A DNA stretch of 64,000 nt from Asanoa ferruginea (GTDB taxonomy: Bacteria > Actinomycetota > Actinomycetes > Mycobacteriales > Micromonosporaceae). The position numbers were made by a program, and so were the translations under genes. The notes below the pieces were generated by a model. That model was not told the origin of the DNA. It worked only from the letters and a program-made list of their open reading frames with translations, and ran no database searches. This document shows positions 1 to 64,000 of this stretch, piece after piece. Location of the stretch: positions 5,828,001 to 5,892,000 of the forward strand of contig NZ_QUMQ01000001.1 of assembly GCF_003387075.1 (NCBI RefSeq), written 5' to 3'. Position 1 is the stretch's first letter. Each line of letters begins with the position of its first letter.

Positions 1-559
1 ACCCGCGCAGGTCGGCCGTCGTCTGTCGCACCGTCCGCCCGGTGGTGTCGACCACCGTCACGATCCAGCGCGGGTCATCGCCCGCCCAGCCGCTCCACCG
101 CTGCCACCGCATCGCCGGCCAGCCGCCCGTGGTGATCGCCTCCGGAACATGCCGGGGGTCGGCCGCGTGCCCGCGATGCCACGCCGCCCAGCCGATGAAC
201 GACCGCGTCCGGTCGGGCGGCCACTTGCCCGGGTCGCGGCGGTCGAGCCGGCGCAGCCGTTCGTCGTCGGCGACGTCGAGCAGGCAGGCCGCGATGCCGT
301 CGAGGTCGACCGCCGACGGGCAGGCCAGCACCTCACCGAGCGGCGACTGCCCGGTCAACAAGACGTCCAGGCCGGACTCCTGATAGCCCAGCGCCCGCCG
401 CACCCAGTGCTCCATGCTCCGCTGCCGCCACTCGCGGTCCGCATCGCTCGGCACACCGATCTCGTCGAAGTCGTGCACCACCAGGCCGGGCAGCCCGGCA
501 CACGCGCGCGCCGCGGTGGTCTTGCCCGAGCAACTGGATCCGGAGATCGTCAACAGCAC
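1..559 (-). CDS. P-loop nucleotide kinase-like protein, 3' end cut by window edge
   Basis: About 186 residues are visible; the C-terminus lies beyond the left edge. The chosen GTG start leads directly into a beta strand and a Walker A loop, GSSCSGKTT at residues 7-15, so this is an ATP/GTP-binding protein of the AAA_18/cytidylate-kinase-like P-loop group. A DFDEIG segment follows at about residue 33, and TGQSPLGE near residue 68 resembles the second strand of such kinases. The rest is Trp- and Arg-rich without a motif I recognise. It lies 17 bp downstream of the SDR gene on the same strand. The substrate is unknown and a phosphotransfer role is inferred only from the P-loop. Confidence 0.6.
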   Translation of the reverse strand, partial: MLLTISGSSCSGKTTAARACAGLPGLVVHDFDEIGVPSDADREWRQRSMEHWVRRALGYQESGLDVLLTGQSPLGEVLACPSAVDLDGIAACLLDVADDERLRRLDRRDPGKWPPDRTRSFIGWAAWHRGHAADPRHVPEAITTGGWPAMRWQRWSGWAGDDPRWIVTVVDTTGRTVRQTTADLRG

Positions 560-576
560 CCGACCAGTGTGGCGGC

Positions 577-1461
577 CTAGATGCGGTCGAGGCCGGTCAA
601 TTTCGCCGAGAGCTCCCAGAGGCGGGCCGCATCCGGGCCGTCGGTGGGAATGCCCTCGGTGACCGCGCAGTCCACGCAGTAGGCGCCGCCGTGCCCGTCG
701 AGGTCGCTGGAGGTGGCGGCCCAGACCTGGGTCGCGGCGCCCTGCTCGGCCGTCCGGAACAGGCCCGGAGCCGACACCCCGGCCGCGTCGATCCAGCCGG
801 CCGCGACCATCTCCTCGATCGCGAGGTGCCGTTGCAGGGGTGTCCGGATCCAGCCGGGGTTGACCGAGAACGCGTTCACGCCGTGCGGCCGGCCGAGCAG
901 GTCGAGGTGCCGGGCGAAGAGGATGTTCGCGAGCTTCGACTGGGCGTACGCCGCCCATTTGTCGTATCCGTCCGCGAAGTGCACGTCGTCCCACCGGATG
1001 CCGGTGTCCGGGTTGCGGCCGGAGGCGACCGCGACGACCCGGGCCGTTCCGGCGGCGGTGAGCACCGGCCAGAGCAGGTTGGCCAGCGCGTAGTGACCGA
1101 GATGGTTGACCGCGAACTGGGCCTCCCAACCCGGTCCGACCCGGGTCTGCGCGCAGGCCATGATCCCGGCGTTCGCGATCAGGATGTCGAGGGCGGGGTG
1201 GCGGTCCCGGAACCGCTCGGCGAAGGCCCGAACCGAGGCGAGGTCGGCGAGGTCCAGTTCGTCGACCTCAACGCCGGGCATATCGGCCAGGGCCTGCCGC
1301 GCGAGGTCCGGACGGCGCGCCGGGACCACGACCCGGGCTCCGGCGTCGCGCAGCGCGCGGGTCGTCGCGAGACCGACACCGGAGTAGCCACCGGTGACGA
1401 CGGCCGTCCGGCCCGACAGGTCGATGCCGGCGAGCACCTGCGCGGCAGTGGGGTGCGTCAT
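577..1461 (-). CDS. Short-chain dehydrogenase/reductase (WWOX/retinol dehydrogenase-like)
   Basis: This is a 294-residue NAD(P)-dependent oxidoreductase of the classical/extended SDR type. The cofactor loop TGGYSGVG lies near residues 23-30, the NAG motif (ANAGIM) near 95, and the catalytic YAQSK (YxxxK) near 167-171, with the preceding serine in VAVASG. The C-terminal region with PGWIRTPLQ fits members that act on lipophilic carbonyls or alcohols. The substrate cannot be read from the sequence. It is followed on the same strand by the P-loop gene, and it is divergent from a VOC gene across a 56-bp gap that could hold both promoters. Confidence 0.85.
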   Translation of the reverse strand: MTHPTAAQVLAGIDLSGRTAVVTGGYSGVGLATTRALRDAGARVVVPARRPDLARQALADMPGVEVDELDLADLASVRAFAERFRDRHPALDILIANAGIMACAQTRVGPGWEAQFAVNHLGHYALANLLWPVLTAAGTARVVAVASGRNPDTGIRWDDVHFADGYDKWAAYAQSKLANILFARHLDLLGRPHGVNAFSVNPGWIRTPLQRHLAIEEMVAAGWIDAAGVSAPGLFRTAEQGAATQVWAATSSDLDGHGGAYCVDCAVTEGIPTDGPDAARLWELSAKLTGLDRI

Positions 1462-1517
1462 GCCGATCGACGGTAGGTGCTAGAGCGAGGTCTAGGTCAA
1501 CACGGTAAATTTCGTTC

Positions 1518-1895
1518 ATGGCATGTCGTATTGGTGAGCTCGTGCTCGGTTGCCGCGACCCTGAGCTGCTGGCGCGGTTCTGGTGCGAGGTCCTCGACTT
1601 CGTCGTGCTCGATCGCGGAGACGGCTACGTGGAGGTCGGGCCGCGCGAAGGGTGGGGCGGTTCGCAGCCGACCCTCTTCTTCAGCCGCCGCGACGAGCCG
1701 GAGCCAGGAAAAACCCGGCTGCACATCGACGTCAACGCCACCGACCGCGACCAGGCCGCCGAGCTCGAACGCCTGCTGGCGCTCGGTGCGCGCCCGGCCG
1801 ACATCGGCCAGAGCGGTGCGGAGTCGTGGCACGTGCTGGCCGATCCCGAGGGCAATGTGTTCTGCCTCCTCAAGGACCGGATCAAGCCGATCTGA
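1518..1895 (+). CDS. VOC (glyoxalase/bleomycin-resistance-like) protein
   Basis: This 125-residue single-domain protein has the vicinal oxygen chelate pattern. It begins with IGELVLGCRDPELLARFW, has a central RLHIDVNATD strand, and ends with WHVLADPEGNVFCLL, the usual DPEGN-F closing motif. Members bind a metal and small molecules or act in detoxification, but the substrate here is unknown. Its 3' end overlaps the convergent GH13 gene by 14 bp. Confidence 0.8.
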   Translation: MACRIGELVLGCRDPELLARFWCEVLDFVVLDRGDGYVEVGPREGWGGSQPTLFFSRRDEPEPGKTRLHIDVNATDRDQAAELERLLALGARPADIGQSGAESWHVLADPEGNVFCLLKDRIKPI

Positions 1896-3687
1896 AAACG
1901 GTCACGCTCCACTTGGGAACGTTGACGTAGACCCGGCCGTCGGGCTGGGTCGACGGCTCGTGGAAGGCGTTGCCCGCGCCGTCCCAGCCGCCGAAGGCCG
2001 CGTCCTGGGTGCACAGCACCTGGGTCCACCGACCGTCGCGGCCGCCGGTCGACACGCCATAGCCGTGGTCGCCGAAGCTGCGGTCGCCGAGGTTGACGAC
2101 GACCAGGACGGCGTTGTCGCCGCTCGCGCGCACGAAGCCGAGCACCTGGTTGTCGTGGTCTTCGTGGGTGACGGCCAGATCATCGGCCCGCAGGGCGGGA
2201 TTCGCCCAGCGGGCGGCGTTGGCGGCGCCCACGAGCCGGCGCATCTGCGTGCCGAGCGGATCGCCGGCAATGGTCCAGTCGAAGCGGTGGTCACCGCGGC
2301 CGTCGACGCCGTCGTGCCAATAGCCGTCGGCCACGTGCGGCGCGGCCTGGAGGCACTCCGTGCCCATGAAGAGCATCGGCGTGCCCGGCATCGTGACGTT
2401 CAACGCCCAGGCCAGCCGGCACTTGGCCCGCGCCGTCCAGTCGTCGCGGCCGCCGAGTTGGTCGATCAGGTAGCGGTGCCGCCGGTCCCAGTCTTCCGGG
2501 CCGCCCTCCGCATGGCCCTCCTGCTGGTCGCCCACGTCGTCGTGCGAGCCGAGCAGGTATTTCACCAGGTTCCACGCGTGGTCGTAGCCGTCCCAGCCCA
2601 GGATGTCGCGGATCCGCCGGACCGGATCCTGGCCGGCCAGCGCCCGCTGGGCCTCGTGATGCGCGTCGGCACACCAGGTCGCGCCGAACCGGCCCGCCTT
2701 GATGATCCACGGATCGTCGGGCAGGTGCTCGGCGATGAGGTGCTTGTCGGGGAACTCGTCGCGCAGGCGGCCGACGACGCCGCTCAGGTGCTGGCCGTTG
2801 ATCTGGGTGGTCGCGTCGAACCGGAGCCCGTCGGCCCGGTATTCCTCGAAATACATCCGGGCGTTCTGCTGGAAGTAGTCCTGGACCTCCTGCTTCCACC
2901 AGGCCGGCCCCTGACCCCACGGTGTCTGCTGCCCGCCTTCGACGTAGATGCCGCCCTGCTCGCGGTAGCCGTCGAAGTCCCAGAGGACGTTGTCGCTCGC
3001 GCCGAAGTGGTTGTAGACCACGTCGAAGACGACCGCGAGCCCGGCCCGGTGCGCGGCGTCGACGAAGTGGCGCAGGTCGGCGGGGGAGCCGTAGGACGAC
3101 TCGGGAGCGAAGAAGCTGGCCGGGTTGTAGCCCCACGAGCGGTCCATCGCGTACTCCTGGACCGGAAGGGGTTGAACGCAGTTGAAGCCCATCTCCCGCA
3201 GGTAGCCGAACTTGCTCTCGACCTGCGCGAAGGTCGCCCACCCGGTGCCGTGCTCGTCACCGCGGCCGGCGAAGGTGCCGACGTGTAGCTGGTAGATGAT
3301 CAGGTTCTCGAATCGCGGCGTCTCGAAGGGCGCCCATTCAAAGTCCTTTATAGACGGTTGTACGACGGACGCGTTGCGACTGCTCGGATCGTCTCTGGTG
3401 AGCTCCGAGCTGAGCACGTCACGGGCCGCGGGATCCAGCCGGTGCAGCACCGTGCCGTCGGCCGTCGTGAGGCGGAACCGGTAGAGGTGGCCGGGACTGA
3501 CGCCGGCGACCGTCGCGCTCCAGTAGCCGTCGTCGGGCGCCAGCGCCTGCGTGGTCACCGGCTGGGCGCTGTCCCAGCCGTCTCCGGCCTGCAGCACGAC
3601 CGACACCTCGGCGGCGTGCGGCGCCCACACCCGGAAGAACGCGCCGGCCGGGGTGAGCCAACAGCCGATCCGGTCCGCGACGTCCAT
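1882..3687 (-). CDS. GH13 alpha-glucan enzyme, branching-enzyme-like, with N-terminal CBM48
   Basis: This is a 601-residue glycoside hydrolase family 13 protein. An N-terminal CBM48/E-set domain (about residues 8-95, with FFRVWAPHAAEVSVV) precedes the TIM barrel. The GH13 motifs are intact: region I DVVYNH (222-227), nucleophile Asp291 in LRFDATT, acid/base Glu320 in LIAEHL, and His382-Asp383 in GSHDD. A C-terminal beta domain follows. The layout suits a 1,4-alpha-glucan branching enzyme or a related maltooligosaccharide-acting enzyme. Trehalohydrolase (TreZ) shares the architecture and cannot be fully excluded. No glycogen or trehalose genes are nearby. The gene starts 11 bp after the XRE/NB-ARC gene on the same strand, so they may be co-transcribed. 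Confidence 0.8.
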   Translation of the reverse strand: MDVADRIGCWLTPAGAFFRVWAPHAAEVSVVLQAGDGWDSAQPVTTQALAPDDGYWSATVAGVSPGHLYRFRLTTADGTVLHRLDPAARDVLSSELTRDDPSSRNASVVQPSIKDFEWAPFETPRFENLIIYQLHVGTFAGRGDEHGTGWATFAQVESKFGYLREMGFNCVQPLPVQEYAMDRSWGYNPASFFAPESSYGSPADLRHFVDAAHRAGLAVVFDVVYNHFGASDNVLWDFDGYREQGGIYVEGGQQTPWGQGPAWWKQEVQDYFQQNARMYFEEYRADGLRFDATTQINGQHLSGVVGRLRDEFPDKHLIAEHLPDDPWIIKAGRFGATWCADAHHEAQRALAGQDPVRRIRDILGWDGYDHAWNLVKYLLGSHDDVGDQQEGHAEGGPEDWDRRHRYLIDQLGGRDDWTARAKCRLAWALNVTMPGTPMLFMGTECLQAAPHVADGYWHDGVDGRGDHRFDWTIAGDPLGTQMRRLVGAANAARWANPALRADDLAVTHEDHDNQVLGFVRASGDNAVLVVVNLGDRSFGDHGYGVSTGGRDGRWTQVLCTQDAAFGGWDGAGNAFHEPSTQPDGRVYVNVPKWSVTVFRSA

Positions 3688-3698
3688 CCTCGCCCCCT

Positions 3699-5522
3699 TC
3701 AGCCGCTCAATAGGACGCCGAGCGCCTGTGTGCAGTGTTCGATGGCCCGCCGGTAGTGACCGCGCAGCGCATGGCGCCAGCCGATGGCGTTGAGCGACCG
3801 GGCCTGGCCCAGCGGTTGGCCGGCGGCCTCGTAGAGTCGCAGCGCGCGCTCGCTGTGCCGGAGCGCCTCGTCGTGGGCGCCGTGCCGATCGTGCAGTTGG
3901 GCGATGGTGTGATGGGTGCGGGCCTGACCGTTGCGGTCACCATACCGCCGGGACAGCTCGATCGCCTGGTTCAGATGGCGCAGCGCCTCCTGGTCGAGGC
4001 CCAGCCGCATGAGGGCGCGGCCGATCGAGCGATGTGCGTGGGCCTGTGCGGCCAGGTCACCGGACCGTCGCGCGGCGGCCAGCGCGGTGCTCTGCGAGCC
4101 CGCCCAGTCGTGCCAGAAACCGTGACCGCTGAGGAACGGTTCCAGCGTCCAGGCGAGCTGCCACGTGCGGCTGTCCAGCCCTTGCCGCGCGGCGTGGCTG
4201 ACGCCCGCCAGCAGCGCGGCGCGTTCGGCGATGAACCAGGCCAGCGCCTGGTCGGCGTCGACGAGCGACTCCGGCGTGGTTGCCGGTTGGGGCGGGTCGA
4301 GCGCGATCATGCCGCGGCGCGGTTGCAGCAACCGGGCGGCGGCGTACGCGGTGTGCAGGTAGTGGTCGATCAGGCGGAGCGTCGCCTCCCGCCGGTCGTC
4401 GTCGCCGTCCACACCGGCGGCGTACGCCCGGAGCAGGTCGTGGCAGGTGAAGCGGCCGGCCACCGACTCGGTCATCAGGTGTGCGTCGGTCAGTTCCGTC
4501 AGCAGGGCCCGCGTTCGGGTGACCGGAAGCCCGGCCATGCTCGCCGCGACGGGCGCCGTGAGGTCGCCGCCCGGGTGCGTCCCGATCAGCCGGAACAGCC
4601 TGGCCGCGTCGGGGCCCAACCTGCGATAGGCCCAGTCGATCACCGCGCCGCCGCTGCCGGCCAGGTCAGCGAGCGCGGCCGGGGGACCGGCGGCCACGAT
4701 CTCCAGAGACAATGGCAGGCCGGCACACCGCTCGACGATCAGCTCCATCGCGATCGGGTCGCCGACCAGGTCTGCGCCGAGCAGCTTGATCGACTCCGCG
4801 CGGCTCAGCCCCTCGAGCGTCATCGGTTCGGCGCTGTCCGCGGCCACCAGACCGGGAAGCGGGTCTCGGCTGGTCACCAGCGCCATGCAGCCCGATGCGC
4901 CGGGCAGCAGTGGACGGACCTGCTCGGCGTCGCGCGCGTTGTCGAGGAGCACGAGCATTCGCCGGTCGGCCAGCAGGCTGCGGTAGAGGGCGGTCTGTGC
5001 CGCCGGCTCGGAGGGAACCCGGTGCGGCGGGACGCCGAGGGCGCCGAGCAGCCCGCTCAGTGCCTCGACCGCGCTCATCGCCTCGGTCGGGCCGGAGCCG
5101 TGCAGGTTCACGTAGAGCTGATCGTCGGCGAAGCGGCGCCGCACGCGGTGCGCCCAATGCAGCATGAGCGCGGTCTTGCCGACGCCGGCAGCGCCGGCGA
5201 TCGCGACGATCGGCATGCTCCGCGGCCCGCCGGCCTCCAGCAGCGCGGTCAGCTGCCGCAGCGCGTCGGCGCGTCCGACGAAACCGGCAGCGGCGGGCCG
5301 GGCGAGCGGGGTGGGTGCCGCGGCGGCGTGGAACCGCTCACGGTCCACTCCGGATAGTCCGAACGCGTCGGCGAGCAGGCGCACGGTCGCCGACCGCGGT
5401 GCGGCGATCCGGCCGGCCTCCAGCTTGCCGATGCTGCGCACATTGACACCCGCGAGCGTGGCGAGCTCGTCCTGCGTCAAGCCGAGCTGGCGTCGATACC
5501 GGCGCAATACGTCGCCGAACAC
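3699..5522 (-). CDS. XRE-HTH / NB-ARC / TPR STAND regulator (AfsR-like without SARP)
   Basis: This is a 607-residue signal-transduction ATPase. An XRE helix-turn-helix spans residues 5-57 (LGLTQDELATLAGVNVRSIGKLEAG). The NB-ARC module follows, with Walker A GAAGVGKTA at 110-118 and Walker B LVLLDN at 190-195. The C-terminal third is helical TPR-like repeats (for example RSIGRALMRLGLDQEALRHLNQAI), expected to sense a ligand or partner. Such proteins act as cytoplasmic transcription factors switched by nucleotide binding. It is a paralogue of the protein at 6032-8281 with the same order and wording of motifs. The C-terminus ends shortly after a TPR, so it is somewhat shorter than its paralogue. 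Confidence 0.87.
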   Translation of the reverse strand: MFGDVLRRYRRQLGLTQDELATLAGVNVRSIGKLEAGRIAAPRSATVRLLADAFGLSGVDRERFHAAAAPTPLARPAAAGFVGRADALRQLTALLEAGGPRSMPIVAIAGAAGVGKTALMLHWAHRVRRRFADDQLYVNLHGSGPTEAMSAVEALSGLLGALGVPPHRVPSEPAAQTALYRSLLADRRMLVLLDNARDAEQVRPLLPGASGCMALVTSRDPLPGLVAADSAEPMTLEGLSRAESIKLLGADLVGDPIAMELIVERCAGLPLSLEIVAAGPPAALADLAGSGGAVIDWAYRRLGPDAARLFRLIGTHPGGDLTAPVAASMAGLPVTRTRALLTELTDAHLMTESVAGRFTCHDLLRAYAAGVDGDDDRREATLRLIDHYLHTAYAAARLLQPRRGMIALDPPQPATTPESLVDADQALAWFIAERAALLAGVSHAARQGLDSRTWQLAWTLEPFLSGHGFWHDWAGSQSTALAAARRSGDLAAQAHAHRSIGRALMRLGLDQEALRHLNQAIELSRRYGDRNGQARTHHTIAQLHDRHGAHDEALRHSERALRLYEAAGQPLGQARSLNAIGWRHALRGHYRRAIEHCTQALGVLLSG

Positions 5523-5538
5523 CCGCGCTCCCGTCTAC

Positions 5539-5556
5539 TGATCAAAGTACCGATCA
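5539..5556. promoter_or_regulatory. Inverted repeat between STAND regulator and secreted-protein gene
   Basis: TGATC (5539-5543) and GATCA (5552-5556) form an inverted repeat with an 8-bp spacer. It lies just upstream of the start of the minus-strand XRE/NB-ARC gene and about 70 bp before the secreted-protein gene. The position suits an operator for the XRE protein controlling itself and its divergent neighbour. That role is inference. Confidence 0.35.
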
Positions 5557-5627
5557 ATGTCCTGGTGATGGGCAGACGTACCCGCGTAGACCTGATTCAT
5601 ACCTTCACGATCCGGAAAGGACCCCTC

Positions 5628-6035
5628 ATGCGACGACGGTGGACAATGCCCATCTTCGCGACAGCTGCCGCTCTGACGGCGGCGTTGTCGTTCGCGGGAC
5701 CAGCTGCGGCGTACTCGCCCGGAACGGCAACGGCCTACCGGCCCACCTACAACGGCTACACCGGGAACTGGGACTACCACTGTTCCTTCGCCGGGTGGCG
5801 GTCGGACGCCAACGTGAGCTGGCAGTGCAACCTGCACAAGCGGTGGATGAACGAATACACGGGGTTCTTCGAGGACGCCGTCATCGCGTACAACTCGGGC
5901 TCGTGGGTTCCGGGTTCCAGCTCCTACACGACGGCGACCTTCACCCGCCCCATGCAGACCAGTGACGTGACGTTCTGCACCGAGGCCTACGCCTACAGTG
6001 TCGACGGCGGCGTGACGCAGGAGTCGTGCAACTAA
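5628..6035 (+). CDS. Small secreted protein with four cysteines
   Basis: The 135-residue precursor has a clear Sec signal peptide: basic MRRRW, a hydrophobic core, then AGPAAA before YSPG, giving a mature part of about 107 residues. The ATG at 5628 was chosen because GGAAAGGA lies 7 bases upstream; an in-frame extension from 5565 lacks a ribosome site and would bury the signal peptide. The mature part is rich in Tyr, Trp and Ser and has four cysteines (HCSF, QCNL, FCTE, SCN), consistent with two disulfides. I do not recognise the family. It sits between two paralogous STAND regulators and overlaps the second by 4 bp at the stop codons. Confidence 0.75.
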   Translation: MRRRWTMPIFATAAALTAALSFAGPAAAYSPGTATAYRPTYNGYTGNWDYHCSFAGWRSDANVSWQCNLHKRWMNEYTGFFEDAVIAYNSGSWVPGSSSYTTATFTRPMQTSDVTFCTEAYAYSVDGGVTQESCN

Positions 6036-8281
6036 CCATCCACCGTGCCGGCGAGGTCGCGGAGCTTCGCGTCGACCTCGCCGGCATCAGGGTGGCCCAG
6101 GTCTTCCAGGACGGCCAGCGCCTCGCGCAGGGCGGCGCGGGCGCCGGCGACATCGCCGCTCGCAAGGTGGGTGTCGGCCAGCCGCCTCCGGGTGTCCGCC
6201 TCCCCGTAGCGGTCACCGACCTCGGTCCACAGCCCCAGCGCCGTCTCGTAGCTGGCTTCCGCTCGCGGGTAGTCGCCGACCTGGTGGTGGATCAGGCCGA
6301 GACTGTCCCAGGTGTTGGCGGCTCCGTAGCGGTCGCCGATCTGGTCGTGCAGCGCCAACGCGCGCCGGCAGGCAGCCAGCGCCTGCTCGTATTCGCCGAG
6401 CAGGGTGTGGTACCAGCCGACGTTGTTGAGCGTTCTGGCCTGCCCGGCGCGCTGTCCCCGCGCCCCGAACAGGTCGCTGGCGAGCAGTGCCTCGCGCAGC
6501 GCCTCCCGATGACGGCCCTGCCTCCCGTGCATCCCGGCCAGCACGTTGTGGGTGTGCGCCTGACCGACATCGTCGGCGAGCTCGCGGTAGCCGACCAGGG
6601 CGGTGCTCAGGGACCCGGCGGCCTCGTCGTGGCGTCCGAGCGAGGCCAGGGCGAGCCCTAGATTGCGGTGCGCGAACGCCTGGGCCGGGCGGTCGCCCAG
6701 CCGCACCGCGGCGCTCAGTGCCAGGCGTTGCGTGGCCGCCCAGTCATGCCAGTGGCCCTGCCGGTCGAAGAAGGTGGTCAGGCACCAGGCGAGCTGCCAG
6801 GCCAGCAGATCGAGCCCCGCGTCGTGTGCGGCCGAGACGGCCCACAGCAGCACCCGATGTTCGGCGACGAACCAGGCCATCGCCGCGTCGGCATCGGCCA
6901 CCGGTAGCACCGTCACACCGTCTTCAGCGGGAGCCAGCGCGATGGGGTCCCGCTGCGGGTAGAGCAGCCGTTCGGCGGCGTACGCGGCGTGCAGATAGTG
7001 GTGCAGCACCCGGCCGAGCGCCTCGACCCGCTCCGCTTCGGGCTTGTGGACGCGCACCTGGTCGGCCGCGTACGCCCGCAGCAGGTCATGGAACGTGAAA
7101 CGCCCGGGCGAGCGCTCCTCCAGCAGGTGAGCCCGGGTCAGCTCGTGCATCGCGGGCCGGACCGCGGCGATGCCGCTGGCCGCCAGGCTGGCGGTGCTCG
7201 CGAGATCGATGTCAGGGCCGCCGTGCAGGCCGAGCAGCCAGAACAACTCGGCCGTCGACCGGCTCAGCGTCTGGTCGGACCAGGACAGCACGGCGCGCAG
7301 GTCGGTGCCCGGATCGCCGGTCGCGAACGCGTCCAGGCCCAACCGGGCGTCGCGCAGCTCCGCGGCCAGGCTGGCCAACGGCAGGTCGGGCTCGGTGACG
7401 GCACGCGCGGCCGCCACGACCAGCGCCAGCGGCAGGCCCGCGCAGGCCGAGACGATCTCCTCGGCGGCGCCGGACTCCGCGACCACCCGAGCCGCGCCAA
7501 CCCGCCCGGCCAACAGTTCGCGGGCATCCTCGGGCGGCAGCAGGTCGAGGTCGACCGGGTGGGCGCCCTCGGCGGCGACCAGACCGGGCAGCCGGTCGCG
7601 GCTGGTCACCACGACCAGGCAGCCGGGTGCGCCCGGCAGCAGCGGCCGGACCTGGTCGGCGTGCCCGGCGTTGTCGAGCACGATCAACAGCCGGCGCCCG
7701 GCCAGCCGACTCCGGTAGAGGGCTTCGCGTCCGGCCAGATCGACCGGGATCCGGGCGGCGGGGACGGCGAGCGCCTCGAGGAAGCCGCGCAGCGCGTCGA
7801 TCGCGGTCAGGGCGGCACCCGTGGGATGAAACGCCTGGAGGTTGACGAAGAGCTGACCGTCTGGGAAGGAGCCGCGGACACGGTGGGCCCAGTGCACGGC
7901 GAGCGCCGTCTTCCCGATGCCGGCCGTGCCGGAGATCAGCACGATCGGCGTCGGTGCCGAGCCGTCGTGCACGCTCCCGAGAATGTCGTCGAGGCGGGCC
8001 AACTCGGCCGCTCGGCTGCTGAAGCCGGAGATGTCGTGCGGAAGCTGCGCCGGCACCAGCGCCGTCGGTGATGTCGATCTCCCGGCGGCGTAGAACCGCT
8101 CCCGATCGGCGCCCTCGAGCGCCATCGCGTCGGCCAGCCGGCGCAACGTCGACGGGCGGGGAAGGCTCTCACCTGCTTCGATCCGGTGGATCGTCTTGGC
8201 GTCGACGCCGGCCTTCGTCGCCAGATCCTCCTGCGACAGCCCCAGCCGTTGCCGAAGTTCGCGCACGTTCGCACCGAGCAT
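6032..8281 (-). CDS. XRE-HTH / NB-ARC / TPR STAND regulator (second copy)
   Basis: The protein has 749 residues from the ATG at 8281 (MLGANVREL), which aligns with the start of the paralogue; an upstream in-frame ATG at 8302 would add seven residues. Domains in order are an XRE HTH (residues 5-57), NB-ARC with Walker A GTAGIGKTA at 118-126 and a LLIVLDN Walker B near 205-211, then a long TPR array to the C-terminus. The repeats are well formed (ALREALLASDLFGARGQRAGQARTLNNVGWYH is the style), more than in the first copy. It is expected to be a cytoplasmic ATP-switched transcription factor. Targets are not visible beyond the adjacent secreted-protein gene and the divergent PPOX gene. Confidence 0.87.
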   Translation of the reverse strand: MLGANVRELRQRLGLSQEDLATKAGVDAKTIHRIEAGESLPRPSTLRRLADAMALEGADRERFYAAGRSTSPTALVPAQLPHDISGFSSRAAELARLDDILGSVHDGSAPTPIVLISGTAGIGKTALAVHWAHRVRGSFPDGQLFVNLQAFHPTGAALTAIDALRGFLEALAVPAARIPVDLAGREALYRSRLAGRRLLIVLDNAGHADQVRPLLPGAPGCLVVVTSRDRLPGLVAAEGAHPVDLDLLPPEDARELLAGRVGAARVVAESGAAEEIVSACAGLPLALVVAAARAVTEPDLPLASLAAELRDARLGLDAFATGDPGTDLRAVLSWSDQTLSRSTAELFWLLGLHGGPDIDLASTASLAASGIAAVRPAMHELTRAHLLEERSPGRFTFHDLLRAYAADQVRVHKPEAERVEALGRVLHHYLHAAYAAERLLYPQRDPIALAPAEDGVTVLPVADADAAMAWFVAEHRVLLWAVSAAHDAGLDLLAWQLAWCLTTFFDRQGHWHDWAATQRLALSAAVRLGDRPAQAFAHRNLGLALASLGRHDEAAGSLSTALVGYRELADDVGQAHTHNVLAGMHGRQGRHREALREALLASDLFGARGQRAGQARTLNNVGWYHTLLGEYEQALAACRRALALHDQIGDRYGAANTWDSLGLIHHQVGDYPRAEASYETALGLWTEVGDRYGEADTRRRLADTHLASGDVAGARAALREALAVLEDLGHPDAGEVDAKLRDLAGTVDG

Positions 8282-8393
8282 TGCCGCCCCCGTCGGCCAC
8301 ACCCGGGCGGCCAGACTTCGATCATAGGACGGCGTTCTCAGAGGTGTCGACAGGAACGAATGCGGGGCTTGCCGGCGTCGCTAGGCTGCCGGG

Positions 8394-8774
8394 ATGAGCG
8401 TGATCGACGAGATCGGCCGCAGCAAGCACGTCAGCCTTGAAACCTATCGCCGGGACGGCACCGGTGTGTCCACGCCGGTCTGGCATGTCGTCGACGGCAA
8501 CCAGCTCTACGTGGTCTCCGAGGCGAAGGCCTGGAAGGTCAAGCGGGTCCGCAACACCGGCCGGGCGAAGGTCACGGTCTGCGACATCCGCGGGCGGATC
8601 AAGCCCGGTGCGGCCACCGCCGAAGGCCCGGCGCGGCTGCTCGACGAGACCGAGACGGCCGCGGCACGCACAATGCTTGCGCGAAAGTATGTGATGTCGC
8701 GGGCCGGCAACTGGTTCGCGCGCCTGCTGCGCCTCAAGCGGCCGCCACTGATCGGGATCGCCGTCACGCTCTAG
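8394..8774 (+). CDS. PPOX-class (F420/FMN split-barrel) protein
   Basis: This 126-residue protein has the small split-barrel pattern of the pyridoxamine-5'-phosphate-oxidase-like group common in actinomycetes. The visible elements are the opening strand with TYRRDGTGVSTPVWHVVDGNQLYVVS, the KAWKVKRVRNTGRAKVTV core and the AGPARLLD-type middle strand. Members bind F420 or FMN and reduce small molecules, or simply bind cofactor. The exact reaction is unknown. It overlaps the convergent transporter gene by 11 bp. Confidence 0.75.
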   Translation: MSVIDEIGRSKHVSLETYRRDGTGVSTPVWHVVDGNQLYVVSEAKAWKVKRVRNTGRAKVTVCDIRGRIKPGAATAEGPARLLDETETAAARTMLARKYVMSRAGNWFARLLRLKRPPLIGIAVTL

Positions 8775-10104
8775 TTCTGTCCAAGGTGTAGCGGCGCTGG
8801 ATGAGCAGCGCCGCCACCAACAGCACCGCCGGGACCAGGCCGAAGCCGTAGCGGACCGCGTCGAGCGCCGAGGCCGACTGCCGCACGTCGTCGCCGCTGC
8901 TGCCGACGAAACCGCCGATGGCCAGGCAGGCCGCGTAGAGGTAGGGCCCGATCGCGCCGCCGGCCGAGTCGGCGGCCGTCCAGACACCGGTGTAGCTGCC
9001 GGCGTCGGCGATGTCGCGGCCGGCCGAGGCGGCCACCACGTCGGGCAGCATCGCGAAATACAGGAGTTGCAATGCGGCGAAGGCGACGCCCAGCACCGCC
9101 ACGACGGCGATCAGCAGGCCGAGCGGCACCCGGTGGCCGAGGGCCACGACGAGGCAGCCGGCCGCGAAGACGGCCTGGGCGAGCAGCAGGCCGCGCTGCT
9201 TGCCGATGCGGCGGGCGACCGCGAGCCAGACCGGCGTGGCCAGCAGCGCGGGCGCCAGGAACGCGGCGATCAGCACGGTGGTCAGCCCGGAGCGGCCCAA
9301 CTCGTAGGTGGCGTAGTAGGGCGCCGCCGCCAGCACCAGGTGTGTCGCCGTCCCGGTGAGCAGGTAGGCGGTGACCAGCGGCCGGTATTGGGGGTCGCGC
9401 AGCGAGCCCAGCAGGACCCTTACGCCGCGCAACGGGGGTGGCGCCGGGTTCGCCGGCAGGCCAGCGACGGCACCGAGCCGGCGTACGCCGTTGATGCCGA
9501 CCAGCATCGCCGCCAGCATGGCCGCCGCGAGCACTGCGCCCATCACGACGTACCCCGTGCGGGTCGGATCGTCGCCGCCCGCCAGGGCCGGCGCGAGCAC
9601 GCCGCTGAGCAGGATGCCGACCGTGAGCACGACCATCCGGAACGACATCAGCCGGGTGCGCTCGTGATAGCCGATCGCGAGGTCGGCCGGCGTCGCGAGA
9701 TAGGGCACCTGGTAGGCCGCGAAGAGCAGGTTGCCGAGCACGAACACGGCGGCGACCCAGACCGCGGCGCTGCTGCCGTGCAGCCCGCCGGGCACGGCGA
9801 ACAGCGCGGCGAACGCGACCGGGAGGAAGCAGGCCGCCAGCATCAGGCTGAGCCGGTGCCCGCGCCGGGCCCGCTGCGCGTCGGAGAAGTGCCCGACGAA
9901 GGGGTGCAGCACGACGTCGGCGACTTTGGGTATGAGCAGCGCGAACCCCGCGACCAGCGGTGCCACGGCCAGCACGTCGGTGAGGAAGTAGAGCAGGAGC
10001 AGGCCGGGGACGGTGATCCACACGCCCATGCCGATCGAGCCGCCGGCGAAGGCGAGCAGCCCGCCGCGCGGCAGCCGCACGGTGTCGACCGGCGTCTGGG
10101 TCAT
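8764..10104 (-). CDS. MFS transporter of the GPH (MelB-like) cation symporter type
   Basis: This membrane protein of about 446 residues has twelve predicted hydrophobic segments. The N-terminal wording resembles sugar/cation symporters of the glycoside-pentoside-hexuronide group: GGSIGMGVW, LYFLTDVL, KVADVVLHPFVGHFSD and RARRGHR. The ATG at 10104 was chosen because GGAGAG lies 5 bases upstream; the GTG at 10110 is too close to that site. Substrate is unknown. The gene is divergent from the flavin monooxygenase gene across about 90 bp. Confidence 0.75.
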   Translation of the reverse strand: MTQTPVDTVRLPRGGLLAFAGGSIGMGVWITVPGLLLLYFLTDVLAVAPLVAGFALLIPKVADVVLHPFVGHFSDAQRARRGHRLSLMLAACFLPVAFAALFAVPGGLHGSSAAVWVAAVFVLGNLLFAAYQVPYLATPADLAIGYHERTRLMSFRMVVLTVGILLSGVLAPALAGGDDPTRTGYVVMGAVLAAAMLAAMLVGINGVRRLGAVAGLPANPAPPPLRGVRVLLGSLRDPQYRPLVTAYLLTGTATHLVLAAAPYYATYELGRSGLTTVLIAAFLAPALLATPVWLAVARRIGKQRGLLLAQAVFAAGCLVVALGHRVPLGLLIAVVAVLGVAFAALQLLYFAMLPDVVAASAGRDIADAGSYTGVWTAADSAGGAIGPYLYAACLAIGGFVGSSGDDVRQSASALDAVRYGFGLVPAVLLVAALLIQRRYTLDRTRA

Positions 10105-10197
10105 GCGCACTCTCCGCAGGGTCGCAGGATTGACCGGACCCGCCTGATGCCAGCACGATCCACTGACGACGTTAATTGTCTACGGATCGGGTAAGCA

Positions 10198-11508
10198 ATG
10201 GCTGCACGGCCGGGGGTCGTGGTGATCGGTGCCGGGCCGGCCGGCCTGGCCACCCTGAAGGCGCTCGCCGACCAGGGGATCGACGCGGTGTGCTTCGACG
10301 CCGGCGACCGGCCGGGCGGGCTGTGGGTCTTCGAGGGTCCGGGCTCTGGTGCCTACCGGACGCTGCACCTCAACACGAGCCGCACCCGGACCCAGTTCGC
10401 CGACTTCCCGATGCCCGCCGACTGGCCCGACTATCCGAGCCACGACCGGATCCTGGGCTATCTGACCGATTATGCGGACCACTTCGGACTGCGATCCGCG
10501 ATCAGGCAGCGCCACGTTGTCGCGCGGGTGCACCGGGCGCCCGGGGGAGGATGGTCGGTCGAGGCCGACGGACCGGACGGCCCGGTGTCGGTGCCAGCGC
10601 GTGCGGTCGTCGTGGCGTCCGGGCACAACAGCGTGCCGCGCTGGCCCGACCCGCTGCCGTCGCTGACCGCTGCCCAGTCGCACAGCCACGACTATCGCGA
10701 CCCGGCGCAGCTCGCCGGGCGGCGCGTGCTCGTTGTCGGCGGCGGCAACTCGGCCATGGACATCGCCGCGGACGCCTCACAGGTCGCCGAGCGAACGATC
10801 CTGTCGCTGCGCCGCGGCGTCTGGATCGTGCCCAAATATCTGTTCGGCCGCCCGTCGGACACGCTCAACGGCGCGCTGGCCAAGCGGTTGCCTTGGCGGC
10901 TGCGGCAGGTGGTGAGCCAGACGATGCTGCGCCTGGCGACCGGCGATCCCACCGCCCACGGCCTTCCCACGCCGCGGCACGGCTTCCTCCAGGACCACCC
11001 GACACTGTCCGATGTGCTGTTGTCCCGGATCGGCCACGGCGAGATCGCCGTGCGCGGCGCCATCTCCGGCGCCGACGGTGCCACCGTCGAGTTCGCCGAC
11101 GGCACCCGCGACGAGGTCGACCTGGTGGTCTGGTGCACGGGCTACCGGGCCGAGATTCCCTTCCTCGACCCGCCGGCGCTCGGCGACGAGGTGCCGCTCT
11201 ACCGCCACGTCTTCCACCTCGACGAGCCCGGGCTGTTCTTCGTGGGCCTGATGCAGTCGACCGGCGCCGCACTGCCCATTGTGGAGGCACAGGCGCGGCT
11301 CGTCGCGGCCTACCTGGCCGGTGACTACGCCCTTCCGACGCCGGCCGAGCAGCGCGCCGACCGGGCGACGCGGCTTCGGCAGGCGCAGCGGCGGTGGAGC
11401 GATCGCCGGCCCACGATGCGGATCGACTTCGACGGCTATATCGCGCTCGCCGCCGACGAACTGCGCCAGGGCCGGCGCCGGATGGCCCGCGGGAAGGTTG
11501 CGGAATGA
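10198..11508 (+). CDS. FAD/NAD(P)-dependent flavin monooxygenase (FMO-like)
   Basis: This 436-residue protein has two Rossmann motifs: GAGPAG at residues 11-16 for FAD and GGGNSA at 181-186 for NADPH. Between them lies SHSHDY at 161-166, in the place of the FMO identifying motif (FxGxxxHxxxY), though its first half is degenerate. A late WCTGYRAEIPFL segment matches the conserved ATG-type motif. It probably oxygenates a small nucleophile or ketone using NADPH and O2. The downstream SDR overlaps by ATGA, so the two are translationally coupled and likely catalyse consecutive steps. Confidence 0.82.
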   Translation: MAARPGVVVIGAGPAGLATLKALADQGIDAVCFDAGDRPGGLWVFEGPGSGAYRTLHLNTSRTRTQFADFPMPADWPDYPSHDRILGYLTDYADHFGLRSAIRQRHVVARVHRAPGGGWSVEADGPDGPVSVPARAVVVASGHNSVPRWPDPLPSLTAAQSHSHDYRDPAQLAGRRVLVVGGGNSAMDIAADASQVAERTILSLRRGVWIVPKYLFGRPSDTLNGALAKRLPWRLRQVVSQTMLRLATGDPTAHGLPTPRHGFLQDHPTLSDVLLSRIGHGEIAVRGAISGADGATVEFADGTRDEVDLVVWCTGYRAEIPFLDPPALGDEVPLYRHVFHLDEPGLFFVGLMQSTGAALPIVEAQARLVAAYLAGDYALPTPAEQRADRATRLRQAQRRWSDRRPTMRIDFDGYIALAADELRQGRRRMARGKVAE

Positions 11509-12314
11509 GTGGTCTGATCGGGCGGCGGATCGTCATCACCGGCGCCGCCGGCACCATCGGGCGGGCGTTGTCGAGCACCTTCCGCGCTGCCGGTGCCCAG
11601 GTGGTCGGCCTGGACCTGCGGGCGGACCCGTCCGTGCCGATCCTGGCGTGCGACCTCACCGAGCAGGCTCAGGTCGAGGCCGCCGTCGCCGCCGCCATCG
11701 ACCGCCTCGGCGGCCTGGACCTGCTGGTCAACAACGCCGGCATCGGCGGACCGGCGCCGGCCGAACTGCCACCTGACGCGACCGTGCGACGGCAACTGGA
11801 GGTCAATCTCCTCGCGGCCTGGTCGACGACGGCGGCGGCACTCCCGGCGCTGGAAGCCTCCCGCGGCCGGGTTGTCTTCATCGCCAGCCGGATGGCGGTG
11901 CTCGCCCTGCCGCTGGCCGCCGCCTACGGCGTGAGCAAACGCGCCCTGGTCGCCTACGCCGACGCCCTCCGCCTGGAGGTCGGCACCCACATCGGCGTCA
12001 GCGTCGTCTACCCCAGCATGATCGCCTCACCGATTCACGACTCGACCGCCGCGGCCGGCCTCTCCCTGGACGGGGTCTCCCGCTACGAGCCGATCGAGGG
12101 GGTGGTCGGCGCGGTGGTCCGGGCCGCGACTGCCCGCCGACCCCCGGCCAACCTCGCCACCACCCGCCGCGGCCGGCTGGAACTGACGATCGCCCGCCAC
12201 TTCCCAGCCCTGGCCCGCCGCATGGTCAACCGCACCGTCGCGGGCCGCCTCGCCGCCGGCTCGTTCGACGGGGTGACCCTGGCCGCCGGCCTCCGGCGCC
12301 GGGCGGGCCGCTGA
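11505..12314 (+). CDS. Short-chain dehydrogenase/reductase coupled to the monooxygenase
   Basis: This is a 269-residue classical SDR. TGAAGTIG lies near residues 11-18, NNAG near 78, the catalytic Ser in FIASRM, and YGVSK as the YxxxK motif. The ATG at 11505 overlaps the preceding stop (ATGA). Substrate is not identifiable. Its coupling suggests it supplies or consumes the monooxygenase substrate, for example alcohol to ketone before Baeyer-Villiger-type oxidation. That link is inference. Confidence 0.82.
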   Translation: MSGLIGRRIVITGAAGTIGRALSSTFRAAGAQVVGLDLRADPSVPILACDLTEQAQVEAAVAAAIDRLGGLDLLVNNAGIGGPAPAELPPDATVRRQLEVNLLAAWSTTAAALPALEASRGRVVFIASRMAVLALPLAAAYGVSKRALVAYADALRLEVGTHIGVSVVYPSMIASPIHDSTAAAGLSLDGVSRYEPIEGVVGAVVRAATARRPPANLATTRRGRLELTIARHFPALARRMVNRTVAGRLAAGSFDGVTLAAGLRRRAGR

Positions 12315-12335
12315 CGGCCCTTCTATCATCCGGTC

Positions 12336-14972
12336 ATGGCGTCGACCCCGGTCCTCGCGACCAAGTTGTTCGCGCCGGCCCGGCGCGCGCGGCTGGTCGC
12401 CCGCCCGCGGGTGACCGAGGGGCTGGGCAGCACGCTCGACCCGGGCCACCGGCTGACCCTCGTGTCCGCACCGGCCGGTTTCGGCAAGACCACCCTGCTC
12501 GGCGACTGGCTCGCCGACCTGGCGCAACGGCACCCGCACACGCGGGCCGGCTGGCTTTCCCTCGACGACGGCGACAACGACCTGCCCCGCTTCCTGGCCC
12601 ACCTGGTCGCGGCGATGCAACGCGCCGGCCTCGATGTCGAGCCGCCGACCGCCGACCTGACACCCCTCGTCAATGACATCGTCCACGCCGGTGCCCGCGA
12701 CTCCGACAAGCACTGGGTGCTCGTGCTCGACGACTACCACGCGATCGGTGCGGCCGAGGTCCACGAGGCGGTCACCTTCCTGCTCGACCACCTTCCGGAC
12801 CGGCTGCACCTGATCATCGCGACCCGCGCCGATCCACCGCTGCCGCTCGCCCGGTTGCGCACCCGCGGGCAACTCACCGAGGTCCGCGCCGCTGACCTGC
12901 GCTTCACCGCCTCCGAGGCGCGCGACTTCCTCAACGGCGTCATGGGGCTGGAGTTGACCGCGGCCGACGTGGCCGCGCTGGAGGATCGCACCGAGGGCTG
13001 GATCGCCGGGCTGCAACTCGCCGCCCTGTCCCTGCACGGGATCGCCGACCGCGCCGAGGTCGCCGGCTTCATCGCGGCCTTCGCCGGCAGCAACCGGTTC
13101 GTCATCGACTATCTCGCCGACGAGGTGCTGGCCCGGCAACCCGCGCCGGTCCGCGACTTCCTGCTCCGCACCGCCGTTCTGGACCGGCTCAGCGGCCCGC
13201 TCTGCGACGCGGTCACCGCGGGCAGCGGTGGTGCGGGAATGCTGGCCGACCTGGAGCGCGGGAACCTCTTCGTCGTGCCGCTCGACACCGACCGCTCCTG
13301 GTATCGCTATCACCACCTGTTCGCCGACGTGCTCCAGGCGCGGCTGCTCGCGGAGCATCCGCTAGACGTACCGCGCCTGCACGCGCGCGCCAGCGTCTGG
13401 TTCGAGGCGCACGGCCAGGTCGCGGACGCGGTCCGGCACGCGCTCGCCGCCGACGACTTCGGCCGGGCCGCTTTTCTGATGGAGGAGGCGCTGCCGGAGG
13501 TGCGCCGCAGCCGCCAGGACGGCCTGCTGCTGGCCTGGATACGGTCGTTGCCTGAGCCGGTGGTCCGCCGCAGCCCGGTCCTGAGCGTCGTTTCCGGTTG
13601 GGTGCGGCTGATGACCGGCGACCTCGACGCGGTCGAAGCGCGGCTCGACGACGCGGAGGCGGCGCTCGCCGCCGGGGCACAGGACGCCGACCTGGCGGCG
13701 ACCTGGGCCGACACCGAGGACCTGCGGACGGCACCGGCGACCATCGCGATCTACCGGGCGTCGGTGGCGCAGGCCCGCGGCGACGTCGCCGGCACCGTCC
13801 GCCATGCCCGGCACGCCCTGGGCCTGGCCGGCCCCGACGACCATCTCATCCGCGGTGCCGGCGGCGGCTTCCTCGGCCTGGCCGCCTGGACCTCCGGGAA
13901 TGTCCATGAGGGACTGTCCACTTTCGGCGACGCCATGCGCAGCCTGCACGCCGCGGGCAACCTCGTCGACGAGCTCGACGGCACGGTGTCGCTCGCCGAC
14001 ATGTGGGTTGCCGCGGGCCGCCCGGGCCGGGCCCGGCGGCTGTTCGAGCAGGCGTTGGAAACCGCGACGGCCGGTGGACCGCCCTACCCCCGCGCGACGG
14101 CCGACCTCCACGTCGGCCTGGCCGAACTCGACCGCGAACTCGACGACCTGCCCGCCGCCGAGGCCCACCTCGAGTCGGCCCGGATCCTCGGCGAACGCGC
14201 CTCCATCACCGAGAACCAGCATCGTTGGTACGTCGTCATGGCCCAGGTCCGCGCGGCCCGCGGCGACCACCCCGGCGCCCTCCTGCTGCTCGACCAGGCC
14301 GAGGCGCGCTACCGGCACGGCTTCTACCCCGACCTGCGTCCGATCGCCGCGCTGAAGGCCCGAGTCCAGATCAGGCGCGGCGACCTGACCGAACCTGCCG
14401 GCGGCTGGGCCCAGGAACTCGACTACCTCCACGAGTACGAGCACCTGGCGCACGTGCGGCTCCTGCTCGCCCAGCACCGGGCCGACGAGGCCCTGGCACT
14501 GCTCGACCGGTTGCTCGCGGCGGCGGTGACGGCCCGGCGGGACGGCAGCGTGCGCGAGATCCGGGTGCTGCGGGCCCTGGCCCACCAGGCCCGCGGCGAC
14601 TTACCGGCCGCGCTCGCCGCGTTTGACCAGAGCTTCGCCGACACGCCGGAGCCGGACAGCCACGTCCGGCTCTACCTCGACGAGGGCGCCCCGATGCTGG
14701 CCCTGCTGCACGCCGCCGCCGACCGCGCGCCGGCCAGGCGCCTTCTGGAGCGCGTCGGCGATCCGCGGCAACCACCGGGTGGCCGGCTGAGCGACCGCGA
14801 ACTCCAGGTGCTCCGGCTGCTCGAGAGCGACCGCACCGGACCGGAGATCGCCCGGGAGCTGTTCGTCACGGTCAACACGCTGCGTACCCACACCAAGCGG
14901 ATCTTCACGAAGCTCGACGTGACCACCCGGGCGGCGGCGGTGCGCCAGGCCCGCGAGCGGGGGCTCATCTAA
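12336..14972 (+). CDS. MalT-like LuxR-family ATP-binding regulator (LAL)
   Basis: This 878-residue transcriptional activator has the LAL layout. The N-terminal STAND ATPase has Walker A APAGFGKTT at residues 45-53 and a WVLVLDDYHAI Walker B near 130. A long helical/TPR-like middle follows, and a LuxR helix-turn-helix closes the protein at about 815-875 (LSDRELQVLRLLESDRTGPEIARELF). Members are cytoplasmic and activate genes on binding an inducer and ATP. The next genes, a membrane protein and a 66-aa protein, are co-directional and preceded by repeat elements that could be its target. Confidence 0.9.
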   Translation: MASTPVLATKLFAPARRARLVARPRVTEGLGSTLDPGHRLTLVSAPAGFGKTTLLGDWLADLAQRHPHTRAGWLSLDDGDNDLPRFLAHLVAAMQRAGLDVEPPTADLTPLVNDIVHAGARDSDKHWVLVLDDYHAIGAAEVHEAVTFLLDHLPDRLHLIIATRADPPLPLARLRTRGQLTEVRAADLRFTASEARDFLNGVMGLELTAADVAALEDRTEGWIAGLQLAALSLHGIADRAEVAGFIAAFAGSNRFVIDYLADEVLARQPAPVRDFLLRTAVLDRLSGPLCDAVTAGSGGAGMLADLERGNLFVVPLDTDRSWYRYHHLFADVLQARLLAEHPLDVPRLHARASVWFEAHGQVADAVRHALAADDFGRAAFLMEEALPEVRRSRQDGLLLAWIRSLPEPVVRRSPVLSVVSGWVRLMTGDLDAVEARLDDAEAALAAGAQDADLAATWADTEDLRTAPATIAIYRASVAQARGDVAGTVRHARHALGLAGPDDHLIRGAGGGFLGLAAWTSGNVHEGLSTFGDAMRSLHAAGNLVDELDGTVSLADMWVAAGRPGRARRLFEQALETATAGGPPYPRATADLHVGLAELDRELDDLPAAEAHLESARILGERASITENQHRWYVVMAQVRAARGDHPGALLLLDQAEARYRHGFYPDLRPIAALKARVQIRRGDLTEPAGGWAQELDYLHEYEHLAHVRLLLAQHRADEALALLDRLLAAAVTARRDGSVREIRVLRALAHQARGDLPAALAAFDQSFADTPEPDSHVRLYLDEGAPMLALLHAAADRAPARRLLERVGDPRQPPGGRLSDRELQVLRLLESDRTGPEIARELFVTVNTLRTHTKRIFTKLDVTTRAAAVRQARERGLI

Positions 14973-15006
14973 GGGGTCACATCGCGGGGTCACATCATGT
15001 GGTGAC
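14973..15006. promoter_or_regulatory. Direct and inverted repeats upstream of the membrane-protein gene
   Basis: GGGGTCACATC occurs at 14973-14983 and again at 14986-14996, a 13-bp period. The second copy runs into an inverted repeat, GTCAC (14989-14993) and GTGAC (15002-15006), around CACATCATGTG. The cluster lies between the LAL stop and the start at 15041. It looks like a regulator-binding site for the membrane-protein gene, with the LAL protein the obvious candidate. Confidence 0.45.
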
Positions 15007-15040
15007 GCGCCGCTGGCCGGTCCGTTCATAGGTTGCGGGC

Positions 15041-15703
15041 ATGACTATCACCCCCACCGCACTGAGCCGGGCGGCCGGCGTCGCCGCCGTCCTCGCCGGA
15101 CTCATCTTCATCGGCGTCCAGATCAACCACCCACACTCCGACGTCACCTCGGTCGGCACGACCGAGTGGGCCGTGCGCAACTGCCTGAAGGTGCTGATGG
15201 CCGCCCTGGCGCTGGCCGGCATCGCCGGAATGTATCTCCGCCAGGTGAAGGAGTCCGGCGTGCTCGGCCTGATCGGCTTCCTGGTGCTCGGCGGCGGCTA
15301 TCTGCTCATCCTGAGCACGGCGCTGGTCTCGGCCGCCGTCCTTCCGTCCCTTTCGGACACCGATCCCGGTTACGTCAACGACGTGCTGGCGGCGGCGACC
15401 AACGGCACCCCGGAAGGCGACATCGGCCTGTTGGAGACCGTCATCCGGGTGCAGGGCTTCGGCTATCTGGCCGGGGGCCTGATCTTCGGCATCGCGCTCT
15501 ATCGGGCCAGGGTCCTCGCCCGCTGGGCCGCTGTGCTGCTGGCCGTCGGGGGAGTCGTCACGGTCGTACTCTCGGTGCTGCCGGACGCTTTCTATCGGTT
15601 CCTGGCCTTCCCGAACGGCATCGCGCTGATCGGCCTCGGGTACGCGTTGTGGCGCACCGGCGTGGCTGCCCGCACCCAGGCGGTGCTCGCGGGGTCGCGG
15701 TGA
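15041..15703 (+). CDS. Six-TM membrane protein, DUF4386-like
   Basis: This 220-residue protein has about six hydrophobic segments, beginning with SRAAGVAAVLAGLIFIGVQ, which resembles the DUF4386 family of unknown function. Extracytoplasmic loops are short except for a polar stretch after the third segment (SLSDTDPGYVNDVLAAATNGTPEGD). Genes of this type often lie beside LuxR regulators in actinomycetes. The LAL gene is immediately upstream and repeat elements fill the gap. The following 66-aa gene overlaps by GTGA. Confidence 0.6.
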   Translation: MTITPTALSRAAGVAAVLAGLIFIGVQINHPHSDVTSVGTTEWAVRNCLKVLMAALALAGIAGMYLRQVKESGVLGLIGFLVLGGGYLLILSTALVSAAVLPSLSDTDPGYVNDVLAAATNGTPEGDIGLLETVIRVQGFGYLAGGLIFGIALYRARVLARWAAVLLAVGGVVTVVLSVLPDAFYRFLAFPNGIALIGLGYALWRTGVAARTQAVLAGSR

Positions 15704-15900
15704 TCTACGAGCTGCGGATCGAGGGTCATCTCGACGAGCACTGGTCGGCCTGGTTCGGTGGCCTGGCCGTCGTCCGCGAGGACGACGGCACCACCACCCT
15801 CCGCGGCGCGCTGGCCGACCAGGCCGAACTGCACGGCATCCTGACGAAGATCCGCGACCTCGGCACCACGCTGATCTCGCTCGAGACGGTCCGGGACTAG
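15700..15900 (+). CDS. 66-residue protein coupled to the membrane protein
   Basis: A GTG start overlaps the preceding stop by four bases (GTGA), and the frame runs 66 codons. The sequence (IYELRIEGHLDEHWSAWFGG at the start, then REDDGTTTLRGALADQAELHG and LGTTLISLE) has a consistent ferredoxin-like beta-alpha-beta pattern and normal amino-acid composition. I recognise it as a widespread small actinobacterial type without known function, often next to MalT-like regulators. It overlaps the convergent FMO-like gene by 4 bp at CTAG. Confidence 0.7.
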   Translation: MIYELRIEGHLDEHWSAWFGGLAVVREDDGTTTLRGALADQAELHGILTKIRDLGTTLISLETVRD

Positions 15901-17117
15901 AGCGCGCTCGCGAGGTGTCCGATCACCGCGCGGGCGTCGTCTTCGATGCCGTGGATGAACGTCGACCGGCGGCGCCGCAGCAATGGCAGGCCCAGGGCAT
16001 AGAGGCCCGGGCTGTCCACCACGCCGCCGTCGTGGCGCAGGTTGCCCTTCTCGTCGACGACCGGCACGTCGAGCCAGCCGTAGTCGGGCCGGAAGCCGGT
16101 CGCCCACACGATCGCGCTGATGTCGCCGCCGGCCAGGTCGAGCCGCAGCCGCGGCGTCTTCGGTGCCGGGGTCGGCGCCGGTCGCTCCGGCGGTGGGCCG
16201 TCGAATCCGGACCTGATCGCCCACTCGTCGAACGTGTCCAGCAGGCGGGTCAGCTTCAGGTCCGCGAGCGCGAACACGTTGCGCAGGCCGCCGGAGAACA
16301 ACGCCTCGGTGCCGCGGATCGCCGACAGGCGGCCGACCAGCTCCACTCCAAGAGACGCCAGCGTGCCGAGGTCGAGCGTCGCGCGTTCCGGCGTGCCGAC
16401 GAGTTGCGGCGACGGGAGCCGCCGGGCCCGGGTGAGGTCGTCGACCTCGTCGTAGCGCTGGTCCCACACCCCGGACGCGTCCATCCACCACAGCACGTCA
16501 CGGCCGCGGTAGAGGCGCGGCAGCCGGACGTGCTCCCCGGCCGAGAGCACGACGGGCCGGCCGGACCGGCGGATCTCGGCCGCGAGTTGGACGCCGGTCG
16601 CCGAGGCGCCCACGACCAGCACACCACCGTCGGGCAGGTTCTCCGGACCCTGGTAGTCGAACGGCGTGAACTGCGCGACCGAGGCCGGCACGGCGGCGGC
16701 GAGAGCCGGGACGCTCGGGCGGTTGCAGGCACCGCTGGCGATGACCACCGCGCGGCAGCCGAGCTCGCCGTCGTTGGTCGTCACCGCGTAACCGTCGCCG
16801 AGACGGCGCAGCGAGGTGACCTCGGTGCCGGTGCGGACGGGCGCCTTCGTGGCCAGGGCGAAGCGGTCGATGAGGTCGACCACTTCGCCCATCGCCATAT
16901 AGCCGTCCGGGTCAGGGCCGTCGTAGCCTTGCCCCGGCAGGCGGTTCATCCAGTTGGGGGTCAGCGTTCGCAGTGAGTCCCACCGTTCCCGCCGCCACGA
17001 GTTGGCTACCTCGCCGCGTTCCAGCACGACGTGGTCGATCGACCGCTCGCCGAGCAGCGCACTCGCCGTCAGCCCTGCGTGCCCCCCGCCGATGACGACT
17101 GTGGTGACGTGCTCGAT
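15897..17117 (-). CDS. NAD(P)/FAD-binding monooxygenase-like protein with a non-canonical start
   Basis: This flavoprotein of about 406 residues has an N-terminal GGGHAG dinucleotide fold, the internal GASATG second Rossmann loop and the IVWATGFRPDY motif of the FMO/thioredoxin-reductase-like superfamily. The first in-frame GTG (17027) lies after the GGGHAG loop, so it cannot be the true start. Upstream in frame there is no ATG, GTG or TTG before a stop. The best candidate is ATC at 17117, giving EHVTTVVIGGG after the first residue, with GAAAGG ending nine bases upstream; ATT at 17123 is the alternative. It directly follows the OsmC gene. The substrate is unknown, perhaps a sulfur or other heteroatom compound given the neighbours. 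Confidence 0.72.
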   Translation of the reverse strand: MEHVTTVVIGGGHAGLTASALLGERSIDHVVLERGEVANSWRRERWDSLRTLTPNWMNRLPGQGYDGPDPDGYMAMGEVVDLIDRFALATKAPVRTGTEVTSLRRLGDGYAVTTNDGELGCRAVVIASGACNRPSVPALAAAVPASVAQFTPFDYQGPENLPDGGVLVVGASATGVQLAAEIRRSGRPVVLSAGEHVRLPRLYRGRDVLWWMDASGVWDQRYDEVDDLTRARRLPSPQLVGTPERATLDLGTLASLGVELVGRLSAIRGTEALFSGGLRNVFALADLKLTRLLDTFDEWAIRSGFDGPPPERPAPTPAPKTPRLRLDLAGGDISAIVWATGFRPDYGWLDVPVVDEKGNLRHDGGVVDSPGLYALGLPLLRRRRSTFIHGIEDDARAVIGHLASAL

Positions 17118-17130
17118 GACAATCGGCCTT

Positions 17131-17679
17131 TCAGGCGACTTCGACGGTGACGTCGGTCGGGTTGGTCAGGGCGTCGAAGACCGCGGAGCGCTTCTGCGAC
17201 TGGGCCACCAGCGCCTCGATCTCCTGGCGCGACGCGTCGGCGTCGATCGAGAAGGTGACCTTGATGTCGTTGTAGCCGTTGCGGACGTCGCTGTCGACAC
17301 CGAGGATGCCGCGGATGTCGTGGTTGCCCTCGACCTGGGCCTCGACGGAGCGAAGCTGGATGCCGCGGTTCTGGGCGACCGACGCCACGCCGGCCGTCAG
17401 GCAGCTCGCCAGACCGACGAGCAGATACTCGATCGGGGTGATGCCCTGGTCCTGCGCGGCGAACACCTCCGGGTGGTCGGCGTCGAAGACCGCCTCGGTC
17501 TTGTGCTGGTGCTCCTCACCGAGCCCATAGAAGTTCTGTATCTTCGTGGTGCTGTGCACGCCGTTCTCCCACTTGGAGGTGGCGCGCCAGGTGAACTGGG
17601 CGGCCTCGGCCGCACCCTTGAGCACTTCGCGGGCGTCGAGCAACGCCTGCACATTGACCCCGTTGTCCACGTCCGTCAT
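17131..17679 (-). CDS. OsmC-family protein
   Basis: This 182-residue protein carries the OsmC/Ohr pattern: a beta-rich N-terminal half, then EYLLVGLASCLTAGVASVAQ with the conserved cysteine at the start of the central helix. The second redox cysteine of true Ohr enzymes is not obvious, so this is the broader OsmC group, linked to hydroperoxide or sulfur-compound stress. It leads a two-gene unit with the FMO-like gene (13 bp gap) and is divergent from metX. Confidence 0.8.
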   Translation of the reverse strand: MTDVDNGVNVQALLDAREVLKGAAEAAQFTWRATSKWENGVHSTTKIQNFYGLGEEHQHKTEAVFDADHPEVFAAQDQGITPIEYLLVGLASCLTAGVASVAQNRGIQLRSVEAQVEGNHDIRGILGVDSDVRNGYNDIKVTFSIDADASRQEIEALVAQSQKRSAVFDALTNPTDVTVEVA

Positions 17680-17710
17680 GTCCGTGAGCCCCCCTCGAAA
17701 GTCGATCTAC

Positions 17711-17725
17711 AATTCCTATCGGATT
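17711..17725. promoter_or_regulatory. Imperfect palindrome between osmC-type gene and metX
   Basis: AATTCC-TATC-GGATT forms an imperfect inverted repeat in the 92-bp gap between the two divergent transcripts. It is AT-rich relative to its surroundings and lies about 47 bp before the metX start. It could be a shared operator coordinating the OsmC/FMO unit and the methionine genes. Regulator unknown. Confidence 0.4.
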
Positions 17726-17771
17726 GCCAGACATCGTGAAACTACACCGCCCCTCCCAGCAAGGACCAGAC

Positions 17772-18959
17772 ATGACCTCGCAGTCGGTCGGCACCGTCGA
17801 GACGCGCCACCTCGACCTGCCGGAGCCCGTGCGGCTCGACTGCGGCCGCGAACTGGCCGGCGTGCGGGTGGCATACGAGACCTACGGCACACTTTCCCCC
17901 GCCCGTGACAACGTCATCCTGGTCTGCCACGCCCTCAGCGGCGACGCGCACGCGGCCGGGCTGTCCGAGTCGCCGGCCGAGGCCAGCACCCGCGACGGGT
18001 TCGCCGCCGAGGCCCGCGACGGTGCCGCCGGCCGGGCCCTGGGCTGGTGGGACGGCATGATCGGCCCGGGCAAGGCGTTCGACACCGACGAGTTCTTCGT
18101 CGTCTCGACCAACGTGCTCGGCGGCTGCAAGGGCACGACCGGCCCCTCGTCGATCGACCCGGCGACCGGCGCGCCCTACGGCGCCGACTTCCCGGTCGTC
18201 ACGGTCGCCGACATGGTCCGCACCCAGCGGGCCTTCCTCGCGGAGTTGGGCATCGAGCGGCTCGCGGCCGTGGCCGGTGGATCGCTGGGTGGCATGCAGG
18301 CCCTCGAATGGGCGGTGCTCTATCCCGACCGGGTCGACGCCGTCGTGGCGATCGCCAGCACCCACGCCCTGCACCCGCAGGGGGTGGCCTGGAACTCGAT
18401 CGCCCGCGACGCGATCATGCGCGACCCGGCCTGGCAGGAAGGTCGCTACTACGGCACCGGGCGCGCACCCGAGGCCGGCATGGGCGTCGCCCGGATGGTC
18501 GGCCACATCACCTACCTGTCGGCCGTGGCGCTGGAAGACAAGTTCGCCCGCCGGCTCCAGTTCGCCGACGACATCCGCTACACGATCACCGAGCCCGAGT
18601 TCGAGATCGAGAGCTACCTGCGCCATCAGGCGGGCAGCTTCGTGCGGCGGTTCGACGCCAACACCTACCTCTACCTGTCCCGGGCACTGACCTACTTCGA
18701 CCTGGCCCGGCAGCATGGCGGCTCGCTCGCGACGGCGCTCAAAGACGTGTCGGCGCGGACGCTCCTGATCGCCTTCAGCTCCGACTGGCTCTACCCGCCG
18801 GTCGCGTCGACGCAGATCGAGGACGCGCTGCGCGCCCTCGACAAGCCCGTCGAATATCACCTGATCGAGGCGCCGTACGGGCATGACTGCTTCCTCCTCG
18901 AGGAGGCCCGGCAGATCCCCATCATCCGCCGCTTCCTCGCCGAGGGCGGCGCGGCGTGA
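17772..18959 (+). CDS. metX: Homoserine O-acetyltransferase
   Basis: This 395-residue alpha/beta-hydrolase-fold acyltransferase makes O-acylhomoserine from homoserine and acyl-CoA, the first committed step of methionine synthesis. The nucleophile Ser171 lies in GGSLGGMQ, and Asp338 (SSDWLYPP) and His371 (YGHDC) complete the triad. Other family segments are present: HALSGD near 53, NVLGGCKGTTGPSSI near 115 and RYLYLSRA-like text near 300. The ATG at 17772 follows AAGGA by 6 bases. Acetyl versus succinyl specificity is not decided by these motifs, but coupling to the next gene favours acetyl. The next gene follows immediately. Confidence 0.93.
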   Translation: MTSQSVGTVETRHLDLPEPVRLDCGRELAGVRVAYETYGTLSPARDNVILVCHALSGDAHAAGLSESPAEASTRDGFAAEARDGAAGRALGWWDGMIGPGKAFDTDEFFVVSTNVLGGCKGTTGPSSIDPATGAPYGADFPVVTVADMVRTQRAFLAELGIERLAAVAGGSLGGMQALEWAVLYPDRVDAVVAIASTHALHPQGVAWNSIARDAIMRDPAWQEGRYYGTGRAPEAGMGVARMVGHITYLSAVALEDKFARRLQFADDIRYTITEPEFEIESYLRHQAGSFVRRFDANTYLYLSRALTYFDLARQHGGSLATALKDVSARTLLIAFSSDWLYPPVASTQIEDALRALDKPVEYHLIEAPYGHDCFLLEEARQIPIIRRFLAEGGAA

Positions 18960-18979
18960 CGTCCGAGGAAGAGGCATTT

Positions 18980-20305
18980 GTGACTGATCAGCTCCCCCGC
19001 GCCGAACAGGACCGCGAGTTCGGGTTCGAGACGCGGCAACTGCACGCCGGCCAGCGGCCCGACCCCAACACGGGCGCCCGCGCGGTGCCGATCTTCCAGA
19101 CGACCAGCTACGTCTTCGAAGACCCGGAGTCGGCGGCCGCCTACTTCAACCTCCAGGAATACGGCAACACCTACTCACGGATCATGAACCCGACCGTGGC
19201 CGTGTTCGAGGAGCGGGTCGCCAACCTGGAAGGCGGCAGCGGCGCGGTCGGCTTCGCCAGCGGCATCGCCGCCCAGGCCGCCGCCCTGTTCACGCTGCTC
19301 GAGCCCGGCGACCACGTCGTCTCGTCGTCGGCGCTCTACGGCGGCACGGTCAACCAGCTCAAGCACCTGCTGCGCAAGATGAGCGTCGAGCTGACCTGGG
19401 TCGACCCCGACGATCCCGAGGCGTGGCGCAAGGCGGTGCGGCCCAACACGAAGGCGTTCTTCGGCGAGACGATCGGCAACCCCGCCGGCAACGTGCTCGA
19501 CATCGAGACCGTGGCCGGCATCGCGCACGAGCACGACCTGCCGCTGATCGTCGACAACACCTTCGCGACGCCCTACCTGTGCCGCCCCATCGAGTGGGGT
19601 GCCGACATCGTCATCCACTCGGCGACGAAGTTCATCGGCGGGCACGGCACCAGCATCGGCGGCGTCGTCGTCGAGGCGGGCACGTTCGACTGGTCCAACG
19701 GCCGGTTCCCGGTGATCGCCGACCCGTCGCCGGCCTACCACGGCCTGAAGTTCCACGAGACGTTCGGCACCTACGGCTACCTGATGAAGCTGCGCGCGGA
19801 GACCCTGCGCGACCTCGGCGCGGCGATGTCGCCGTTCAACGCGTTCCTGTTCCTCCAGGGGCTCGAGACGCTGTCGCTGCGGATGGACCGCCACGTCGAG
19901 AACGCGCGGAAGATCGCGAGCTTCCTCGAGTCGCACGAGCTGGCCAGCAACGTCAACTACCCGGGTCTGCCGGGGAGTGTCTATCGGCCCCTGGTCGAGA
20001 AATACCTGCCGCGCGGCGCGGGAGCGGTGTTCTCCTTCGACTGCGCCGGCGGCCGGGCGGGCGGCCAGGACCTGATCCGGGGCGTGACCCTGTGGTCACA
20101 CCTCGCCAATGTCGGTGACGCCAAGAGCCTGATCATCCATCCCGGGAGCACCACGCACCGCCAACTCAGCGACGACGAGTTGCGCGCGGCCGGCGTGGCG
20201 CCGGGCACCGTGCGACTCTCGGTCGGCACGGAGTCGGCCGACGACCTGATCTGGGACCTGGAGCAGGGCTTCGCCAACGTGGCCAGTTCGAAAGGTGACC
20301 TCTGA
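18980..20305 (+). CDS. metY: O-acetylhomoserine aminocarboxypropyltransferase (sulfhydrylase)
   Basis: This 441-residue PLP enzyme of the Cys/Met metabolism family converts O-acetylhomoserine and sulfide into homocysteine. The PLP lysine is Lys217 in SATKFIGGHG, with the VDNTFATPYL aspartate loop before it. The N-terminus FGFETRQLHAGQ and the IFQTTSYVFED segment are typical. The GTG at 18980 is preceded by GAGGAAGAGG at 5 bases; a GTG at 18956 that overlaps the metX stop would add eight residues. It forms one unit with metX and the CoA-binding gene. Name by family and context, so metZ-type activity remains possible. Confidence 0.9.
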   Translation: MTDQLPRAEQDREFGFETRQLHAGQRPDPNTGARAVPIFQTTSYVFEDPESAAAYFNLQEYGNTYSRIMNPTVAVFEERVANLEGGSGAVGFASGIAAQAAALFTLLEPGDHVVSSSALYGGTVNQLKHLLRKMSVELTWVDPDDPEAWRKAVRPNTKAFFGETIGNPAGNVLDIETVAGIAHEHDLPLIVDNTFATPYLCRPIEWGADIVIHSATKFIGGHGTSIGGVVVEAGTFDWSNGRFPVIADPSPAYHGLKFHETFGTYGYLMKLRAETLRDLGAAMSPFNAFLFLQGLETLSLRMDRHVENARKIASFLESHELASNVNYPGLPGSVYRPLVEKYLPRGAGAVFSFDCAGGRAGGQDLIRGVTLWSHLANVGDAKSLIIHPGSTTHRQLSDDELRAAGVAPGTVRLSVGTESADDLIWDLEQGFANVASSKGDL

Positions 20306-20784
20306 TGGACCTGGCGCGCTATCAGGACACGTCGACGATCCAGCGGGTGCTGCACACCGCCAAGACGATCGCCGTCGTCGGCCTGTCGAGCAACGAGCTG
20401 CGGGCGAGCTATTTCGTCGGCTACTACCTCAAACGGCACGGTTACCGGGTGATCCCGGTCAACCCGCGCGAGAAGCAGATCCTGGGTGAGACGAGCTACC
20501 CGAGCCTGCTCGACGTGCCGGTCCCGGTCGACATCGTCGACGTCTTCCGGGCACCCGACGCGCTGCCGGGCATCGCCCGCGAAGCGGTGCAGATCAAGGC
20601 GGGCCTCATGTGGTGCCAGTTCGGCGTCATCAACGAGGAGGGCACCCGCATCGCCGACGAGGGCGGCGTCGAGGTCGTCGTCGACCGCTGCATCAAGGTG
20701 GAGCACGCCCGCTACATCGGCCGCATGCACTGGCTCGGCTTCAACACCCAACGTGTGACCTCGGTGCGCTCCGGCCTCCAGTAG
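20305..20784 (+). CDS. CoA-binding-domain protein
   Basis: This 159-residue protein has a CoA_binding_2 (succinyl-CoA-synthetase-like Rossmann) fold: IAVVGLSSNELRASYFVGYYLKRHGYRVIPVNP, then a VDIVDVFR strand and MWCQFGVINEEG. Its function is unknown. The ATG overlaps the sulfhydrylase stop (TGATG), so the protein is coupled to metY. A CoA-linked regulatory or salvage role in homoserine acylation is a reasonable guess, because the MetX reaction releases free CoA. Confidence 0.83.
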   Translation: MDLARYQDTSTIQRVLHTAKTIAVVGLSSNELRASYFVGYYLKRHGYRVIPVNPREKQILGETSYPSLLDVPVPVDIVDVFRAPDALPGIAREAVQIKAGLMWCQFGVINEEGTRIADEGGVEVVVDRCIKVEHARYIGRMHWLGFNTQRVTSVRSGLQ

Positions 20785-20822
20785 GGTTCCTGGCCGGAGA
20801 CCCCCTTCGACCGAGGACCCGG

Positions 20823-22949
20823 ATGACATCCGCGCACGTGACCAGCGCCCCGCCGGCGGTTGCCACCGAAGACCAGGTGGCGCCGGCGGTGGAGGAGACG
20901 TCCGGGCGCTTCCGGCCCGACGTGGCCGGGCTGCGCGCGGTCGCCGTCGGGCTGGTGCTGATCTACCACGCCGGCGTCGGGTTCCTGCCCGGCGGCTTCG
21001 TCGGCGTCGACGTCTTCTTCGTCATCTCCGGCTTCCTGATCACCCGCCAACTCGTCGGCGAGATCGGGCGCACCGGCCGGATCTCGCTCGCCGGCTTCTA
21101 CGCCCGCCGGGCCAAGCGGATCCTGCCCGCCGCGACCGTCGTGCTCATCGCGACGGCGGTCGCGACGTGGCTGTTCGTCGCCCGCGAGCGCTGGCACGAC
21201 ATCGGCGGCGACCTGCTCGCGTCCGCGGTCTACCTGGTCAACTGGCGGTTCGCCGACCGCGCCGTCGACTACCTGGCGGCCGGCCTCGCGCCGTCGCCCG
21301 CGCAGCACTTCTGGTCGCTGGCCGTCGAGGAGCAGTTCTATCTGCTCTGGCCGCTGCTGATCATCGGAACCATCCTGGTCGCCCGGCGGTTGCGCCGCTC
21401 CGACCCGCGGCCGGTGCTGTGGATCGGCCTGCTCGTCATCGCCGTGCCCTCGTTCGCCTGGTCGATCATCCAGACCGCCGCGTCGCCGGAGCGGGCCTTC
21501 TTCGTCTCCACCACCCGCCTGTGGGAACTCGCCGTCGGCGCCGCCGTGGCGCTGGTCGCGGCGCACCTGGGCCGGCTGCCACGCTCGGCCGCGATCGCCC
21601 TGGGCTGGCTCGGCCTCGGCGCGATCGTCGCCGCCGGGTTCCTGGTCACGACCGACAGCGCCTGGCCCGGCTACCTCGCGGCAGCGCCGGTGCTCGGCTC
21701 GGCCGCCGTCATCGCCGCCGGTGTCTCGGCCGGCGCGCGCGGACCGGTCGCGATCCTGGGCACCCGGCCCTTCCAGTGGGTCGGCGACATCTCGTACTCC
21801 CTCTATCTGTGGCATTGGCCCATGATCGTGATCGCCGCCGCGCGCTTCGGCGACCTGTCGGTCACGCAGGGCCTCATCGTCGCCGCGGCATCGTTCATAC
21901 CGGCCTGGCTCACCTTCAAAATCGTGGAAAATCCGCTGCGGTACGCGCCTGCCATCTCCCGCTCGCCCCGCCTGGCACTCAGCCTCGGCGGCAACTTCAC
22001 GCTGGCCGGCGTCTGCGCGGGAATGGTCCTGGTGCTGCTGAGCGCCGCCGCCACACCGGCCGAGTCGCCCGCGGCCCGCTACGCGCCCGGTGCGGGCGTC
22101 CTCATTGGACAAGAACGGCGCGGCGGCCCGGTCCCGGAGCGGTTCGCGTTCATCACGCCCGAACCGCTGAAGGCCCGCGACGACCTACCCGACACGACCG
22201 CCGACAAATGCTTCCAGCTCATGGTGCTCGCGGATCTCATCTACTGCACCTACGGCAACCCGAAGGGTAAGACGACGGTCGCGCTGGTCGGCGACTCCAA
22301 GGCCGACCAGTGGCTGCCGGCGTTCCAGGTGCTGGCCGAGCAGAACGACTGGAAGGTGGTCGTGGCGTTCAAGGGCGCCTGCGCGTTCACCAGCGCCACG
22401 GCCCTGACCGGCGACGACCCCGACAAGCCCTACGCCGACTGCACCGCATGGAACAAGGCACTGCTCGCCCGGCTGCTCGCCGACAAACCGGCGTACGTGT
22501 TCACCTCGCAGACGTCGGCGAAGGCCGCCGACCCGGACGGCGGCGCGTCGGTGGACGCGATGGTCGACGGCATGCAGGACACGTGGGGCAGGCTCGAGGC
22601 CAACGGCAGCAAGGTCGTCGTGATCGCCAACAACTCGGGTCCGGGGTTCGAGGAGATGCAGTGCGTCGACGCGCACCGCACGAAGCTGTCGGCGTGTTCG
22701 TTCGACCCGGCGCGGCAGGAGGCCGACCTCGGCTTCCAGACCCAGCAGAAGGCCGTCGCCGGACACCCGAGCGTCAAGATGATCGACATGTTCGACACGA
22801 TCTGCCCGACCGACCGGTGCCCCGCGGTGATCGGCAACGTGATGATCTACCGCCGCAGTTCGCACCTCACGGCCACCTACGTGAAGACGATGACGCCACA
22901 AATCGCGCGGGCGATGACCGCGGCCGGCGTGACCGTGCGCTACTCGTGA
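20823..22949 (+). CDS. Membrane acyltransferase with SGNH-like C-terminal domain (OafA-type)
   Basis: The protein has 708 residues. The first part (about 35-420) is the ten-TM Acyl_transf_3 domain, starting FRPDVAGLRAVAVGLVLIYHAG with the catalytic-type His and the FVGVDVFFVISGFLI signature. The last 250 residues form an extracytoplasmic SGNH-like domain, with VGDSKADQW holding the nucleophile Ser and SSHLTATY near the end holding the His. Such enzymes O-acylate cell-envelope polysaccharides or glycolipids. The ATG follows a GAGGACCC ribosome site. A strong hairpin follows the stop. Confidence 0.88.
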   Translation: MTSAHVTSAPPAVATEDQVAPAVEETSGRFRPDVAGLRAVAVGLVLIYHAGVGFLPGGFVGVDVFFVISGFLITRQLVGEIGRTGRISLAGFYARRAKRILPAATVVLIATAVATWLFVARERWHDIGGDLLASAVYLVNWRFADRAVDYLAAGLAPSPAQHFWSLAVEEQFYLLWPLLIIGTILVARRLRRSDPRPVLWIGLLVIAVPSFAWSIIQTAASPERAFFVSTTRLWELAVGAAVALVAAHLGRLPRSAAIALGWLGLGAIVAAGFLVTTDSAWPGYLAAAPVLGSAAVIAAGVSAGARGPVAILGTRPFQWVGDISYSLYLWHWPMIVIAAARFGDLSVTQGLIVAAASFIPAWLTFKIVENPLRYAPAISRSPRLALSLGGNFTLAGVCAGMVLVLLSAAATPAESPAARYAPGAGVLIGQERRGGPVPERFAFITPEPLKARDDLPDTTADKCFQLMVLADLIYCTYGNPKGKTTVALVGDSKADQWLPAFQVLAEQNDWKVVVAFKGACAFTSATALTGDDPDKPYADCTAWNKALLARLLADKPAYVFTSQTSAKAADPDGGASVDAMVDGMQDTWGRLEANGSKVVVIANNSGPGFEEMQCVDAHRTKLSACSFDPARQEADLGFQTQQKAVAGHPSVKMIDMFDTICPTDRCPAVIGNVMIYRRSSHLTATYVKTMTPQIARAMTAAGVTVRYS

Positions 22950-22952
22950 ACA

Positions 22953-22976
22953 GACCCCGGGCGGGTGCCCGGGGTC
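22953..22976. terminator. Bidirectional hairpin terminator
   Basis: GACCCCGGGC (22953-22962), a GGGT loop and GCCCGGGGTC (22967-22976) form a perfect 10-bp stem. It lies between convergent genes, 3 bp after the acyltransferase stop and 11 bp before the stop of the sigma-factor partner. It lacks a long T-run, as is usual in actinomycetes. Confidence 0.8.
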
Positions 22977-22987
22977 CGTTCGGCCGC

Positions 22988-23842
22988 CTACTTGACGACC
23001 ACGACGTCGGTCGGCTTCTCCACCTGCACCGGCGTGCCGTAGTCGGACAGCTCGACGGTCACCACGTTGCCGGAGTCGATCGCCACGCCACCCTTCACGT
23101 TCGGCTTGAACTGGCCCTTCATCGACTCGTTGGCGGTGACCTTGGCGATCCGGCCGGCCGTGTCGAGGCTGATGTCGCCCGCGAGGGTGGCGGTGCCGGT
23201 CACGAAGAGCGTGCCGTCCAACGGTTTGCTGGTCTCGAAGTGATAGCCGGCCGGGGTCTCGGTGACGGTGAGGCCGGCCTGACGCAGGGTCTCGAAGAGC
23301 ACTTCCGGGTCCGCCGACGCGGAGGCCGCGCCCTGGAGCGCGTCACCGTATTCGAGCCGGTCGCCGAGCTCCTGCTTCCAGGTCGGGCCGCCGTTGGATC
23401 CCAGGTAGAGCACCCCGTCGACCAGCCGCTGGTAGTAGACGCCGGGGCCGTCGAGCTGCGGTGAGTTGAGATAGCCGGAACGCGTCGCCGGGTCGTAGGC
23501 GCCCTCGGCGGAGCCCCAGCCGTCCGGATCCTCCCGGCTGCCGAGCGTGACCTTCATCCGGTAGCTGATGTTCTGGCTCGCGGTGACGGCGGCGACAAGT
23601 TCCAGCCGCGGCTCCGCGGGCTGTTGGGCGTTCACCGCGGGCGCGTCGCCGCCGCTGACGGCCACGACCGCGGCCAGTGCCCCGGCCAGGCCGAAGACGC
23701 CGGTCGCATACATCGCGCGGTGCACCATCGTCCGGCGGCGGTGGCGCTGGGCCGCCGCGGCGACGAGCCCGGTGCGCACCGCGACGCCGGCGACCTGCTC
23801 GCGCATCCCGGCCCGCAGTTCATCCTCGATATTCATGGTCAT
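22988..23842 (-). CDS. Single-pass membrane protein, sigma-factor partner (putative anti-sigma)
   Basis: This 284-residue protein has a short basic cytoplasmic region (RHRRRTMVHRA), one membrane segment (about 43-65, GVFGLAGALAAVVAVSGG) and a long extracytoplasmic beta-rich domain reminiscent of LppX/LolA-like lipid carriers (repeated strands such as TLFVTGTATLAGDISLDTAGRIAKV). The gene overlaps the sigma-factor stop by ATGA, so the pair is coupled. A role as anti-sigma or envelope sensor is inferred; no zinc-binding HxxxCxxC motif is seen. An ATG six bases later (23836) is an alternative start. Confidence 0.72.
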   Translation of the reverse strand: MTMNIEDELRAGMREQVAGVAVRTGLVAAAAQRHRRRTMVHRAMYATGVFGLAGALAAVVAVSGGDAPAVNAQQPAEPRLELVAAVTASQNISYRMKVTLGSREDPDGWGSAEGAYDPATRSGYLNSPQLDGPGVYYQRLVDGVLYLGSNGGPTWKQELGDRLEYGDALQGAASASADPEVLFETLRQAGLTVTETPAGYHFETSKPLDGTLFVTGTATLAGDISLDTAGRIAKVTANESMKGQFKPNVKGGVAIDSGNVVTVELSDYGTPVQVEKPTDVVVVK

Positions 23843-24357
23843 CCTCTCGCTCCATTCCGAACGTCGTCCTTCGCCCACACGGCCGTGACCTCGCGCAGCC
23901 GGGCCAGTCCCCGCGAGGCGGTCGATTTGACGGTGCCGATCGAGCAACCGAGCACCTCGGCGGACTCCGCCTCGCTGAACTGCTCCCAGTAGCGCAGCAC
24001 CAGCACCGCCCGCTGCCGCGGCGGCAGCGTGGCCAGCGCCTCGATCAGGGCCTGCCGCAGATCCAACGTGTCGGTGCCGTCGCTCTGTCCCGGCTGCTCC
24101 ACCTCGGCCAGCACCTCCGGCCGCCGCTTCCGGCTGCGCCACTGGTCGACCGCGAGGTGATACAACGTCCGGCGTAGATAGCCCTCCCGGTCACCACTGA
24201 CCCGGTTCCAGTGCCGCATCAGCCGTTCCAGCGCCGATTGCAGCAGGTCTTCGCCGGCCGCACGGCTGCCGGTCAGCAGCACGGCCGTCGCGAGCAGGAC
24301 ACCGCCGCGCTCAGCGACGAAGGCGTCCAGGCCCTCGAACCTCTCCTTACGAGGCAC
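23839..24357 (-). CDS. SigE-family ECF RNA polymerase sigma factor
   Basis: This 172-residue sigma factor has region 2 near residues 10-70 ([18 protein letters not shown] and [12 protein letters not shown]) and region 4 near 110-160 ([19 protein letters not shown] and [18 protein letters not shown]). It would bind core polymerase and direct a small regulon. The GTG at 24357 follows AAGGAG and starts the typical N-terminus; longer upstream ORF extensions are shadows. It is coupled to the downstream membrane protein, which may control it. Confidence 0.88.
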
Positions 24358-24410
24358 ACGTTCTCCTTCCGTCGCATCCAAGGACGACACGACGGCCTTC
24401 CAGGTTGAGC

Positions 24411-25439
24411 GTGCGCGACAATCGTCTGGTGCGGCAGCGGCTTTCGCAGGTGACGTTGGCAGACGGCACCGCCGTGTCCTACGCCTCGGTCGGTGAAGGC
24501 CGCCCGCTGGTCTACGTGATGGGTTGGCTGACCCATCTCGAGCTGGGCTGGGAGTTGCCAGCCGAACGCGCACTCTACGAGGCGTTGGCGCGGGGCTGCC
24601 GGCTCGTCCGCTATGACCGCGCCGGGAGCGGCCTGTCGCCGGCCACCAACCGCCCGGCGTCGTTGGCGTTCGAGCTGGAGCAACTGGCCGCGATCGCGGC
24701 CACATTGGACGAACCCTTCGATCTGATGGGCACCTCGATGGGTGCACCGGTGGCCGTCGCGTGGGCCGCCACCCACCCCGAGACGGTGCGGCGCCTGGTC
24801 CTCTACGGCGGCTGGGTGCGCGGCGACGAGCTTTCCTCGCCGGGCGTACGCGAAAATGTTCTAGGTTTGATCGAGTCGCACTGGGGTCTGGGTTCGGATG
24901 TGCTGACCGACATCTTCGCGCCCGACGCCGACCGGTCGACGCGTGCCGAGCTGGCCCGCTACCAGCGCGCGTGCTCGAGCGCCGTGACCGCGCGGGAGCT
25001 GTTGGCCCTGAGTTATCGGCTCGACGTCAGCGACCTGCTCGGTCAGGTGCGGGCGCCGACACTCGTCGTGCATCGCACCGGCGACCGCGCGGCCCCCGTG
25101 GCGCAGGCCGAGGCACTTGCCGCCGGCATCGACGGTGCCCAGCTCGTGCTGCTGCCCGGCCGATCACACCTGCCCTACGCGGGGGAGCGCGACGAGTTGG
25201 TGCGGGTGGTCCGCCGCTTCCTCGGCCTGCCGGTGGCGCGGCGCCGTGCCGACGGCTTGACGGCACGCCAGCGGGAGGTGGCCGAGCTGGTGAGCGAGGG
25301 CCGCACCAACCGTGAGATCGCGACCCGGCTGGGCATCGACGAGCGCTCGGCCGAGGGTCACGTCGAGCGGATCCGGCTGCGGCTCGGTTTCCGGTCCCGC
25401 GCCCAGATCGCCGCGTGGTGGCGCGACCAACTGGGGTAG
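24411..25439 (+). CDS. Alpha/beta hydrolase fused to a LuxR-type HTH
   Basis: This 342-residue protein is a fusion. Residues 15-265 form an alpha/beta hydrolase with nucleophile in GTSMGAP, a YDRAGSGLS strand and catalytic His in GRSHLPY. The C-terminal 60 residues form a LuxR/GerE helix-turn-helix ([27 protein letters not shown]). In this layout the hydrolase part is thought to act as a ligand or signal sensor controlling DNA binding, or to keep enzyme activity. The GTG at 24411 has AGG 6 bases upstream; a TTG at 24405 is an alternative. It is divergent from the sigma-factor gene across about 50 bp. Confidence 0.85.
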
Positions 25440-25483
25440 TAATACGCCTGAAACGCGGCCGGGATCCGCGCAGAGTGGTTCTG

Positions 25484-26125
25484 GTGACCGACACCCTTTT
25501 CGAGCTGCATCGGGCGCGAGGCCCGTTCAACGCCGCGTTCTTCAGCCTCTTCGGCCCATTCATCGAGCTGAACGTGCGAAAACACAAGCGACGGGTGTAC
25601 GCCTCGCTGCCGGACACCGTCGTCGAGCTCGGCGCCGGTGTGGGCGCCAACCTCCCTTATCTGCGCCCGGGATCGACGCTCGTCGCGATCGAGCCCAACG
25701 TACCCATGCACCCGCGGCTGCGGGCCGGTGCCGCGCGCCGCGGTGTGAAGCTGGACCTGCGCGACAGTCTCGCCGAACGCACCGGCCTGCCTGACCAGAG
25801 CGTCGACACGGTGATCTCGTCGCTCGTGCTGTGCACGGTGACCGACCCCGCCGAGGTCCTGGCCGAGATCCGGCGCATCCTGCGTCCCGGTGGCACCTTC
25901 CGTTTCGTGGAGCACGTGGCCGCCCGGTCCGGCACTCCCACGCGGGCGCTCCAGCGGGCGCTGCGCCGGCCGTGGGCCTGGACCTTCGAGGGCTGCTCGT
26001 GCGAACGGGATCTGGCCGGCCTGCTGCGTGGTGCCGGGTTCGCCCGGGTCGAGATCGAGCCCTACCGGCTGCACACCCCGTTCGTCACCTTCAACACGCA
26101 GATCGCGGGGGTGGCCTACGCCTGA
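25484..26125 (+). CDS. Class I SAM-dependent methyltransferase
   Basis: This protein of about 213 residues has motif I VELGAGVGANLPYL, motif II-like VDTVISSLVLCTV and the RILRPGGTFRFVEH strand of UbiE/Methyltransf_11 enzymes. The N-terminus with RARGPFNAAFFSLFGPF resembles methyltransferases acting on small lipophilic or phosphatidyl substrates. The substrate is unknown. The start is uncertain among GTG 25484, GTG 25475 and an upstream in-frame codon. It overlaps the convergent broken gene by 10 bp. Confidence 0.82.
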   Translation: MTDTLFELHRARGPFNAAFFSLFGPFIELNVRKHKRRVYASLPDTVVELGAGVGANLPYLRPGSTLVAIEPNVPMHPRLRAGAARRGVKLDLRDSLAERTGLPDQSVDTVISSLVLCTVTDPAEVLAEIRRILRPGGTFRFVEHVAARSGTPTRALQRALRRPWAWTFEGCSCERDLAGLLRGAGFARVEIEPYRLHTPFVTFNTQIAGVAYA

Positions 26126-28064
26126 TCGGGGTCGGTCGGCTTGCGGCGCAGTTCCCGGACAACGCCATGCCGCTTGAGCGCCCAGGCCAGCCGGCGGGCG
26201 GGCCGGTGCCGCAGGAGCAGCAGGATCGCCTGCCCGATCAGGGTCAGCCGGCGGCCGCGGAACTCGTCTTCGGCCACCTTCCACACCAGCGCCCGCAACG
26301 CCGGAGACTCGAGGGCGTCGCGAAACTCGGCGCGGACGGCCGGATCGTCGAGGGCGGACCGGATCGCGGTCGCGAGCCCGGGCCGATCGGTGAGGTTGTC
26401 GGCGATCGCGTCGGCGAGGCTGTGCCGGATGTCGTCGGTCTCGATCAGCAGCAGCACCGCACGGCGGATCTCCGCTTCCTCCAGCGCCGACCGCAGCAGG
26501 TCCATCGCCCGCTGCCGCACCTCGTCGTCGTGGTCGTCGACGGCGAGTGCGGCGAGCAGCGACGTCACCTCGTCGAGGTCGATCAGATGCTGGAGGCCGG
26601 CCCGGAAGTCGGGACGTTCCCAAGCGGCCAGCAGCACCTTGACCACATTGCGATCCATGCCCTCTCTTACCCGATCGACACCCGGGTTATCCTCTACCCG
26701 GTTGAACGACGGCCGGCCGCGCAGGTAAAGGTGTAGCCACACCGCCTGCCAGCCGGTCTCGCCCTTCGCGAACACCATCGGCAGCGCGACCCGGCCCTGG
26801 CCGCGCAGGTGGGAACGCGCCCGCACGGTCCGCGCGTCGAACGGTGCTCCCTTCTGGTCTCGCGTGCGGGTCTGGTAGCCGAACATCGACTCGCCGATCT
26901 CGTCGAACGACTCGCCCGCGTAGATGAAGACCTGCGGAACCACGTAAGGCGCGTCGACGTCGAGCGGCACGTCGATGAACTCCGTCGCACCGTTTGTCGC
27001 GTCGGTGATGTCGCCGGAGTGCACCACGCCGCCGTGGTGGTAGTTGGTGATTGACACCTGCCCAGCGGTGTGGAAGTCGCCGTCGAGGAGCAGCACCGAC
27101 AGGTCGTAGTCGGTGCGCCGGCTGGTCTGCCGCCAGTAGGTGAAGAAGCGCAGCAGCTCACCGGACACCGCTGCCCGGGAACCCCTTGGCAGCACCGCGA
27201 ATCCGGCCTCGGTCGCCTTGCCGGACAGCGGCAGCGCGACGTCGAGCACGGCCGGGTCGACCACCAGCGGCCGCTCGGGTTCCGGCAGCCGGGCGCTGAT
27301 CTCCTTGTCCAGCAACGCCGACAGCTCGGCCACCAGCTCGGCCGGCAGCGGCGGCCGCTTGTCCGGACCGACCCAGGCGCGGCGCGAACGACCCGGCTAG
27401 ATCCGGGCCGACGCGGGCGCCAGACGGGTGGCCACGTGCTCACGCAGCGAGCAGAGCACCCGGCCCGACGCCGAGCCGAGCGCACCCGTCACCGCCTCGA
27501 CCACGACGCTCCGCTCGGCCGGCGATGCCAGTCGCAGCAACCGGTCGGTGGAGCGCAGCAGCAGGCCCGGCGCGGCCGACAGCACCGACGCGGCCGGGGC
27601 GATGGCTCCGGCGCGGATCGCCGCCTCGGTGCGGCCGGCGATGCTGGGCACTCGACGCTGTCCACGTGCGACAGTGAAAACCTCCTGGGCGTGCGGCCAC
27701 TGGGCGTATTCGTGCGGGTGCAGCCGCTCGCCGAGCCGCTTCCACCGCTCCGCGTAGCGCGCCACGTCGGCGAGCTTGCCCGGGCTCGCGCCGACGACCT
27801 CGTCGAGCGAGGCCAGCAAGACCCGCCGCTCCGGGGGACGTGGTCGCCGACCAACTCGCGCACCGCCGACACGACCGTGGCGGCGAGGTCCATCGCCGGC
27901 CCGGGAGCCAGCGTGCCGATGTGTGCGAGCAGCGCCTCCGACGCGGAGAACCCGACATCGAGCAGCGCCGCATCGAGCTGGCGGGCCACGGGAGTGCCGT
28001 CGCCGGCCGCGCCGGTGCTCGCCGGGACACGCAAGGTCTTCTGAATGATCAGCTTCTCGAGCAC
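26116..28064 (-). pseudogene. SCO0854/MXAN_6230-like gene broken by one frameshift and one amber codon
   Basis: Three pieces reading on the minus strand join into one protein of about 650 codons. The N-terminal piece (from GTG 28064 after GGAGG; LEKLIIQKTLRV) runs to GDHVP, where a C-run (G5 at 27833-27837 on the plus strand) is one base short. Restoring one C gives DHVP-PERRVLLASLDEVV in frame. That piece contains GERLHPHEYAQW and APGLLLRSTDRLLRLA, then stops at TAG 27397-27399. Directly in frame after it come RRAWVGPDKRPPL and the C-terminal domain with PRGSRAAVSG, DYDLSVLLLD, GVVHSGDITDA and YVVPQVFIY. These words match my memory of the MXAN_6230/SCO0854 family. The family's N-terminal RING region is not seen, so it is missing or was deleted. 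Sequencing error could explain one or both lesions. Confidence 0.7.
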
Positions 28065-28097
28065 GCCGACCTCCACTTTCAACGCAGGCCGCTGGCG

Positions 28098-28682
28098 TCA
28101 GCGCATCAGACGTTCGATCGTCCATTCCCCGAAGAGCGAGCCCCATGGCAGCCCACCGTCTTGATCGTCGGTGAAGAAGTCCGTCGGATCCGTGGTGTGC
28201 ACGGATTCCCACAAGGTCAGTACGGGGTCGTCGGGCAGATTCAATTCAAGGCCGCCGACCAGCGTGGCCTGAACCTGATCGAGGTCAGGACATCCGCGTC
28301 GCATGTCATCCTCGAGCCACGCCTGGGCTCTGCGCATCTGGTCGAGATCGCCGCCGCCGGAGAAGCCGAGCAGGTCGCGCCAGTTGGGCAAGGCGACCAT
28401 CGTGGCCAGCGAGCTCCCTAGGCTGGATCCGACCATGCCGGCGCCACCTTCGGAGTCCGCATACATGACGCGTTGCGTGGGCGCCTCCGCGCCGACGGAG
28501 AAGAACCTCCCCGCGGCGCCGTCGCACGCGATGAGGTGCAGGCTCGCGCCAGAGGACAACCGCGCACCGGATCCGGTCACGGACGCGATGTCTTCGACAT
28601 CGAAGTAGACCAACTGCCGCAGCACGCCAGAGATTGATGGTGTTGCCGCCATCCTGCGGAGGAGCGATGCGTCGTCGAGCAT
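28098..28682 (-). CDS. Uncharacterised protein, possibly SMI1/KNR4-like
   Basis: This 194-residue soluble protein has an early strand LIACDGAAGRFFSVG, then MYADSEGGAGMVGSSLGSSLATMVALPNWRDLL and a C-terminal LPWGSLFGEWTIERL. The pattern resembles uncharacterised actinobacterial proteins distantly related to the SMI1/KNR4 (SUKH) group, whose members often neutralise toxins or organise protein contacts. The match is weak and I do not assign a function. It lies just upstream of the broken SCO0854-like gene on the same strand. Confidence 0.55.
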   Translation of the reverse strand: MLDDASLLRRMAATPSISGVLRQLVYFDVEDIASVTGSGARLSSGASLHLIACDGAAGRFFSVGAEAPTQRVMYADSEGGAGMVGSSLGSSLATMVALPNWRDLLGFSGGGDLDQMRRAQAWLEDDMRRGCPDLDQVQATLVGGLELNLPDDPVLTLWESVHTTDPTDFFTDDQDGGLPWGSLFGEWTIERLMR

Positions 28683-28739
28683 CGGCGAACACTACAGCCA
28701 TCGCGGAACCGCCCGGGCAGTGGCGACGTCACAGCTCGT

Positions 28740-29618
28740 ATGGCCCGGCGTGTGTTTCCCGTGTTCTGCATGGCGCTCGCTGTCGTCGCGCTGGTCGGCG
28801 CGTGTGCGCGGCCCGGCACGCACGACGTCGTTGGCGCTCCGCGCGGCCCCGGCGTCATCGACAGCGCGGGGGAGTGGGACACGTTCCCCGTCGACCGGGT
28901 GCCGCGCCCGATCATCGTGAGCGGCGGCATGGTCGGGTGGGCGGCCGCGGCCGGTGGCGCGGCCACCGGGTTCCGCACCGGCGATGCCAAGCTGGCGTTC
29001 CTGGCCGGGCGGATCGAGCTGGCCACGACGGCGCCCGAGGCGCCGGCGACCGTCGATGCCTACCTGTTCGACGGGCGGTTCACCCTTCCGGCATTGCCCC
29101 CGGCCGACGCGTTCGCATCGCTGCGCGGGCAGGGCTCGGCCGATGCCAGCCTCGCGCCCGTCCGTTTCACAACGGTGACGCTGGGTTCCGCGGCGTTCGA
29201 CACCGACCGCGGCCCGCTGCGGCTGCCGGCCTGGCTGTTCGGTGGGCCCGACGTCAACGGCACCGTCGCCTGGCCGGCCGTGGGCAAGGAGGCGTTCTGG
29301 CGCTACGGCGAGCCCAACAACGCCGCGACGCTGCCGCCCACCCACGTCTCACCCGACGGCCGGCGGATCCGGACCGCCGTGCCGGGGAGAGGCTGTCGGA
29401 GCGACCCGGTGATGCGCTACCGGGTCGAGGTCACCGAGACCGCGACCACCGTCCTGCTCACCACCGTGGGTGAGACCGTGTCGACACCCGGCCCCGAGGA
29501 GCGGGACCAGCCCTGCGTCGCGATCGCTCGAGCGGGGGAGCCCTACGACGTCTACCTCGCCGCTCCTCTCGGCAACCGCGTGGTGATCGAGAGTCCGGAG
29601 GTTTTGTCGGACCGCTAG
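28740..29618 (+). CDS. Putative secreted lipoprotein
   Basis: This 292-residue protein has a basic start, a hydrophobic segment and a lipobox LVGAC with Cys22, so it should be lipidated and held at the outer membrane face. The mature part is beta-rich (DAYLFDGRFTLPALPP, RYRVEVTETATTVLL) with a GCRSDPVM loop, and contains two further cysteines (GCR, PCVA). I do not recognise a family. It is divergent from the previous minus-strand gene. Confidence 0.65.
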   Translation: MARRVFPVFCMALAVVALVGACARPGTHDVVGAPRGPGVIDSAGEWDTFPVDRVPRPIIVSGGMVGWAAAAGGAATGFRTGDAKLAFLAGRIELATTAPEAPATVDAYLFDGRFTLPALPPADAFASLRGQGSADASLAPVRFTTVTLGSAAFDTDRGPLRLPAWLFGGPDVNGTVAWPAVGKEAFWRYGEPNNAATLPPTHVSPDGRRIRTAVPGRGCRSDPVMRYRVEVTETATTVLLTTVGETVSTPGPEERDQPCVAIARAGEPYDVYLAAPLGNRVVIESPEVLSDR

Positions 29619-29632
29619 GCCACACTGCCCGC

Positions 29633-30199
29633 ATGACATTGACGACTCGCATGCTCGCGCCGGAGACCTGGTCCGACTTCGCGGCGCTGGTCGAGGCCAA
29701 CAATGGCGTGTGGGGTGGCTGCTGGTGCATGGGCTTCCATCCGGAGGGCGTCGGCGCCGGGCACACCGCGGCCGGCAACCGCGAGGCCAAGCGTCAGCAC
29801 GTGACGCGCGGATCGGTCCACCAGGTGCTCGTCTACGACGGCGATCGCTGCGTCGGCTGGTGTCAGTTCGGCTCCCCGCCCGAACTGCCCAACATCAAGA
29901 ATCTCCGCGCATACGAGCGAGGGCTCGACGAACTGCCCGACTGGCGCATCGGCTGCGTGTTCACCAACTCGAAGGATCGTGGCAAGGGTGTCGCCGCCGC
30001 CGCGGTCGCCGCGGCCCTCGACGAGATCAAGCGGGCCGGCGGCGGTGTCGTCGAGGCCTACCCGGAGCAGACCGAGGAGCGGCCGCCGCAGCGGGGAGCC
30101 TTCCTGCACACCGGGCCCGAGGAGTTATACGCCCGGCACGGCTTCGCCCGGGTCCGCAAGATCGCCAAGTGGCGGTGGGTCATGCGCGCCACGATCTGA
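29633..30199 (+). CDS. GNAT N-acetyltransferase
   Basis: This 188-residue protein carries the GNAT fold. The acetyl-CoA loop appears as SKDRGKGVAAAAVAAALDEI, followed by GGGVVEAYPE and the closing FLHTGPEELYARHGFARVRK. The N-terminal GGCWCMGFHPEG cysteines are typical of a family subgroup. Acceptor substrate unknown. It is a single gene 14 bp after the lipoprotein gene. Confidence 0.85.
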   Translation: MTLTTRMLAPETWSDFAALVEANNGVWGGCWCMGFHPEGVGAGHTAAGNREAKRQHVTRGSVHQVLVYDGDRCVGWCQFGSPPELPNIKNLRAYERGLDELPDWRIGCVFTNSKDRGKGVAAAAVAAALDEIKRAGGGVVEAYPEQTEERPPQRGAFLHTGPEELYARHGFARVRKIAKWRWVMRATI

Positions 30200-30226
30200 C
30201 CCCGGATCACGTCTCGACATCAGCTA

Positions 30227-30287
30227 TTGACGCCGTCGTAACACGTGTCTTACCGTTCGTCGAACCGGTTAGTCGAAACGCTTCGAC
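30227..30287 (+). promoter_or_regulatory. Promoter and LacI-type operators before the lacI-family gene
   Basis: A possible sigma-70-type promoter is TTGACG (30227-30232) and TACCGT (30251-30256) with an 18-bp spacer. Just downstream are two overlapping LacI-style sites: GAACCGGTT around 30262-30270 and the inverted repeat GTCGAA-ACGC-TTCGAC at 30272-30287. The second has the CG-centred form usual for LacI-family operators. They sit about 45 bp before the regulator start, so autoregulation is likely. Confidence 0.65.
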
Positions 30288-30332
30288 GACGGGCCCGGGA
30301 GCGATCCCACTGCTGGCCAAGGGAGGTGCGCG

Positions 30333-31385
30333 GTGGCCACCATGCACGACGTCGCCCGCCTTGCCCGGGTCTCGGTCAGCACCGTGTCTTACGTGCTCAC
30401 CGGCACCCGCCCGATCTCCGAGGCCACCCGCACCAAGGTGCTCGCCGCGATGGCCGAGCTCGACTACCAGCCCAACGCGATGGCCCGCGGCCTGGCCACC
30501 CGGCGCAGCCGGATCGTCGGCCTGCTGATGCCGATGGACGAGCGCGGCCTGGGCGCCACCGAGACCGCCTTCGTGACCGGTGCGGCGGCCGCCGCCAGCG
30601 TCGCCGGCTACCACCTGGTGCTCTCCCCGGTCGGTGCCGCCGACGTCGACGACCTGCGCCGGCTGGCCACCCAGCGGATGCTCGACGGCGTTGTGCTGAT
30701 GGAGGTGCAGGTCGAAGACGGCCGGGTCGCCGCCCTCCAGGAGGCCGGGCTGCCGGTGGTGCTGATCGGGCGGACGGCCGACACCACCGGCCTGCCGTTC
30801 GTCGACATCGACTTCGACCAGACCGTCCGCGAGGCCGTCGCGCACGTCGTCGGGCTAGGCCACCGCCGGATCGTCTACGTCAACCACTCGGCCGCCGCGC
30901 TGGCGGCCGGCTACGGGCCGGCGGTGCGCACCCGCGACGCGTTCTTCTCCGCGATGACCGGGCACGGGCTCGAGCCCGTGATGATCCCGGCCGAGGACAG
31001 CGCCGCCGGCGGCCGGGCCGCGTTGAGCGCGGCCATCGAGCGAGCTCCCGACCTGACGGCTGTGCTGGCCATGAACGAAAACGCGATCTTCGGCATCCTC
31101 GGCGAGCTGGCCGTGCGGCGGCGGGTGGTGCCCGACGACGTCTCGGTCGTCTCGATGGTGACCTCGCCGCAGGTGGCCGAGCTGGCCCACCCGGCACTGA
31201 CCGCGATGACCTCACCCGGTGCGGCGCTCGGCCGGATCGCGGTGGAGGCCCTGCTACGCCAGTTGGACGGCGCGGGCGGGGAGACCCACCAGCAACTGCT
31301 GCCGTGCAAGTTGGAGATCCGTGGATCGACCTGTCCGACCAGGAAGCAACACGAGCTGACCGGCTCGGGACCGCCGGGCAGCTGA
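30333..31385 (+). CDS. LacI-family transcriptional regulator
   Basis: This 350-residue protein begins with the LacI HTH and hinge (MHDVARLARVSVSTVSYVLTG, then PNAMARGLATRRS) and continues as a periplasmic-binding-protein-like sensor domain (GLLMPMDERG, VDIDFDQTV, ALSAAIERAPDLTAVLAMNENA). It most likely represses the sugar importer and hydrolase genes downstream until an oligosaccharide or its product binds. The GTG at 30333 follows GGGAGG; an ATG nine bases later is possible. The C-terminus runs past the usual Cys-rich tail with a short basic end. A hairpin separates it from the transport genes. Confidence 0.9.
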   Translation: MATMHDVARLARVSVSTVSYVLTGTRPISEATRTKVLAAMAELDYQPNAMARGLATRRSRIVGLLMPMDERGLGATETAFVTGAAAAASVAGYHLVLSPVGAADVDDLRRLATQRMLDGVVLMEVQVEDGRVAALQEAGLPVVLIGRTADTTGLPFVDIDFDQTVREAVAHVVGLGHRRIVYVNHSAAALAAGYGPAVRTRDAFFSAMTGHGLEPVMIPAEDSAAGGRAALSAAIERAPDLTAVLAMNENAIFGILGELAVRRRVVPDDVSVVSMVTSPQVAELAHPALTAMTSPGAALGRIAVEALLRQLDGAGGETHQQLLPCKLEIRGSTCPTRKQHELTGSGPPGS

Positions 31386-31396
31386 GCAAGCAAAAA

Positions 31397-31428
31397 GCCC
31401 GTCGCCGCGCTGGCACGCGACGACGGGC
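31397..31428. terminator. Hairpin between regulator and binding-protein genes
   Basis: GCCCGTCG (31397-31404) pairs with CGACGGGC (31421-31428), extended by four more inner pairs with two mismatches. A run of five A precedes it. It lies between the LacI stop and the binding-protein start, so it may limit read-through from the regulator transcript. Confidence 0.6.
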
Positions 31429-31466
31429 GGGCAAGTACCGGCTCGATACTCATCAGGAGGATAGCA

Positions 31467-32777
31467 ATGGGGCGATTCCGCAAGCTGGGCGTCGCTGTCG
31501 TGTTGGCGGCAATAGCCGGCACGACGCTGGCCGCGTGTGGCGGCGATGGGGGTGGCGGCAGCGAAGGCAGCGACGCCAAGGTTCTCAAGCTCTGGCACTA
31601 CGAGAGCGACAACAGCGCGATGGGGATCGCCTGGGACAAGGCGATCGAGATCTTCAAGACCGAGCACCCGGGCGTCGAGGTCCAGTTCGAGCGCAAGGCG
31701 TTCGAGCAGATCCAGCAGAACGCCGGCATGATCCTCAACTCCACTGAGGGTCCCGACATCATGGAATACAACAAGGGCAACGCCACCGCGGGCCTGCTCT
31801 CGTCCCAGGGCCTGCTGACCGACCTGACCGCCGAGACCGAGAAGCGCGGCTGGGACAAGAAGCTCAGCCCCAGCCTCCAGACCACCGCCCGCTACAGCGA
31901 CAAGGGCGTGATGGGCGACGGCAACTGGTACGGCATCCCGAACTACGGCGAATACGTCATGGTCTATTACAACAAGGACCTGTTCGACAAGAACGGCGTC
32001 GCCGTGCCGACCACCTACGACGAGTTCACCAAGGCGATGGACACGTTCGTGGCCAAGGGCATCACGCCGCTGGCCGAGGCCGGCGCCGAATACCCGGCCG
32101 GTCAGCTGTTCTACCAGCTCGCGCTGGCCAAGGCCGACCGCTCGTTCGTCGACAACTACCAGCTCTACAAGAACCCGGTCGACTTCAAGGCCGACCCGCT
32201 GAAGGCCGGCGCGCAGGCCTTCGCCGACTACGTGGCCAAGGGCTACGTCGCCAAGGACTCGGCGAGCCTCAAGGCTGAGGACATGGGCACCGCGTTCATC
32301 TCCGGCAAGGTCCCGATGATCGTCTCCGGTAGCTGGTGGTACGGCCGGTTCAAGGACGAGATGAAGGCCAACTGGGACTCGTTCCTGTTCCCGGGCAACA
32401 AGCTCAACGCCGGCTCGTCGGGCAACCTCTGGGTGGTTCCCACCAGCAGCAAGGCCAAGAGCCTCGCCTACGACTTCATCGACATTACGATGCGGCCGGA
32501 GATCCAGGCGCTGATCGGCAACAACGGTGGTGTTCCGGTGGCCGCCGACGCCTCGCAGATCACCGACCCGAAGAACAAGAAGCTGATCGAGAACTTCAAC
32601 ACGGTCAGCCAGCAGGACGGTCTGGCGTTCTACCCGGACTGGCCGGTGCCCGGCTACTACGACGTGCTGGTCTCCGGTTTCCAGAGCCTGATCAACGGCT
32701 CGAAGACGCCCGACCAGGTGCTCGACGCGATCGCCAAGCCCTACAGCGACGGCGTCAAGGAGATCACCGGTAAGTAG
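31467..32777 (+). CDS. Sugar ABC transporter solute-binding lipoprotein
   Basis: This 436-residue extracytoplasmic lipoprotein has a signal ending in LAAC with Cys24, then a SBP_bac_1-type domain (KVLKLWHYESDNSAMGIAW at the start, GISGK- and IVSGSWWYGRF-like strands in the middle). It captures an oligosaccharide and delivers it to the two permeases downstream. An AGGAGG site lies 8 bases before the ATG. The large hairpin after it may raise its expression relative to the permeases. Confidence 0.92.
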   Translation: MGRFRKLGVAVVLAAIAGTTLAACGGDGGGGSEGSDAKVLKLWHYESDNSAMGIAWDKAIEIFKTEHPGVEVQFERKAFEQIQQNAGMILNSTEGPDIMEYNKGNATAGLLSSQGLLTDLTAETEKRGWDKKLSPSLQTTARYSDKGVMGDGNWYGIPNYGEYVMVYYNKDLFDKNGVAVPTTYDEFTKAMDTFVAKGITPLAEAGAEYPAGQLFYQLALAKADRSFVDNYQLYKNPVDFKADPLKAGAQAFADYVAKGYVAKDSASLKAEDMGTAFISGKVPMIVSGSWWYGRFKDEMKANWDSFLFPGNKLNAGSSGNLWVVPTSSKAKSLAYDFIDITMRPEIQALIGNNGGVPVAADASQITDPKNKKLIENFNTVSQQDGLAFYPDWPVPGYYDVLVSGFQSLINGSKTPDQVLDAIAKPYSDGVKEITGK

Positions 32778-32785
32778 AACGGCGA

Positions 32786-32814
32786 GGGGTGGGCGCGCCC
32801 GGCGCGCCCACCCC
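32786..32814. repeat. Strong intergenic hairpin between binding-protein and permease genes
   Basis: GGGGTGGGCGCG (32786-32797) and CGCGCCCACCCC (32803-32814) form a perfect 12-bp stem with a 5-base loop. The permease ATG is 18 bases further on with its own GGAAGGA site. Hairpins at this position in sugar importer operons stabilise the binding-protein end of the message and lower permease output. That is the likely role. Confidence 0.75.
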
Positions 32815-32831
32815 ACCCGGAAGGATCTCCC

Positions 32832-33770
32832 ATGGCACTCACCGAGATCGAGCCTGCCAAACCACGGCGCAAGCGCCGCGGTGGCGGCGCCGGCTACTGG
32901 CTCTACCTGCTGCCCGGCGCGGTGCTCTTCATCCTCGTCATCGGCGCTCCGCTGGCCGGCACCCTCTACCTGTCACTGACCAAGTGGTCCGGCGTCGGTG
33001 ACCCCACCTTCATCGGCTTCGACAACTACACGCGCCTGTTCCAGGACGAGGTGTTCTGGACGTCGTTCAAGAACACCCTCGCGATGATCGTCGCGATGGT
33101 GGTCGTGCCGACGCTGCTCGGGCTGCTCCTGGCCGCGGTGCTCTTCGACGTCATCGCCCGCAGGTTCAAGCCGCGCACCGCCGCCGCTTTGCGCGCGGCG
33201 TTCTACCTGCCGCAGGTGCTCCCGGTCGTGGTGGCCGGCATCGTCTGGGGCTGGATCCTGCGGCCCGACGGCGCGTTCAACAGCCTGCTCGACTCGATCG
33301 GTCTCGGTGCCCTGCGGCACGACTGGCTCGGCGACCCCCACACCGCCCTGCCCAGCGTGATGGCGGTGATGATCTGGGTGCAGATCGGCTACCCGATCGT
33401 CGTGTTCATGGCGGCGCTGCAACGGGTCGATCCCGAGCTCTACGAGGCCGCCGAGGTCGACGGTGCCAACTGGTGGCACCGCTTCCGGTCGATCACCCTG
33501 GCGCAGATCCGGCCCGAGACCTTCGTGGTCGCGCTGACCTGCACGATCGCCGCGCTGAAGGTGTTCGGCCCGGTGTTCGCGCTGACCCGCGGCGGTCCCG
33601 AGAACGCGACCAACGTCCCGTCCTACTTCGCCTACTTCACGTTCTTCAAGAAGCTCCAGGTCGGCTACGGCTCAGCCATCTCCACCGTGCTCACCCTGAT
33701 CATCGTCGTGGTGGCCGCGGTGTTCATCTGGCTGCAATACCGCAGCGAGCGCCAGGACCGGGAGGTCTGA
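32832..33770 (+). CDS. Sugar ABC transporter permease (MalF/UgpA type)
   Basis: This 312-residue inner-membrane protein has six hydrophobic segments, starting with YWLYLLPGAVLFILVIGAPLAGTLYLS. The EAA loop that contacts the ATPase is seen as YEAAEVDGANWWHRFRSITL. With the next gene it forms the transmembrane channel. The following start is one base after the stop, so the two permeases are co-translated. Confidence 0.92.
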   Translation: MALTEIEPAKPRRKRRGGGAGYWLYLLPGAVLFILVIGAPLAGTLYLSLTKWSGVGDPTFIGFDNYTRLFQDEVFWTSFKNTLAMIVAMVVVPTLLGLLLAAVLFDVIARRFKPRTAAALRAAFYLPQVLPVVVAGIVWGWILRPDGAFNSLLDSIGLGALRHDWLGDPHTALPSVMAVMIWVQIGYPIVVFMAALQRVDPELYEAAEVDGANWWHRFRSITLAQIRPETFVVALTCTIAALKVFGPVFALTRGGPENATNVPSYFAYFTFFKKLQVGYGSAISTVLTLIIVVVAAVFIWLQYRSERQDREV

Positions 33771-33771
33771 G

Positions 33772-34674
33772 ATGGCCACAACCCTCGCACCGGCGCCCGC
33801 GCCGGCACCGGCCCCGGCATCGACCCGGCGGCGCAAGACCCGCGACCGGCACCACCGGGGCATGAGCCGCTGGCTCGTGCTCACCCTGATCACGCTGGCC
33901 GCGCTGGTCATGCTCGTGCCGTTCGTGTTCATGCTGCTCAACGCGTTCAAGTCGCCCGCCGACTATTCCAACGGCGGCCCTTTGAGCTGGCCGAGTGAGT
34001 TCTACACGAAGGGCCTGTCGACCTACTGGACCACGGTCAACTTCCCGCTCAAGTTCTGGAACTCGTTCCTCATCGCCGGCTCCGTCGCGGTGCTCGGCGT
34101 GGCGGTCTCGGTGCTCAACGCCTACGCGCTCGGCATCGGCCGGGTCCGTGGCCGGCTCTGGATCGTCGGTCTCTTCCTGCTGGCCAACATGCTGCCGCAG
34201 GAAGCGTTGATCTATCCGCTCTACTACATCTCGAAGCAGATCGGTCTCTACAACACCCAGCTCTCGGTGATCATCATCTTCACCGTCATCCAGAGCGCGT
34301 TCGGCACCTACCTGCTCTCCTCGGTGCTGGGCACCTTCCCGCGCTCGGTGCTCGAGGCGGCGGCGCTCGACGGTGCGGGCAAGTGGACTGTGCTGCGGCG
34401 GGTGGTCTTCCCCAACCTGCGGCCGACCCTCATCGTGCTGCTGATCTTCTTCTTCATCTGGACCTGGAACGAGTTCCTGATCCCGCTGGTCATGCTCATC
34501 GACAACAGCACGCAGACCATCCCGGTCGCGCTGGCCTCGTTGCAGGGCGACCGGCTGATGGACGCGCCGACGACCAACGCGGGCGCGCTGATCAGCCTGG
34601 TGCCGGCGATCCTTTTCTTCATCATTTTCCAGCGCACGTTTTCGCGCGGCATCACAGCAGGAGCCGAGAAGTGA
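33772..34674 (+). CDS. Sugar ABC transporter permease (MalG/UgpE type)
   Basis: This 300-residue permease has an N-terminal Ala/Pro run (APAPAPAPAPA), six membrane segments and an EAA motif (LEAAALDGAGKWTVLRRVVFP). It pairs with the preceding permease. No ATPase gene follows; the transporter probably borrows a shared MsiK-type ATPase, as many actinobacterial CUT1 importers do. The next start overlaps its stop (GTGA). Confidence 0.92.
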   Translation: MATTLAPAPAPAPAPASTRRRKTRDRHHRGMSRWLVLTLITLAALVMLVPFVFMLLNAFKSPADYSNGGPLSWPSEFYTKGLSTYWTTVNFPLKFWNSFLIAGSVAVLGVAVSVLNAYALGIGRVRGRLWIVGLFLLANMLPQEALIYPLYYISKQIGLYNTQLSVIIIFTVIQSAFGTYLLSSVLGTFPRSVLEAAALDGAGKWTVLRRVVFPNLRPTLIVLLIFFFIWTWNEFLIPLVMLIDNSTQTIPVALASLQGDRLMDAPTTNAGALISLVPAILFFIIFQRTFSRGITAGAEK

Positions 34675-36893
34675 AGTTCACCGACGGATACTGGCAACTG
34701 CGACCGGGGGTCAGCGTGCTGCGCCCCGGTGCGGTCGAGTCGGTCGAGCTCGACCAGCGCGGTTTCACCGTCTTCGCACCGACCGGCCGGATCACCAGCC
34801 GGGGCGACACCCTCAACCGGCCGATGGTCACCGCCCGGTTCTTCTCTCCAGCCGACGGCGTCATCGGCGTCACCATCGCCCACCACCTCGGCGGGCTGCC
34901 CAAGCAGCCGGCGTTCGCGCTGGCCGCCGGCGACGACCACGCGGTCACCGTCGACGTCTCCGGCCTGTCCGCCACGCTGACCGCCGGCGAGCTGACCGCC
35001 CGGGTCGCGCTCGTCGACGGCTGGCGGGTCGACTTCCTGCACGGCGACCGGGTGCTCACCTCGTCGACCGAGCGCAGCGTCGGCCTGGTCACCGACGCCG
35101 ACGGCCGGGCACACGTGCACGACCGGCTGGCGCTCGGGGTCGGCGAGACCGTCTACGGCCTGGGGGAGCGGTTCGGTGCCTTCGTCAAGAACGGCCAGAC
35201 CGTCGACATCTGGAACGCAGACGGGGGTACGGCCAGCGAGCAGGCGTACAAAAATGTCCCGTTCTATTTGAGCAGCGCCGGCTATGGCGTCTTCGTCGAC
35301 CACCCTGAGCACGTCTCCTTCGAGATCGGGTCGGAGGTGGTCTCGCAGGCCCAGTTCAGCGTCGAGGGCCAGTCGCTGACCTATTACCTCGTCGACGGCC
35401 CGACCCCGAAAGACGTGCTGCGCCGCTACACCGCGCTGACCGGCCGCCCGGCCCGCGTGCCGGCCTGGTCCTACGGGCTGTGGCTGTCGACCTCGTTCAC
35501 CACGTCCTACGACGAGAAGACCGTCACCGAGTTCATCGACGGGATGGCCGAGCGCGACCTGCCGCTGTCGGTGTTCCATTTCGACTGCTTCTGGATGCGG
35601 CAGTTCCACTGGGTCGACTTCATCTGGGACCCGGAGACCTTCCCCGACCCGGAGGGGATGCTGCGCCGGCTGCACGAGCGCGGCCTCAAGGTGTGCGTCT
35701 GGATCAACCCCTACATCGCCCAGCGCTCCTACCTGTTCGAAGAGGGGCGCCGCAACGGCTACCTGGTGCTGCGGCCCGACGGCTCGGTCTGGCAGTGGGA
35801 CAAGTGGCAGGCCGGCATGGCGCTGGTCGACTTCACCAACCCGGAAGCCGTCGCCTGGTACCAGAGCAAGCTCAAGACGTTGCTCGACCTGGGCGTCGAC
35901 AGCTTCAAGACCGACTTCGGCGAGCGCATCCCGACCGACGTGGTCTGGCACGACGGCTCCGACCCGCAGCGGATGCACAACTACTACGCGCAGGTCTACA
36001 ACCGCGCGGTCTTCGAGTTGCTGGAGGCCGAGCGCGGCAAGGGTGAGGCGGTCGTCTTCGCCCGCTCCGCCACCGCCGGCGGGCAGCAGTTCCCGGTGCA
36101 CTGGGGTGGCGACTCCGAGTCGACGTTCGCCTCGATGGCCGAGTCGCTGCGCGGCGGGCTGTCGCTGGCCGCGTCCGGTTTCGGCTACTGGAGCCACGAC
36201 ATCGGCGGCTTCGAGGGCACCCCCGACCCGGCGGTGTTCAAGCGGTGGGTCGCCTTCGGGCTGCTGTCCTCGCACTCCCGGCTACACGGATCCGGCTCCT
36301 ACCGGGTCCCGTGGGCGTTCGACAGCGAGGCGGTCGACGTGCTGCGGCACTTCACCCGGCTCAAGCTCTCGCTGATGCCCTACCTGGCGGCCGTCGCCGA
36401 GGAGGCACACCGCGAGGGCCTGCCGATGATGCGACCGATGGTGCTCGAGTTCCCCGACGACCCGACCGCGGCCTACCTCGACCGGCAATACATGCTCGGC
36501 CCCGACGTGCTGGTGGCGCCGGTGATGAGCGCCGACGGCGAGGTGACGTTCTACGTGCCGGCCGGCACCTGGACCCACCTCGTGACCGGCGAGCGGCTCA
36601 CCGGGCCGGCCTGGGTGACCGAAAAGCACGAGTTCGACAGCGTCCCGGTGCTGGCCCGGCCCGGCGCGGTGATCCCGTTCGGCGACCGCGACGACCGGCC
36701 AGACTACGAGTGGGCCGACGGCGTGCGGCTGCGCCTGTACGCTCCGGCACAGGGGCAGCGCACCCGGGTCAGCGTTCCGTCGCCTGGAGACGGGCCCGGC
36801 GCCGAGTTCGAAGTGCGCTACGACAATGGAGAGGTCACCGCGGAGTTGATCGCGGGGTCGTCTTCGGGTTACCGGGTTGAGGTGGGACAGTGA
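34671..36893 (+). CDS. yicI: GH31 alpha-xylosidase
   Basis: This 740-residue cytoplasmic enzyme removes alpha-linked xylose from the non-reducing end of isoprimeverose and xyloglucan oligosaccharides. Nucleophile Asp415 lies in SFKTDFGE and acid/base Asp481 in WGGDSEST, one residue off the YicI positions 416 and 482. YicI specificity residues are matched too: Phe276, Cys306-Phe307 in FDCFWM, Trp344 and Lys413 (YicI 277, 307, 308, 345, 414). That separates it from alpha-glucosidases. The GTG at 34671 overlaps the permease stop. The GH1 gene overlaps its end by four bases. The gene symbol is by orthology from memory. Confidence 0.92.
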
Positions 36894-38281
36894 GCGATTT
36901 TCCGGAGAGCTTCGTCTGGGGTTCGGCGACGGCTTCCTATCAGATCGAGGGTGCGGCCACTGAGGACGGTCGGACACCGTCCATTTGGGACACCTTCAGC
37001 CACACGCCGGGGCGCACGCTCAACGGCGACACCGGTGACGTGGCCGCCGACCACTACCACCGCTGGCAGGAAGACCTCGACCACATCGCGGCGCTGGGCC
37101 TCGACGCCTACCGGTTCTCGATCGCGTGGCCGCGGGTGCGGCCGGGCGGTTCCGGGCCGTTCAACCAGGCCGGGCTCGACTTCTACTCGCGGCTCGTCGA
37201 CGGCCTGCTGGAGCGCGGTGTCCGGCCGGTGGCCACGATGTACCACTGGGACCTGCCGCAGGAGCTCGAAGACGCCGGCGGCTGGGCGACGCGGGAGACC
37301 GCGCTGCGCTTCCAGGAATACGCGGCCGGCATCGTCGAGGCGCTCGGTGACCGGGTGCACACCTGGACGACCCTCAACGAGCCGTGGTGCTCGGCCTACC
37401 TGGGCTACGCCTCGGGCGTGCACGCGCCGGGCCGCACCGACCCGGCGGCGGCGCTGGCCGCGGTCCACCACCTCAACCTGGCGCACGGCCTGGCCGGCCA
37501 GGTGGTCCGCGAACTGGCCCCGGCGGCCCAGCTTTCGGTGACGCTCAACCTGCACGTCATCCGCCCGGAGTCAGACTCGGCGGAAGACCGCGACGCGGCG
37601 CGGCGGATCGACGCACTGGCCAACCGGGCGTTCCTCGGCCCGATGCTCGACGGTGCCTACCCGGCCGACCTGCTGGCCGACACCGCCGCCATCACCGACT
37701 GGTCGTTCGTCCGCGAGGGCGACGAGAAGCTGATCGCGGTGCCGCTCGACGTGCTCGGCGTCAACTACTACTCGAGCACCCTGGTCCGCGCCTGGGACGG
37801 GGTCTCGCCCCGGTCCGACGCCGACGGTCACGGCCAGTCCGCGGCCTCGCCGTGGGTCGGCGCCGACAACGTCGACTTCCTGCCGCAGCCCGGCCCCTAC
37901 ACGGCGATGGGTTGGAACATCGACCCGCCGGCGCTGACCGAGCTGCTGCTGCGGCTGCGTGACGAATATCCACGACAGCCGCTGATGATCACCGAAAACG
38001 GCGCCGCGTTCGACGACGTCGTCTCGCCCGACGGCACGATCCAGGACGACCGCCGGATCGACTACCTGCACCGGCACATCGCCGCGGTGGCCGAGGCGCG
38101 GGCACAGGGCGCCGACGTCCGCGGCTATTTCCTCTGGTCGCTGCTCGACAACTTCGAGTGGGGCTACGGCTACGACCGCCGGTTCGGGATCATCCGGGTC
38201 GACTACGACACCCAGGTGCGCACCTGGAAGCAGAGCGCCCACTGGTACCAGCGGCTCGCGGCCACCGGACAACTTCCCTAG
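36890..38281 (+). CDS. GH1 beta-glucosidase
   Basis: This 463-residue cytoplasmic GH1 enzyme hydrolyses beta-linked glucosyl units. The acid/base Glu164 lies in TLNEPW and the nucleophile Glu369 in ITENGAAF. The N-terminus [15 protein letters not shown] and C-terminal [18 protein letters not shown] are typical; length is normal. It would cut the cello-oligosaccharide backbone exposed after xylose removal. GTG start overlaps the alpha-xylosidase stop. It overlaps the convergent GyrI-like gene by 4 bp at CTAG. A beta-galactosidase or fucosidase activity cannot be excluded. Confidence 0.92.
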
Positions 38282-38886
38282 GCGCTGATCCTGGACACGG
38301 GCTGGCGGAGGATGGTGCGCAACTTCGCCGGCTCGGTCCGCCGCGGGTCGCTGAGATAGATCTCGTGGTGCCGGCCGTCGAACGCGAGGCCGTTCGCCGG
38401 CATGAACTCGTGGTGTAGGCGGTGCAGCAGCGGTGCTTCGTCGTCGAAGGATCCGATGTGGAGCACCTGCACGGCGAGCCCTTCCGCGTAGGGCGCGAGC
38501 CGCACCGCCGGTGAAGCCTTCTTCGCGGCGACGGCCTCGTCCACCATGGCCGGCGTGATCCATTCCGGCTGGGTGATCATCATGGTCCATTCCCAGTCGT
38601 CCTTGGCCCGGTCGATGAACTTCGCCGGGTCGTCGGCCGACCACAGACCCTCCAGCGGCGCGACCACGTAGTCGCGGTCGAGCTGCCGCTTGCTGGCGAA
38701 CTTCAGCGCGTAGGAGACGGCGAACAGCGCGGCCACGGCCTCGGAGTAGGCACCGCTCGTGTTCGGGTCGCCCTTGCCGTCGACCATCAGAAAGGGCAGC
38801 TCCGGCACGTCGAGGAGCTGGAACGCGCCGGCCCGCGGTGCGTAGAGATCCCTACGATCGCGCTTGATGTCCGACTTTCCCGCCAC
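38278..38886 (-). CDS. GyrI-like small-molecule-binding domain protein
   Basis: This 202-residue protein has the pattern of the SCO-type GyrI-like/effector-binding group. It opens [32 protein letters not shown], and a middle portion [25 protein letters not shown] precedes [21 protein letters not shown] and a C-terminal [24 protein letters not shown]. Members bind drug-like ligands, sometimes act on them, and usually lack a DNA-binding domain. The GTG at 38886 follows AAGG. The gene is divergent from LysR with a 26-bp gap. Confidence 0.8.
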
Positions 38887-38912
38887 CCGGCGCACCTTAC
38901 TAGGGTTGGGGT

Positions 38913-39722
38913 ATGGATCGACCGGAGGTTCGCGACCTCGTCTACTTCGCCGCGGTGGCGGAGCACCGGCACTTCGGCCGCGCCGCCGAGCAACTGGGTA
39001 TGGCACAGCCGCCACTGTCCCGCGCGATCAGCCGGCTGGAGCGCCGGTTGGGCGTCCTGCTGTTCGACCGCACCAGCCGACGGGTCGACCTGACGAAAGC
39101 GGGCGAGGTGTTCCTGCGGGAGACCCGCAAGACCCTCGCCGCGCTCGACACTGCCGTGCGCCGGGCACAGCAGGCGGCCCGGCCCCGGCGGCTGGTGCTC
39201 GCCGCTCCGGCCGGCACCGGCGCGGGCCGGCTCGCCGAGATGCTCGACGAATACCGCGGCGGCGCGGACTCCGTACCCGTGGAAATGCTCTTCACCACCG
39301 ACCTGGGCGGCGCGGTCCGCGGCGGTGCCGCCGACGCGGCGCTCATGTGCAGCAGCGACGATCTCGACGGGCTCGACTCGGTCGACCTGTTCGACGAGAC
39401 CCCGGTCGCGCTCCTGCCTGCGGGCCACCGGCTCGCCGCGCGCGACGGCCTGACGATGCGCGAGCTCGAAGCCGACGACCGCTTCTGCGCGCAGCCGCCG
39501 CCGCTGGGCATCGACGAACTCGTCGACCGGATCGCGCTCGGTGAGCTCGTGGTGCTGTCCGGTGCGAGCTCGACCGACCGGCTCGGCTCGGCCGTGGTGG
39601 CCGTTCCGGTGCGCGACGTGCCGATCAACCGGATCGTGCTGGCGTGGCCGCGCGAAACCCACTCGGCGGAGCGCGAGCGACTCGTCCGCAGCGCGGTCGA
39701 CGTGGCGGTCAGATCTGGTTGA
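38913..39722 (+). CDS. LysR-family transcriptional regulator
   Basis: This 269-residue regulator has an N-terminal winged HTH (VAEHRHFGRAAEQLGMAQPPLSRAISRLERRLGVLLFDRT). A type-2-PBP-like effector domain follows and is shorter than the usual 300-residue LysR length. The target is unclear: the divergent GyrI-like gene shares a very short intergenic region, and the convergent SDR overlaps its end by 14 bp. Confidence 0.87.
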   Translation: MDRPEVRDLVYFAAVAEHRHFGRAAEQLGMAQPPLSRAISRLERRLGVLLFDRTSRRVDLTKAGEVFLRETRKTLAALDTAVRRAQQAARPRRLVLAAPAGTGAGRLAEMLDEYRGGADSVPVEMLFTTDLGGAVRGGAADAALMCSSDDLDGLDSVDLFDETPVALLPAGHRLAARDGLTMRELEADDRFCAQPPPLGIDELVDRIALGELVVLSGASSTDRLGSAVVAVPVRDVPINRIVLAWPRETHSAERERLVRSAVDVAVRSG

Positions 39723-40461
39723 CGCCGCCGTCCACCACGAGTTCGGAACCGGTGATGTAGCTGCTCTGGTCGGAGGCCAGGAACAGGGCCGCGGCGGCCT
39801 GCTCGGCCGCGTCGGCGACCCGTCCCAACGGCACGCCCGAGGCCAGGAACGTGATGAACTCGTCCCCGGTCATACCCGCGGGGGCGTTGCCGCGCAGCAT
39901 CGGCGTGTCCGTCGTGTGCGGCGCGAGCGCGTTGACCCGGATGCCCCGCTCCTTGAGCTCGATGGCCCAGTTGCGGGTCAACGACCGGACCCCGGCCTTG
40001 GCCGCGGCGTAGAGCCCGATGCCGACGCCACCCCGACTGGCCATGGTGGACGAGCAGAGGATCACCGACGCGTGGTCGTTGAGCAGCGGCAGCGCCTTCT
40101 GCACGGTGAACACCGCGCTGCGCAGGTTGAGCCGCGTGGCGTGCTCGTAGTCGTCTTCGGTCACCTCGGCCAGCGGCCGCATCGGCGCACCGCCCGCGTT
40201 GGCGAACAGCACGTCGATCCGCCGCCCGTCGGCTCCGATGGTGGCGAAGAGCCGTTCGAGGTCGGCCACGTCCGTGACGTCGCCCTGCACCCCGCTGGCG
40301 CGGGCCGCGCCGATCCGCACCACGGCCTCGTCGAGCTCCGGCTTGCGCCGTCCCGTGAGGTAGACGTAGGCACCCTCCTCGGCGAAGCGCAGCGCGCTGG
40401 CGAACCCGATGCCCTCGCTGGCACCCGTCACCACCGCGACCTTGCCGTCGAGCTGACCCAT
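39709..40461 (-). CDS. Short-chain dehydrogenase/reductase
   Basis: This 250-residue classical SDR has TGASEGIG (residues 12-19), ANAGG at about 85, catalytic Ser in LCSSTM and YAAAK as the YxxxK motif. The C-terminal ITGSELVVDGGVNQI is the usual end of 3-oxoacyl-reductase-like SDRs. The ATG at 40461 follows GGGGAG; the longer frame from 40527 lacks a ribosome site. Substrate unknown. Confidence 0.87.
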   Translation of the reverse strand: MGQLDGKVAVVTGASEGIGFASALRFAEEGAYVYLTGRRKPELDEAVVRIGAARASGVQGDVTDVADLERLFATIGADGRRIDVLFANAGGAPMRPLAEVTEDDYEHATRLNLRSAVFTVQKALPLLNDHASVILCSSTMASRGGVGIGLYAAAKAGVRSLTRNWAIELKERGIRVNALAPHTTDTPMLRGNAPAGMTGDEFITFLASGVPLGRVADAAEQAAAALFLASDQSSYITGSELVVDGGVNQI

Positions 40462-40568
40462 TGCTTTCTCCCCTGACTCGCTGGTCCGCGCGGCCGGCCG
40501 GTTGACCGCCCGCCGCAGCCAGTCCATCTCGCGGGAGCTGCACCAACAATGATCAATTCGGCAAGGAC

Positions 40569-40587
40569 CGATACCCGAGAGGTATCG
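40569..40587. promoter_or_regulatory. Perfect 7-bp inverted repeat upstream of the SDR and CadD-like genes
   Basis: CGATACC (40569-40575), CGAGA, then GGTATCG (40581-40587) form a palindrome in the divergent gap between the SDR and the cadmium-type transporter gene. It is a plausible operator for either direction. No regulator gene of the ArsR/CadC type lies next to it. Confidence 0.45.
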
Positions 40588-40673
40588 ATCCGCCCGACTC
40601 GAACCCGACCAGCGCCTTGTGAGACGCTGGCGCTCACCTCGGCGCCCCCACCCCCGGATCAGAAGACCGTTCC

Positions 40674-41276
40674 ATGGACCTAGGCATCATCGGCCAGGCC
40701 GCCGGCCTGTTCGCCGTCACCAACATCGACGACATCCTGGTCCTCGCGCTCTTCTTCGCCTAGGGCGCCGGGCACCGCGACGCCACCCGCAACATCGGCG
40801 CAGGCCAATATCTCGGTTTCGCGGGCATTCTCGCGGTCGCCGTGGCCGCCGCGTTCGGTGCCACGTTCCTGCCCGAGAGCGCCGTGCCGTATCTCGGCCT
40901 TCTCCCGCTCACACTCGGCATCAAAGCCGCCGTGCAGGCCTGGCGGCACCGCGGCGACGACGACGGCGAACCCGAGCTCACGCACGGCGGCCCGCGGATT
41001 CTCGAGGTCGCCGCCATCACGTTCGCCAACGGCGGCGACAACATCGGCGTCTACGTGCCGGTCTTCGCCACCGCCGGCACCGGCGGCATGACCGTCTACG
41101 TGGTCGTCTTCCTGATCCTGGTCGCCGTCTGGGTCGCAGCCGGGCGCTACCTCGCCACCCGTCCCGTCGTCGCCAGAGCCCTGAGCCGATGGGGCCACAT
41201 CCTGCTGCCCGTCGTCTTGATCGGCATCGGCCTGCTCATCCTCATCGAAGGCGGCGCCTTCGGGTCAACAGGTTGA
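40674..41276 (+). pseudogene. CadD-like cadmium/cation transporter gene with an in-frame amber codon
   Basis: From ATG 40674 the frame reads TNIDDILVLALFFA then TAG at 40761-40763 (codon 30), and continues in the same frame as an intact CadD-family protein to TGA at 41276. The rest has GAGHRDATRNIGAGQYLGFAG, then hydrophobic segments with VAAITFANGGDNIGVYVPVF and a C-terminal LLPVVLIGIGLLILIEGG. The family usually has Gln or Arg after FFA, so TAG probably arose from CAG by one transition. Without suppression only 29 residues are made. An internal restart could make a truncated five-TM product. Sequencing error is possible. Confidence 0.8.
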
Positions 41277-41301
41277 GTGGAACCGCCCACCGGGCGATCG
41301 G

Positions 41302-41760
41302 TCAGGAGTCATGAGTGGTCTTCCCGAGCTCTTCGGCCAGCCCGACGATGATGCCTTCCGGGCCGCGGACGTAGCAGAGCCGATAGATCTCCTCGTAGCG
41401 GGCCACCTCGCCGACGAGTTCGGCGCCGTGGGTGCGCAGGCGGGCGACGACGTCGTCGATGTCGTCGACGGCGAACATGATCCGGCGGATGCCCAGCGTG
41501 TTGGCCGGCGCGTCCGCCGGCCCGGCGCTGATCGCCTTCGGCGCGTGGAACATCGCCAGCTCGACCCGGCCGTGACCGTCTGGGGTCCGGAGCATCGCGA
41601 CGTCCTGCCGGACATCGCTGATCCCGATGACCTGCTCCACCCAAGGTCCTTCAACCGGTCCCTTGCCCTCCAGCTCCATGCCCAGTTCGACGAAGAACGC
41701 GATGACAAGATCAAGATCTTCGACGACGATGAGTACGTTGTCCATCCGCTGGAGCGTCAT
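41302..41760 (-). CDS. VOC-family protein
   Basis: This 152-residue vicinal-oxygen-chelate protein opens RMDNVLIVVEDLDLVIAFFVELGMELEGK. It has a central RRIMFAVDDIDDVVARL segment and ends YVRGPEGIIVGLAEELG. The ATG overlaps the stop of the nucleotidyltransferase gene (ATGA), so the two are coupled. Substrate unknown; possibly detoxification alongside its partner. Confidence 0.82.
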   Translation of the reverse strand: MTLQRMDNVLIVVEDLDLVIAFFVELGMELEGKGPVEGPWVEQVIGISDVRQDVAMLRTPDGHGRVELAMFHAPKAISAGPADAPANTLGIRRIMFAVDDIDDVVARLRTHGAELVGEVARYEEIYRLCYVRGPEGIIVGLAEELGKTTHDS

Positions 41761-42590
41761 GCCGGGTCTCCCTGGTGTCGTGCGGCCGCGTCAATCCGTC
41801 GAGCGGAGCCGCCAGCCCGGTCTCGACATCCGTCGTCGATCAGCCACCGCAGCAGACCGCCGGCATCCCGGCCGCGCCGCGCGGGATCGTCGTAGAGGCT
41901 GGCCGATCCGGGATCTTCCCGGAGGCGCAGCGACTCCCGGGCGATGAGGTTCCACCGCTGGTCCAGGCTGTCCCGGACGTATCGACCCGCGCCGCTCTTC
42001 GACGTCAGCGTCCCGGTGGTCAACAGGTGGTGCAGTCGCGCGGGCCCGAGCCCGACGAACGCCACCGAGGCGTCGTGACCACCGAACACCGTCGGACCCG
42101 CGTCGTCGACCTGCTTGGCGATGCCGCGCCAGAAGGTGTCCAGGTTGTTGCGGGTGAACTCGAGCAGCGCCGCCAGGTCGGTGAAGACAGGTGGCAGCTC
42201 ACCGCGCACCGTGATGCCGCGTTCGGCCAGCTCGTGCCAGGTCACCAGATTGATGTCGATGGTGCCGGCGGCGGCGAACTCGCCCTGGTAGAAGACTGGC
42301 CGCCGGCCGACCAGCGCGGGTGCCGCGGCCAGATCGGCGGACGTGCAATGGAAACCGTCGAACACGAGCGACGGGAAGCGGACCTTCGTCGCCTCGTGCG
42401 CCGCGCGCAGCAGCGCGAGGTCGGCACCCGTCGGCAACTCTTCCCACAGCCCGACGAAATCAACGTCACTGCCGGCGAAGAACTCGCCCCAGCAGAGTGA
42501 GCCGTGCAGGAAGAGACCCGCCACCCGGCCCGGCAGCCGGTCGTCGATCTCGCTCAGGAAGAAATCCGATACCGCCGGCGGCAGAGTCAC
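41757..42590 (-). CDS. Nucleotidyltransferase-domain protein
   Basis: This 277-residue protein has the nucleotidyltransferase signature GSLCWGEFFAGSDVDFVG (residues 29-46, GS-x-WG-x-SDxD), as in aminoglycoside adenylyltransferases and DUF4111 proteins. The helical C-terminal half (ASVAFVGLGPARLHHLLTTG) suits that group. It could adenylylate a small molecule such as an antibiotic, but specificity is not readable. It is translationally coupled to the VOC gene. Confidence 0.75.
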   Translation of the reverse strand: MTLPPAVSDFFLSEIDDRLPGRVAGLFLHGSLCWGEFFAGSDVDFVGLWEELPTGADLALLRAAHEATKVRFPSLVFDGFHCTSADLAAAPALVGRRPVFYQGEFAAAGTIDINLVTWHELAERGITVRGELPPVFTDLAALLEFTRNNLDTFWRGIAKQVDDAGPTVFGGHDASVAFVGLGPARLHHLLTTGTLTSKSGAGRYVRDSLDQRWNLIARESLRLREDPGSASLYDDPARRGRDAGGLLRWLIDDGCRDRAGGSARRIDAAARHQGDPA

Positions 42591-42634
42591 GCCGGCAGAC
42601 TATCGACTGACCGGCGGCCGTGCATGGATGCGCT

Positions 42635-44239
42635 ATGAATGGCGGCGTGACTTCGTTGGAGCGCGCCGGTCGGGGGATGGCCATCGCGACGCTGGCGTCG
42701 CGGGCGGCGGGCTTCCTGCGGATCGTGGTGCTGGCGGCCGCGCTGGGCCTGGGCACCCGGTTGCTCGACAGCTACAACGTGGCCAACACGCTGCCCAACG
42801 CCGTCTACGAGTTGGTGGTCGGCGGTGCGATGGCGAGCGTGGTGGTGCCCCTGCTGACCCGGGCGGCGTTGACCGAGCCCGACGACGGCGTGGTCTACGC
42901 GCAACGCCTGCTGTCGTTGATGGTCTACGGGTTGAGCGCCGTCACCGTCGTCGCCGTGTTCGCCGCTCCGCTGCTGGTGGACCTCTACACGCCGGGCTTC
43001 ACCGCCGAGCAGCGCGATTTGGCCGTGGTGTTCAGCCGCTATTTCCTCCCGCAGATCCTGTTCTACGGCGTGAGCGCGACGGCCGGCGCGGTGCTCAACA
43101 TCCGCGGCCGGTTCGCCGCGCCCATGTGGGCGCCGCTGTGCAACAGCCTGGTGGTGATCGCGGTCGGGCTGACCTACCTCGCGATCGGTGGTTCGACCGG
43201 CATCGCGGGCCTGACGACGGGCCAGTTGACGCTGCTCGCCGTCGGCACCACCGCGGGTGTGTTCGCCCAACTCACCCTCGTCGTGTGGGCGCTGGCGCGG
43301 AGCGGTTTCCCGGTGCGCCTGCGGCTGGATCCCCGGGGCATCGCGATCCGCCGGATCGGCCGGCTCGGCGGGTGGGTGCTGATCTCGGTCGTCGCCGCGC
43401 AGGTGCTGCTGGCGGTGGCGACCCGGTCGGCGTCGTTGAGCGGGCCGGGCGGCATCACCGCCTACCAGAACGCCTACGCGGTGTTCCAGGTGCCGTTCGC
43501 GGTCATCGCACTGTCGGTGATGACCGCGATGCTGCCGCGGCTGAGCCGCAGCGCGGCCCGTCTCGACCATGCCCGGGTGATCCGGGACCTGTCGCTCGCG
43601 GTGCGGGTCGCCGCCGTGACCATGGCACCGATCGCGGTGGCGATGATGGTCCTAGGTGGACAGATAGCCATCCTGCTGTTCGGCCACGGCCGCAGCGCGG
43701 CGGCGACGGTGAGCCTGCTGGGCCTCGTCGTGGCGGCGTTCGGCCTGGCCCTGGTGCCGTTCACCGGATACATGATCCTGCAACGCGGTTTCTACGCCTT
43801 GCAGGACACGAAGACGCCGGCATTGATCGCCGCGGGTGTCGCCGCGATCGGGGTCGCGGGTTGCCTGGGTGCCGCGTGGCTGCTGCCGTCCGCCGACATC
43901 GTGGTCGGCATCCCGCTTGCCTACGCCGCCGCCTACACCGTCGGGCTCATCACCACGGCTCTCGTGCTGCGCCGCCGCCTCGGCCGGATCGACGGCAACC
44001 GGCTCGTCCGCACGCACCTGCGAATCCTGGTCGCGGCGACCGTCGGCGCAGGCTGCGCGGCCGTCACCGTTCAGGCGGTGGCGCCGCTGGTCCCGCCGGG
44101 CTGGGCCGGGTCACCGGTCACGATCGCGGTGGCTGCCCTGGCGGGCGGCCTCGGCTACGTCGCCGCCGGGCGGCTATTGCACCTGACGGAACTGCGACAC
44201 CTGGTGGCGACAGCGCTGCACAGCGTTCGCGGCGGCTGA
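42635..44239 (+). CDS. MurJ/MviN-type lipid flippase
   Basis: This 534-residue polytopic membrane protein has about fourteen hydrophobic segments and the MurJ pattern: ASRAAGFLRIVVLAAALG, YNVANTLPNAVYELVVGGA, VPLLTR and SRYFLPQILFYGVS. It would flip lipid II or a related lipid-linked saccharide across the membrane. It lacks the extra cytoplasmic kinase-like domain of large actinobacterial MviN proteins. It stands alone, not in the usual end-of-chromosome context, so it may be a second copy. The ATG at 42635 has no strong ribosome site; GTG 42647 is possible. Confidence 0.87.
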   Translation: MNGGVTSLERAGRGMAIATLASRAAGFLRIVVLAAALGLGTRLLDSYNVANTLPNAVYELVVGGAMASVVVPLLTRAALTEPDDGVVYAQRLLSLMVYGLSAVTVVAVFAAPLLVDLYTPGFTAEQRDLAVVFSRYFLPQILFYGVSATAGAVLNIRGRFAAPMWAPLCNSLVVIAVGLTYLAIGGSTGIAGLTTGQLTLLAVGTTAGVFAQLTLVVWALARSGFPVRLRLDPRGIAIRRIGRLGGWVLISVVAAQVLLAVATRSASLSGPGGITAYQNAYAVFQVPFAVIALSVMTAMLPRLSRSAARLDHARVIRDLSLAVRVAAVTMAPIAVAMMVLGGQIAILLFGHGRSAAATVSLLGLVVAAFGLALVPFTGYMILQRGFYALQDTKTPALIAAGVAAIGVAGCLGAAWLLPSADIVVGIPLAYAAAYTVGLITTALVLRRRLGRIDGNRLVRTHLRILVAATVGAGCAAVTVQAVAPLVPPGWAGSPVTIAVAALAGGLGYVAAGRLLHLTELRHLVATALHSVRGG

Positions 44240-44243
44240 ACCA

Positions 44244-44681
44244 CTAGCCCCGCAAGGAGTGCACCATGCTCCGCAGAATTCTCAACGCGGCCGACTGCTC
44301 GTCCTGCGTCAGGCCGCTCAGCATCCTGACCTCGACGGACCGGACCGCAACGGTCGCCTTCTCGAGGCTCCGTCGACCGCGTGGCGTCAGGCGCGTGGGA
44401 AGAGCCTTCCCGACCGGGGCCTGCGCCGGCCGGGTCACGTAGCCGTCCCGTTCCAGGGCTTGCAGCAAAACGTTCATCGACTGCCGGGTCACGAACGCTC
44501 CGCGCGCGAGCTCGGAGTTGGACAGGCCCGGGCGCTGTGCGAGCAGTTCGAGGCAGGAGTAGTGGGTCACCGTCATCCCCAGCGGCCGCAGCACCGCCTC
44601 CATGGCCGCGCGGAGGGCGCTCGACGCCTCTTTCAGCAGGTAGCCCAGTGACGTATCGAGGTCGACGCCGTCTTGACTCAT
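44244..44681 (-). CDS. MarR-family transcriptional regulator
   Basis: This 145-residue protein has a MarR winged HTH core (HYSCLELLAQRPGLSNSELARGAFVTRQSMNVLLQALERDGYVTR) and flanking dimerisation helices. It is divergent from a VOC gene. The shared 63-bp gap holds two copies of a TGTCAG-N4-CTGACA palindrome, one of which covers its own start. It probably represses itself and the VOC gene until a ligand binds. A long upstream extension of its frame is shadow. Confidence 0.9.
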   Translation of the reverse strand: MSQDGVDLDTSLGYLLKEASSALRAAMEAVLRPLGMTVTHYSCLELLAQRPGLSNSELARGAFVTRQSMNVLLQALERDGYVTRPAQAPVGKALPTRLTPRGRRSLEKATVAVRSVEVRMLSGLTQDEQSAALRILRSMVHSLRG

Positions 44682-44724
44682 GTCAGCAGTCTGACATAGG
44701 TTGGGTGATGTCAGAAAACTGACA
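44681..44724. promoter_or_regulatory. Twin MarR-type operators
   Basis: TGTCAG-CAGT-CTGACA (44681-44696) and TGTCAG-AAAA-CTGACA (44709-44724) are perfect 6-bp inverted repeats with the same arms and different spacers, with centres 28 bp apart. The first covers the MarR start codon. They fill the divergent MarR/VOC promoter region. Confidence 0.85.
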
Positions 44725-44744
44725 CAACATGAAGGAGCATCATC

Positions 44745-45113
44745 ATGCCTGTCACCGGCCCTGACTTCATCTCCCTCCAGGCCCGCGACCTCGACGCGTC
44801 GCAGGCGTTCTATGAGCGCTACCTCGGCCTGGTCCGCTCTCCGGCGGGCCCGCCCCATGCCGTCGTCTTCGAGACGACACCAATCGCGTTCGCGCTGCGC
44901 GACGTCGTTCCCGGCACCGACCTCGCATCCGTGGCCCAACCCGGCATCGGTGCCGCGGTCTGGCTGCACGCCACCGACGTCCAGGCCATCCACGACGCTC
45001 TCGCCGCCGACGGCCACCCGATCGTCTCGGCTCCCATCGACGGCCCGTTCGGCCGCACGTTCACCTTCGCCGACCCCGACGGCTACCAGGTCACCCTGCA
45101 CGACCGCGCCTAA
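44745..45113 (+). CDS. VOC-family protein controlled by the MarR regulator
   Basis: This 122-residue VOC protein opens DFISLQARDLDASQAFYERYLGLVRSP and ends RTFTFADPDGYQVTLHD, the usual closing motif. GAAGGAG lies 7 bases before the ATG. The two MarR operators lie immediately upstream, so it is likely induced by a compound sensed by MarR. It may detoxify that compound. Confidence 0.87.
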   Translation: MPVTGPDFISLQARDLDASQAFYERYLGLVRSPAGPPHAVVFETTPIAFALRDVVPGTDLASVAQPGIGAAVWLHATDVQAIHDALAADGHPIVSAPIDGPFGRTFTFADPDGYQVTLHDRA

Positions 45114-45310
45114 GAGCCGCCGCGGACGCCAGCGCGCCGACGACCCGCGCCCAAGAGCCGCGCGGACCCAGCACGGCGGGGGACCCGCGTCCAAGAGCCG
45201 CCGCGGACGCCAGCGCGCCCGGGACCGCGCCCACCAGCCGCGCGGACACCAACGCGCCGGGGACCGCGCCCACCAGCCGCGCGGACGCCAGCGCGCCGGC
45301 CGGGCAAGGG
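45112..45310. repeat. Five-copy imperfect GC-rich tandem repeat
   Basis: A unit of about 40 bp, reading AAGAGCCGCCGCGGACGCCA then GCGCGCC(G)GGGACCGCGCCC, repeats about five times between the VOC stop and the LysR stop. Later copies start ACCAGCCGCGCGGAC. Copies vary by small indels, so the array is old. Short Ala/Gly-rich ORFs in it on the minus strand have no start signals and are likely spurious. No gene is seen in the gap. Confidence 0.75.
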
Positions 45311-45325
45311 CGCGGCCCGGGGCGG

Positions 45326-46210
45326 CTAGGAGTTTCGGGCGGCCCCGGCGGCCTGGACGAACGCGCGGATCAGCGACGTCTCGCCCGCGCTGCGCCACAC
45401 GGGCGCGAAACGCATGACCGGTCCGTCCTTCAGGGGCACGAAGGTGATGTCGGTGCGCTGTCGGGAGCCGGCCGCGAAGGCCCCGATGGGTGAGACGACG
45501 ACGCCGGTGCCGATCGCCGTGAACGCCTCTTCGAGGGTCGCGATGGCGGCGCCGCGCCGGATCGGCCGACCGGCCGGGGTCACCGACGGGGTGTGCGCCT
45601 CCCAGACGTAGTCCGGGATGGGACCCTCCGGATACGCCACCGGGTGGTCGCCGAGGTCTTCCATCTCGACCTGGTCGCGACCGGCCAACGGATGATCTGC
45701 GGCGACCGCCAGCACCAGGGGCTCGGCGTAGAGCTCCGGCCCCACGGTGAGGTCGGGCTCGCGGTTGGGCAGCCAGAGCAGCGCGATGTCGACCCGGCCG
45801 GCGCGCAGCGGGCTGAACGGGTCGGTCGGCACGATCTCCCGGATCCGCAGCTCGCACTGCGGATGCCGCTGCCGGAACAGGTCGACGACGGCGGCGATCT
45901 CCTGGTGGTGGGGGCCGAGGATGCCGATGGTGAGGGTGCCGGTGTGGCCGCGCGCGGCGGCAGCGGCCTCGTCGATGCCCGCCATGATCGCGCCGTAGCC
46001 CGCGTCGAGCCGCTCGCGGAGCTGTTCGCCGAGCGGGGTGAGCCGCACGCTGCGGCTGGTCCGCTCGAACAGGGCACCGCCGATCCGGCGCTCCTGCTGC
46101 TTGATCGATTGGCTGACCCGGGCCTGGGACACCCGCAGGCGTTCGGCCGTACGCCCGAAATGAAGCTCTTCGGCCAGTGCCAGGAAGATCTCGATGTCAC
46201 GCAGCTCCAC
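45326..46210 (-). CDS. LysR-family transcriptional regulator
   Basis: This 294-residue LysR protein has the N-terminal HTH (ALAEELHFGRTAERLRVSQARVSQSIKQQERRIGGALFERT) and an effector-binding domain of normal length with GTLTIGILGPHHQEI. It is divergent from the tandem GNAT gene, and the gap holds a LysR-style inverted repeat. It likely controls that gene or its own expression. Confidence 0.9.
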   Translation of the reverse strand: MELRDIEIFLALAEELHFGRTAERLRVSQARVSQSIKQQERRIGGALFERTSRSVRLTPLGEQLRERLDAGYGAIMAGIDEAAAAARGHTGTLTIGILGPHHQEIAAVVDLFRQRHPQCELRIREIVPTDPFSPLRAGRVDIALLWLPNREPDLTVGPELYAEPLVLAVAADHPLAGRDQVEMEDLGDHPVAYPEGPIPDYVWEAHTPSVTPAGRPIRRGAAIATLEEAFTAIGTGVVVSPIGAFAAGSRQRTDITFVPLKDGPVMRFAPVWRSAGETSLIRAFVQAAGAARNS

Positions 46211-46282
46211 CCGGCAGTCCCTCTCGCTAGCTCGGCGCAGGCCGGCAGTCTACGGCGGTCGACGGCGACGACCCACCGGAAC

Positions 46283-46300
46283 GATAATCGGTGGCTTATC
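46283..46300. promoter_or_regulatory. LysR-style inverted repeat
   Basis: GATAA (46283-46287) and TTATC (46296-46300) form an inverted repeat with an 8-bp spacer in the LysR/GNAT divergent gap. It has the symmetry of a LysR box and lies 57 bp before the GNAT ATG. It also argues against the GTG at 46291 as the GNAT start, since that start would lie inside it. Confidence 0.5.
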
Positions 46301-46356
46301 CGGCGGTTCGATCCTTTGCGTTGTTCCGCGCGGACGGCCACGCGATCGTGGTCTCC

Positions 46357-47115
46357 ATGAGCGAACCCTTGATCGACATCGTGCCGGTGTCGGGTCACCT
46401 CGGGGCCGCACGGTGGCAGGCGGTGGCGCCCCGCGGCGCCGTGGCCGGAGTGGCCAGCCTCCGGCCGATCATCCCAGTGGGGCCGAGCACACCAGAGCTG
46501 ACGGTGTACGTAGACCCGGCCTGGCGCCGCCGCGGTATCGGCTCACGGCTCCTGGCCGCCGTCCGCGCGCAGGTGGCCGAGCCGCGGCTCGTCGCCGACG
46601 TGGTCCCGGGCTCGCCGGGGGAGGCGTTCTGCCAGCGGCACGGCTTCCGGCACGCCCGATCGAGGCGTCATCACCTGCTCACCTACTGCGATGTCCACCG
46701 GGCCTGGCTGGGTGAGCTGGTCGACGCGGAGCATGCCGGCTATCGCCTGACCCATTGGACCGGCGACCTTCCCGACGCGCCCCGGGTCGAAGAACTGCTC
46801 CGCAGCCCGAGCCGGCCCGGCAACGCCCTGCTGACCGCCGTGGACGCGGACGGCGACCTGGCCGCCTACGCCGTCGCGGTCGTCGGCGTGCTCCCGGAGA
46901 CCCGGGCCCAGCAGTGGGGGCCGGCCGTGCTTTCCGGGCATCGCGGCCGGCGGCTGGGCCGCTGGGTGAACGCCGCCCTGATCCAGCGACTGAGCGAGGT
47001 GCACCCGCACGTCACCGGAATCGAGACGGCCACGGCCGAGGGCGATCGCCACCTCCAGGATCTCGGCTTCCGTCTCGTCCGCCGCACTCATCTCTACGTT
47101 TCAAGATCGACTTAA
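46357..47115 (+). CDS. Tandem GNAT N-acetyltransferase
   Basis: This protein has 252 residues from ATG 46357. The first GNAT domain has VYVDPAWRRRGIGSRLLAAV, the acetyl-CoA loop. The second half has a related GHRGRRLGRWVNAALIQRL loop and closing DRHLQDLGFRLVRRTHLYV, so two GNAT folds lie in series. Many such proteins use one domain for catalysis and one for substrate binding. Acceptor unknown. The upstream in-frame GTG at 46291 lies inside an operator-like repeat. Confidence 0.83.
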   Translation: MSEPLIDIVPVSGHLGAARWQAVAPRGAVAGVASLRPIIPVGPSTPELTVYVDPAWRRRGIGSRLLAAVRAQVAEPRLVADVVPGSPGEAFCQRHGFRHARSRRHHLLTYCDVHRAWLGELVDAEHAGYRLTHWTGDLPDAPRVEELLRSPSRPGNALLTAVDADGDLAAYAVAVVGVLPETRAQQWGPAVLSGHRGRRLGRWVNAALIQRLSEVHPHVTGIETATAEGDRHLQDLGFRLVRRTHLYVSRST

Positions 47116-47134
47116 GATAATCAAGGCATGTGCG

Positions 47135-47163
47135 TTGACTCCTTAAAAAAGTCAAGGTAGAAA
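47135..47163 (+). promoter_or_regulatory. Promoter for the DUF2089 operon with AGTCAA inverted repeat
   Basis: TTGACT (47135-47140) and TAGAAA (47158-47163), spaced 17 bp, resemble a sigma-70 promoter. TTGACT also pairs with AGTCAA (47150-47155) as an inverted repeat, and further TCAAGG words occur at 47121 and 47188. The region is strikingly AT-rich for this genome. Transcription would start near the ATG at 47163, which supports translation from the downstream GTG at 47202. Confidence 0.55.
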
Positions 47164-47201
47164 TGAATGGCAACGATGTAGCGAGGTCAAGGGGGCAGAG
47201 G

Positions 47202-47564
47202 GTGGACTGGCAGGAACTGACAGACCTGACCCGCGGACAGCCGTTCGTCGTCGAGCGGGTCCGCCTCGAAGGCAGCGGTGTCGCGATCGAGGGGCAGTTC
47301 GAGCCGCCGCAGCTCGCCGCGCTCAGCATCGACGACCAGGTGTTCGTGGCCGCGTTCGTGCGGTCGCACGGCTCCATCAAGGAGATGGAGCGGATCTTCG
47401 GGGTGAGCTACCCGACGATCAAGTCGCGGCTCAACCGGATCGCGGAGCACCTCGACTTCGTCGAGACCGACCCGCCGCCGCCCGGCACCGATGTCGTCGA
47501 CCGCCTGCGGCGCGGCGAGATCACCGCACAGGAGGCGTTGGCCGAGTTGGAGAAGTCCCGGTGA
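47202..47564 (+). CDS. DUF2089-type HTH protein
   Basis: This protein has 120 residues from GTG 47202, chosen because AAGGGGG ends about six bases upstream and VDWQELTDLTRGQPF is the family's usual start; the ATG at 47163 lies at the likely transcription start. A helix-turn-helix (HGSIKEMERIFGVSYPTIKSRLNRIA) follows a DQVFVAAFV helix, and the C-terminus has a SHOCT-like DRLRRGEITAQEALAELE. It is a probable small transcription factor for its operon. The next gene overlaps by GTGA. Confidence 0.8.
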   Translation: MDWQELTDLTRGQPFVVERVRLEGSGVAIEGQFEPPQLAALSIDDQVFVAAFVRSHGSIKEMERIFGVSYPTIKSRLNRIAEHLDFVETDPPPPGTDVVDRLRRGEITAQEALAELEKSR

Positions 47565-47821
47565 TCCCGCAGTTGGTGACCGTCCGCCATCGCCGTGCAA
47601 ACGGCCGCTGGCTCCGGTTCTACGTGCCCGTCCTGCCGGTGCTGCTGGTGTTGTCACCACTGCTGCTGCTGGCCGTGATCGGCGGGCTGGTCGCGTGCCA
47701 CATCTTCAAGGTGAGCGCCGTGGGCGCGGTGCGCGGCCTCGGGCGGCTGCTGTGGGCGTTGCCCGGCAGCCGGTTCGAGATCGAAGAGGGCCGGATGGCC
47801 TTCCAGGTAAGCGTTCGATGA
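47561..47821 (+). CDS. Small membrane protein
   Basis: This 86-residue protein has one or two hydrophobic stretches (VLPVLLVLSPLLLLAVIGGLVA) and a basic N-terminus (RHRRANGRWLRF), giving a hairpin or single-pass membrane protein. GTG start overlaps the DUF2089 stop. The family is small and unassigned. Its coupling to a SHOCT-like protein suggests a membrane partner. Confidence 0.72.
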   Translation: MIPQLVTVRHRRANGRWLRFYVPVLPVLLVLSPLLLLAVIGGLVACHIFKVSAVGAVRGLGRLLWALPGSRFEIEEGRMAFQVSVR

Positions 47822-47843
47822 GTCAACAACGGGGAGGAGCACC

Positions 47844-48275
47844 ATGAACGAGCACCGCCGCCAGATCCTGGAGATGCTGGCCGAGGGCAAGGTCACCGCG
47901 GAGGAGGCCGAGCGGCTGATCGACGCCCTCGCACGAGAACAGCCCGGATCGCCGCCCGGAGCCGCGTCCGGCACGAAGTCCCGACCCAAATACCTGCGCG
48001 TCGTGGTCAACGCGGAAGACGACGGCGCCGGCGGTGGGCCCAGCCGGATAAACATCCGCGTCCCGCTCCAACTCCTGCGAGCCGGGGTCCGGCTCACCAG
48101 CCTCATCCCTCCGCAGGCGCTCACCCAGGTCAACGCCCAATTGGCGAAGTCTGGGGTGCCGATCGACCTCACCCAGCTCAAGCCGCAACACATCGAAGAC
48201 CTCGTCGAGCATCTCGACGACATCATCGTCGACATCGACGACCCCGAATCGAAGATCAAGGTCTTCTGCGAGTGA
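47844..48275 (+). CDS. SHOCT-like domain protein
   Basis: This 143-residue protein begins with a short bihelical SHOCT-like segment (RRQILEMLAEGKVTAEEAERLIDAL), then a linker and a beta/alpha domain (KYLRVVVNAEDD, NIRVPLQLLRAGVRLTSLIP). Similar layouts occur next to DUF2089 regulators and are thought to regulate envelope responses. GGGGAGGAG lies before the ATG. A strong hairpin follows the stop. Confidence 0.78.
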   Translation: MNEHRRQILEMLAEGKVTAEEAERLIDALAREQPGSPPGAASGTKSRPKYLRVVVNAEDDGAGGGPSRINIRVPLQLLRAGVRLTSLIPPQALTQVNAQLAKSGVPIDLTQLKPQHIEDLVEHLDDIIVDIDDPESKIKVFCE

Positions 48276-48281
48276 CGCGCC

Positions 48282-48318
48282 GAACTCCCGCCCGGACCAC
48301 GGGGCCGGGCGGGAGTTC
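48282..48318. terminator. Strong 14-bp-stem hairpin terminator
   Basis: GAACTCCCGCCCGG (48282-48295) and CCGGGCGGGAGTTC (48305-48318) form a perfect stem with a 9-base loop. It lies between the SHOCT-like gene and the MMPL gene, ending the three-gene unit. Confidence 0.85.
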
Positions 48319-48365
48319 AGCGCGCGCGCCCCCACCACACCACAAGCACGGAGGTTGGTATCACC

Positions 48366-50531
48366 ATGCTCAAAAACTTCGGACGATTCATCGTTCACAA
48401 TCCATGGAAGGTCATCGCGGTATGGCTCGTCCTGCTCGTCGGCTCATTCTTCGCACCAAGCCTGGCTGACCAGGTCAGCACCGACCAGGCGAGCTTCTTA
48501 CCCTCGAGCTACGAATCGGTCCAGGCGCAACAAGTCAGCGAGCGCGCCTTCGGCCAGGGTGCCGGAGCGAGCGCGACCATCGTCGTCAAGCGCACCAACG
48601 GCCAACCCCTCGGCACCGCCGACACCGAACGGGTCGGCGCCCTCGCGCAGACGCTCGCCGGCGCCGGCATCGACCGGGTCGCCGGGGCGGTGACCGGGCC
48701 GCAGGCCGTCTCCCCGAACAGACAGGTCCAACTGGTCAACATCGCCCTGACCGGCGCGCCCGCCGATCCGGTCCTCGGCGACTCCGTCAAGAGCATCCGC
48801 GATAAAACGGCGGCGGCACTGGACGGCTCCGGGCTGTCGTACGCCGTGACCGGCGATGTTGCCTTTCTGGTCGACAACCAGGGCGCCTTCGACACCGCGC
48901 TGGTGGTCGTCAGCATCGTGACCCTGGTGCTGGTCGTCGGGCTGCTGCTGCTCATCTACCGCAGCCCGGTCGCCGCCCTGCTGCCGGTCGTGGTCGTCGG
49001 CGTCGTGTCGGCCGTGTCGAGCGCGGCCATCGCGCTGGTCGTCAAGGCGTTCGGCATGCAGGTCGACCAGTCGCTGACGACCATCCTCACGGTGGTGCTC
49101 TACGGCGTCGGCACCGACTACATCGTCTTCCTGCTGTTCCGCTACCGCGAACGGCTCCGCGCCGGCGACGCGTCGAAGCCCGGACTCGCCGCGGCCGTCA
49201 ACCGGGTCGGTGAGGTCATCGCCTCGGCCGCGGCGGCGATCGTCATCGCGTTCGGTGCCCTCCTGCTCGCGGTCTTCGGCGGCTTCCGCAGCCTCGGCCC
49301 GGGCCTCGCCATCGGCGTCGTCATCATGGCGATCGCCGCGGTCACGCTGGTGCCCGCGATCGTCTCGCTCATCGGCACCAAGGTGTTCTGGCCGTCGAAG
49401 TCATGGCAGCGCACCCCGAAGGGCAGCGTGTTCCAGCGCCTCGGCCGGCTCACCGGTCGCCGGCCGGCGCTGGTCGCCGTGGCCGCCGGTGGCGTGCTGG
49501 TGGTGCTCGCGCTGGGTGTCTTCAGCCTCAAGGTCGACTACGACCAGGTCGGGCAACTGCCGGCGGGCACCGAGTCGGCACGCGCCGTCGAAGACCTGAA
49601 GGCCGGGTTCCCGGCCGGTGCGCTCAACCCGACCACCGTGTATGTGCGGTCCGACAACGGCCAGCGTCTCGACCCGGCGACGCTCGGCGGCTTCGCGCAG
49701 TCGTTGGCCCGGGTGCCCGGTGTCGGCGAGTTGATGCCGGGACCTGACGGCAACCCGGCAACCATCAGCTCCGACGGTACGGTCGCGCAGATCAACCTGT
49801 TGCTGGCGACCAGCCCGTACTCGAAGACGGCCCTGGATCTGGCCGGTGACGACCTGCGGCAGGCGGCCCACGCCCAGGCGCCACCCGCGACGACCGTGCT
49901 TGTCGGTGGGATCAGTTCCACGTTCGCCGACATCCGCGCCGCGAACAACCGTGACCTCTGGGTGATCTTCCCGGTGGCGGGCGTACTCATCGCGGTGATC
50001 CTGGCTCTGCTCCTGCGCAGCCTCGTCGCCCCGCTCTACCTCATGCTCGCGGTCGGGCTCGGCTTCGTCGCGACCCTCGGCGCGACGGTCTTCGCCTTCC
50101 AGGGCGTCGGCAACCGGGCCGGGCTCTCCTTCTCCCTGCCGATCATCCTGTATCTGTTCGTCGTCGCGATCGGCACCGACTACAACATCCTGATGATCGC
50201 CCGGCTGCGGGAGGAGGCGCGGGCCGGCCACGATCCGCGCACCGCGGCCCGCCTCGCGATCGCACACGGCGGCCCGTCGGTGGCCGCGGCCGGCCTGATC
50301 CTCGCCGGCACGTTCACCTCGATGCTGTTCGCCGGGGTGTCGTTCCTGACCGAGATGGGCTTCGCGGTCTCGGTGGGCATCGTGCTGTCGGCGTTCGTCA
50401 TGTCGCTGTTCTTCGTGCCGGCCGTGACCGCGTTGCTGGGACACAAGGCCTGGTGGCCCGGGCACGGCGACGCCACGACGGCGAAGCCCATGCCGGCCAC
50501 GACCGAGGAACGGGCGCTGGAAACCGTCTGA
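48366..50531 (+). CDS. MMPL/RND-superfamily membrane transporter
   Basis: This 721-residue transporter has the two-repeat RND layout: one N-terminal TM (HNPWKVIAVWLVLLVGSFF), an extracytoplasmic domain, then five clustered TMs, and the same again. Family words include YGVGTDYIVFLLFRYRER and, in the second half, AIGTDYNILMIARLREEARAG, each holding the GTDY motif with the proton-relay Asp/Tyr. It would use the proton gradient to export lipids or hydrophobic drugs. AGG and GGAGG-like bases precede the ATG. A terminator follows. Confidence 0.9.
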   Translation: MLKNFGRFIVHNPWKVIAVWLVLLVGSFFAPSLADQVSTDQASFLPSSYESVQAQQVSERAFGQGAGASATIVVKRTNGQPLGTADTERVGALAQTLAGAGIDRVAGAVTGPQAVSPNRQVQLVNIALTGAPADPVLGDSVKSIRDKTAAALDGSGLSYAVTGDVAFLVDNQGAFDTALVVVSIVTLVLVVGLLLLIYRSPVAALLPVVVVGVVSAVSSAAIALVVKAFGMQVDQSLTTILTVVLYGVGTDYIVFLLFRYRERLRAGDASKPGLAAAVNRVGEVIASAAAAIVIAFGALLLAVFGGFRSLGPGLAIGVVIMAIAAVTLVPAIVSLIGTKVFWPSKSWQRTPKGSVFQRLGRLTGRRPALVAVAAGGVLVVLALGVFSLKVDYDQVGQLPAGTESARAVEDLKAGFPAGALNPTTVYVRSDNGQRLDPATLGGFAQSLARVPGVGELMPGPDGNPATISSDGTVAQINLLLATSPYSKTALDLAGDDLRQAAHAQAPPATTVLVGGISSTFADIRAANNRDLWVIFPVAGVLIAVILALLLRSLVAPLYLMLAVGLGFVATLGATVFAFQGVGNRAGLSFSLPIILYLFVVAIGTDYNILMIARLREEARAGHDPRTAARLAIAHGGPSVAAAGLILAGTFTSMLFAGVSFLTEMGFAVSVGIVLSAFVMSLFFVPAVTALLGHKAWWPGHGDATTAKPMPATTEERALETV

Positions 50532-50545
50532 CCGATCGGGGAGCA

Positions 50546-50577
50546 AGCGGTGGGCGGAGATGGCTCCGCCCACCGCT
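50546..50577. terminator. Bidirectional 14-bp-stem hairpin terminator
   Basis: AGCGGTGGGCGGAG (50546-50559), loop ATGG, then CTCCGCCCACCGCT (50564-50577) form a perfect stem between the convergent MMPL and serine-hydrolase genes; the 3' arm runs into the stop codon of the latter. Confidence 0.85.
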
Positions 50578-51991
50578 AGGCGACGTCGGGCCGGGTCATC
50601 AGTGGCGACCGCACGTGCAGCACCAGATTGGGGCCGGTCAGCGGCACGGTGTTCCACGTCGCCACCGCGGTCCCAGCGGAAGCGTCGACCACCAGCCGAA
50701 CCCGGTGTGGGGTGGTGACGACGTAAAGCTCGGCGACGAACGTGTCGTCCTGCCAGCCGCCGGTCGCGACGATGGGGCGACCGAGCGGCGAACTCTCCCG
50801 CCATTCCGCGTGGCCGACCTCGACGTCGAAGAGCGATCCGAATCGCACGAGCCACCCACCATCTATCGGATCGACGATCACCGTGGTGCCGTCGGGCAGC
50901 GCCGAAGCCTCGGCGGAGGCGTCGAGTCGCGCCTTGGCGGAACGCCCCGGGTCGGCCGAACCCGGCACCGGCGCGAACGACAGCCGCCGCAGCCGGTCGG
51001 CGAGGATCTCGTCGTCGGCGGTGCTGTCCGGCTGGTCGATGCCGGGCAGCAGGCACTCCCAGATCGCGTCGACCGTTTCCTGTCGTTGCCCGTCGCCACC
51101 GGTGATGGCTACGACCAGATCGTGCGCCGGGATGACCAGGCATCGCTGGCCGAAGGCGCCGTCGCCGTGGTAGCCGTGCCGCGACATCCAGAACTGGTAG
51201 CCGTAGCCGCGAAGGTAGTCGCTGTCGCCCGACCCGTCCTCTTCTGGCTGGGTCTCGATGTGCCGGCGGGTCGCGAGCTCCACCCATTCGCGCGGCACGA
51301 GCTGCCGGTCGCCCCACCGGCCGCCGTTCAGGAGCAGCTGACCGAAGGCGGCGATGACTTCGGTCCGCAGGTGCAGCCCGTGGAACCCGAACGCGGCGCC
51401 GCTCGCGACCCGGTCCCATTCGGCGTGGTCGACGCCCATCGGCGTGAAGAGGCGCTCGTCGAGCAGCTCGGGGAGGCCGCGGCCGGTGACCCGCTCCACC
51501 ATTCGGGCCAGGACGAAGGTGGTCGCGTTGTCATAGGCGTGCCGCGTTCCCTCGGGCTCGGGAAACGGCACCCGCAGGAAGCCCTTGACCAGGTCGCCGG
51601 GTTCGAGTCGCCAGGCCTCCTCGAGGCTGTCGGTGTCGTGCCCCGACGTCATGGAGAGCAGGTGGTGCACCGTGATTCGACGACCCTGCTCCGAGATGTC
51701 GGCCGGCACGTGGTCGGGCAACACGTCCACCACGCGGTCGTCCAGCGCGAGCAACCCGTCGGCGATCGTGAGCCCGGCGGCGATCGAGGTGAACGACTTG
51801 GTCAGCGAATAGAGCAGATGCGGGCGGTCGGCCGAGTAGGGTGCCCACCAGCCCTCGGCGATGACGTGACCATGGCGGGCGACCATGATGGAGTGACACT
51901 CCGACCAGGCTTCGAGCCGGTCGACGAGAGCCCCGATCGCACGGGACGAGACACCCGACGGGCCCGGTGTCGAACGCGGCAGCAGGCGCAT
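50576..51991 (-). CDS. Serine hydrolase, beta-lactamase/esterase (class C fold) family
   Basis: This 471-residue protein has the SxxK motif as YSLTKSFTS (Ser-Leu-Thr-Lys, about residue 91), and HHLLSMTSGHDTDS and RHAYDNATT segments, as in beta-lactamase-family hydrolases; the YxN tyrosine is likely in YDN. A C-terminal beta domain follows. No signal peptide is seen, so it is cytoplasmic, acting on an amide or ester of unknown kind. The M15 peptidase gene lies 15 bp upstream on the same strand. Confidence 0.85.
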   Translation of the reverse strand: MRLLPRSTPGPSGVSSRAIGALVDRLEAWSECHSIMVARHGHVIAEGWWAPYSADRPHLLYSLTKSFTSIAAGLTIADGLLALDDRVVDVLPDHVPADISEQGRRITVHHLLSMTSGHDTDSLEEAWRLEPGDLVKGFLRVPFPEPEGTRHAYDNATTFVLARMVERVTGRGLPELLDERLFTPMGVDHAEWDRVASGAAFGFHGLHLRTEVIAAFGQLLLNGGRWGDRQLVPREWVELATRRHIETQPEEDGSGDSDYLRGYGYQFWMSRHGYHGDGAFGQRCLVIPAHDLVVAITGGDGQRQETVDAIWECLLPGIDQPDSTADDEILADRLRRLSFAPVPGSADPGRSAKARLDASAEASALPDGTTVIVDPIDGGWLVRFGSLFDVEVGHAEWRESSPLGRPIVATGGWQDDTFVAELYVVTTPHRVRLVVDASAGTAVATWNTVPLTGPNLVLHVRSPLMTRPDVA

Positions 51992-52006
51992 CCGCGCACC
52001 CTACAA

Positions 52007-52936
52007 TCAGCCGCCGTTGGCGGAGAAGTGCATAAAGTCCTTGAGCGACTGGTAGTCGCCGCCCCACTTCCAGCCGATCGAGTGGAACGCCCGCACGACC
52101 GGGCCACCCGGCTTCACGATCCCGGGCCACGTCGAGGTGCGGTCGAGGTAGGCGGTGGCCAGCTCGGGCAACACCGTCTTGCCCTTGTGGTAGGGGTTCT
52201 GGAACGGGTTGATGTCGACCGCGAGCCCATACGCGTGCTGCGACCACGAGGTCTGGCCCCGGACCGGCCGGCAGGCGAACGCCTCGGTGGTGTTGCCGTC
52301 GCCGGTCGGTGGGCCGTTGAGCTCAGCGGCGCTGGAGATCCGCATCCGCTCGATCGGGAAGTTGGCGGCGAAGAGCTGGCGGAACACGGAGATGAGGCCG
52401 GTGGCCGCCTTCTTGTTGACGAGGAGTTCGCCGGTGTGGGCGTGCCTGTCGAAGCCGCGGAAGCTGACCGTGACATAGCGCAGGTCGGTCGAGGGCACCG
52501 GGCAGTCCTCGGTCCAGCTCGACCGGGCCAGCACGCTGGCCGGGACCGGCTTGGACGTCGCGTGGAAGCGGCCGTCGGCCGGCGGTGGCAGGTCGTCGAC
52601 GGTGATGATCGATCGGTCGCGCAGCTCGGGTGGGGTGGCCCGGGCCGCGATCACGCCGTTCGGCCCGGGCTTGAGCACCCGGGTCCCGAGCCATGCGGGT
52701 GCGGCCGTGGCGCTGTTGACCGTCGGCTGGTGCGTCGCCAACGAGGCCGACGGCACCGGAGCGGGCGACGCCGACGCCGACGGCGCCGGAGCGGGAGACG
52801 CTGACGGTGTGACGAATACGGCCGCGCTTCCTCGACCCGCCGGCACACCGGAACAGGCGGCCAGCGCGTAGCCGAAACAGGCGACCAGGATCAGCAGGGC
52901 CAACGCCCGGGCGCCGCGCGGCATCCTCAAAACCAT
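52007..52936 (-). CDS. M15-family D-Ala-D-Ala carboxypeptidase-like lipoprotein
   Basis: This 309-residue protein has a signal ending in the lipobox LAAC with Cys28, then an Ala/Pro/Ser linker (SASPAPAPSASASPAPVPSA), and a C-terminal zinc peptidase domain. The domain shows SQHAYGLAVDINPFQNP (zinc His and Asp) and LKDFMHFSA (last zinc His). It would trim peptidoglycan cross-bridges at the cell surface. The ATG at 52936 follows GGAGG by 3 bases; ATG 52924 is possible. It may be co-transcribed with the serine hydrolase. Confidence 0.85.
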   Translation of the reverse strand: MVLRMPRGARALALLILVACFGYALAACSGVPAGRGSAAVFVTPSASPAPAPSASASPAPVPSASLATHQPTVNSATAAPAWLGTRVLKPGPNGVIAARATPPELRDRSIITVDDLPPPADGRFHATSKPVPASVLARSSWTEDCPVPSTDLRYVTVSFRGFDRHAHTGELLVNKKAATGLISVFRQLFAANFPIERMRISSAAELNGPPTGDGNTTEAFACRPVRGQTSWSQHAYGLAVDINPFQNPYHKGKTVLPELATAYLDRTSTWPGIVKPGGPVVRAFHSIGWKWGGDYQSLKDFMHFSANGG

Positions 52937-53049
52937 TCACCTCCGCCGAATGCACACCGATATTAGGCAGGGGTTCAGCCCGGGCCGGCGCGCGGCGGGA
53001 CGACGGGAGGCCGCCGAAGCGGACGGGACGTCGATTACCGGCACAAGAA

Positions 53050-53077
53050 AAGGTGCGCTAAGGGACTAGCGCACCTT
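53050..53077. terminator. Hairpin between convergent or tandem units
   Basis: AAGGTGCGCT (53050-53059) and AGCGCACCTT (53068-53077) form a perfect 10-bp stem flanked by an A-rich 5' side and T on the 3' side. It lies between the M15 gene promoter region and the small DUF gene, so it likely terminates the minus-strand transcript from 53371. Confidence 0.75.
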
Positions 53078-53110
53078 CACGATGGTCCTGGTCACAGCCG
53101 GTGGGGGCGG

Positions 53111-53371
53111 CTAACTCTCGCGGAGCATCAGCAGGGTGTCGGGGTGGACCCCGTCGTGCTTCATCGCCGCCGCCGCTTCGTCACTCTGCATGAACTTCTG
53201 GAACGCGGCCAGGTCGGGAATCTCGGCGATCAGCGCGACGCGGTTGGAGCCCGACGGGTCGGAGAACGTGCGGATGGCGATACCCATCCGCCCGAAGACC
53301 TCGTCGCGCTTGGGCGAAGCCTTCCACGCCTCGACGTCGTCGACCTCGTGCGTGATCAGGTAAGTGGCCAC
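53111..53371 (-). CDS. Small ferredoxin-fold (ABM-like) protein
   Basis: This 86-residue protein has an alpha+beta pattern: ATYLITHEVDDVEAWKASPKRDEVF, NRVALIAEIPDLAAFQKFMQSDEA, and a short C-terminal strand. It resembles dimeric alpha-beta barrel proteins of unknown function. The GTG at 53371 follows AAAGGGGAT. No pathway link is visible. A hairpin follows it. Confidence 0.65.
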   Translation of the reverse strand: MATYLITHEVDDVEAWKASPKRDEVFGRMGIAIRTFSDPSGSNRVALIAEIPDLAAFQKFMQSDEAAAAMKHDGVHPDTLLMLRES

Positions 53372-53495
53372 TTTTATCCCCTTTCGGACAACTCGGGGGA
53401 GCGTACCGCGTTTGTCATGCTTTCGCGGATAGGTGGTTGGGGTGCCCCACGGCGGGTATGGCGATCCTTTAGCCATCTGTCGGGGGAGATCGGCC

Positions 53496-54524
53496 ATGCG
53501 CACTGATGCGGCGCCCACCGCCGTCTACGTCCAGAGCAATGAGCGTGACGGCAACCAGCTTCTGGTCTTCCGGACGAGTCCGAACGGCGCGCTGTCGGGA
53601 CCGGGCCCCGTCGCGACCGGCGGGGCGGGCGACGGCCTCGCGCATCTGGCGTCGCAGGGCTCCGTGACGATGACCGGCGACGGCCAGGGCGTGCTGGTCA
53701 CCAACGCGGGCAGCGGCGACGTCTCACTGTTCGCGGTCGACGGCGAAGGACCAATCGCGATGGGTACGACCTCGGTCGGCGCAGCACCGAAGAGCGTGGC
53801 CGAGCACGACGGGCTGGTCTACGTGCTCAACACCGGTGACCCGTCGGTGTGCGGCTTCCGGACGACGGTCACCGGCCTGGAGCCGCTGAGCGGGTCGACC
53901 CGCCCGCTGGAGGCGGGCTCCGACCCGGCCCAGGTCGGCTTCAGCCCCGACGGCTCCGCGCTGATGATCACCGAGCGGGTGGCGAACGCGATCGTCAGCT
54001 ACCCGGTGGGCTCCGACGGCCAACTCGGCGACCCGCACACCCGCTCCTCGTCGGGCCAGACGCCCTATGGTTTCGCGTTCACCGACGACGGCACGCTGCT
54101 GGTCGTCGAGGCGTTCGAAGCGGCGAAGGGCAAGGCCGCGACCTCGTCGTACGCGACCCGGGGCGTCGACGTGACGCCGGTGTCGACGTCGGTCCGCAAC
54201 GGACGCAGCGAGATCTGCTGGGCCGTCGTCTCCGACGACAACCGCTACCTCTACACGACCAACTTCGCCGACAGTGGCATCTCCCGCTACACGATCGGCG
54301 ACGACGGCAGCCTCACCCTCGACGACCCGGCCGCCGGCGTCGGCATCGAGGGCCACACGGGCCTGCGCGACGAGGACCTCACCCCCGATGGGCGCTTCCT
54401 CTACGCACTCGACGCCGACTCCCGCCAGATCTTCGGCTGGTCCGTCGGCGCCGCGGGCTCCCTGTCGGCGATCGGCTCCTGGGGCGGCCTTCCGACGACG
54501 GTTGCCGGCCTCGCGGCGGCCTAA
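53496..54524 (+). CDS. Lactonase-family beta-propeller protein
   Basis: This 342-residue protein is a seven-bladed propeller of the 6-phosphogluconolactonase (Pgl)/lactonase group. Repeated blades are visible: GDVSLFAVDGEG, GLVYVLNTGDPSVCGF, SDGQLGDPHTRSSSGQTPYGF, NRYLYTTNFADSGIS and DGRFLYALDADSRQIF. No signal peptide is seen. It may hydrolyse a sugar lactone, but many members are binding proteins. The ATG at 53496 follows GGGGGAG. It overlaps the convergent DUF3291 gene by 4 bp. Confidence 0.82.
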   Translation: MRTDAAPTAVYVQSNERDGNQLLVFRTSPNGALSGPGPVATGGAGDGLAHLASQGSVTMTGDGQGVLVTNAGSGDVSLFAVDGEGPIAMGTTSVGAAPKSVAEHDGLVYVLNTGDPSVCGFRTTVTGLEPLSGSTRPLEAGSDPAQVGFSPDGSALMITERVANAIVSYPVGSDGQLGDPHTRSSSGQTPYGFAFTDDGTLLVVEAFEAAKGKAATSSYATRGVDVTPVSTSVRNGRSEICWAVVSDDNRYLYTTNFADSGISRYTIGDDGSLTLDDPAAGVGIEGHTGLRDEDLTPDGRFLYALDADSRQIFGWSVGAAGSLSAIGSWGGLPTTVAGLAAA

Positions 54525-54982
54525 GAGCCCGAAGTGGACGGTTCGGCGGGGAAAGGCTCACGCAAGGTGAATGCCTCCGGTGACGGGCCCGTGCGGCGCA
54601 GCAGGTCGAGGCGGTCGGCGGCCTCGGCGATGGTCGGCAGGTCGCCGGCCGGGATCCACCACAGCACCAGGTAGGCCTCGTCGGCCGGCACGAACCAGTC
54701 GCGGCGGCGGCGCATCGGCTCCAGGTGGGCGGTGCGGTAGACGAAGCCGCGCAGCGAGTCGACCGACTGCCACACCGTCAGGTTGACGATCACGTCCGGC
54801 TCGAAGGGACGCAGCGCGGTGGCGTCGCCGGACTCGTCCTGGAGCCGCCAGACGTAGCCAGGGGAGCGCTCGGCCAAACCGTTGATCTCGGGGAGCAGCG
54901 CGACGAAGTCGGCGAGTTCGGGGCTGTCGATCGGGGCGCGCAGGCGGGCGATGTTCAGCTGCGCGAGGTGATGCTCGGCCAT
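54521..54982 (-). CDS. DUF3291-family protein
   Basis: This 153-residue protein matches DUF3291: LAQLNIARLRAPIDSPELADFVALLPEINGLAERSPGYVWRLQDESG and LRGFVYRTAHLEPMRRRRDWFV. Function is unknown; the fold is a dimeric ferredoxin-like barrel that could bind a small ligand. It is third in an operon after the TPM protein and HTH regulator. Confidence 0.8.
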   Translation of the reverse strand: MAEHHLAQLNIARLRAPIDSPELADFVALLPEINGLAERSPGYVWRLQDESGDATALRPFEPDVIVNLTVWQSVDSLRGFVYRTAHLEPMRRRRDWFVPADEAYLVLWWIPAGDLPTIAEAADRLDLLRRTGPSPEAFTLREPFPAEPSTSGS

Positions 54983-55003
54983 GCGCCGAGCGTACCGTCT
55001 ATG

Positions 55004-55615
55004 TCAACGCTTTTTGTTTTTAGAACCGATGGCGACGCAGCAGCCGGTCGGGCCCGGGTCGAGGCGCACGTCTCGTTCGCCGGCCAGGCCTTCGACCAGG
55101 GCCAGGTTGAGACCGCAGACCAAGGGTGGGTGGGCCTGCGCGAGCGCGTCGAACGGGCAGTTGCGCAACCGGATGGTCCGATCAGGATCCTCGAACGGCT
55201 CGTAGCCCAGCTCCTGGAGGCGGGCGACCGGGTCGCCGCCGGCGAGCTTGGCGCCCCGCTCGCGGGCCGCCGCGTAGGCCGCCGGCTCCACACCGGACCG
55301 TTCGACCGCGCTCGCCAGCACCTCGGCCAGTAGCCGGTAGTCGCGCGGCGGCAGGGTCACCGCGTGCTCGGCCGACGACCGGCGGTAGAGCTTGGCCGGG
55401 CGGCCCGCACCGGGTCCACCGGTGCGCGCCGCGAAAGCCGTCTCCAACAGCCCCGCCTCGGCGAGCTTGTCGAGATGGAAGGCCGCCAGGGTGCGCCCGA
55501 TGGCCACCGCCTCGGCCACCTCGTTGCGGCTCACCGGCTCCGGCTGCGCGACGACATAGTCGTAGACCGCCCGGCGGGCGGGCTCCCGCAGCGCCCCGAT
55601 GGCCTCCAGCGACAT
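55004..55615 (-). CDS. HTH regulator with a cysteine-rich C-terminus
   Basis: This 203-residue protein has an ArsR/DeoR-type winged HTH (LREPARRAVYDYVVAQPEPVSRNEVAEAVAIGRTLAAFHLDKLAEAGL). The C-terminal domain has the cysteine pattern RNCPFDALAQ, LVCGLNLALVEG and GCCVAIG, four cysteines that could hold an iron-sulfur cluster or a metal, as in SufR-like regulators. The ATG at 55615 follows the TPM stop by 19 bp. It likely senses redox or metal status and regulates its own operon. Confidence 0.82.
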   Translation of the reverse strand: MSLEAIGALREPARRAVYDYVVAQPEPVSRNEVAEAVAIGRTLAAFHLDKLAEAGLLETAFAARTGGPGAGRPAKLYRRSSAEHAVTLPPRDYRLLAEVLASAVERSGVEPAAYAAARERGAKLAGGDPVARLQELGYEPFEDPDRTIRLRNCPFDALAQAHPPLVCGLNLALVEGLAGERDVRLDPGPTGCCVAIGSKNKKR

Positions 55616-55634
55616 GCTGTCGACGCTACCGCTT

Positions 55635-57710
55635 TCAGAACCGGCCGCCCCCGCCGCGCCGGCCGCCGCCGCCGAAGCCGCCGCCACCGGACCGGCGACC
55701 CCGGCTCGCGCTGCCGCCGAAACCGCCGCCCCAACCGGCGCCGCCCCCAAAGCCACCGCCGCCACCCCAGCCGCCGCCCCAGCGGGAACGGCGCGAGCGA
55801 CCCCCGCCGGCGAGGATGCCGCCGAGCAGGGCGCCGATCATCATGTCCCCGCCGCCTCCGCCATACCGGGGCTGTCCCCAATAGCCGGGCTGCCAGTTGT
55901 CGACCTCGGCGTAGGAGGCCTGGCTGGCCGTGCTGGCCAGCCGGCTGGCCTCCTGGACCGCCGCGAGCGCGGCCATCGGGTCGTCGGCGGCCAGCGCCTC
56001 GGCGCGGGCGAGTTGCCGGTGTGCTTCGGCCAGCATCGTGCGCGGCTGCATGCCCACCGCGGCCCGGCGGGTGGTCAGGTACTGGTCGGCCGCGGCGACC
56101 TCCGCGCGGGCGACCGGCAGGGCCTGGGTGAGCTGCGCTCGTGCCCTGGCGACCCGCTCGGACTGTTCGCGTGACGTGGCCAACGCCCGGTCGAGCTGCG
56201 CGTCGGCCTCCTGCAACCGGCGCAGGTCGCCCGACGGACCCGTCTGCGCGCCCAGGCCCGCCCGGACGGCGGCCGCCGCGGTGGTGCCCGCCTCGGCCGC
56301 GGCGGCCAGGGCGCCGTCCGGGTCCTGGGGCGCGGCGCGCGCGGCGGCGACCTCCGCGTCGATCTCGGCCAGCAGCGCGTCGGCGGCGGTCCGGGCGGCG
56401 GCGAGGTCGGTGCCGGCCCGGTCGACGCCGTCCAGCAGCGTCTCGGCCTGCCGGAGTGCTTCCTCGGCGGCCCGGATGGCCAGGGCCGCCTCGGGTCGCT
56501 TGCCGGCGGCGGCGGCCGCGTCGGCACGGGCCAGCGCGGTGGTCGCGAAGCCGAGCCGTTCCCGGGCCTGCGTCGGGTTGCCGGCCACGGTCGCGATCGC
56601 CGGCCCGGTGTAGCGGCGGCCCAGGTCGGCCACGGCGGCCTCCGCGGCGGGCTGGCGGGCCTGGAGCGCCGTCGCGCGCTGGCCGAGGGCGGCCGACAGC
56701 TCCGGCACCTTCGCCTCGATCTCGCGGAGCCGGTCGAAGCCGTCGGACTCCGCGTCGAGACGCTGGTCGGCCGCCTCGCAGCGCCGGATGATCTCGCCGA
56801 GGGTGGCCCGGGTCGCCGGCTCGTCGCCGGCCTGCTCGTCGAGCGTCATCCGCAGGCGGAAGGCCTCCGCCACCTCGGCGCGCGCGTTGTCCAGCGCGGC
56901 GGTGAACGGGGCGGTGGCCTCGGTGCCGTATTGGCCCTGTGCGATCGCCAGTTCCTGCTCGCTGGAGCGCAACTCGTTGTCGAGTTCGATCAGCAGGGTG
57001 TTGGCCCGGTCCTGCAACTGGGCGGTCGACGGGCCCGTGGCCGCGGTCGTCGCCGCAGGCCCGCGCCGGCGCCGGCTCCGGAGCAGTGCGAACGCGACGA
57101 TGCCGAGGACCACGACGGCGGCCGCCGCCACCAGCACACCGACCAGGGCGCCGCCGCTGACGCCACCGCCGGAGTCCGGGTCGGGCTGGCCGGGCTGGAT
57201 CGCGGGCGCCGGCACCGGTTGACCGGCCAGCGCGGCCGCGTAGCCGTTGGAAGCGCCGACGACCGCGCCGGCCCAGTCGTTCTGGGCCAGTGGCGGCTCG
57301 ATCGCGATCGCCGCGACGTTGGCGAGTTGGGCGTCGGTGAGCGGGAAGTTCCGGGGAAAGGAGTAGGCGAACTCCCGGTCATGGGTGGCCACCGCCAACA
57401 GCCCGTCGCGATCGCCGAGCCCGCTGCGCGCGGCCGTGTCTTCGGTCCACTGCTGCGCGTTGGTGCCGCTGAAGGTGTGCACGAAGACCACGAAGAGCTG
57501 GAGCCCGGTGCCGGCCCGCAGCCGCTGCAACGCGGCGTTGGCCTCGCCCGCCCGCGCCCCGAGCACATCGGAGCGATCGGTGAGCTGCTGGTTGAGGCGG
57601 AACGGATTGTCGGCGTGGGCTGGCCCGGGTGCGGCGAGCAGCACCGTCAGGACGGCCACGACCAGCGTGACCAGGGCAGCGGCAGCCCGCCGCGGGCGTT
57701 GCGTCGGCAC
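55635..57710 (-). CDS. TPM-domain membrane protein with long helical linker and Gly-rich tail
   Basis: This 691-residue protein has a signal peptide (AHADNPF), an extracytoplasmic TPM domain (residues 40-165, NPFRLNQQLTDRSDVLGARAGEANAAL), one TM near 190-212 (GALVGVLVAAAAVVVLGIVAF), then a long Ala/Glu/Gln-rich helical cytoplasmic region (ARDALADPAG- and AAAAEAGTTAAAAVRAGLG-like) and a C-terminal Gly/Arg tail (GGGGFGGGGRRGGGGRF). The TPM domain group includes phosphatase-like and photosystem-repair proteins. It is first in a three-gene operon with an HTH regulator and a DUF3291 gene, and divergent from an SMI1/KNR4 gene. Confidence 0.83.
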   Translation of the reverse strand: MPTQRPRRAAAALVTLVVAVLTVLLAAPGPAHADNPFRLNQQLTDRSDVLGARAGEANAALQRLRAGTGLQLFVVFVHTFSGTNAQQWTEDTAARSGLGDRDGLLAVATHDREFAYSFPRNFPLTDAQLANVAAIAIEPPLAQNDWAGAVVGASNGYAAALAGQPVPAPAIQPGQPDPDSGGGVSGGALVGVLVAAAAVVVLGIVAFALLRSRRRRGPAATTAATGPSTAQLQDRANTLLIELDNELRSSEQELAIAQGQYGTEATAPFTAALDNARAEVAEAFRLRMTLDEQAGDEPATRATLGEIIRRCEAADQRLDAESDGFDRLREIEAKVPELSAALGQRATALQARQPAAEAAVADLGRRYTGPAIATVAGNPTQARERLGFATTALARADAAAAAGKRPEAALAIRAAEEALRQAETLLDGVDRAGTDLAAARTAADALLAEIDAEVAAARAAPQDPDGALAAAAEAGTTAAAAVRAGLGAQTGPSGDLRRLQEADAQLDRALATSREQSERVARARAQLTQALPVARAEVAAADQYLTTRRAAVGMQPRTMLAEAHRQLARAEALAADDPMAALAAVQEASRLASTASQASYAEVDNWQPGYWGQPRYGGGGGDMMIGALLGGILAGGGRSRRSRWGGGWGGGGGFGGGAGWGGGFGGSASRGRRSGGGGFGGGGRRGGGGRF

Positions 57711-57764
57711 CAGGCCAGGCTAATCCCTGGATCGGCTGCCAGCGGTGATGCGTAAACTCCCGTC

Positions 57765-58466
57765 GTGGCGGACGACGAGAGCGTGGATGTCGCGTGGAAG
57801 CGGGTCGAGGCCGGTCTGGGGCTGGTGCTGCCGGCGTCGCGGGAGCACCTCTCGCCCCCGGCCGACGCGGCGGCGATCGATGCGGTGGAGGCCGCGTTGG
57901 GTGTGTCGCTGCCGCCGGACTTCCGGCGCAGCTTGACGATCCACAATGGAACAGGGTGGGGCACTCCCAGCCCGGTGCCGTTGGACTATCTCTATGACAC
58001 CGACGGGCTCGTCGAGACGACGCGGATGTGGCGCGACAACTACGCCGCCGACCCGATCTTCGACGATCCTCGGGTCTGGGCACACCAGATCGACCGCGGC
58101 AATCTGGGCCTGAGTGGCCCGGTGCGGCCGATCGTCGGTGCGACCGCCGCGGTGGTGGTCGGCGACATGAACGGCGACGTCTGGTGGTTCCTCGACCTCG
58201 ATCCGCCACCGGGCGGGACGCCCGGCCAAGTGGTGCGGGTCGACGTCGAATGCGCGTCGTGGGCCGTGCTCGCGCCGTCCTGGACGCGCCTGCTGGGTCG
58301 CTACGCCGACGACCTCGAACGGTTCGCGACCGATCCGGCCGGCTCGACCCTGATGATCGAAGACGGTCTCGGACCGGCCTGCGAATGGGGCAGCGTGCCG
58401 ACGGACGCCTGGCGCACCCGACCGGCCTGGCTCCGCGACGTGCCGGCGCTGGATCCACACGGCTGA
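57765..58466 (+). CDS. SMI1/KNR4 (SUKH) family protein
   Basis: This 233-residue protein carries the SMI1/KNR4 pattern: DAVEAALGVSLPPDFRRSLTIHNG, then PLDYLYDTDGLVETTRMWRDNY, and later TAAVVVGDMNGDVWWFLDLDPP. Such proteins include toxin immunity proteins and protein-contact modules. The GTG start is in frame with this text. It lies 46 bp before the DUF4062-STAND gene on the same strand. Confidence 0.85.
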   Translation: MADDESVDVAWKRVEAGLGLVLPASREHLSPPADAAAIDAVEAALGVSLPPDFRRSLTIHNGTGWGTPSPVPLDYLYDTDGLVETTRMWRDNYAADPIFDDPRVWAHQIDRGNLGLSGPVRPIVGATAAVVVGDMNGDVWWFLDLDPPPGGTPGQVVRVDVECASWAVLAPSWTRLLGRYADDLERFATDPAGSTLMIEDGLGPACEWGSVPTDAWRTRPAWLRDVPALDPHG

Positions 58467-58512
58467 GGGAGCCGCCGGAGTAGCGTTGGGCCCGGTGGAT
58501 CAGGAACAACGC

Positions 58513-60981
58513 ATGATCAGGACGCCCGACCACCGGCTGCGGGTGTTCGTGTCGTCGACCCTGGTCGAGCTGGCCGCCGAGCGCGGCGCGGCCCGCTCGG
58601 CGATCGAGCAGTTGCTGCTGGCCCCGGTGATGTTCGAGTCCGGCGCGCGGCCACATCCGGCGCAGGCGGTCTACCGCTCCTACCTGGCCCGCTCGGATGT
58701 CTTCGTGGGCATCTACGCCGACAGCTACGGATGGGTCGGTCCGGGAATGACCGTCTCCGGCCTCGAAGACGAGTTCGAGCGGGCGGCGAGCCTGCCGCGG
58801 CTGCTCTACGTCACGTCACCGGCGCCCGACCGCGACCCGGCCCTGCGCCGGATGCTGGAGCGGATCAAGGCGGATGGCCAGTCGTCCTACAAGTATTTCA
58901 GCGGGGCGGCCGAGCTCCGCGCGCTGATCCTGACCGACCTGGCGACGCTGCTCGCGGAACGGTTCGACGAGCCGCGCCGGGAGCGCGCCGCCGTGCCCAC
59001 CGAACCGGCCACCGCCCTCGTCGGACGCGAGGCCGAGCTGGCCCGGATCGTCGGCGAGTTGGAGTCGGACCACCGGCTGGTGGTGCTGACGGGCACCGGC
59101 GGCATCGGCAAGACGCGGTTGGCCCTGGCCGCGATGGAGCGCACCGCCGGCCGCTGGCCCGACGGCGTCGCGTTCGTCGACCTCTCGTCGACCACAGACG
59201 GCCGGCTGGTGCCCGATGCGATCGCGTCCGCGCTCGGCGTGGTCGGGCAGGGCAACGAGCGGCCGGTGGACGCGCTGCGCCGCGCGCTGTCCGGCCGGCG
59301 GATGCTGCTCGTCCTCGACAACCTCGAGCAGGTGCTGGACGCGGCACCGGTGGTGGCCGACCTCGTACGCCAGGCACCGCGGTTGCAGATCCTGGCCACG
59401 AGTCGGGTGGCGCTGCGGTTGCGCGGGGAGCGGGAAATCCGGGTCGACGCGCTGGAGGTGCCGCCGGCGCTGCGGCTGCTGGTCGACCGCATCCGCGACG
59501 TCCAGGGCGGGTTCGAGCTGACCGACCAGAACACGCCGGCACTGGCCGAACTGTGCCGCCGGCTCGGTGGCCTGCCGCTCGCACTGGAACTGGCGGCGGC
59601 CTGGCTGCGCCTGCTGACCCCCGACCAGCTCCTCGCGGATCTCGACGCGCGTCTGGATCAGCCTGGCGCGTTGGCCGACCTGCCCGATCGGCAGCAGACC
59701 CTGACCCGCACGATCTCGTGGAGCTACGACCTGCTGCCGCCCGCGGCGCGCGAGCTGCTGGCGCGGCTGTCGGTGTTCGTCGCGCCATTCACGGTCGACG
59801 ACGCGGTTGCGGTCTGCGGAACCGAATCCGTCGACGTGGTCCAGGAGTTGTCGCGCCTGCTGGACGCCAGCATGGTCGGCCCGGGGGAGCGGCCCGACGG
59901 TCAGCGCGGGTTCCAGCTCCTCGACCCGATCCGCCGCTTCGCCGCCGCCCGGCTCGACGACCCGCAGGCCGTGCTCGGCCGCCTCCACCGGCATGTGCTC
60001 GCGGTGCTGGCGGCCGCCGACACCAGGCTCGGCTCGCAGGAACTGGTGCTGCGGCGGCTCGACAGCGAGCAACCCAACCTCCAGGCCGTGCTCGACTGGG
60101 TCGGCCAGGCGGGCCAGCCGTCGGGACCGCTCCTGCGCGCCCTCGGCGACGTCTGGGTGTGGCTGCTGGCCCGCGGGCACCTGCGGCAACCCTCAGAACT
60201 GTGGCGCCGGATCCAAGCCCTGCCAGAAAGCCTTCTGCGTACGGACAGCGACCGGTTGGCCCTCCACTGGCTGGCGGCCAGCCGGCTGCTCAACGACGGC
60301 GCCTTCGACGAGGCCGGCGCGCTGCTCGACGAGGTGCTGCCCACCGCGCGCCGGATCGAGCCGCCGGTGCGGCTGGCGCTGCTGGTCTCGGCCCGCGCGA
60401 TCGTCGCGCCGTCCGGCCCGCACGGCGGGGCCAGGGCGACCTTCGAGGAGGCGCTCGCGGTGGCGCGCGCGGCCGACGACCCGCTGGTGTCCGGCTACGT
60501 GCTCTCCCACTACGGCCTGCTGCTGAGCGTCGAAGGCGAGGCCGACCGGGCGCGGGACCACCACGACGAGGCCCTGGCGATCGCCGACGCGCTCAACGAC
60601 GAGAACCTGCGCGCCGAGGCACACTACGACCTGGCCGTCGACGCCATGCTGCTCGGCGACCGCGCCGCGGCGCGCTCCCACCTGGCGAAGGCGGTCGCCG
60701 GCTATCGCGGTATCGACCACCTCGACGGCCTGACCCGGTGCCTCGCCCAACTGGGCGCGCTGGCGCTCGACAGTGGAGACAGCCACCTCGCCGCCCGCCT
60801 CGTCGGCGCGACCGCGGCTGCCCGCGAAACCATCGGCCTGGCGCCGTGGCCCTCGGCGGCCGACCTGGAGCGCCGCACCACCGAACGGCTCGGTGCGCTG
60901 CTGGCCGCCGACCTCGACGCGGGTCGCGGCCTCACCATCGACGACGCGCTAGCCGCGGCGCAGCACCTCGGCGGCGCCTGA
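58513..60981 (+). CDS. DUF4062-NB-ARC-TPR STAND protein
   Basis: This protein has 822 residues from ATG 58513, which has AGGA seven bases upstream. The N-terminal domain (residues 6-110) is DUF4062: FVSSTLVELAAER, SDVFVGIYADSYGWV and GLEDEFERAASLPRLLYV. It is a TIR-related fold often used as an effector or signalling domain. Next is an NB-ARC ATPase with Walker A GTGGIGKT (194-201) and Walker B LLVLDN near 266-271, then helical TPR-like repeats to the C-terminus. The protein is a STAND sensor-switch-effector. It may act in regulation or defence. No HTH is seen. It overlaps the convergent MetE-like gene by 33 bp. Confidence 0.88.
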   Translation: MIRTPDHRLRVFVSSTLVELAAERGAARSAIEQLLLAPVMFESGARPHPAQAVYRSYLARSDVFVGIYADSYGWVGPGMTVSGLEDEFERAASLPRLLYVTSPAPDRDPALRRMLERIKADGQSSYKYFSGAAELRALILTDLATLLAERFDEPRRERAAVPTEPATALVGREAELARIVGELESDHRLVVLTGTGGIGKTRLALAAMERTAGRWPDGVAFVDLSSTTDGRLVPDAIASALGVVGQGNERPVDALRRALSGRRMLLVLDNLEQVLDAAPVVADLVRQAPRLQILATSRVALRLRGEREIRVDALEVPPALRLLVDRIRDVQGGFELTDQNTPALAELCRRLGGLPLALELAAAWLRLLTPDQLLADLDARLDQPGALADLPDRQQTLTRTISWSYDLLPPAARELLARLSVFVAPFTVDDAVAVCGTESVDVVQELSRLLDASMVGPGERPDGQRGFQLLDPIRRFAAARLDDPQAVLGRLHRHVLAVLAAADTRLGSQELVLRRLDSEQPNLQAVLDWVGQAGQPSGPLLRALGDVWVWLLARGHLRQPSELWRRIQALPESLLRTDSDRLALHWLAASRLLNDGAFDEAGALLDEVLPTARRIEPPVRLALLVSARAIVAPSGPHGGARATFEEALAVARAADDPLVSGYVLSHYGLLLSVEGEADRARDHHDEALAIADALNDENLRAEAHYDLAVDAMLLGDRAAARSHLAKAVAGYRGIDHLDGLTRCLAQLGALALDSGDSHLAARLVGATAAARETIGLAPWPSAADLERRTTERLGALLAADLDAGRGLTIDDALAAAQHLGGA

Positions 60982-61965
60982 CATCGCGCGCATCTTGCCG
61001 ACCGCCGACTCCCAGGGGATGTATTTCATCCCGCAGTCGGTGGCGATCACGACCTTCTCCGGCGCGACGTGGGGCAGCGCCCGGCGGACCCGGTCGACGA
61101 CCGTGTCGACCGACTCGACCGCGTGGTCGGACAGGTCGATCACGCCCAGCATGATGGTCTTGCCGGTCAGGTGTTTCAGCACCGACGTGTCGAGATTGGA
61201 CTGGGCCGTTTCGATCGAGACCTGGTCGCAGCTACAGTCGGCGAGTTCCGGCAGGAACGAATAGCCCGACGGACGCTCGTGGATGATCGCGGCGTAGCCG
61301 AAACAGAGGTGCACCGCCGTGGTGCCGGTCGCGCCGGCCAGGGCGCGGTTGATGGCCTTCACGCCGTAGGCCCGGGCGGGTTCGGGTCGGGCCTGAAGGT
61401 AGGGCTCGTCGAGCTGGACGATGTCGGCCCCGGCCGCGAACAGGTCGTGCACCTCGGCGTTGACGGCGTCGGCGTAGGCATAGGCGAGGTCTTCCGGGTT
61501 TCCGTAGTGGTCGTCCTGCGCCTGCTGCGACATCGTGAACGGGCCGGGCACGGTGATCTTGATAGTGCCCTTGGTGTGTTCGCGCAGGAAGCGCAGGTCG
61601 GCCACCTGCACGGGCCGCGGCCGGCTGACGTCACCGACCACGCGGGGCACCGGATTCGGATGACCGCTGCGGTCGAGCGCCTCGCCGGGATTGTCGAGGT
61701 CGAGCCCGATCAGAGCGGTCGCGAAGTGGTTGGAGTAGCTCTCCCGCCTGATCTCGCCGTCGGTCAGGATGTCGAGGCCGGCGTCTTCCTGCGCCCGGAT
61801 CGCGAGCAGCGTCGCGTCATCCTGCGCGCGGGCGAGGTGCTCCGGCGCGGGCCGCCACAGTTCCTTGGCCCGCACCCGCGGCGGGAACCGGCCGGCGAGC
61901 TTGGCGCGGTCGATCAGCCACTCGGGCTGGGGAAAGCTGCCCACGAGCGTAGTCGGGAACAACAT
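60949..61965 (-). CDS. MetE C-terminal (catalytic) domain protein, cobalamin-independent methionine synthase-like
   Basis: This 338-residue protein matches the MetE catalytic domain only: TLVGSFPQ at the start, QLDEPYL, HLCFG and CDQVSIE, and TDCGMK near the end. Zinc ligands His219, Cys221 and Cys311 and Glu252 are in place. Full MetE has about 750 residues with a duplicated N-terminal domain, absent here. Such short forms transfer methyl groups with other methyl carriers or act on other thiol acceptors. The ATG at 61965 follows GGAGG; the longer upstream frame is shadow of the esterase gene. It overlaps the convergent STAND gene by 33 bp. Confidence 0.88.
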   Translation of the reverse strand: MLFPTTLVGSFPQPEWLIDRAKLAGRFPPRVRAKELWRPAPEHLARAQDDATLLAIRAQEDAGLDILTDGEIRRESYSNHFATALIGLDLDNPGEALDRSGHPNPVPRVVGDVSRPRPVQVADLRFLREHTKGTIKITVPGPFTMSQQAQDDHYGNPEDLAYAYADAVNAEVHDLFAAGADIVQLDEPYLQARPEPARAYGVKAINRALAGATGTTAVHLCFGYAAIIHERPSGYSFLPELADCSCDQVSIETAQSNLDTSVLKHLTGKTIMLGVIDLSDHAVESVDTVVDRVRRALPHVAPEKVVIATDCGMKYIPWESAVGKMRAMSGAAEVLRRG

Positions 61966-62024
61966 GGCATCGTCCTCCAGTTCGGCGGAGACCATGATGC
62001 GCGCATTTTCCGCCCGGCACCACG

Positions 62025-63014
62025 TCAGCGGGCCAGGCGGGCCCGCAGGAAGTCGACGATCGCCGCCTTCGCGGCCTTGGCCTGGGTGGGCACCATGCCC
62101 GGCATGCTGAGGAACGCGTGGCCCGCGCCGGGGTGCTCGGTGAGGGAGACGGTCGTGCCGGCGTCGCGCAGCCGCCCGGCGTAGGTGCGGCCGTGGTCGG
62201 CCACCGGGTCGAGGGTCGGCACGACCACCAGCGCCGGGGGCAGGCCGCTCAGGTCGTCGGCGTAGAGCGGGGAGACCGCGCGCGGGTCGGTGCCCTCGGG
62301 AGCGGCCAGCCGTTGGAACAGCTTCATCTGCGTCACGGTGAGCGTCGGGCTGTCGCCGTGCTCGGCCATCGACGGATAGTCCAGCGCCGTCGAGGTCAGG
62401 TCGACGCACGGGTTGACCAGCACCTGGGCCCGCAGGGCCAGGCCGGCGTCGCGGGCCCGGATGGCGGCCAGCGCGGTCACGATCGAGCCGGCGCTCTCGC
62501 CGAAGACGGCGACCCGGGCCGGATCGATGCCCCACCGTGCCGGGTCCCGCACGACCTGGCCCAGCACGTCCCAGCCGTCGTCGATCGCCGCCGACAGTGG
62601 GAGGCCCGGTGCCACCAGGCGGTGCTCGACCGAGACCACCACGGCCGGTAGGCGGCCGGCGAGGTGGCTGTTGATCCAGTCGCTCTGCGCCGCCGTGCCG
62701 ACGAAGCCGCCGCCGTGCACGTGCAGCACCAGCGGCAGGGCGGCCGAACCGGCGCGGGCCGGCGACGGACGGTAGACCCGGACCCGGAGCGTCCGGTCGG
62801 GCAGCGCCACCTCCTGCCAGGCGATCGTGGTGCCGCGGTTGGGGAACCCCGTGACGATCCGCATCAACGGGGACGAGCGCCGGCGGTTCTCCGCGTCGCG
62901 GAAGGCGGTCAGCGCCTCGGGCGGCATCGTCAGCCAGTCGGGCTCCTTGCGCAGGGCGGACAGCAGCCGGATGCCCAGCGGTGGCTGCTGCCGCGTACCC
63001 GTGGAAATGGTCAT
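62025..63014 (-). CDS. HSL-type alpha/beta hydrolase (esterase/lipase)
   Basis: This 329-residue esterase of the hormone-sensitive-lipase family has the oxyanion motif HGGGF (100-104) and nucleophile Ser174 in GESAGS, Asp269 in PTLDPV and His299 in GAGHAF. It would hydrolyse short-chain esters in the cytoplasm. The ATG at 63014 is preceded by GAGGAGG. It is divergent from the TetR gene, with a 74-bp gap containing an operator-like palindrome, so TetR likely represses it. Confidence 0.9.
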   Translation of the reverse strand: MTISTGTRQQPPLGIRLLSALRKEPDWLTMPPEALTAFRDAENRRRSSPLMRIVTGFPNRGTTIAWQEVALPDRTLRVRVYRPSPARAGSAALPLVLHVHGGGFVGTAAQSDWINSHLAGRLPAVVVSVEHRLVAPGLPLSAAIDDGWDVLGQVVRDPARWGIDPARVAVFGESAGSIVTALAAIRARDAGLALRAQVLVNPCVDLTSTALDYPSMAEHGDSPTLTVTQMKLFQRLAAPEGTDPRAVSPLYADDLSGLPPALVVVPTLDPVADHGRTYAGRLRDAGTTVSLTEHPGAGHAFLSMPGMVPTQAKAAKAAIVDFLRARLAR

Positions 63015-63047
63015 GGCTCCTCCTCGGTCGACATTTCGCTACTGGAA

Positions 63048-63057
63048 GTATCGATAC
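63048..63057. promoter_or_regulatory. Palindrome GTATCGATAC, probable TetR operator
   Basis: The 10-bp perfect palindrome GTATCGATAC lies in the 74-bp gap between the esterase and TetR genes, with weaker symmetry extending outward (GGAA and TACC flanks). It is well placed to control both divergent promoters. Confidence 0.55.
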
Positions 63058-63088
63058 CGAAGGTAGCACAATTGGTTATCGTGTGACC

Positions 63089-63646
63089 ATGGCTCGAGCA
63101 ACCGCACCCGCCCGGCCGCCCGGCCGGCCCCGCTCCAGCGTCGACGCCACCGTCTTCGCGGCCACGCTGCGCACGGTCGACGAGCTGGGCTACACGCATG
63201 CCACCGTCGATCGGATCGCCGCCGCGGCCGGGGTCGCGAAGACCACGCTCTATCGCCGCTGGCCGTCGAAGGGCGCGCTGATCGCCGCGTGCCTGCTGGA
63301 CGCGTTCGGGCCGGTGCCGGTCGAGGGCGCCAGCCGGCAGGAGATCCTGTCGTCGGCGGTGCGCTGGGGGGCCGCGAAGGTCGCCGAGCCCGGGGTCGGC
63401 GCCGCCTTCGCGGGCGTGTTCACCGACGCCATCAACGATCCCGCCCTACGCGAGATCCTGTCGACGCAGTTCCAGGACCCTTACCGGGTCGCGCTCCAGG
63501 AGGCGCTCGGCGAGCCGGAGCAGCGGGTGCTGTTCTTCATCGACGTCATCGTAGGCACCCTGCTGCACCGGATGGGCATGACCGGCGCGCCGATGGCCGA
63601 ATCCGACGTCGACGCGCTGGTCGAGATGGTGCTCCGAATGCTCTAG
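63089..63646 (+). CDS. TetR-family transcriptional regulator
   Basis: This 185-residue TetR regulator has the N-terminal HTH (DELGYTHATVDRIAAAAGVAKTTLYRRWPSKGALI) and an all-helical ligand-binding domain. It likely represses itself and the divergent esterase through the palindrome at 63048. A GTG six bases before the ATG is an alternative start. It overlaps the convergent ABC gene by 4 bp at CTAG. Confidence 0.9.
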   Translation: MARATAPARPPGRPRSSVDATVFAATLRTVDELGYTHATVDRIAAAAGVAKTTLYRRWPSKGALIAACLLDAFGPVPVEGASRQEILSSAVRWGAAKVAEPGVGAAFAGVFTDAINDPALREILSTQFQDPYRVALQEALGEPEQRVLFFIDVIVGTLLHRMGMTGAPMAESDVDALVEMVLRML

Positions 63647-64000
63647 CGCGCCTTGGAGAACTTCTCGTATTCCTCGACGACCTCTTCCGTCGGGCCGTCG
63701 CCGCGGATCACACCGGACTCGAGCCAGATCGTGCGCTCGCAGGTCTCCCGGATCGTGCTGATCTGGTGGCTGACGAGGAAGACCGTGCCGGCCTCCTCGC
63801 GCATCTGCTTGACCCGATCCTCGCTGCGCTTGCGGAACTTGGCGTCACCGGTCGCCAGCGCCTCGTCGATGAGCAGCACCTCGTGGCTCTTGGCGGACGC
63901 GATGGCGAAGCGCAGCCGGGCACCCATGCCGGAGGAGTAGGTGCGCATCGGCAGCGAGGCGAAGTCGCCGCGCTCGTTGATGCCGGAATAGTCGATGATG
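63643..64000 (-). CDS. Polysaccharide/teichoic-acid-type ABC transporter ATPase, 5' end beyond window
   Basis: The last 118 codons are visible. They contain the ABC signature TYSSGMGARLRFAIA, Walker B EVLLIDEAL, D-loop GDAKF, and switch His in LVSHQI, and end with VVEEYEKFSKAR. The DFASLPMRTYSSGM lead-in is typical of Wzt/TagH/RfbE ATPases that export O-antigen-like polysaccharide or teichoic acid. The Walker A and N-terminus lie outside. The permease partner should be on the same strand further right. No Wzt carbohydrate-binding tail is present. Confidence 0.9.
   Translation of the reverse strand, partial: IIDYSGINERGDFASLPMRTYSSGMGARLRFAIASAKSHEVLLIDEALATGDAKFRKRSEDRVKQMREEAGTVFLVSHQISTIRETCERTIWLESGVIRGDGPTEEVVEEYEKFSKAR

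Follow-up and report, generated by a model that had tools for sequence, protein, structure and literature searches.

Loci for the uptake and digestion of xyloglucan oligosaccharides are already known from other bacteria. The closest known to the locus described here, as far as the available portions of the published accounts go, are those of Ruminiclostridium cellulolyticum and Anaerocellum (Caldicellulosiruptor) bescii. The R. cellulolyticum locus comprises SBP2458/TMD2457/TMD2456, Gal42A, Xyl31A, Glu3A and XygS/XygR (PMC4780118, PMC8576529). Its solute-binding protein (SBP) is described as having a Kd of about 4 nM for XXXG and as not binding isoprimeverose (PMC4780118). In A. bescii, the importer is Athe_2052-2054 and the GH31 enzyme is Athe_2057, with the ATPase MsmK supplied in trans (PMC12710961).

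The window, which is the whole stretch of 64,000 nucleotides of Asanoa ferruginea DNA that was analysed, harbors six genes (Table 1) that most likely serve a soil actinobacterium in the sensing, import and breakdown of xyloglucan fragments. On sequence grounds, it is quite probable that they form an operon, repressed by LacI, through which xyloglucan oligosaccharides are taken up and digested in the cytoplasm. An SBP with two membrane subunits, and a GH31 enzyme and a beta-glucosidase that would alternate in the cytoplasm, are common to this locus and that of R. cellulolyticum, for which the available text names no ATPase gene with the importer (PMC4780118). The endo-xyloglucanases of R. cellulolyticum, including a GH74 enzyme, are described as extracellular, like the GH74 enzyme proposed here. 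The differences from the R. cellulolyticum locus as described are that a LacI protein takes the place of the two-component system and GH1 that of GH3, that the cluster has no neighbouring GH42 and that the host is an actinobacterium; GH3 or GH42, as in R. cellulolyticum, do occur in sister lineages of the window's cluster. With A. bescii the locus shares an SBP, a pair of CUT1 permeases, a nearby GH31 alpha-xylosidase and, presumably, an ATPase acting in trans, whereas Athe_2052 is a 551-aa cluster G xyloglucan SBP and the window SBP, compared by sequence, has 436 aa (PMC12710961).

Table 1. Features of the cluster, with positions in the window.
Feature	Position	Strand	Description
Putative sigma-70-like promoter	30227-30256	+	-35 TTGACG 30227-30232, -10 TACCGT 30251-30256, 18-bp spacer
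Tandem putative LacI-type operators	30260-30286	+	O1 TCGAACCGGTTAGT 30260-30273 (imperfect), O2 TCGAAACGCTTCGA 30273-30286
lacI	30333-31385	+	LacI-family regulator, 350 aa; PF00356 70 bits, PF13377 87 bits
lacI-SBP hairpin	31397-31428	+	13-bp stem, no T-run; 0-3 tandem copies in relatives
SBP gene	31467-32777	+	CUT1 solute-binding lipoprotein, 436 aa; PF13416/PF01547
Post-SBP hairpin	32786-32814	+	Perfect 14-bp stem; z -3.65, 1/200 shuffles equally stable
Permease gene 1	32832-33770	+	CUT1, MalF-like, 312 aa; PF00528
Permease gene 2	33772-34674	+	CUT1, MalG-like, 300 aa; PF00528
GH31 gene	34671-36893	+	Predicted alpha-xylosidase, YicI type, 740 aa; NCBIfam NF007940, PDB matches, residues
GH1 gene	36890-38281	+	Beta-glucosidase, 463 aa; TIGR03356, PDB match, motifs

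The sequence-only reading had described three transport and two glycosidase genes as contiguous, the last four of them with 4-bp or 1-bp junctions, which is borne out by the gene coordinates: 1 bp separates the permease genes, and 4-bp overlaps join the second of these to the GH31 gene and the GH31 gene to the GH1 gene. The position at which it began the cluster, 30227, is the first base of the TTGACG hexamer. The GH31 frame starts at 34383 in the program-made list of open reading frames; the start was assigned to GTG 34671 because of homology and the 4-bp overlap with the upstream permease gene. A search of 30000-38500 against Rfam gave no matches.

The GH31 protein passes sequence tests for a YicI-type alpha-xylosidase, its predicted activity. 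It scores 1239 bits against the NCBIfam alpha-xylosidase model NF007940 (cut-off 606), and its top PDB matches are YicI structures (8t7z, 1we5, 2f2h and 1xsi; 946-957 bits). Many alpha-glucosidases also belong to GH31, several of them ranking below YicI in the same PDB list, and the operon might accordingly import maltose, isomaltose or other alpha-glucosides for a GH31 alpha-glucosidase. This is extremely unlikely: the alpha-glucosidase models reach 269-276 bits, far under their own cut-offs (276 against 553 for the next best), the YicI pocket residues are conserved, and relatives pair the enzyme with beta-glucosidases, with GH42 and, at a single locus, with GH74. Alignment to YicI, which had been proposed as a check, pairs window F276, C306, F307, W344, K413, D415 and D481 with YicI F277, C307, F308, W345, K414, D416 and D482, within a stretch identical at 211 of 309 positions. 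The seven residues named beforehand, with numbering one off, thus match, and together with the model scores and PDB matches they support the earlier assignment as alpha-xylosidase, not alpha-glucosidase. We take it from work on YicI that Asp416/Asp482, Phe277, Cys307, Phe308, Trp345 and Lys414 set xylose specificity. The named residues presumably line the -1 (xylose) pocket, for which "aglycone-site", the term used before, was the wrong word.

All of these positions (YicI numbering) but one are kept in 40 of 40 family GH31 orthologs (F277, F308, W345, K414, D416 and D482); position 307 is C in 29 and T in 11. The other GH31 match of the same genome has E, A and W at positions 277, 307 and 308. 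The window enzyme shares with Escherichia coli YicI (1xsi, 2f2h, 8t7z) its GH31 subgroup and every named pocket and catalytic residue, but differs at W449, which is replaced by F in this enzyme and in 39 of the 40 orthologs. The E. coli partner transporter of YicI is presumably YicJ.

The GH1 protein scores 601 bits against TIGR03356 (cut-off 478.5), has the beta-glucosidase 1gnx as its best PDB match and carries the catalytic motifs TLNEP at 161 and ITENG at 367. The GH1 fold has no preceding leader peptide as judged by eye, indicating that the cluster includes a cytoplasmic beta-glucosidase.

Neighbourhoods were compared in two partly overlapping sets. Family loci numbered 40, taken from 60 other GH31-positive family genomes (GH31 threshold 1e-200); named loci were the best 80 of 587 relatives, so that their counts lean toward close relatives. 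L095, L125 and L130, at a minimum, coincide with L033, L054 and L059, and contig ends cut some named loci. Genes in fetched loci were called by a simple codon-usage script, making starts approximate. The orthologous SBP-permease-permease set accompanies GH31 in 35 of 40 family loci. Among the best 80 of 587 relatives it does so in 34, the other 46 lacking the full orthologous transporter, some owing to contig ends. GH1 occurs in 11 family loci and GH3 in 11, either being found in 22 of 40. In these counts, GH3 means any match above 150 bits to the L060 protein; nine full-length members cluster together, and the Pfam check covered the L060 copy. Gaps in GH1 and in the transporter among relatives are points against a xyloglucan operon.

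The palindrome TCGAAnCGnTTCGA lies behind a conserved putative promoter and ahead of lacI. The hexamers that would form this promoter are conserved in 14 aligned close relatives and less so in 4 more distant ones. O2 is the sole exact TCGAAnCGnTTCGA in the 9.07-Mb genome. Of the 40 family loci, 38 contain the palindrome, as do 50 of the 80 named loci (best 80 of 587 relatives; sites counted per locus, without gene assignment), and seven control palindromes, made as rearrangements or letter swaps of it, were found in none of either set. With up to 3 mismatches, the pattern occurs 6 times in the window against 5.98 in shuffles; as this equals chance, weight is placed only on near-exact sites. 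The LacI protein, for which no NCBIfam equivalog scored above its cut-off, would bind the tandem operators. There is perhaps an even chance that actinobacterial alpha-xylosidase loci constitute one xyloglucan regulon marked by TCGAAnCGnTTCGA, read by LacI proteins down to 37-39% identity to that of the window and joining interchangeable parts (two importer types, GH1/GH3, GH42, stand-alone GH31), the operator staying constant while genes and regulator vary.

The operator also bears on whether the operon serves cellobiose or other beta-glucosides, with GH31 as a passenger. GH1 is a generic beta-glucosidase, as that would require, yet GH31 and the transporter stay linked while the beta-glucosidase changes or drops out. 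Moreover, the operator precedes GH31 genes that have no adjacent orthologous transporter (L050, L055, L056 and L064), and TGGGAGCGCTCCCA, which we take to be the CebR-type box, is absent from the 40 family loci and occurs in only 2 of the 80 named loci (best 80 of 587 relatives). Such a role is very unlikely.

ABC importer genes lie next to the GH31 alpha-xylosidase gene in the window. Cys24 of the SBP is invariant across 33 aligned sequences, and the protein was read as a lipoprotein by eye. By sequence it resembles PDB entries for other sugar SBPs, whose oligosaccharide ligands are mixed, and the comparison pointed to no ligand. The lacI-SBP hairpin occurs just once in the genome even when up to 3 mismatches are tolerated, and the lacI-SBP gap as a whole folds no better than shuffles (z -1.12). 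The hairpin 3' of the SBP gene is a candidate processing or stabilising element.

A smaller substrate deserves more weight than the preceding alternatives, though it too is unlikely: the operon may serve mainly isoprimeverose or other small alpha-xylosides made extracellularly, and not XXXG-size fragments, with GH1 acting on other beta-glucosides. The SBP is of ordinary CUT1 size, GH1 is absent from 5 of 15 close loci, and no beta-galactosidase was found beside the cluster among ten scanned neighbour genes (26116-44239). On the other hand, GH1 or GH3 occurs in 53 of the 80 named loci (best 80 of 587 relatives), which fits a backbone with more than one glucose, and the R. cellulolyticum SBP in the same role is described as binding XXXG and not isoprimeverose (PMC4780118). 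If the operon serves xyloglucan oligosaccharides, as preferred here, galactosylated fragments would need another enzyme or the one match, distant from the cluster, that a search of the genome for GH42 gave, since the scanned neighbours include no beta-galactosidase; this is a point against the xyloglucan operon. A GH42 beta-galactosidase is present in 15 of the 80 named loci (best 80 of 587 relatives), 14 of which lack the orthologous importer.

The window had been said to hold neither an importer ATPase nor an extracellular endo-xyloglucanase. Both statements agree with the searches: there was no match to PF17912 (MalK-type ATPase), the genome's matches lying in four places outside the window, and none to PF15902 (found in GH74), the xyloglucanase family that the search covered. 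The gap is filled by genes elsewhere in the genome. A GH74 xyloglucanase with CBM2 (902 aa; 1033 bits to Gly74A), judged by eye to have a secretion signal, is encoded about 0.79 Mb from the cluster, giving the genome a secreted endo-xyloglucanase, and a xylose isomerase scores 705 bits. Membership of the GH74 gene in the same operator regulon was rejected, as its 19.5-kb surroundings hold no site with 2 or fewer mismatches. Its distance and lack of a nearby operator, and an SBP shorter than Athe_2052, are points against a xyloglucan operon.

In relatives, GH74 lies beside the orthologous cluster in one locus, Virgisporangium L130. That GH74 is inside the fetched stretch of only 1 of the 80 named loci (best 80 of 587 relatives) counts against a xyloglucan operon. 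Adjacency in three loci was rejected; L130 is real, and L143 and L144 match the CBM2 part only, in L143 through a kinase-CBM2 protein. GH74 (threshold 1e-80) was sought in 101 genomes (G000-G100, some incomplete) of the 150 searched for GH31. It was present in 34 of 39 GH31-positive and 29 of 62 negative genomes (p 4.5e-5), leaving 5 GH31-positive genomes with no match. Among genus representatives (G000-G044 minus G018, one per listed genus label) it was present in 16 of 16 and 14 of 28 (p 4.8e-4). This co-occurrence also reflects shared ancestry. The proposal that imported xyloglucan fragments are broken down in the cytoplasm gains support from the GH31 family, the active-site residues, the neighbourhoods, the GH74 gene in the genome and its co-occurrence with GH31.

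In the proposed pathway, the secreted GH74 endo-xyloglucanase would cleave xyloglucan, and fragments would be imported through the lipoprotein SBP and two permeases with energy from a shared MsiK/MalK-type ATPase encoded elsewhere. GH31 would take alpha-1,6-xylose off the non-reducing end and GH1 the beta-glucose then exposed, in alternation, an order borrowed by analogy from the available description of R. cellulolyticum (PMC4780118). Xylose isomerase would act on the xylose, and the glucose would enter glycolysis. A fragment or product may make LacI leave the tandem operators, which follow closely on the -10 element, turning on lacI and the downstream genes. The sequences themselves show the genes and their enzyme families, the active-site residues, a conserved operator and a GH74 gene in the genome; ligand, inducer, binding of LacI to the operators and pairing with the ATPase are inferred.

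Finally, what is new here is a DNA switch apparently common to related bacteria, which is a testable prediction. The results offer a concrete xyloglucan route for soil bacteria for which the literature searched, mostly titles and the openings of abstracts, describes none. The conserved operator is a simple DNA mark by which further actinobacterial genomes can be searched for xyloglucan regulons, and it may help predict which beta-glucosidase and transporter belong to such a regulon.

The six genes of the Asanoa ferruginea operon, read as a system for the uptake and digestion of xyloglucan fragments, are separated in gene order by 81 bp, 54 bp and a 1-bp gap, and then by two 4-bp overlaps. None of the ten neighboring genes scanned with Pfam between 26116 and 44239 belongs to a sugar-pathway family, and three of them lack any Pfam match.

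Coordinates of features in the window (G000:C1:5828001-5892000; G000, the 9.07-Mb single-contig genome; C1, its contig) and in fetched stretches (L-numbers, each with its own coordinates)
Feature	Position	Strand	Remark
Acetyltransferase gene	29651-30199		neighbor; Pfam
TTGACG hexamer	30227-30232		upstream of lacI
TACCGT hexamer	30251-30256		upstream of lacI
Operator-like palindrome, imperfect	30260-30273		head-to-tail with second palindrome
Operator-like palindrome, second	30273-30286		upstream of lacI
LacI regulator, solute-binding lipoprotein (SBP), two CUT1 permeases, GH31, GH1	30333-38281	+	six genes
13-bp hairpin	31397-31428		between lacI and SBP
Conserved stretch	31433-31469		before SBP start
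GyrI-like gene	38278-38895		convergent neighbor; Pfam
Second, divergent GH31	L094:7000-9213; G000:C1 ~5.735 Mb		33% identical to operon GH31
GH74 xyloglucanase with C-terminal CBM2	L088:10334-13042; ~6.655-6.658 Mb		902 aa; 1033 bits to Gly74A
MalK-type ATPase	L089:5056-6147
MalK-type ATPase	L092:3880-5187
Kinase-CBM2 gene	L143:2394-3752		Actinomadura mexicana

The GH31 protein scores 1239 bits against the NCBIfam alpha-xylosidase model NF007940 (cut-off 606), and at most 276 bits against alpha-glucosidase models. Its closest solved structures are those of the Escherichia coli alpha-xylosidase YicI, with 211/309 identical residues across YicI residues 207-515. The catalytic Asp pair and five pocket residues listed by the sequence-only reading are all present, numbered one lower than in YicI. 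In YicI, the pocket residues at these positions decide xylose over glucose. F277, F308, W345, K414 and both catalytic Asp (YicI numbering) are conserved in 40/40 Micromonosporaceae orthologs, while position 307 holds Cys in 29 of them and Thr in the other 11. The second GH31, the sole other match when the genome was searched with the operon protein, lacks the YicI pocket residues, having Glu at 277, Ala at 307 and Trp at 308. It adjoins genes that, judged from their first residues, look like its own CUT1 transporter genes; by sequence, this group looks like a different alpha-glycoside system. The GH1 protein exceeds the cut-off of the beta-glucosidase model TIGR03356 (601 bits against 478.5), has 1gnx as its nearest solved structure, and contains both catalytic motifs.

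Other parts are encoded elsewhere in the genome. The N-terminus of the GH74-CBM2 protein resembles a secretion signal by eye. GH74 occurs in 34/39 GH31-positive genomes versus 29/62 GH31-negative genomes (Fisher p 4.5e-5, with shared ancestry still included), and, with one genome per genus, in 16/16 versus 14/28 (p 4.8e-4, with ancestry only partly removed). The observation that the window lacks an importer ATPase is borne out: PF17912 MalK-type ATPases are found at four places in the genome, none inside the window. Two of these genes, in L089 and L092, have no evident transporter gene alongside, judged from their neighbors' first residues. Given that the L089 protein passes the cut-off of the UgpC-type model (451 bits against 432) and L092 does not (394 bits), L089 is the MsiK candidate. 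CUT1 importers of A. bescii are served by a promiscuous MsmK (PMC12710961), and Streptomyces MsiK is reported to act as a shared ATPase (PMC12772271). Outside the window, the genome also encodes a xylose isomerase (705 bits) and a single GH42 (183 bits).

A GH31 match at E <= 1e-200 is present in 61/150 family genomes, the window's own counted. Loci were fetched for 40 of the 60 other positive genomes, and companion genes were found by tblastn. Orthologs of the SBP and both permeases lie beside GH31 in 35/40 of these family loci. None of the other five operon genes was found by tblastn within the fetched stretches of L050, L055, L056 and L064; the permeases of L066, which also lacks the orthologous transporter, are unrelated ones. 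All of the 15 closest loci (L033-L047) contain lacI, the L040 copy being cut by the contig end, and 10 of them contain GH1. In 11/40 family loci, none of them also a GH1 locus, there is a relative of the L060 GH3, a GH3-CBM6 protein by Pfam; nine of these 11 proteins group as one full-length cluster. Among named loci, the best 80 of 587 relatives, 34 have the orthologous transporter and 29 only other CUT1-like permeases; GH1 is present in 34, GH3 in 23 and either in 53. GH42 is found in 15 of these 80, of which 14 lack the orthologous transporter, and GH74 in one, Virgisporangium L130 (818 aa, ~2.3 kb past GH31). An unrelated importer can stand in for the orthologous one, and the beta-glucosidase can come from either of two unrelated families, which argues for the substrate as the theme common to these varied loci.

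A phosphoketolase gene of the xylulose-5-phosphate/fructose-6-phosphate type (Pfam run on the L062 copy alone) is found a few kb away from the GH3-LacI-SBP-permease-GH31 cluster in L062, L063, L065 and L068, and could take up xylose carbon. Immediately upstream of the orthologous SBP-permease-permease-GH31-GH1 cluster, L143 encodes a Ser/Thr protein kinase that also has a membrane-like stretch and carries a cellulose-binding CBM2 domain at its C-terminus; from its sequence, it is possibly a wall-polysaccharide sensor kinase. L144 has a CBM2 match at the equivalent position.

When the upstream regions of the window, of 14 close and of four more distant relatives are aligned (19 in all), the hexamers and palindromes are conserved among close relatives, and sequence farther upstream drifts. 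The operator candidate TCGAAnCGnTTCGA has a single exact occurrence in the window's genome and is present in 38/40 family loci and in 50 of the best 80 of 587 named loci; seven control palindromes have no occurrence across all 120 loci. The family loci without it are L048 and L040, whose fetched stretch begins within lacI. All 51 sites in the family loci and window are intergenic by our own gene calls, and for 49 the closest gene start, 20-252 bp away, is that of lacI (19), SBP (19), GH3 (7) or GH31 (4). In L051 the closest start is that of a divergent 219-aa gene, with SBP ~0.2 kb in the other direction; in L054 the next called gene, 556 bp off, encodes 242 aa and probably represents the beginning of a split SBP frame. 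In L050, L055, L056 and L064, the operator lies 80-128 bp upstream of a GH31 that has no adjoining orthologous transporter. Several loci have the same site beside a LacI just 37-39% identical to that of the window, and we infer that this divergent LacI binds it. No such site lies near the GH74 gene of the window's genome. None of six spellings of the site occurs in the literature text searched.

A perfect 14-bp hairpin (z -3.65) follows the SBP gene, an arrangement often seen where SBP transcript is produced in surplus. The hairpin between lacI and SBP is absent, single, or double or triple in tandem in the same gap of L033-L047. It is unique within the window's genome and is thus not a dispersed repeat; folding of the whole gap is not unusually strong. 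Ahead of the SBP start, AGTACCGGCTCGATACTC...AGGAGGATAGCAATG is well conserved in 14 relatives (L033-L047 minus L040) and includes a short inverted repeat.

The operon fills the same roles as the xyloglucan-oligosaccharide locus of Ruminiclostridium cellulolyticum (PMC4780118), the galactosidase excepted, but has GH1 where R. cellulolyticum has GH3, and LacI where it has a two-component system. That paper also points to similar clusters in bacteria of more distant relationship (its Fig. 12b); the words Streptomyces, Actino and Cellulomonas are absent from its main text. We hold that the operon belongs to this kind of system, whichever size its ligand has. It is not categorically new, and the part of the result worth testing is the predicted operator-defined regulon.
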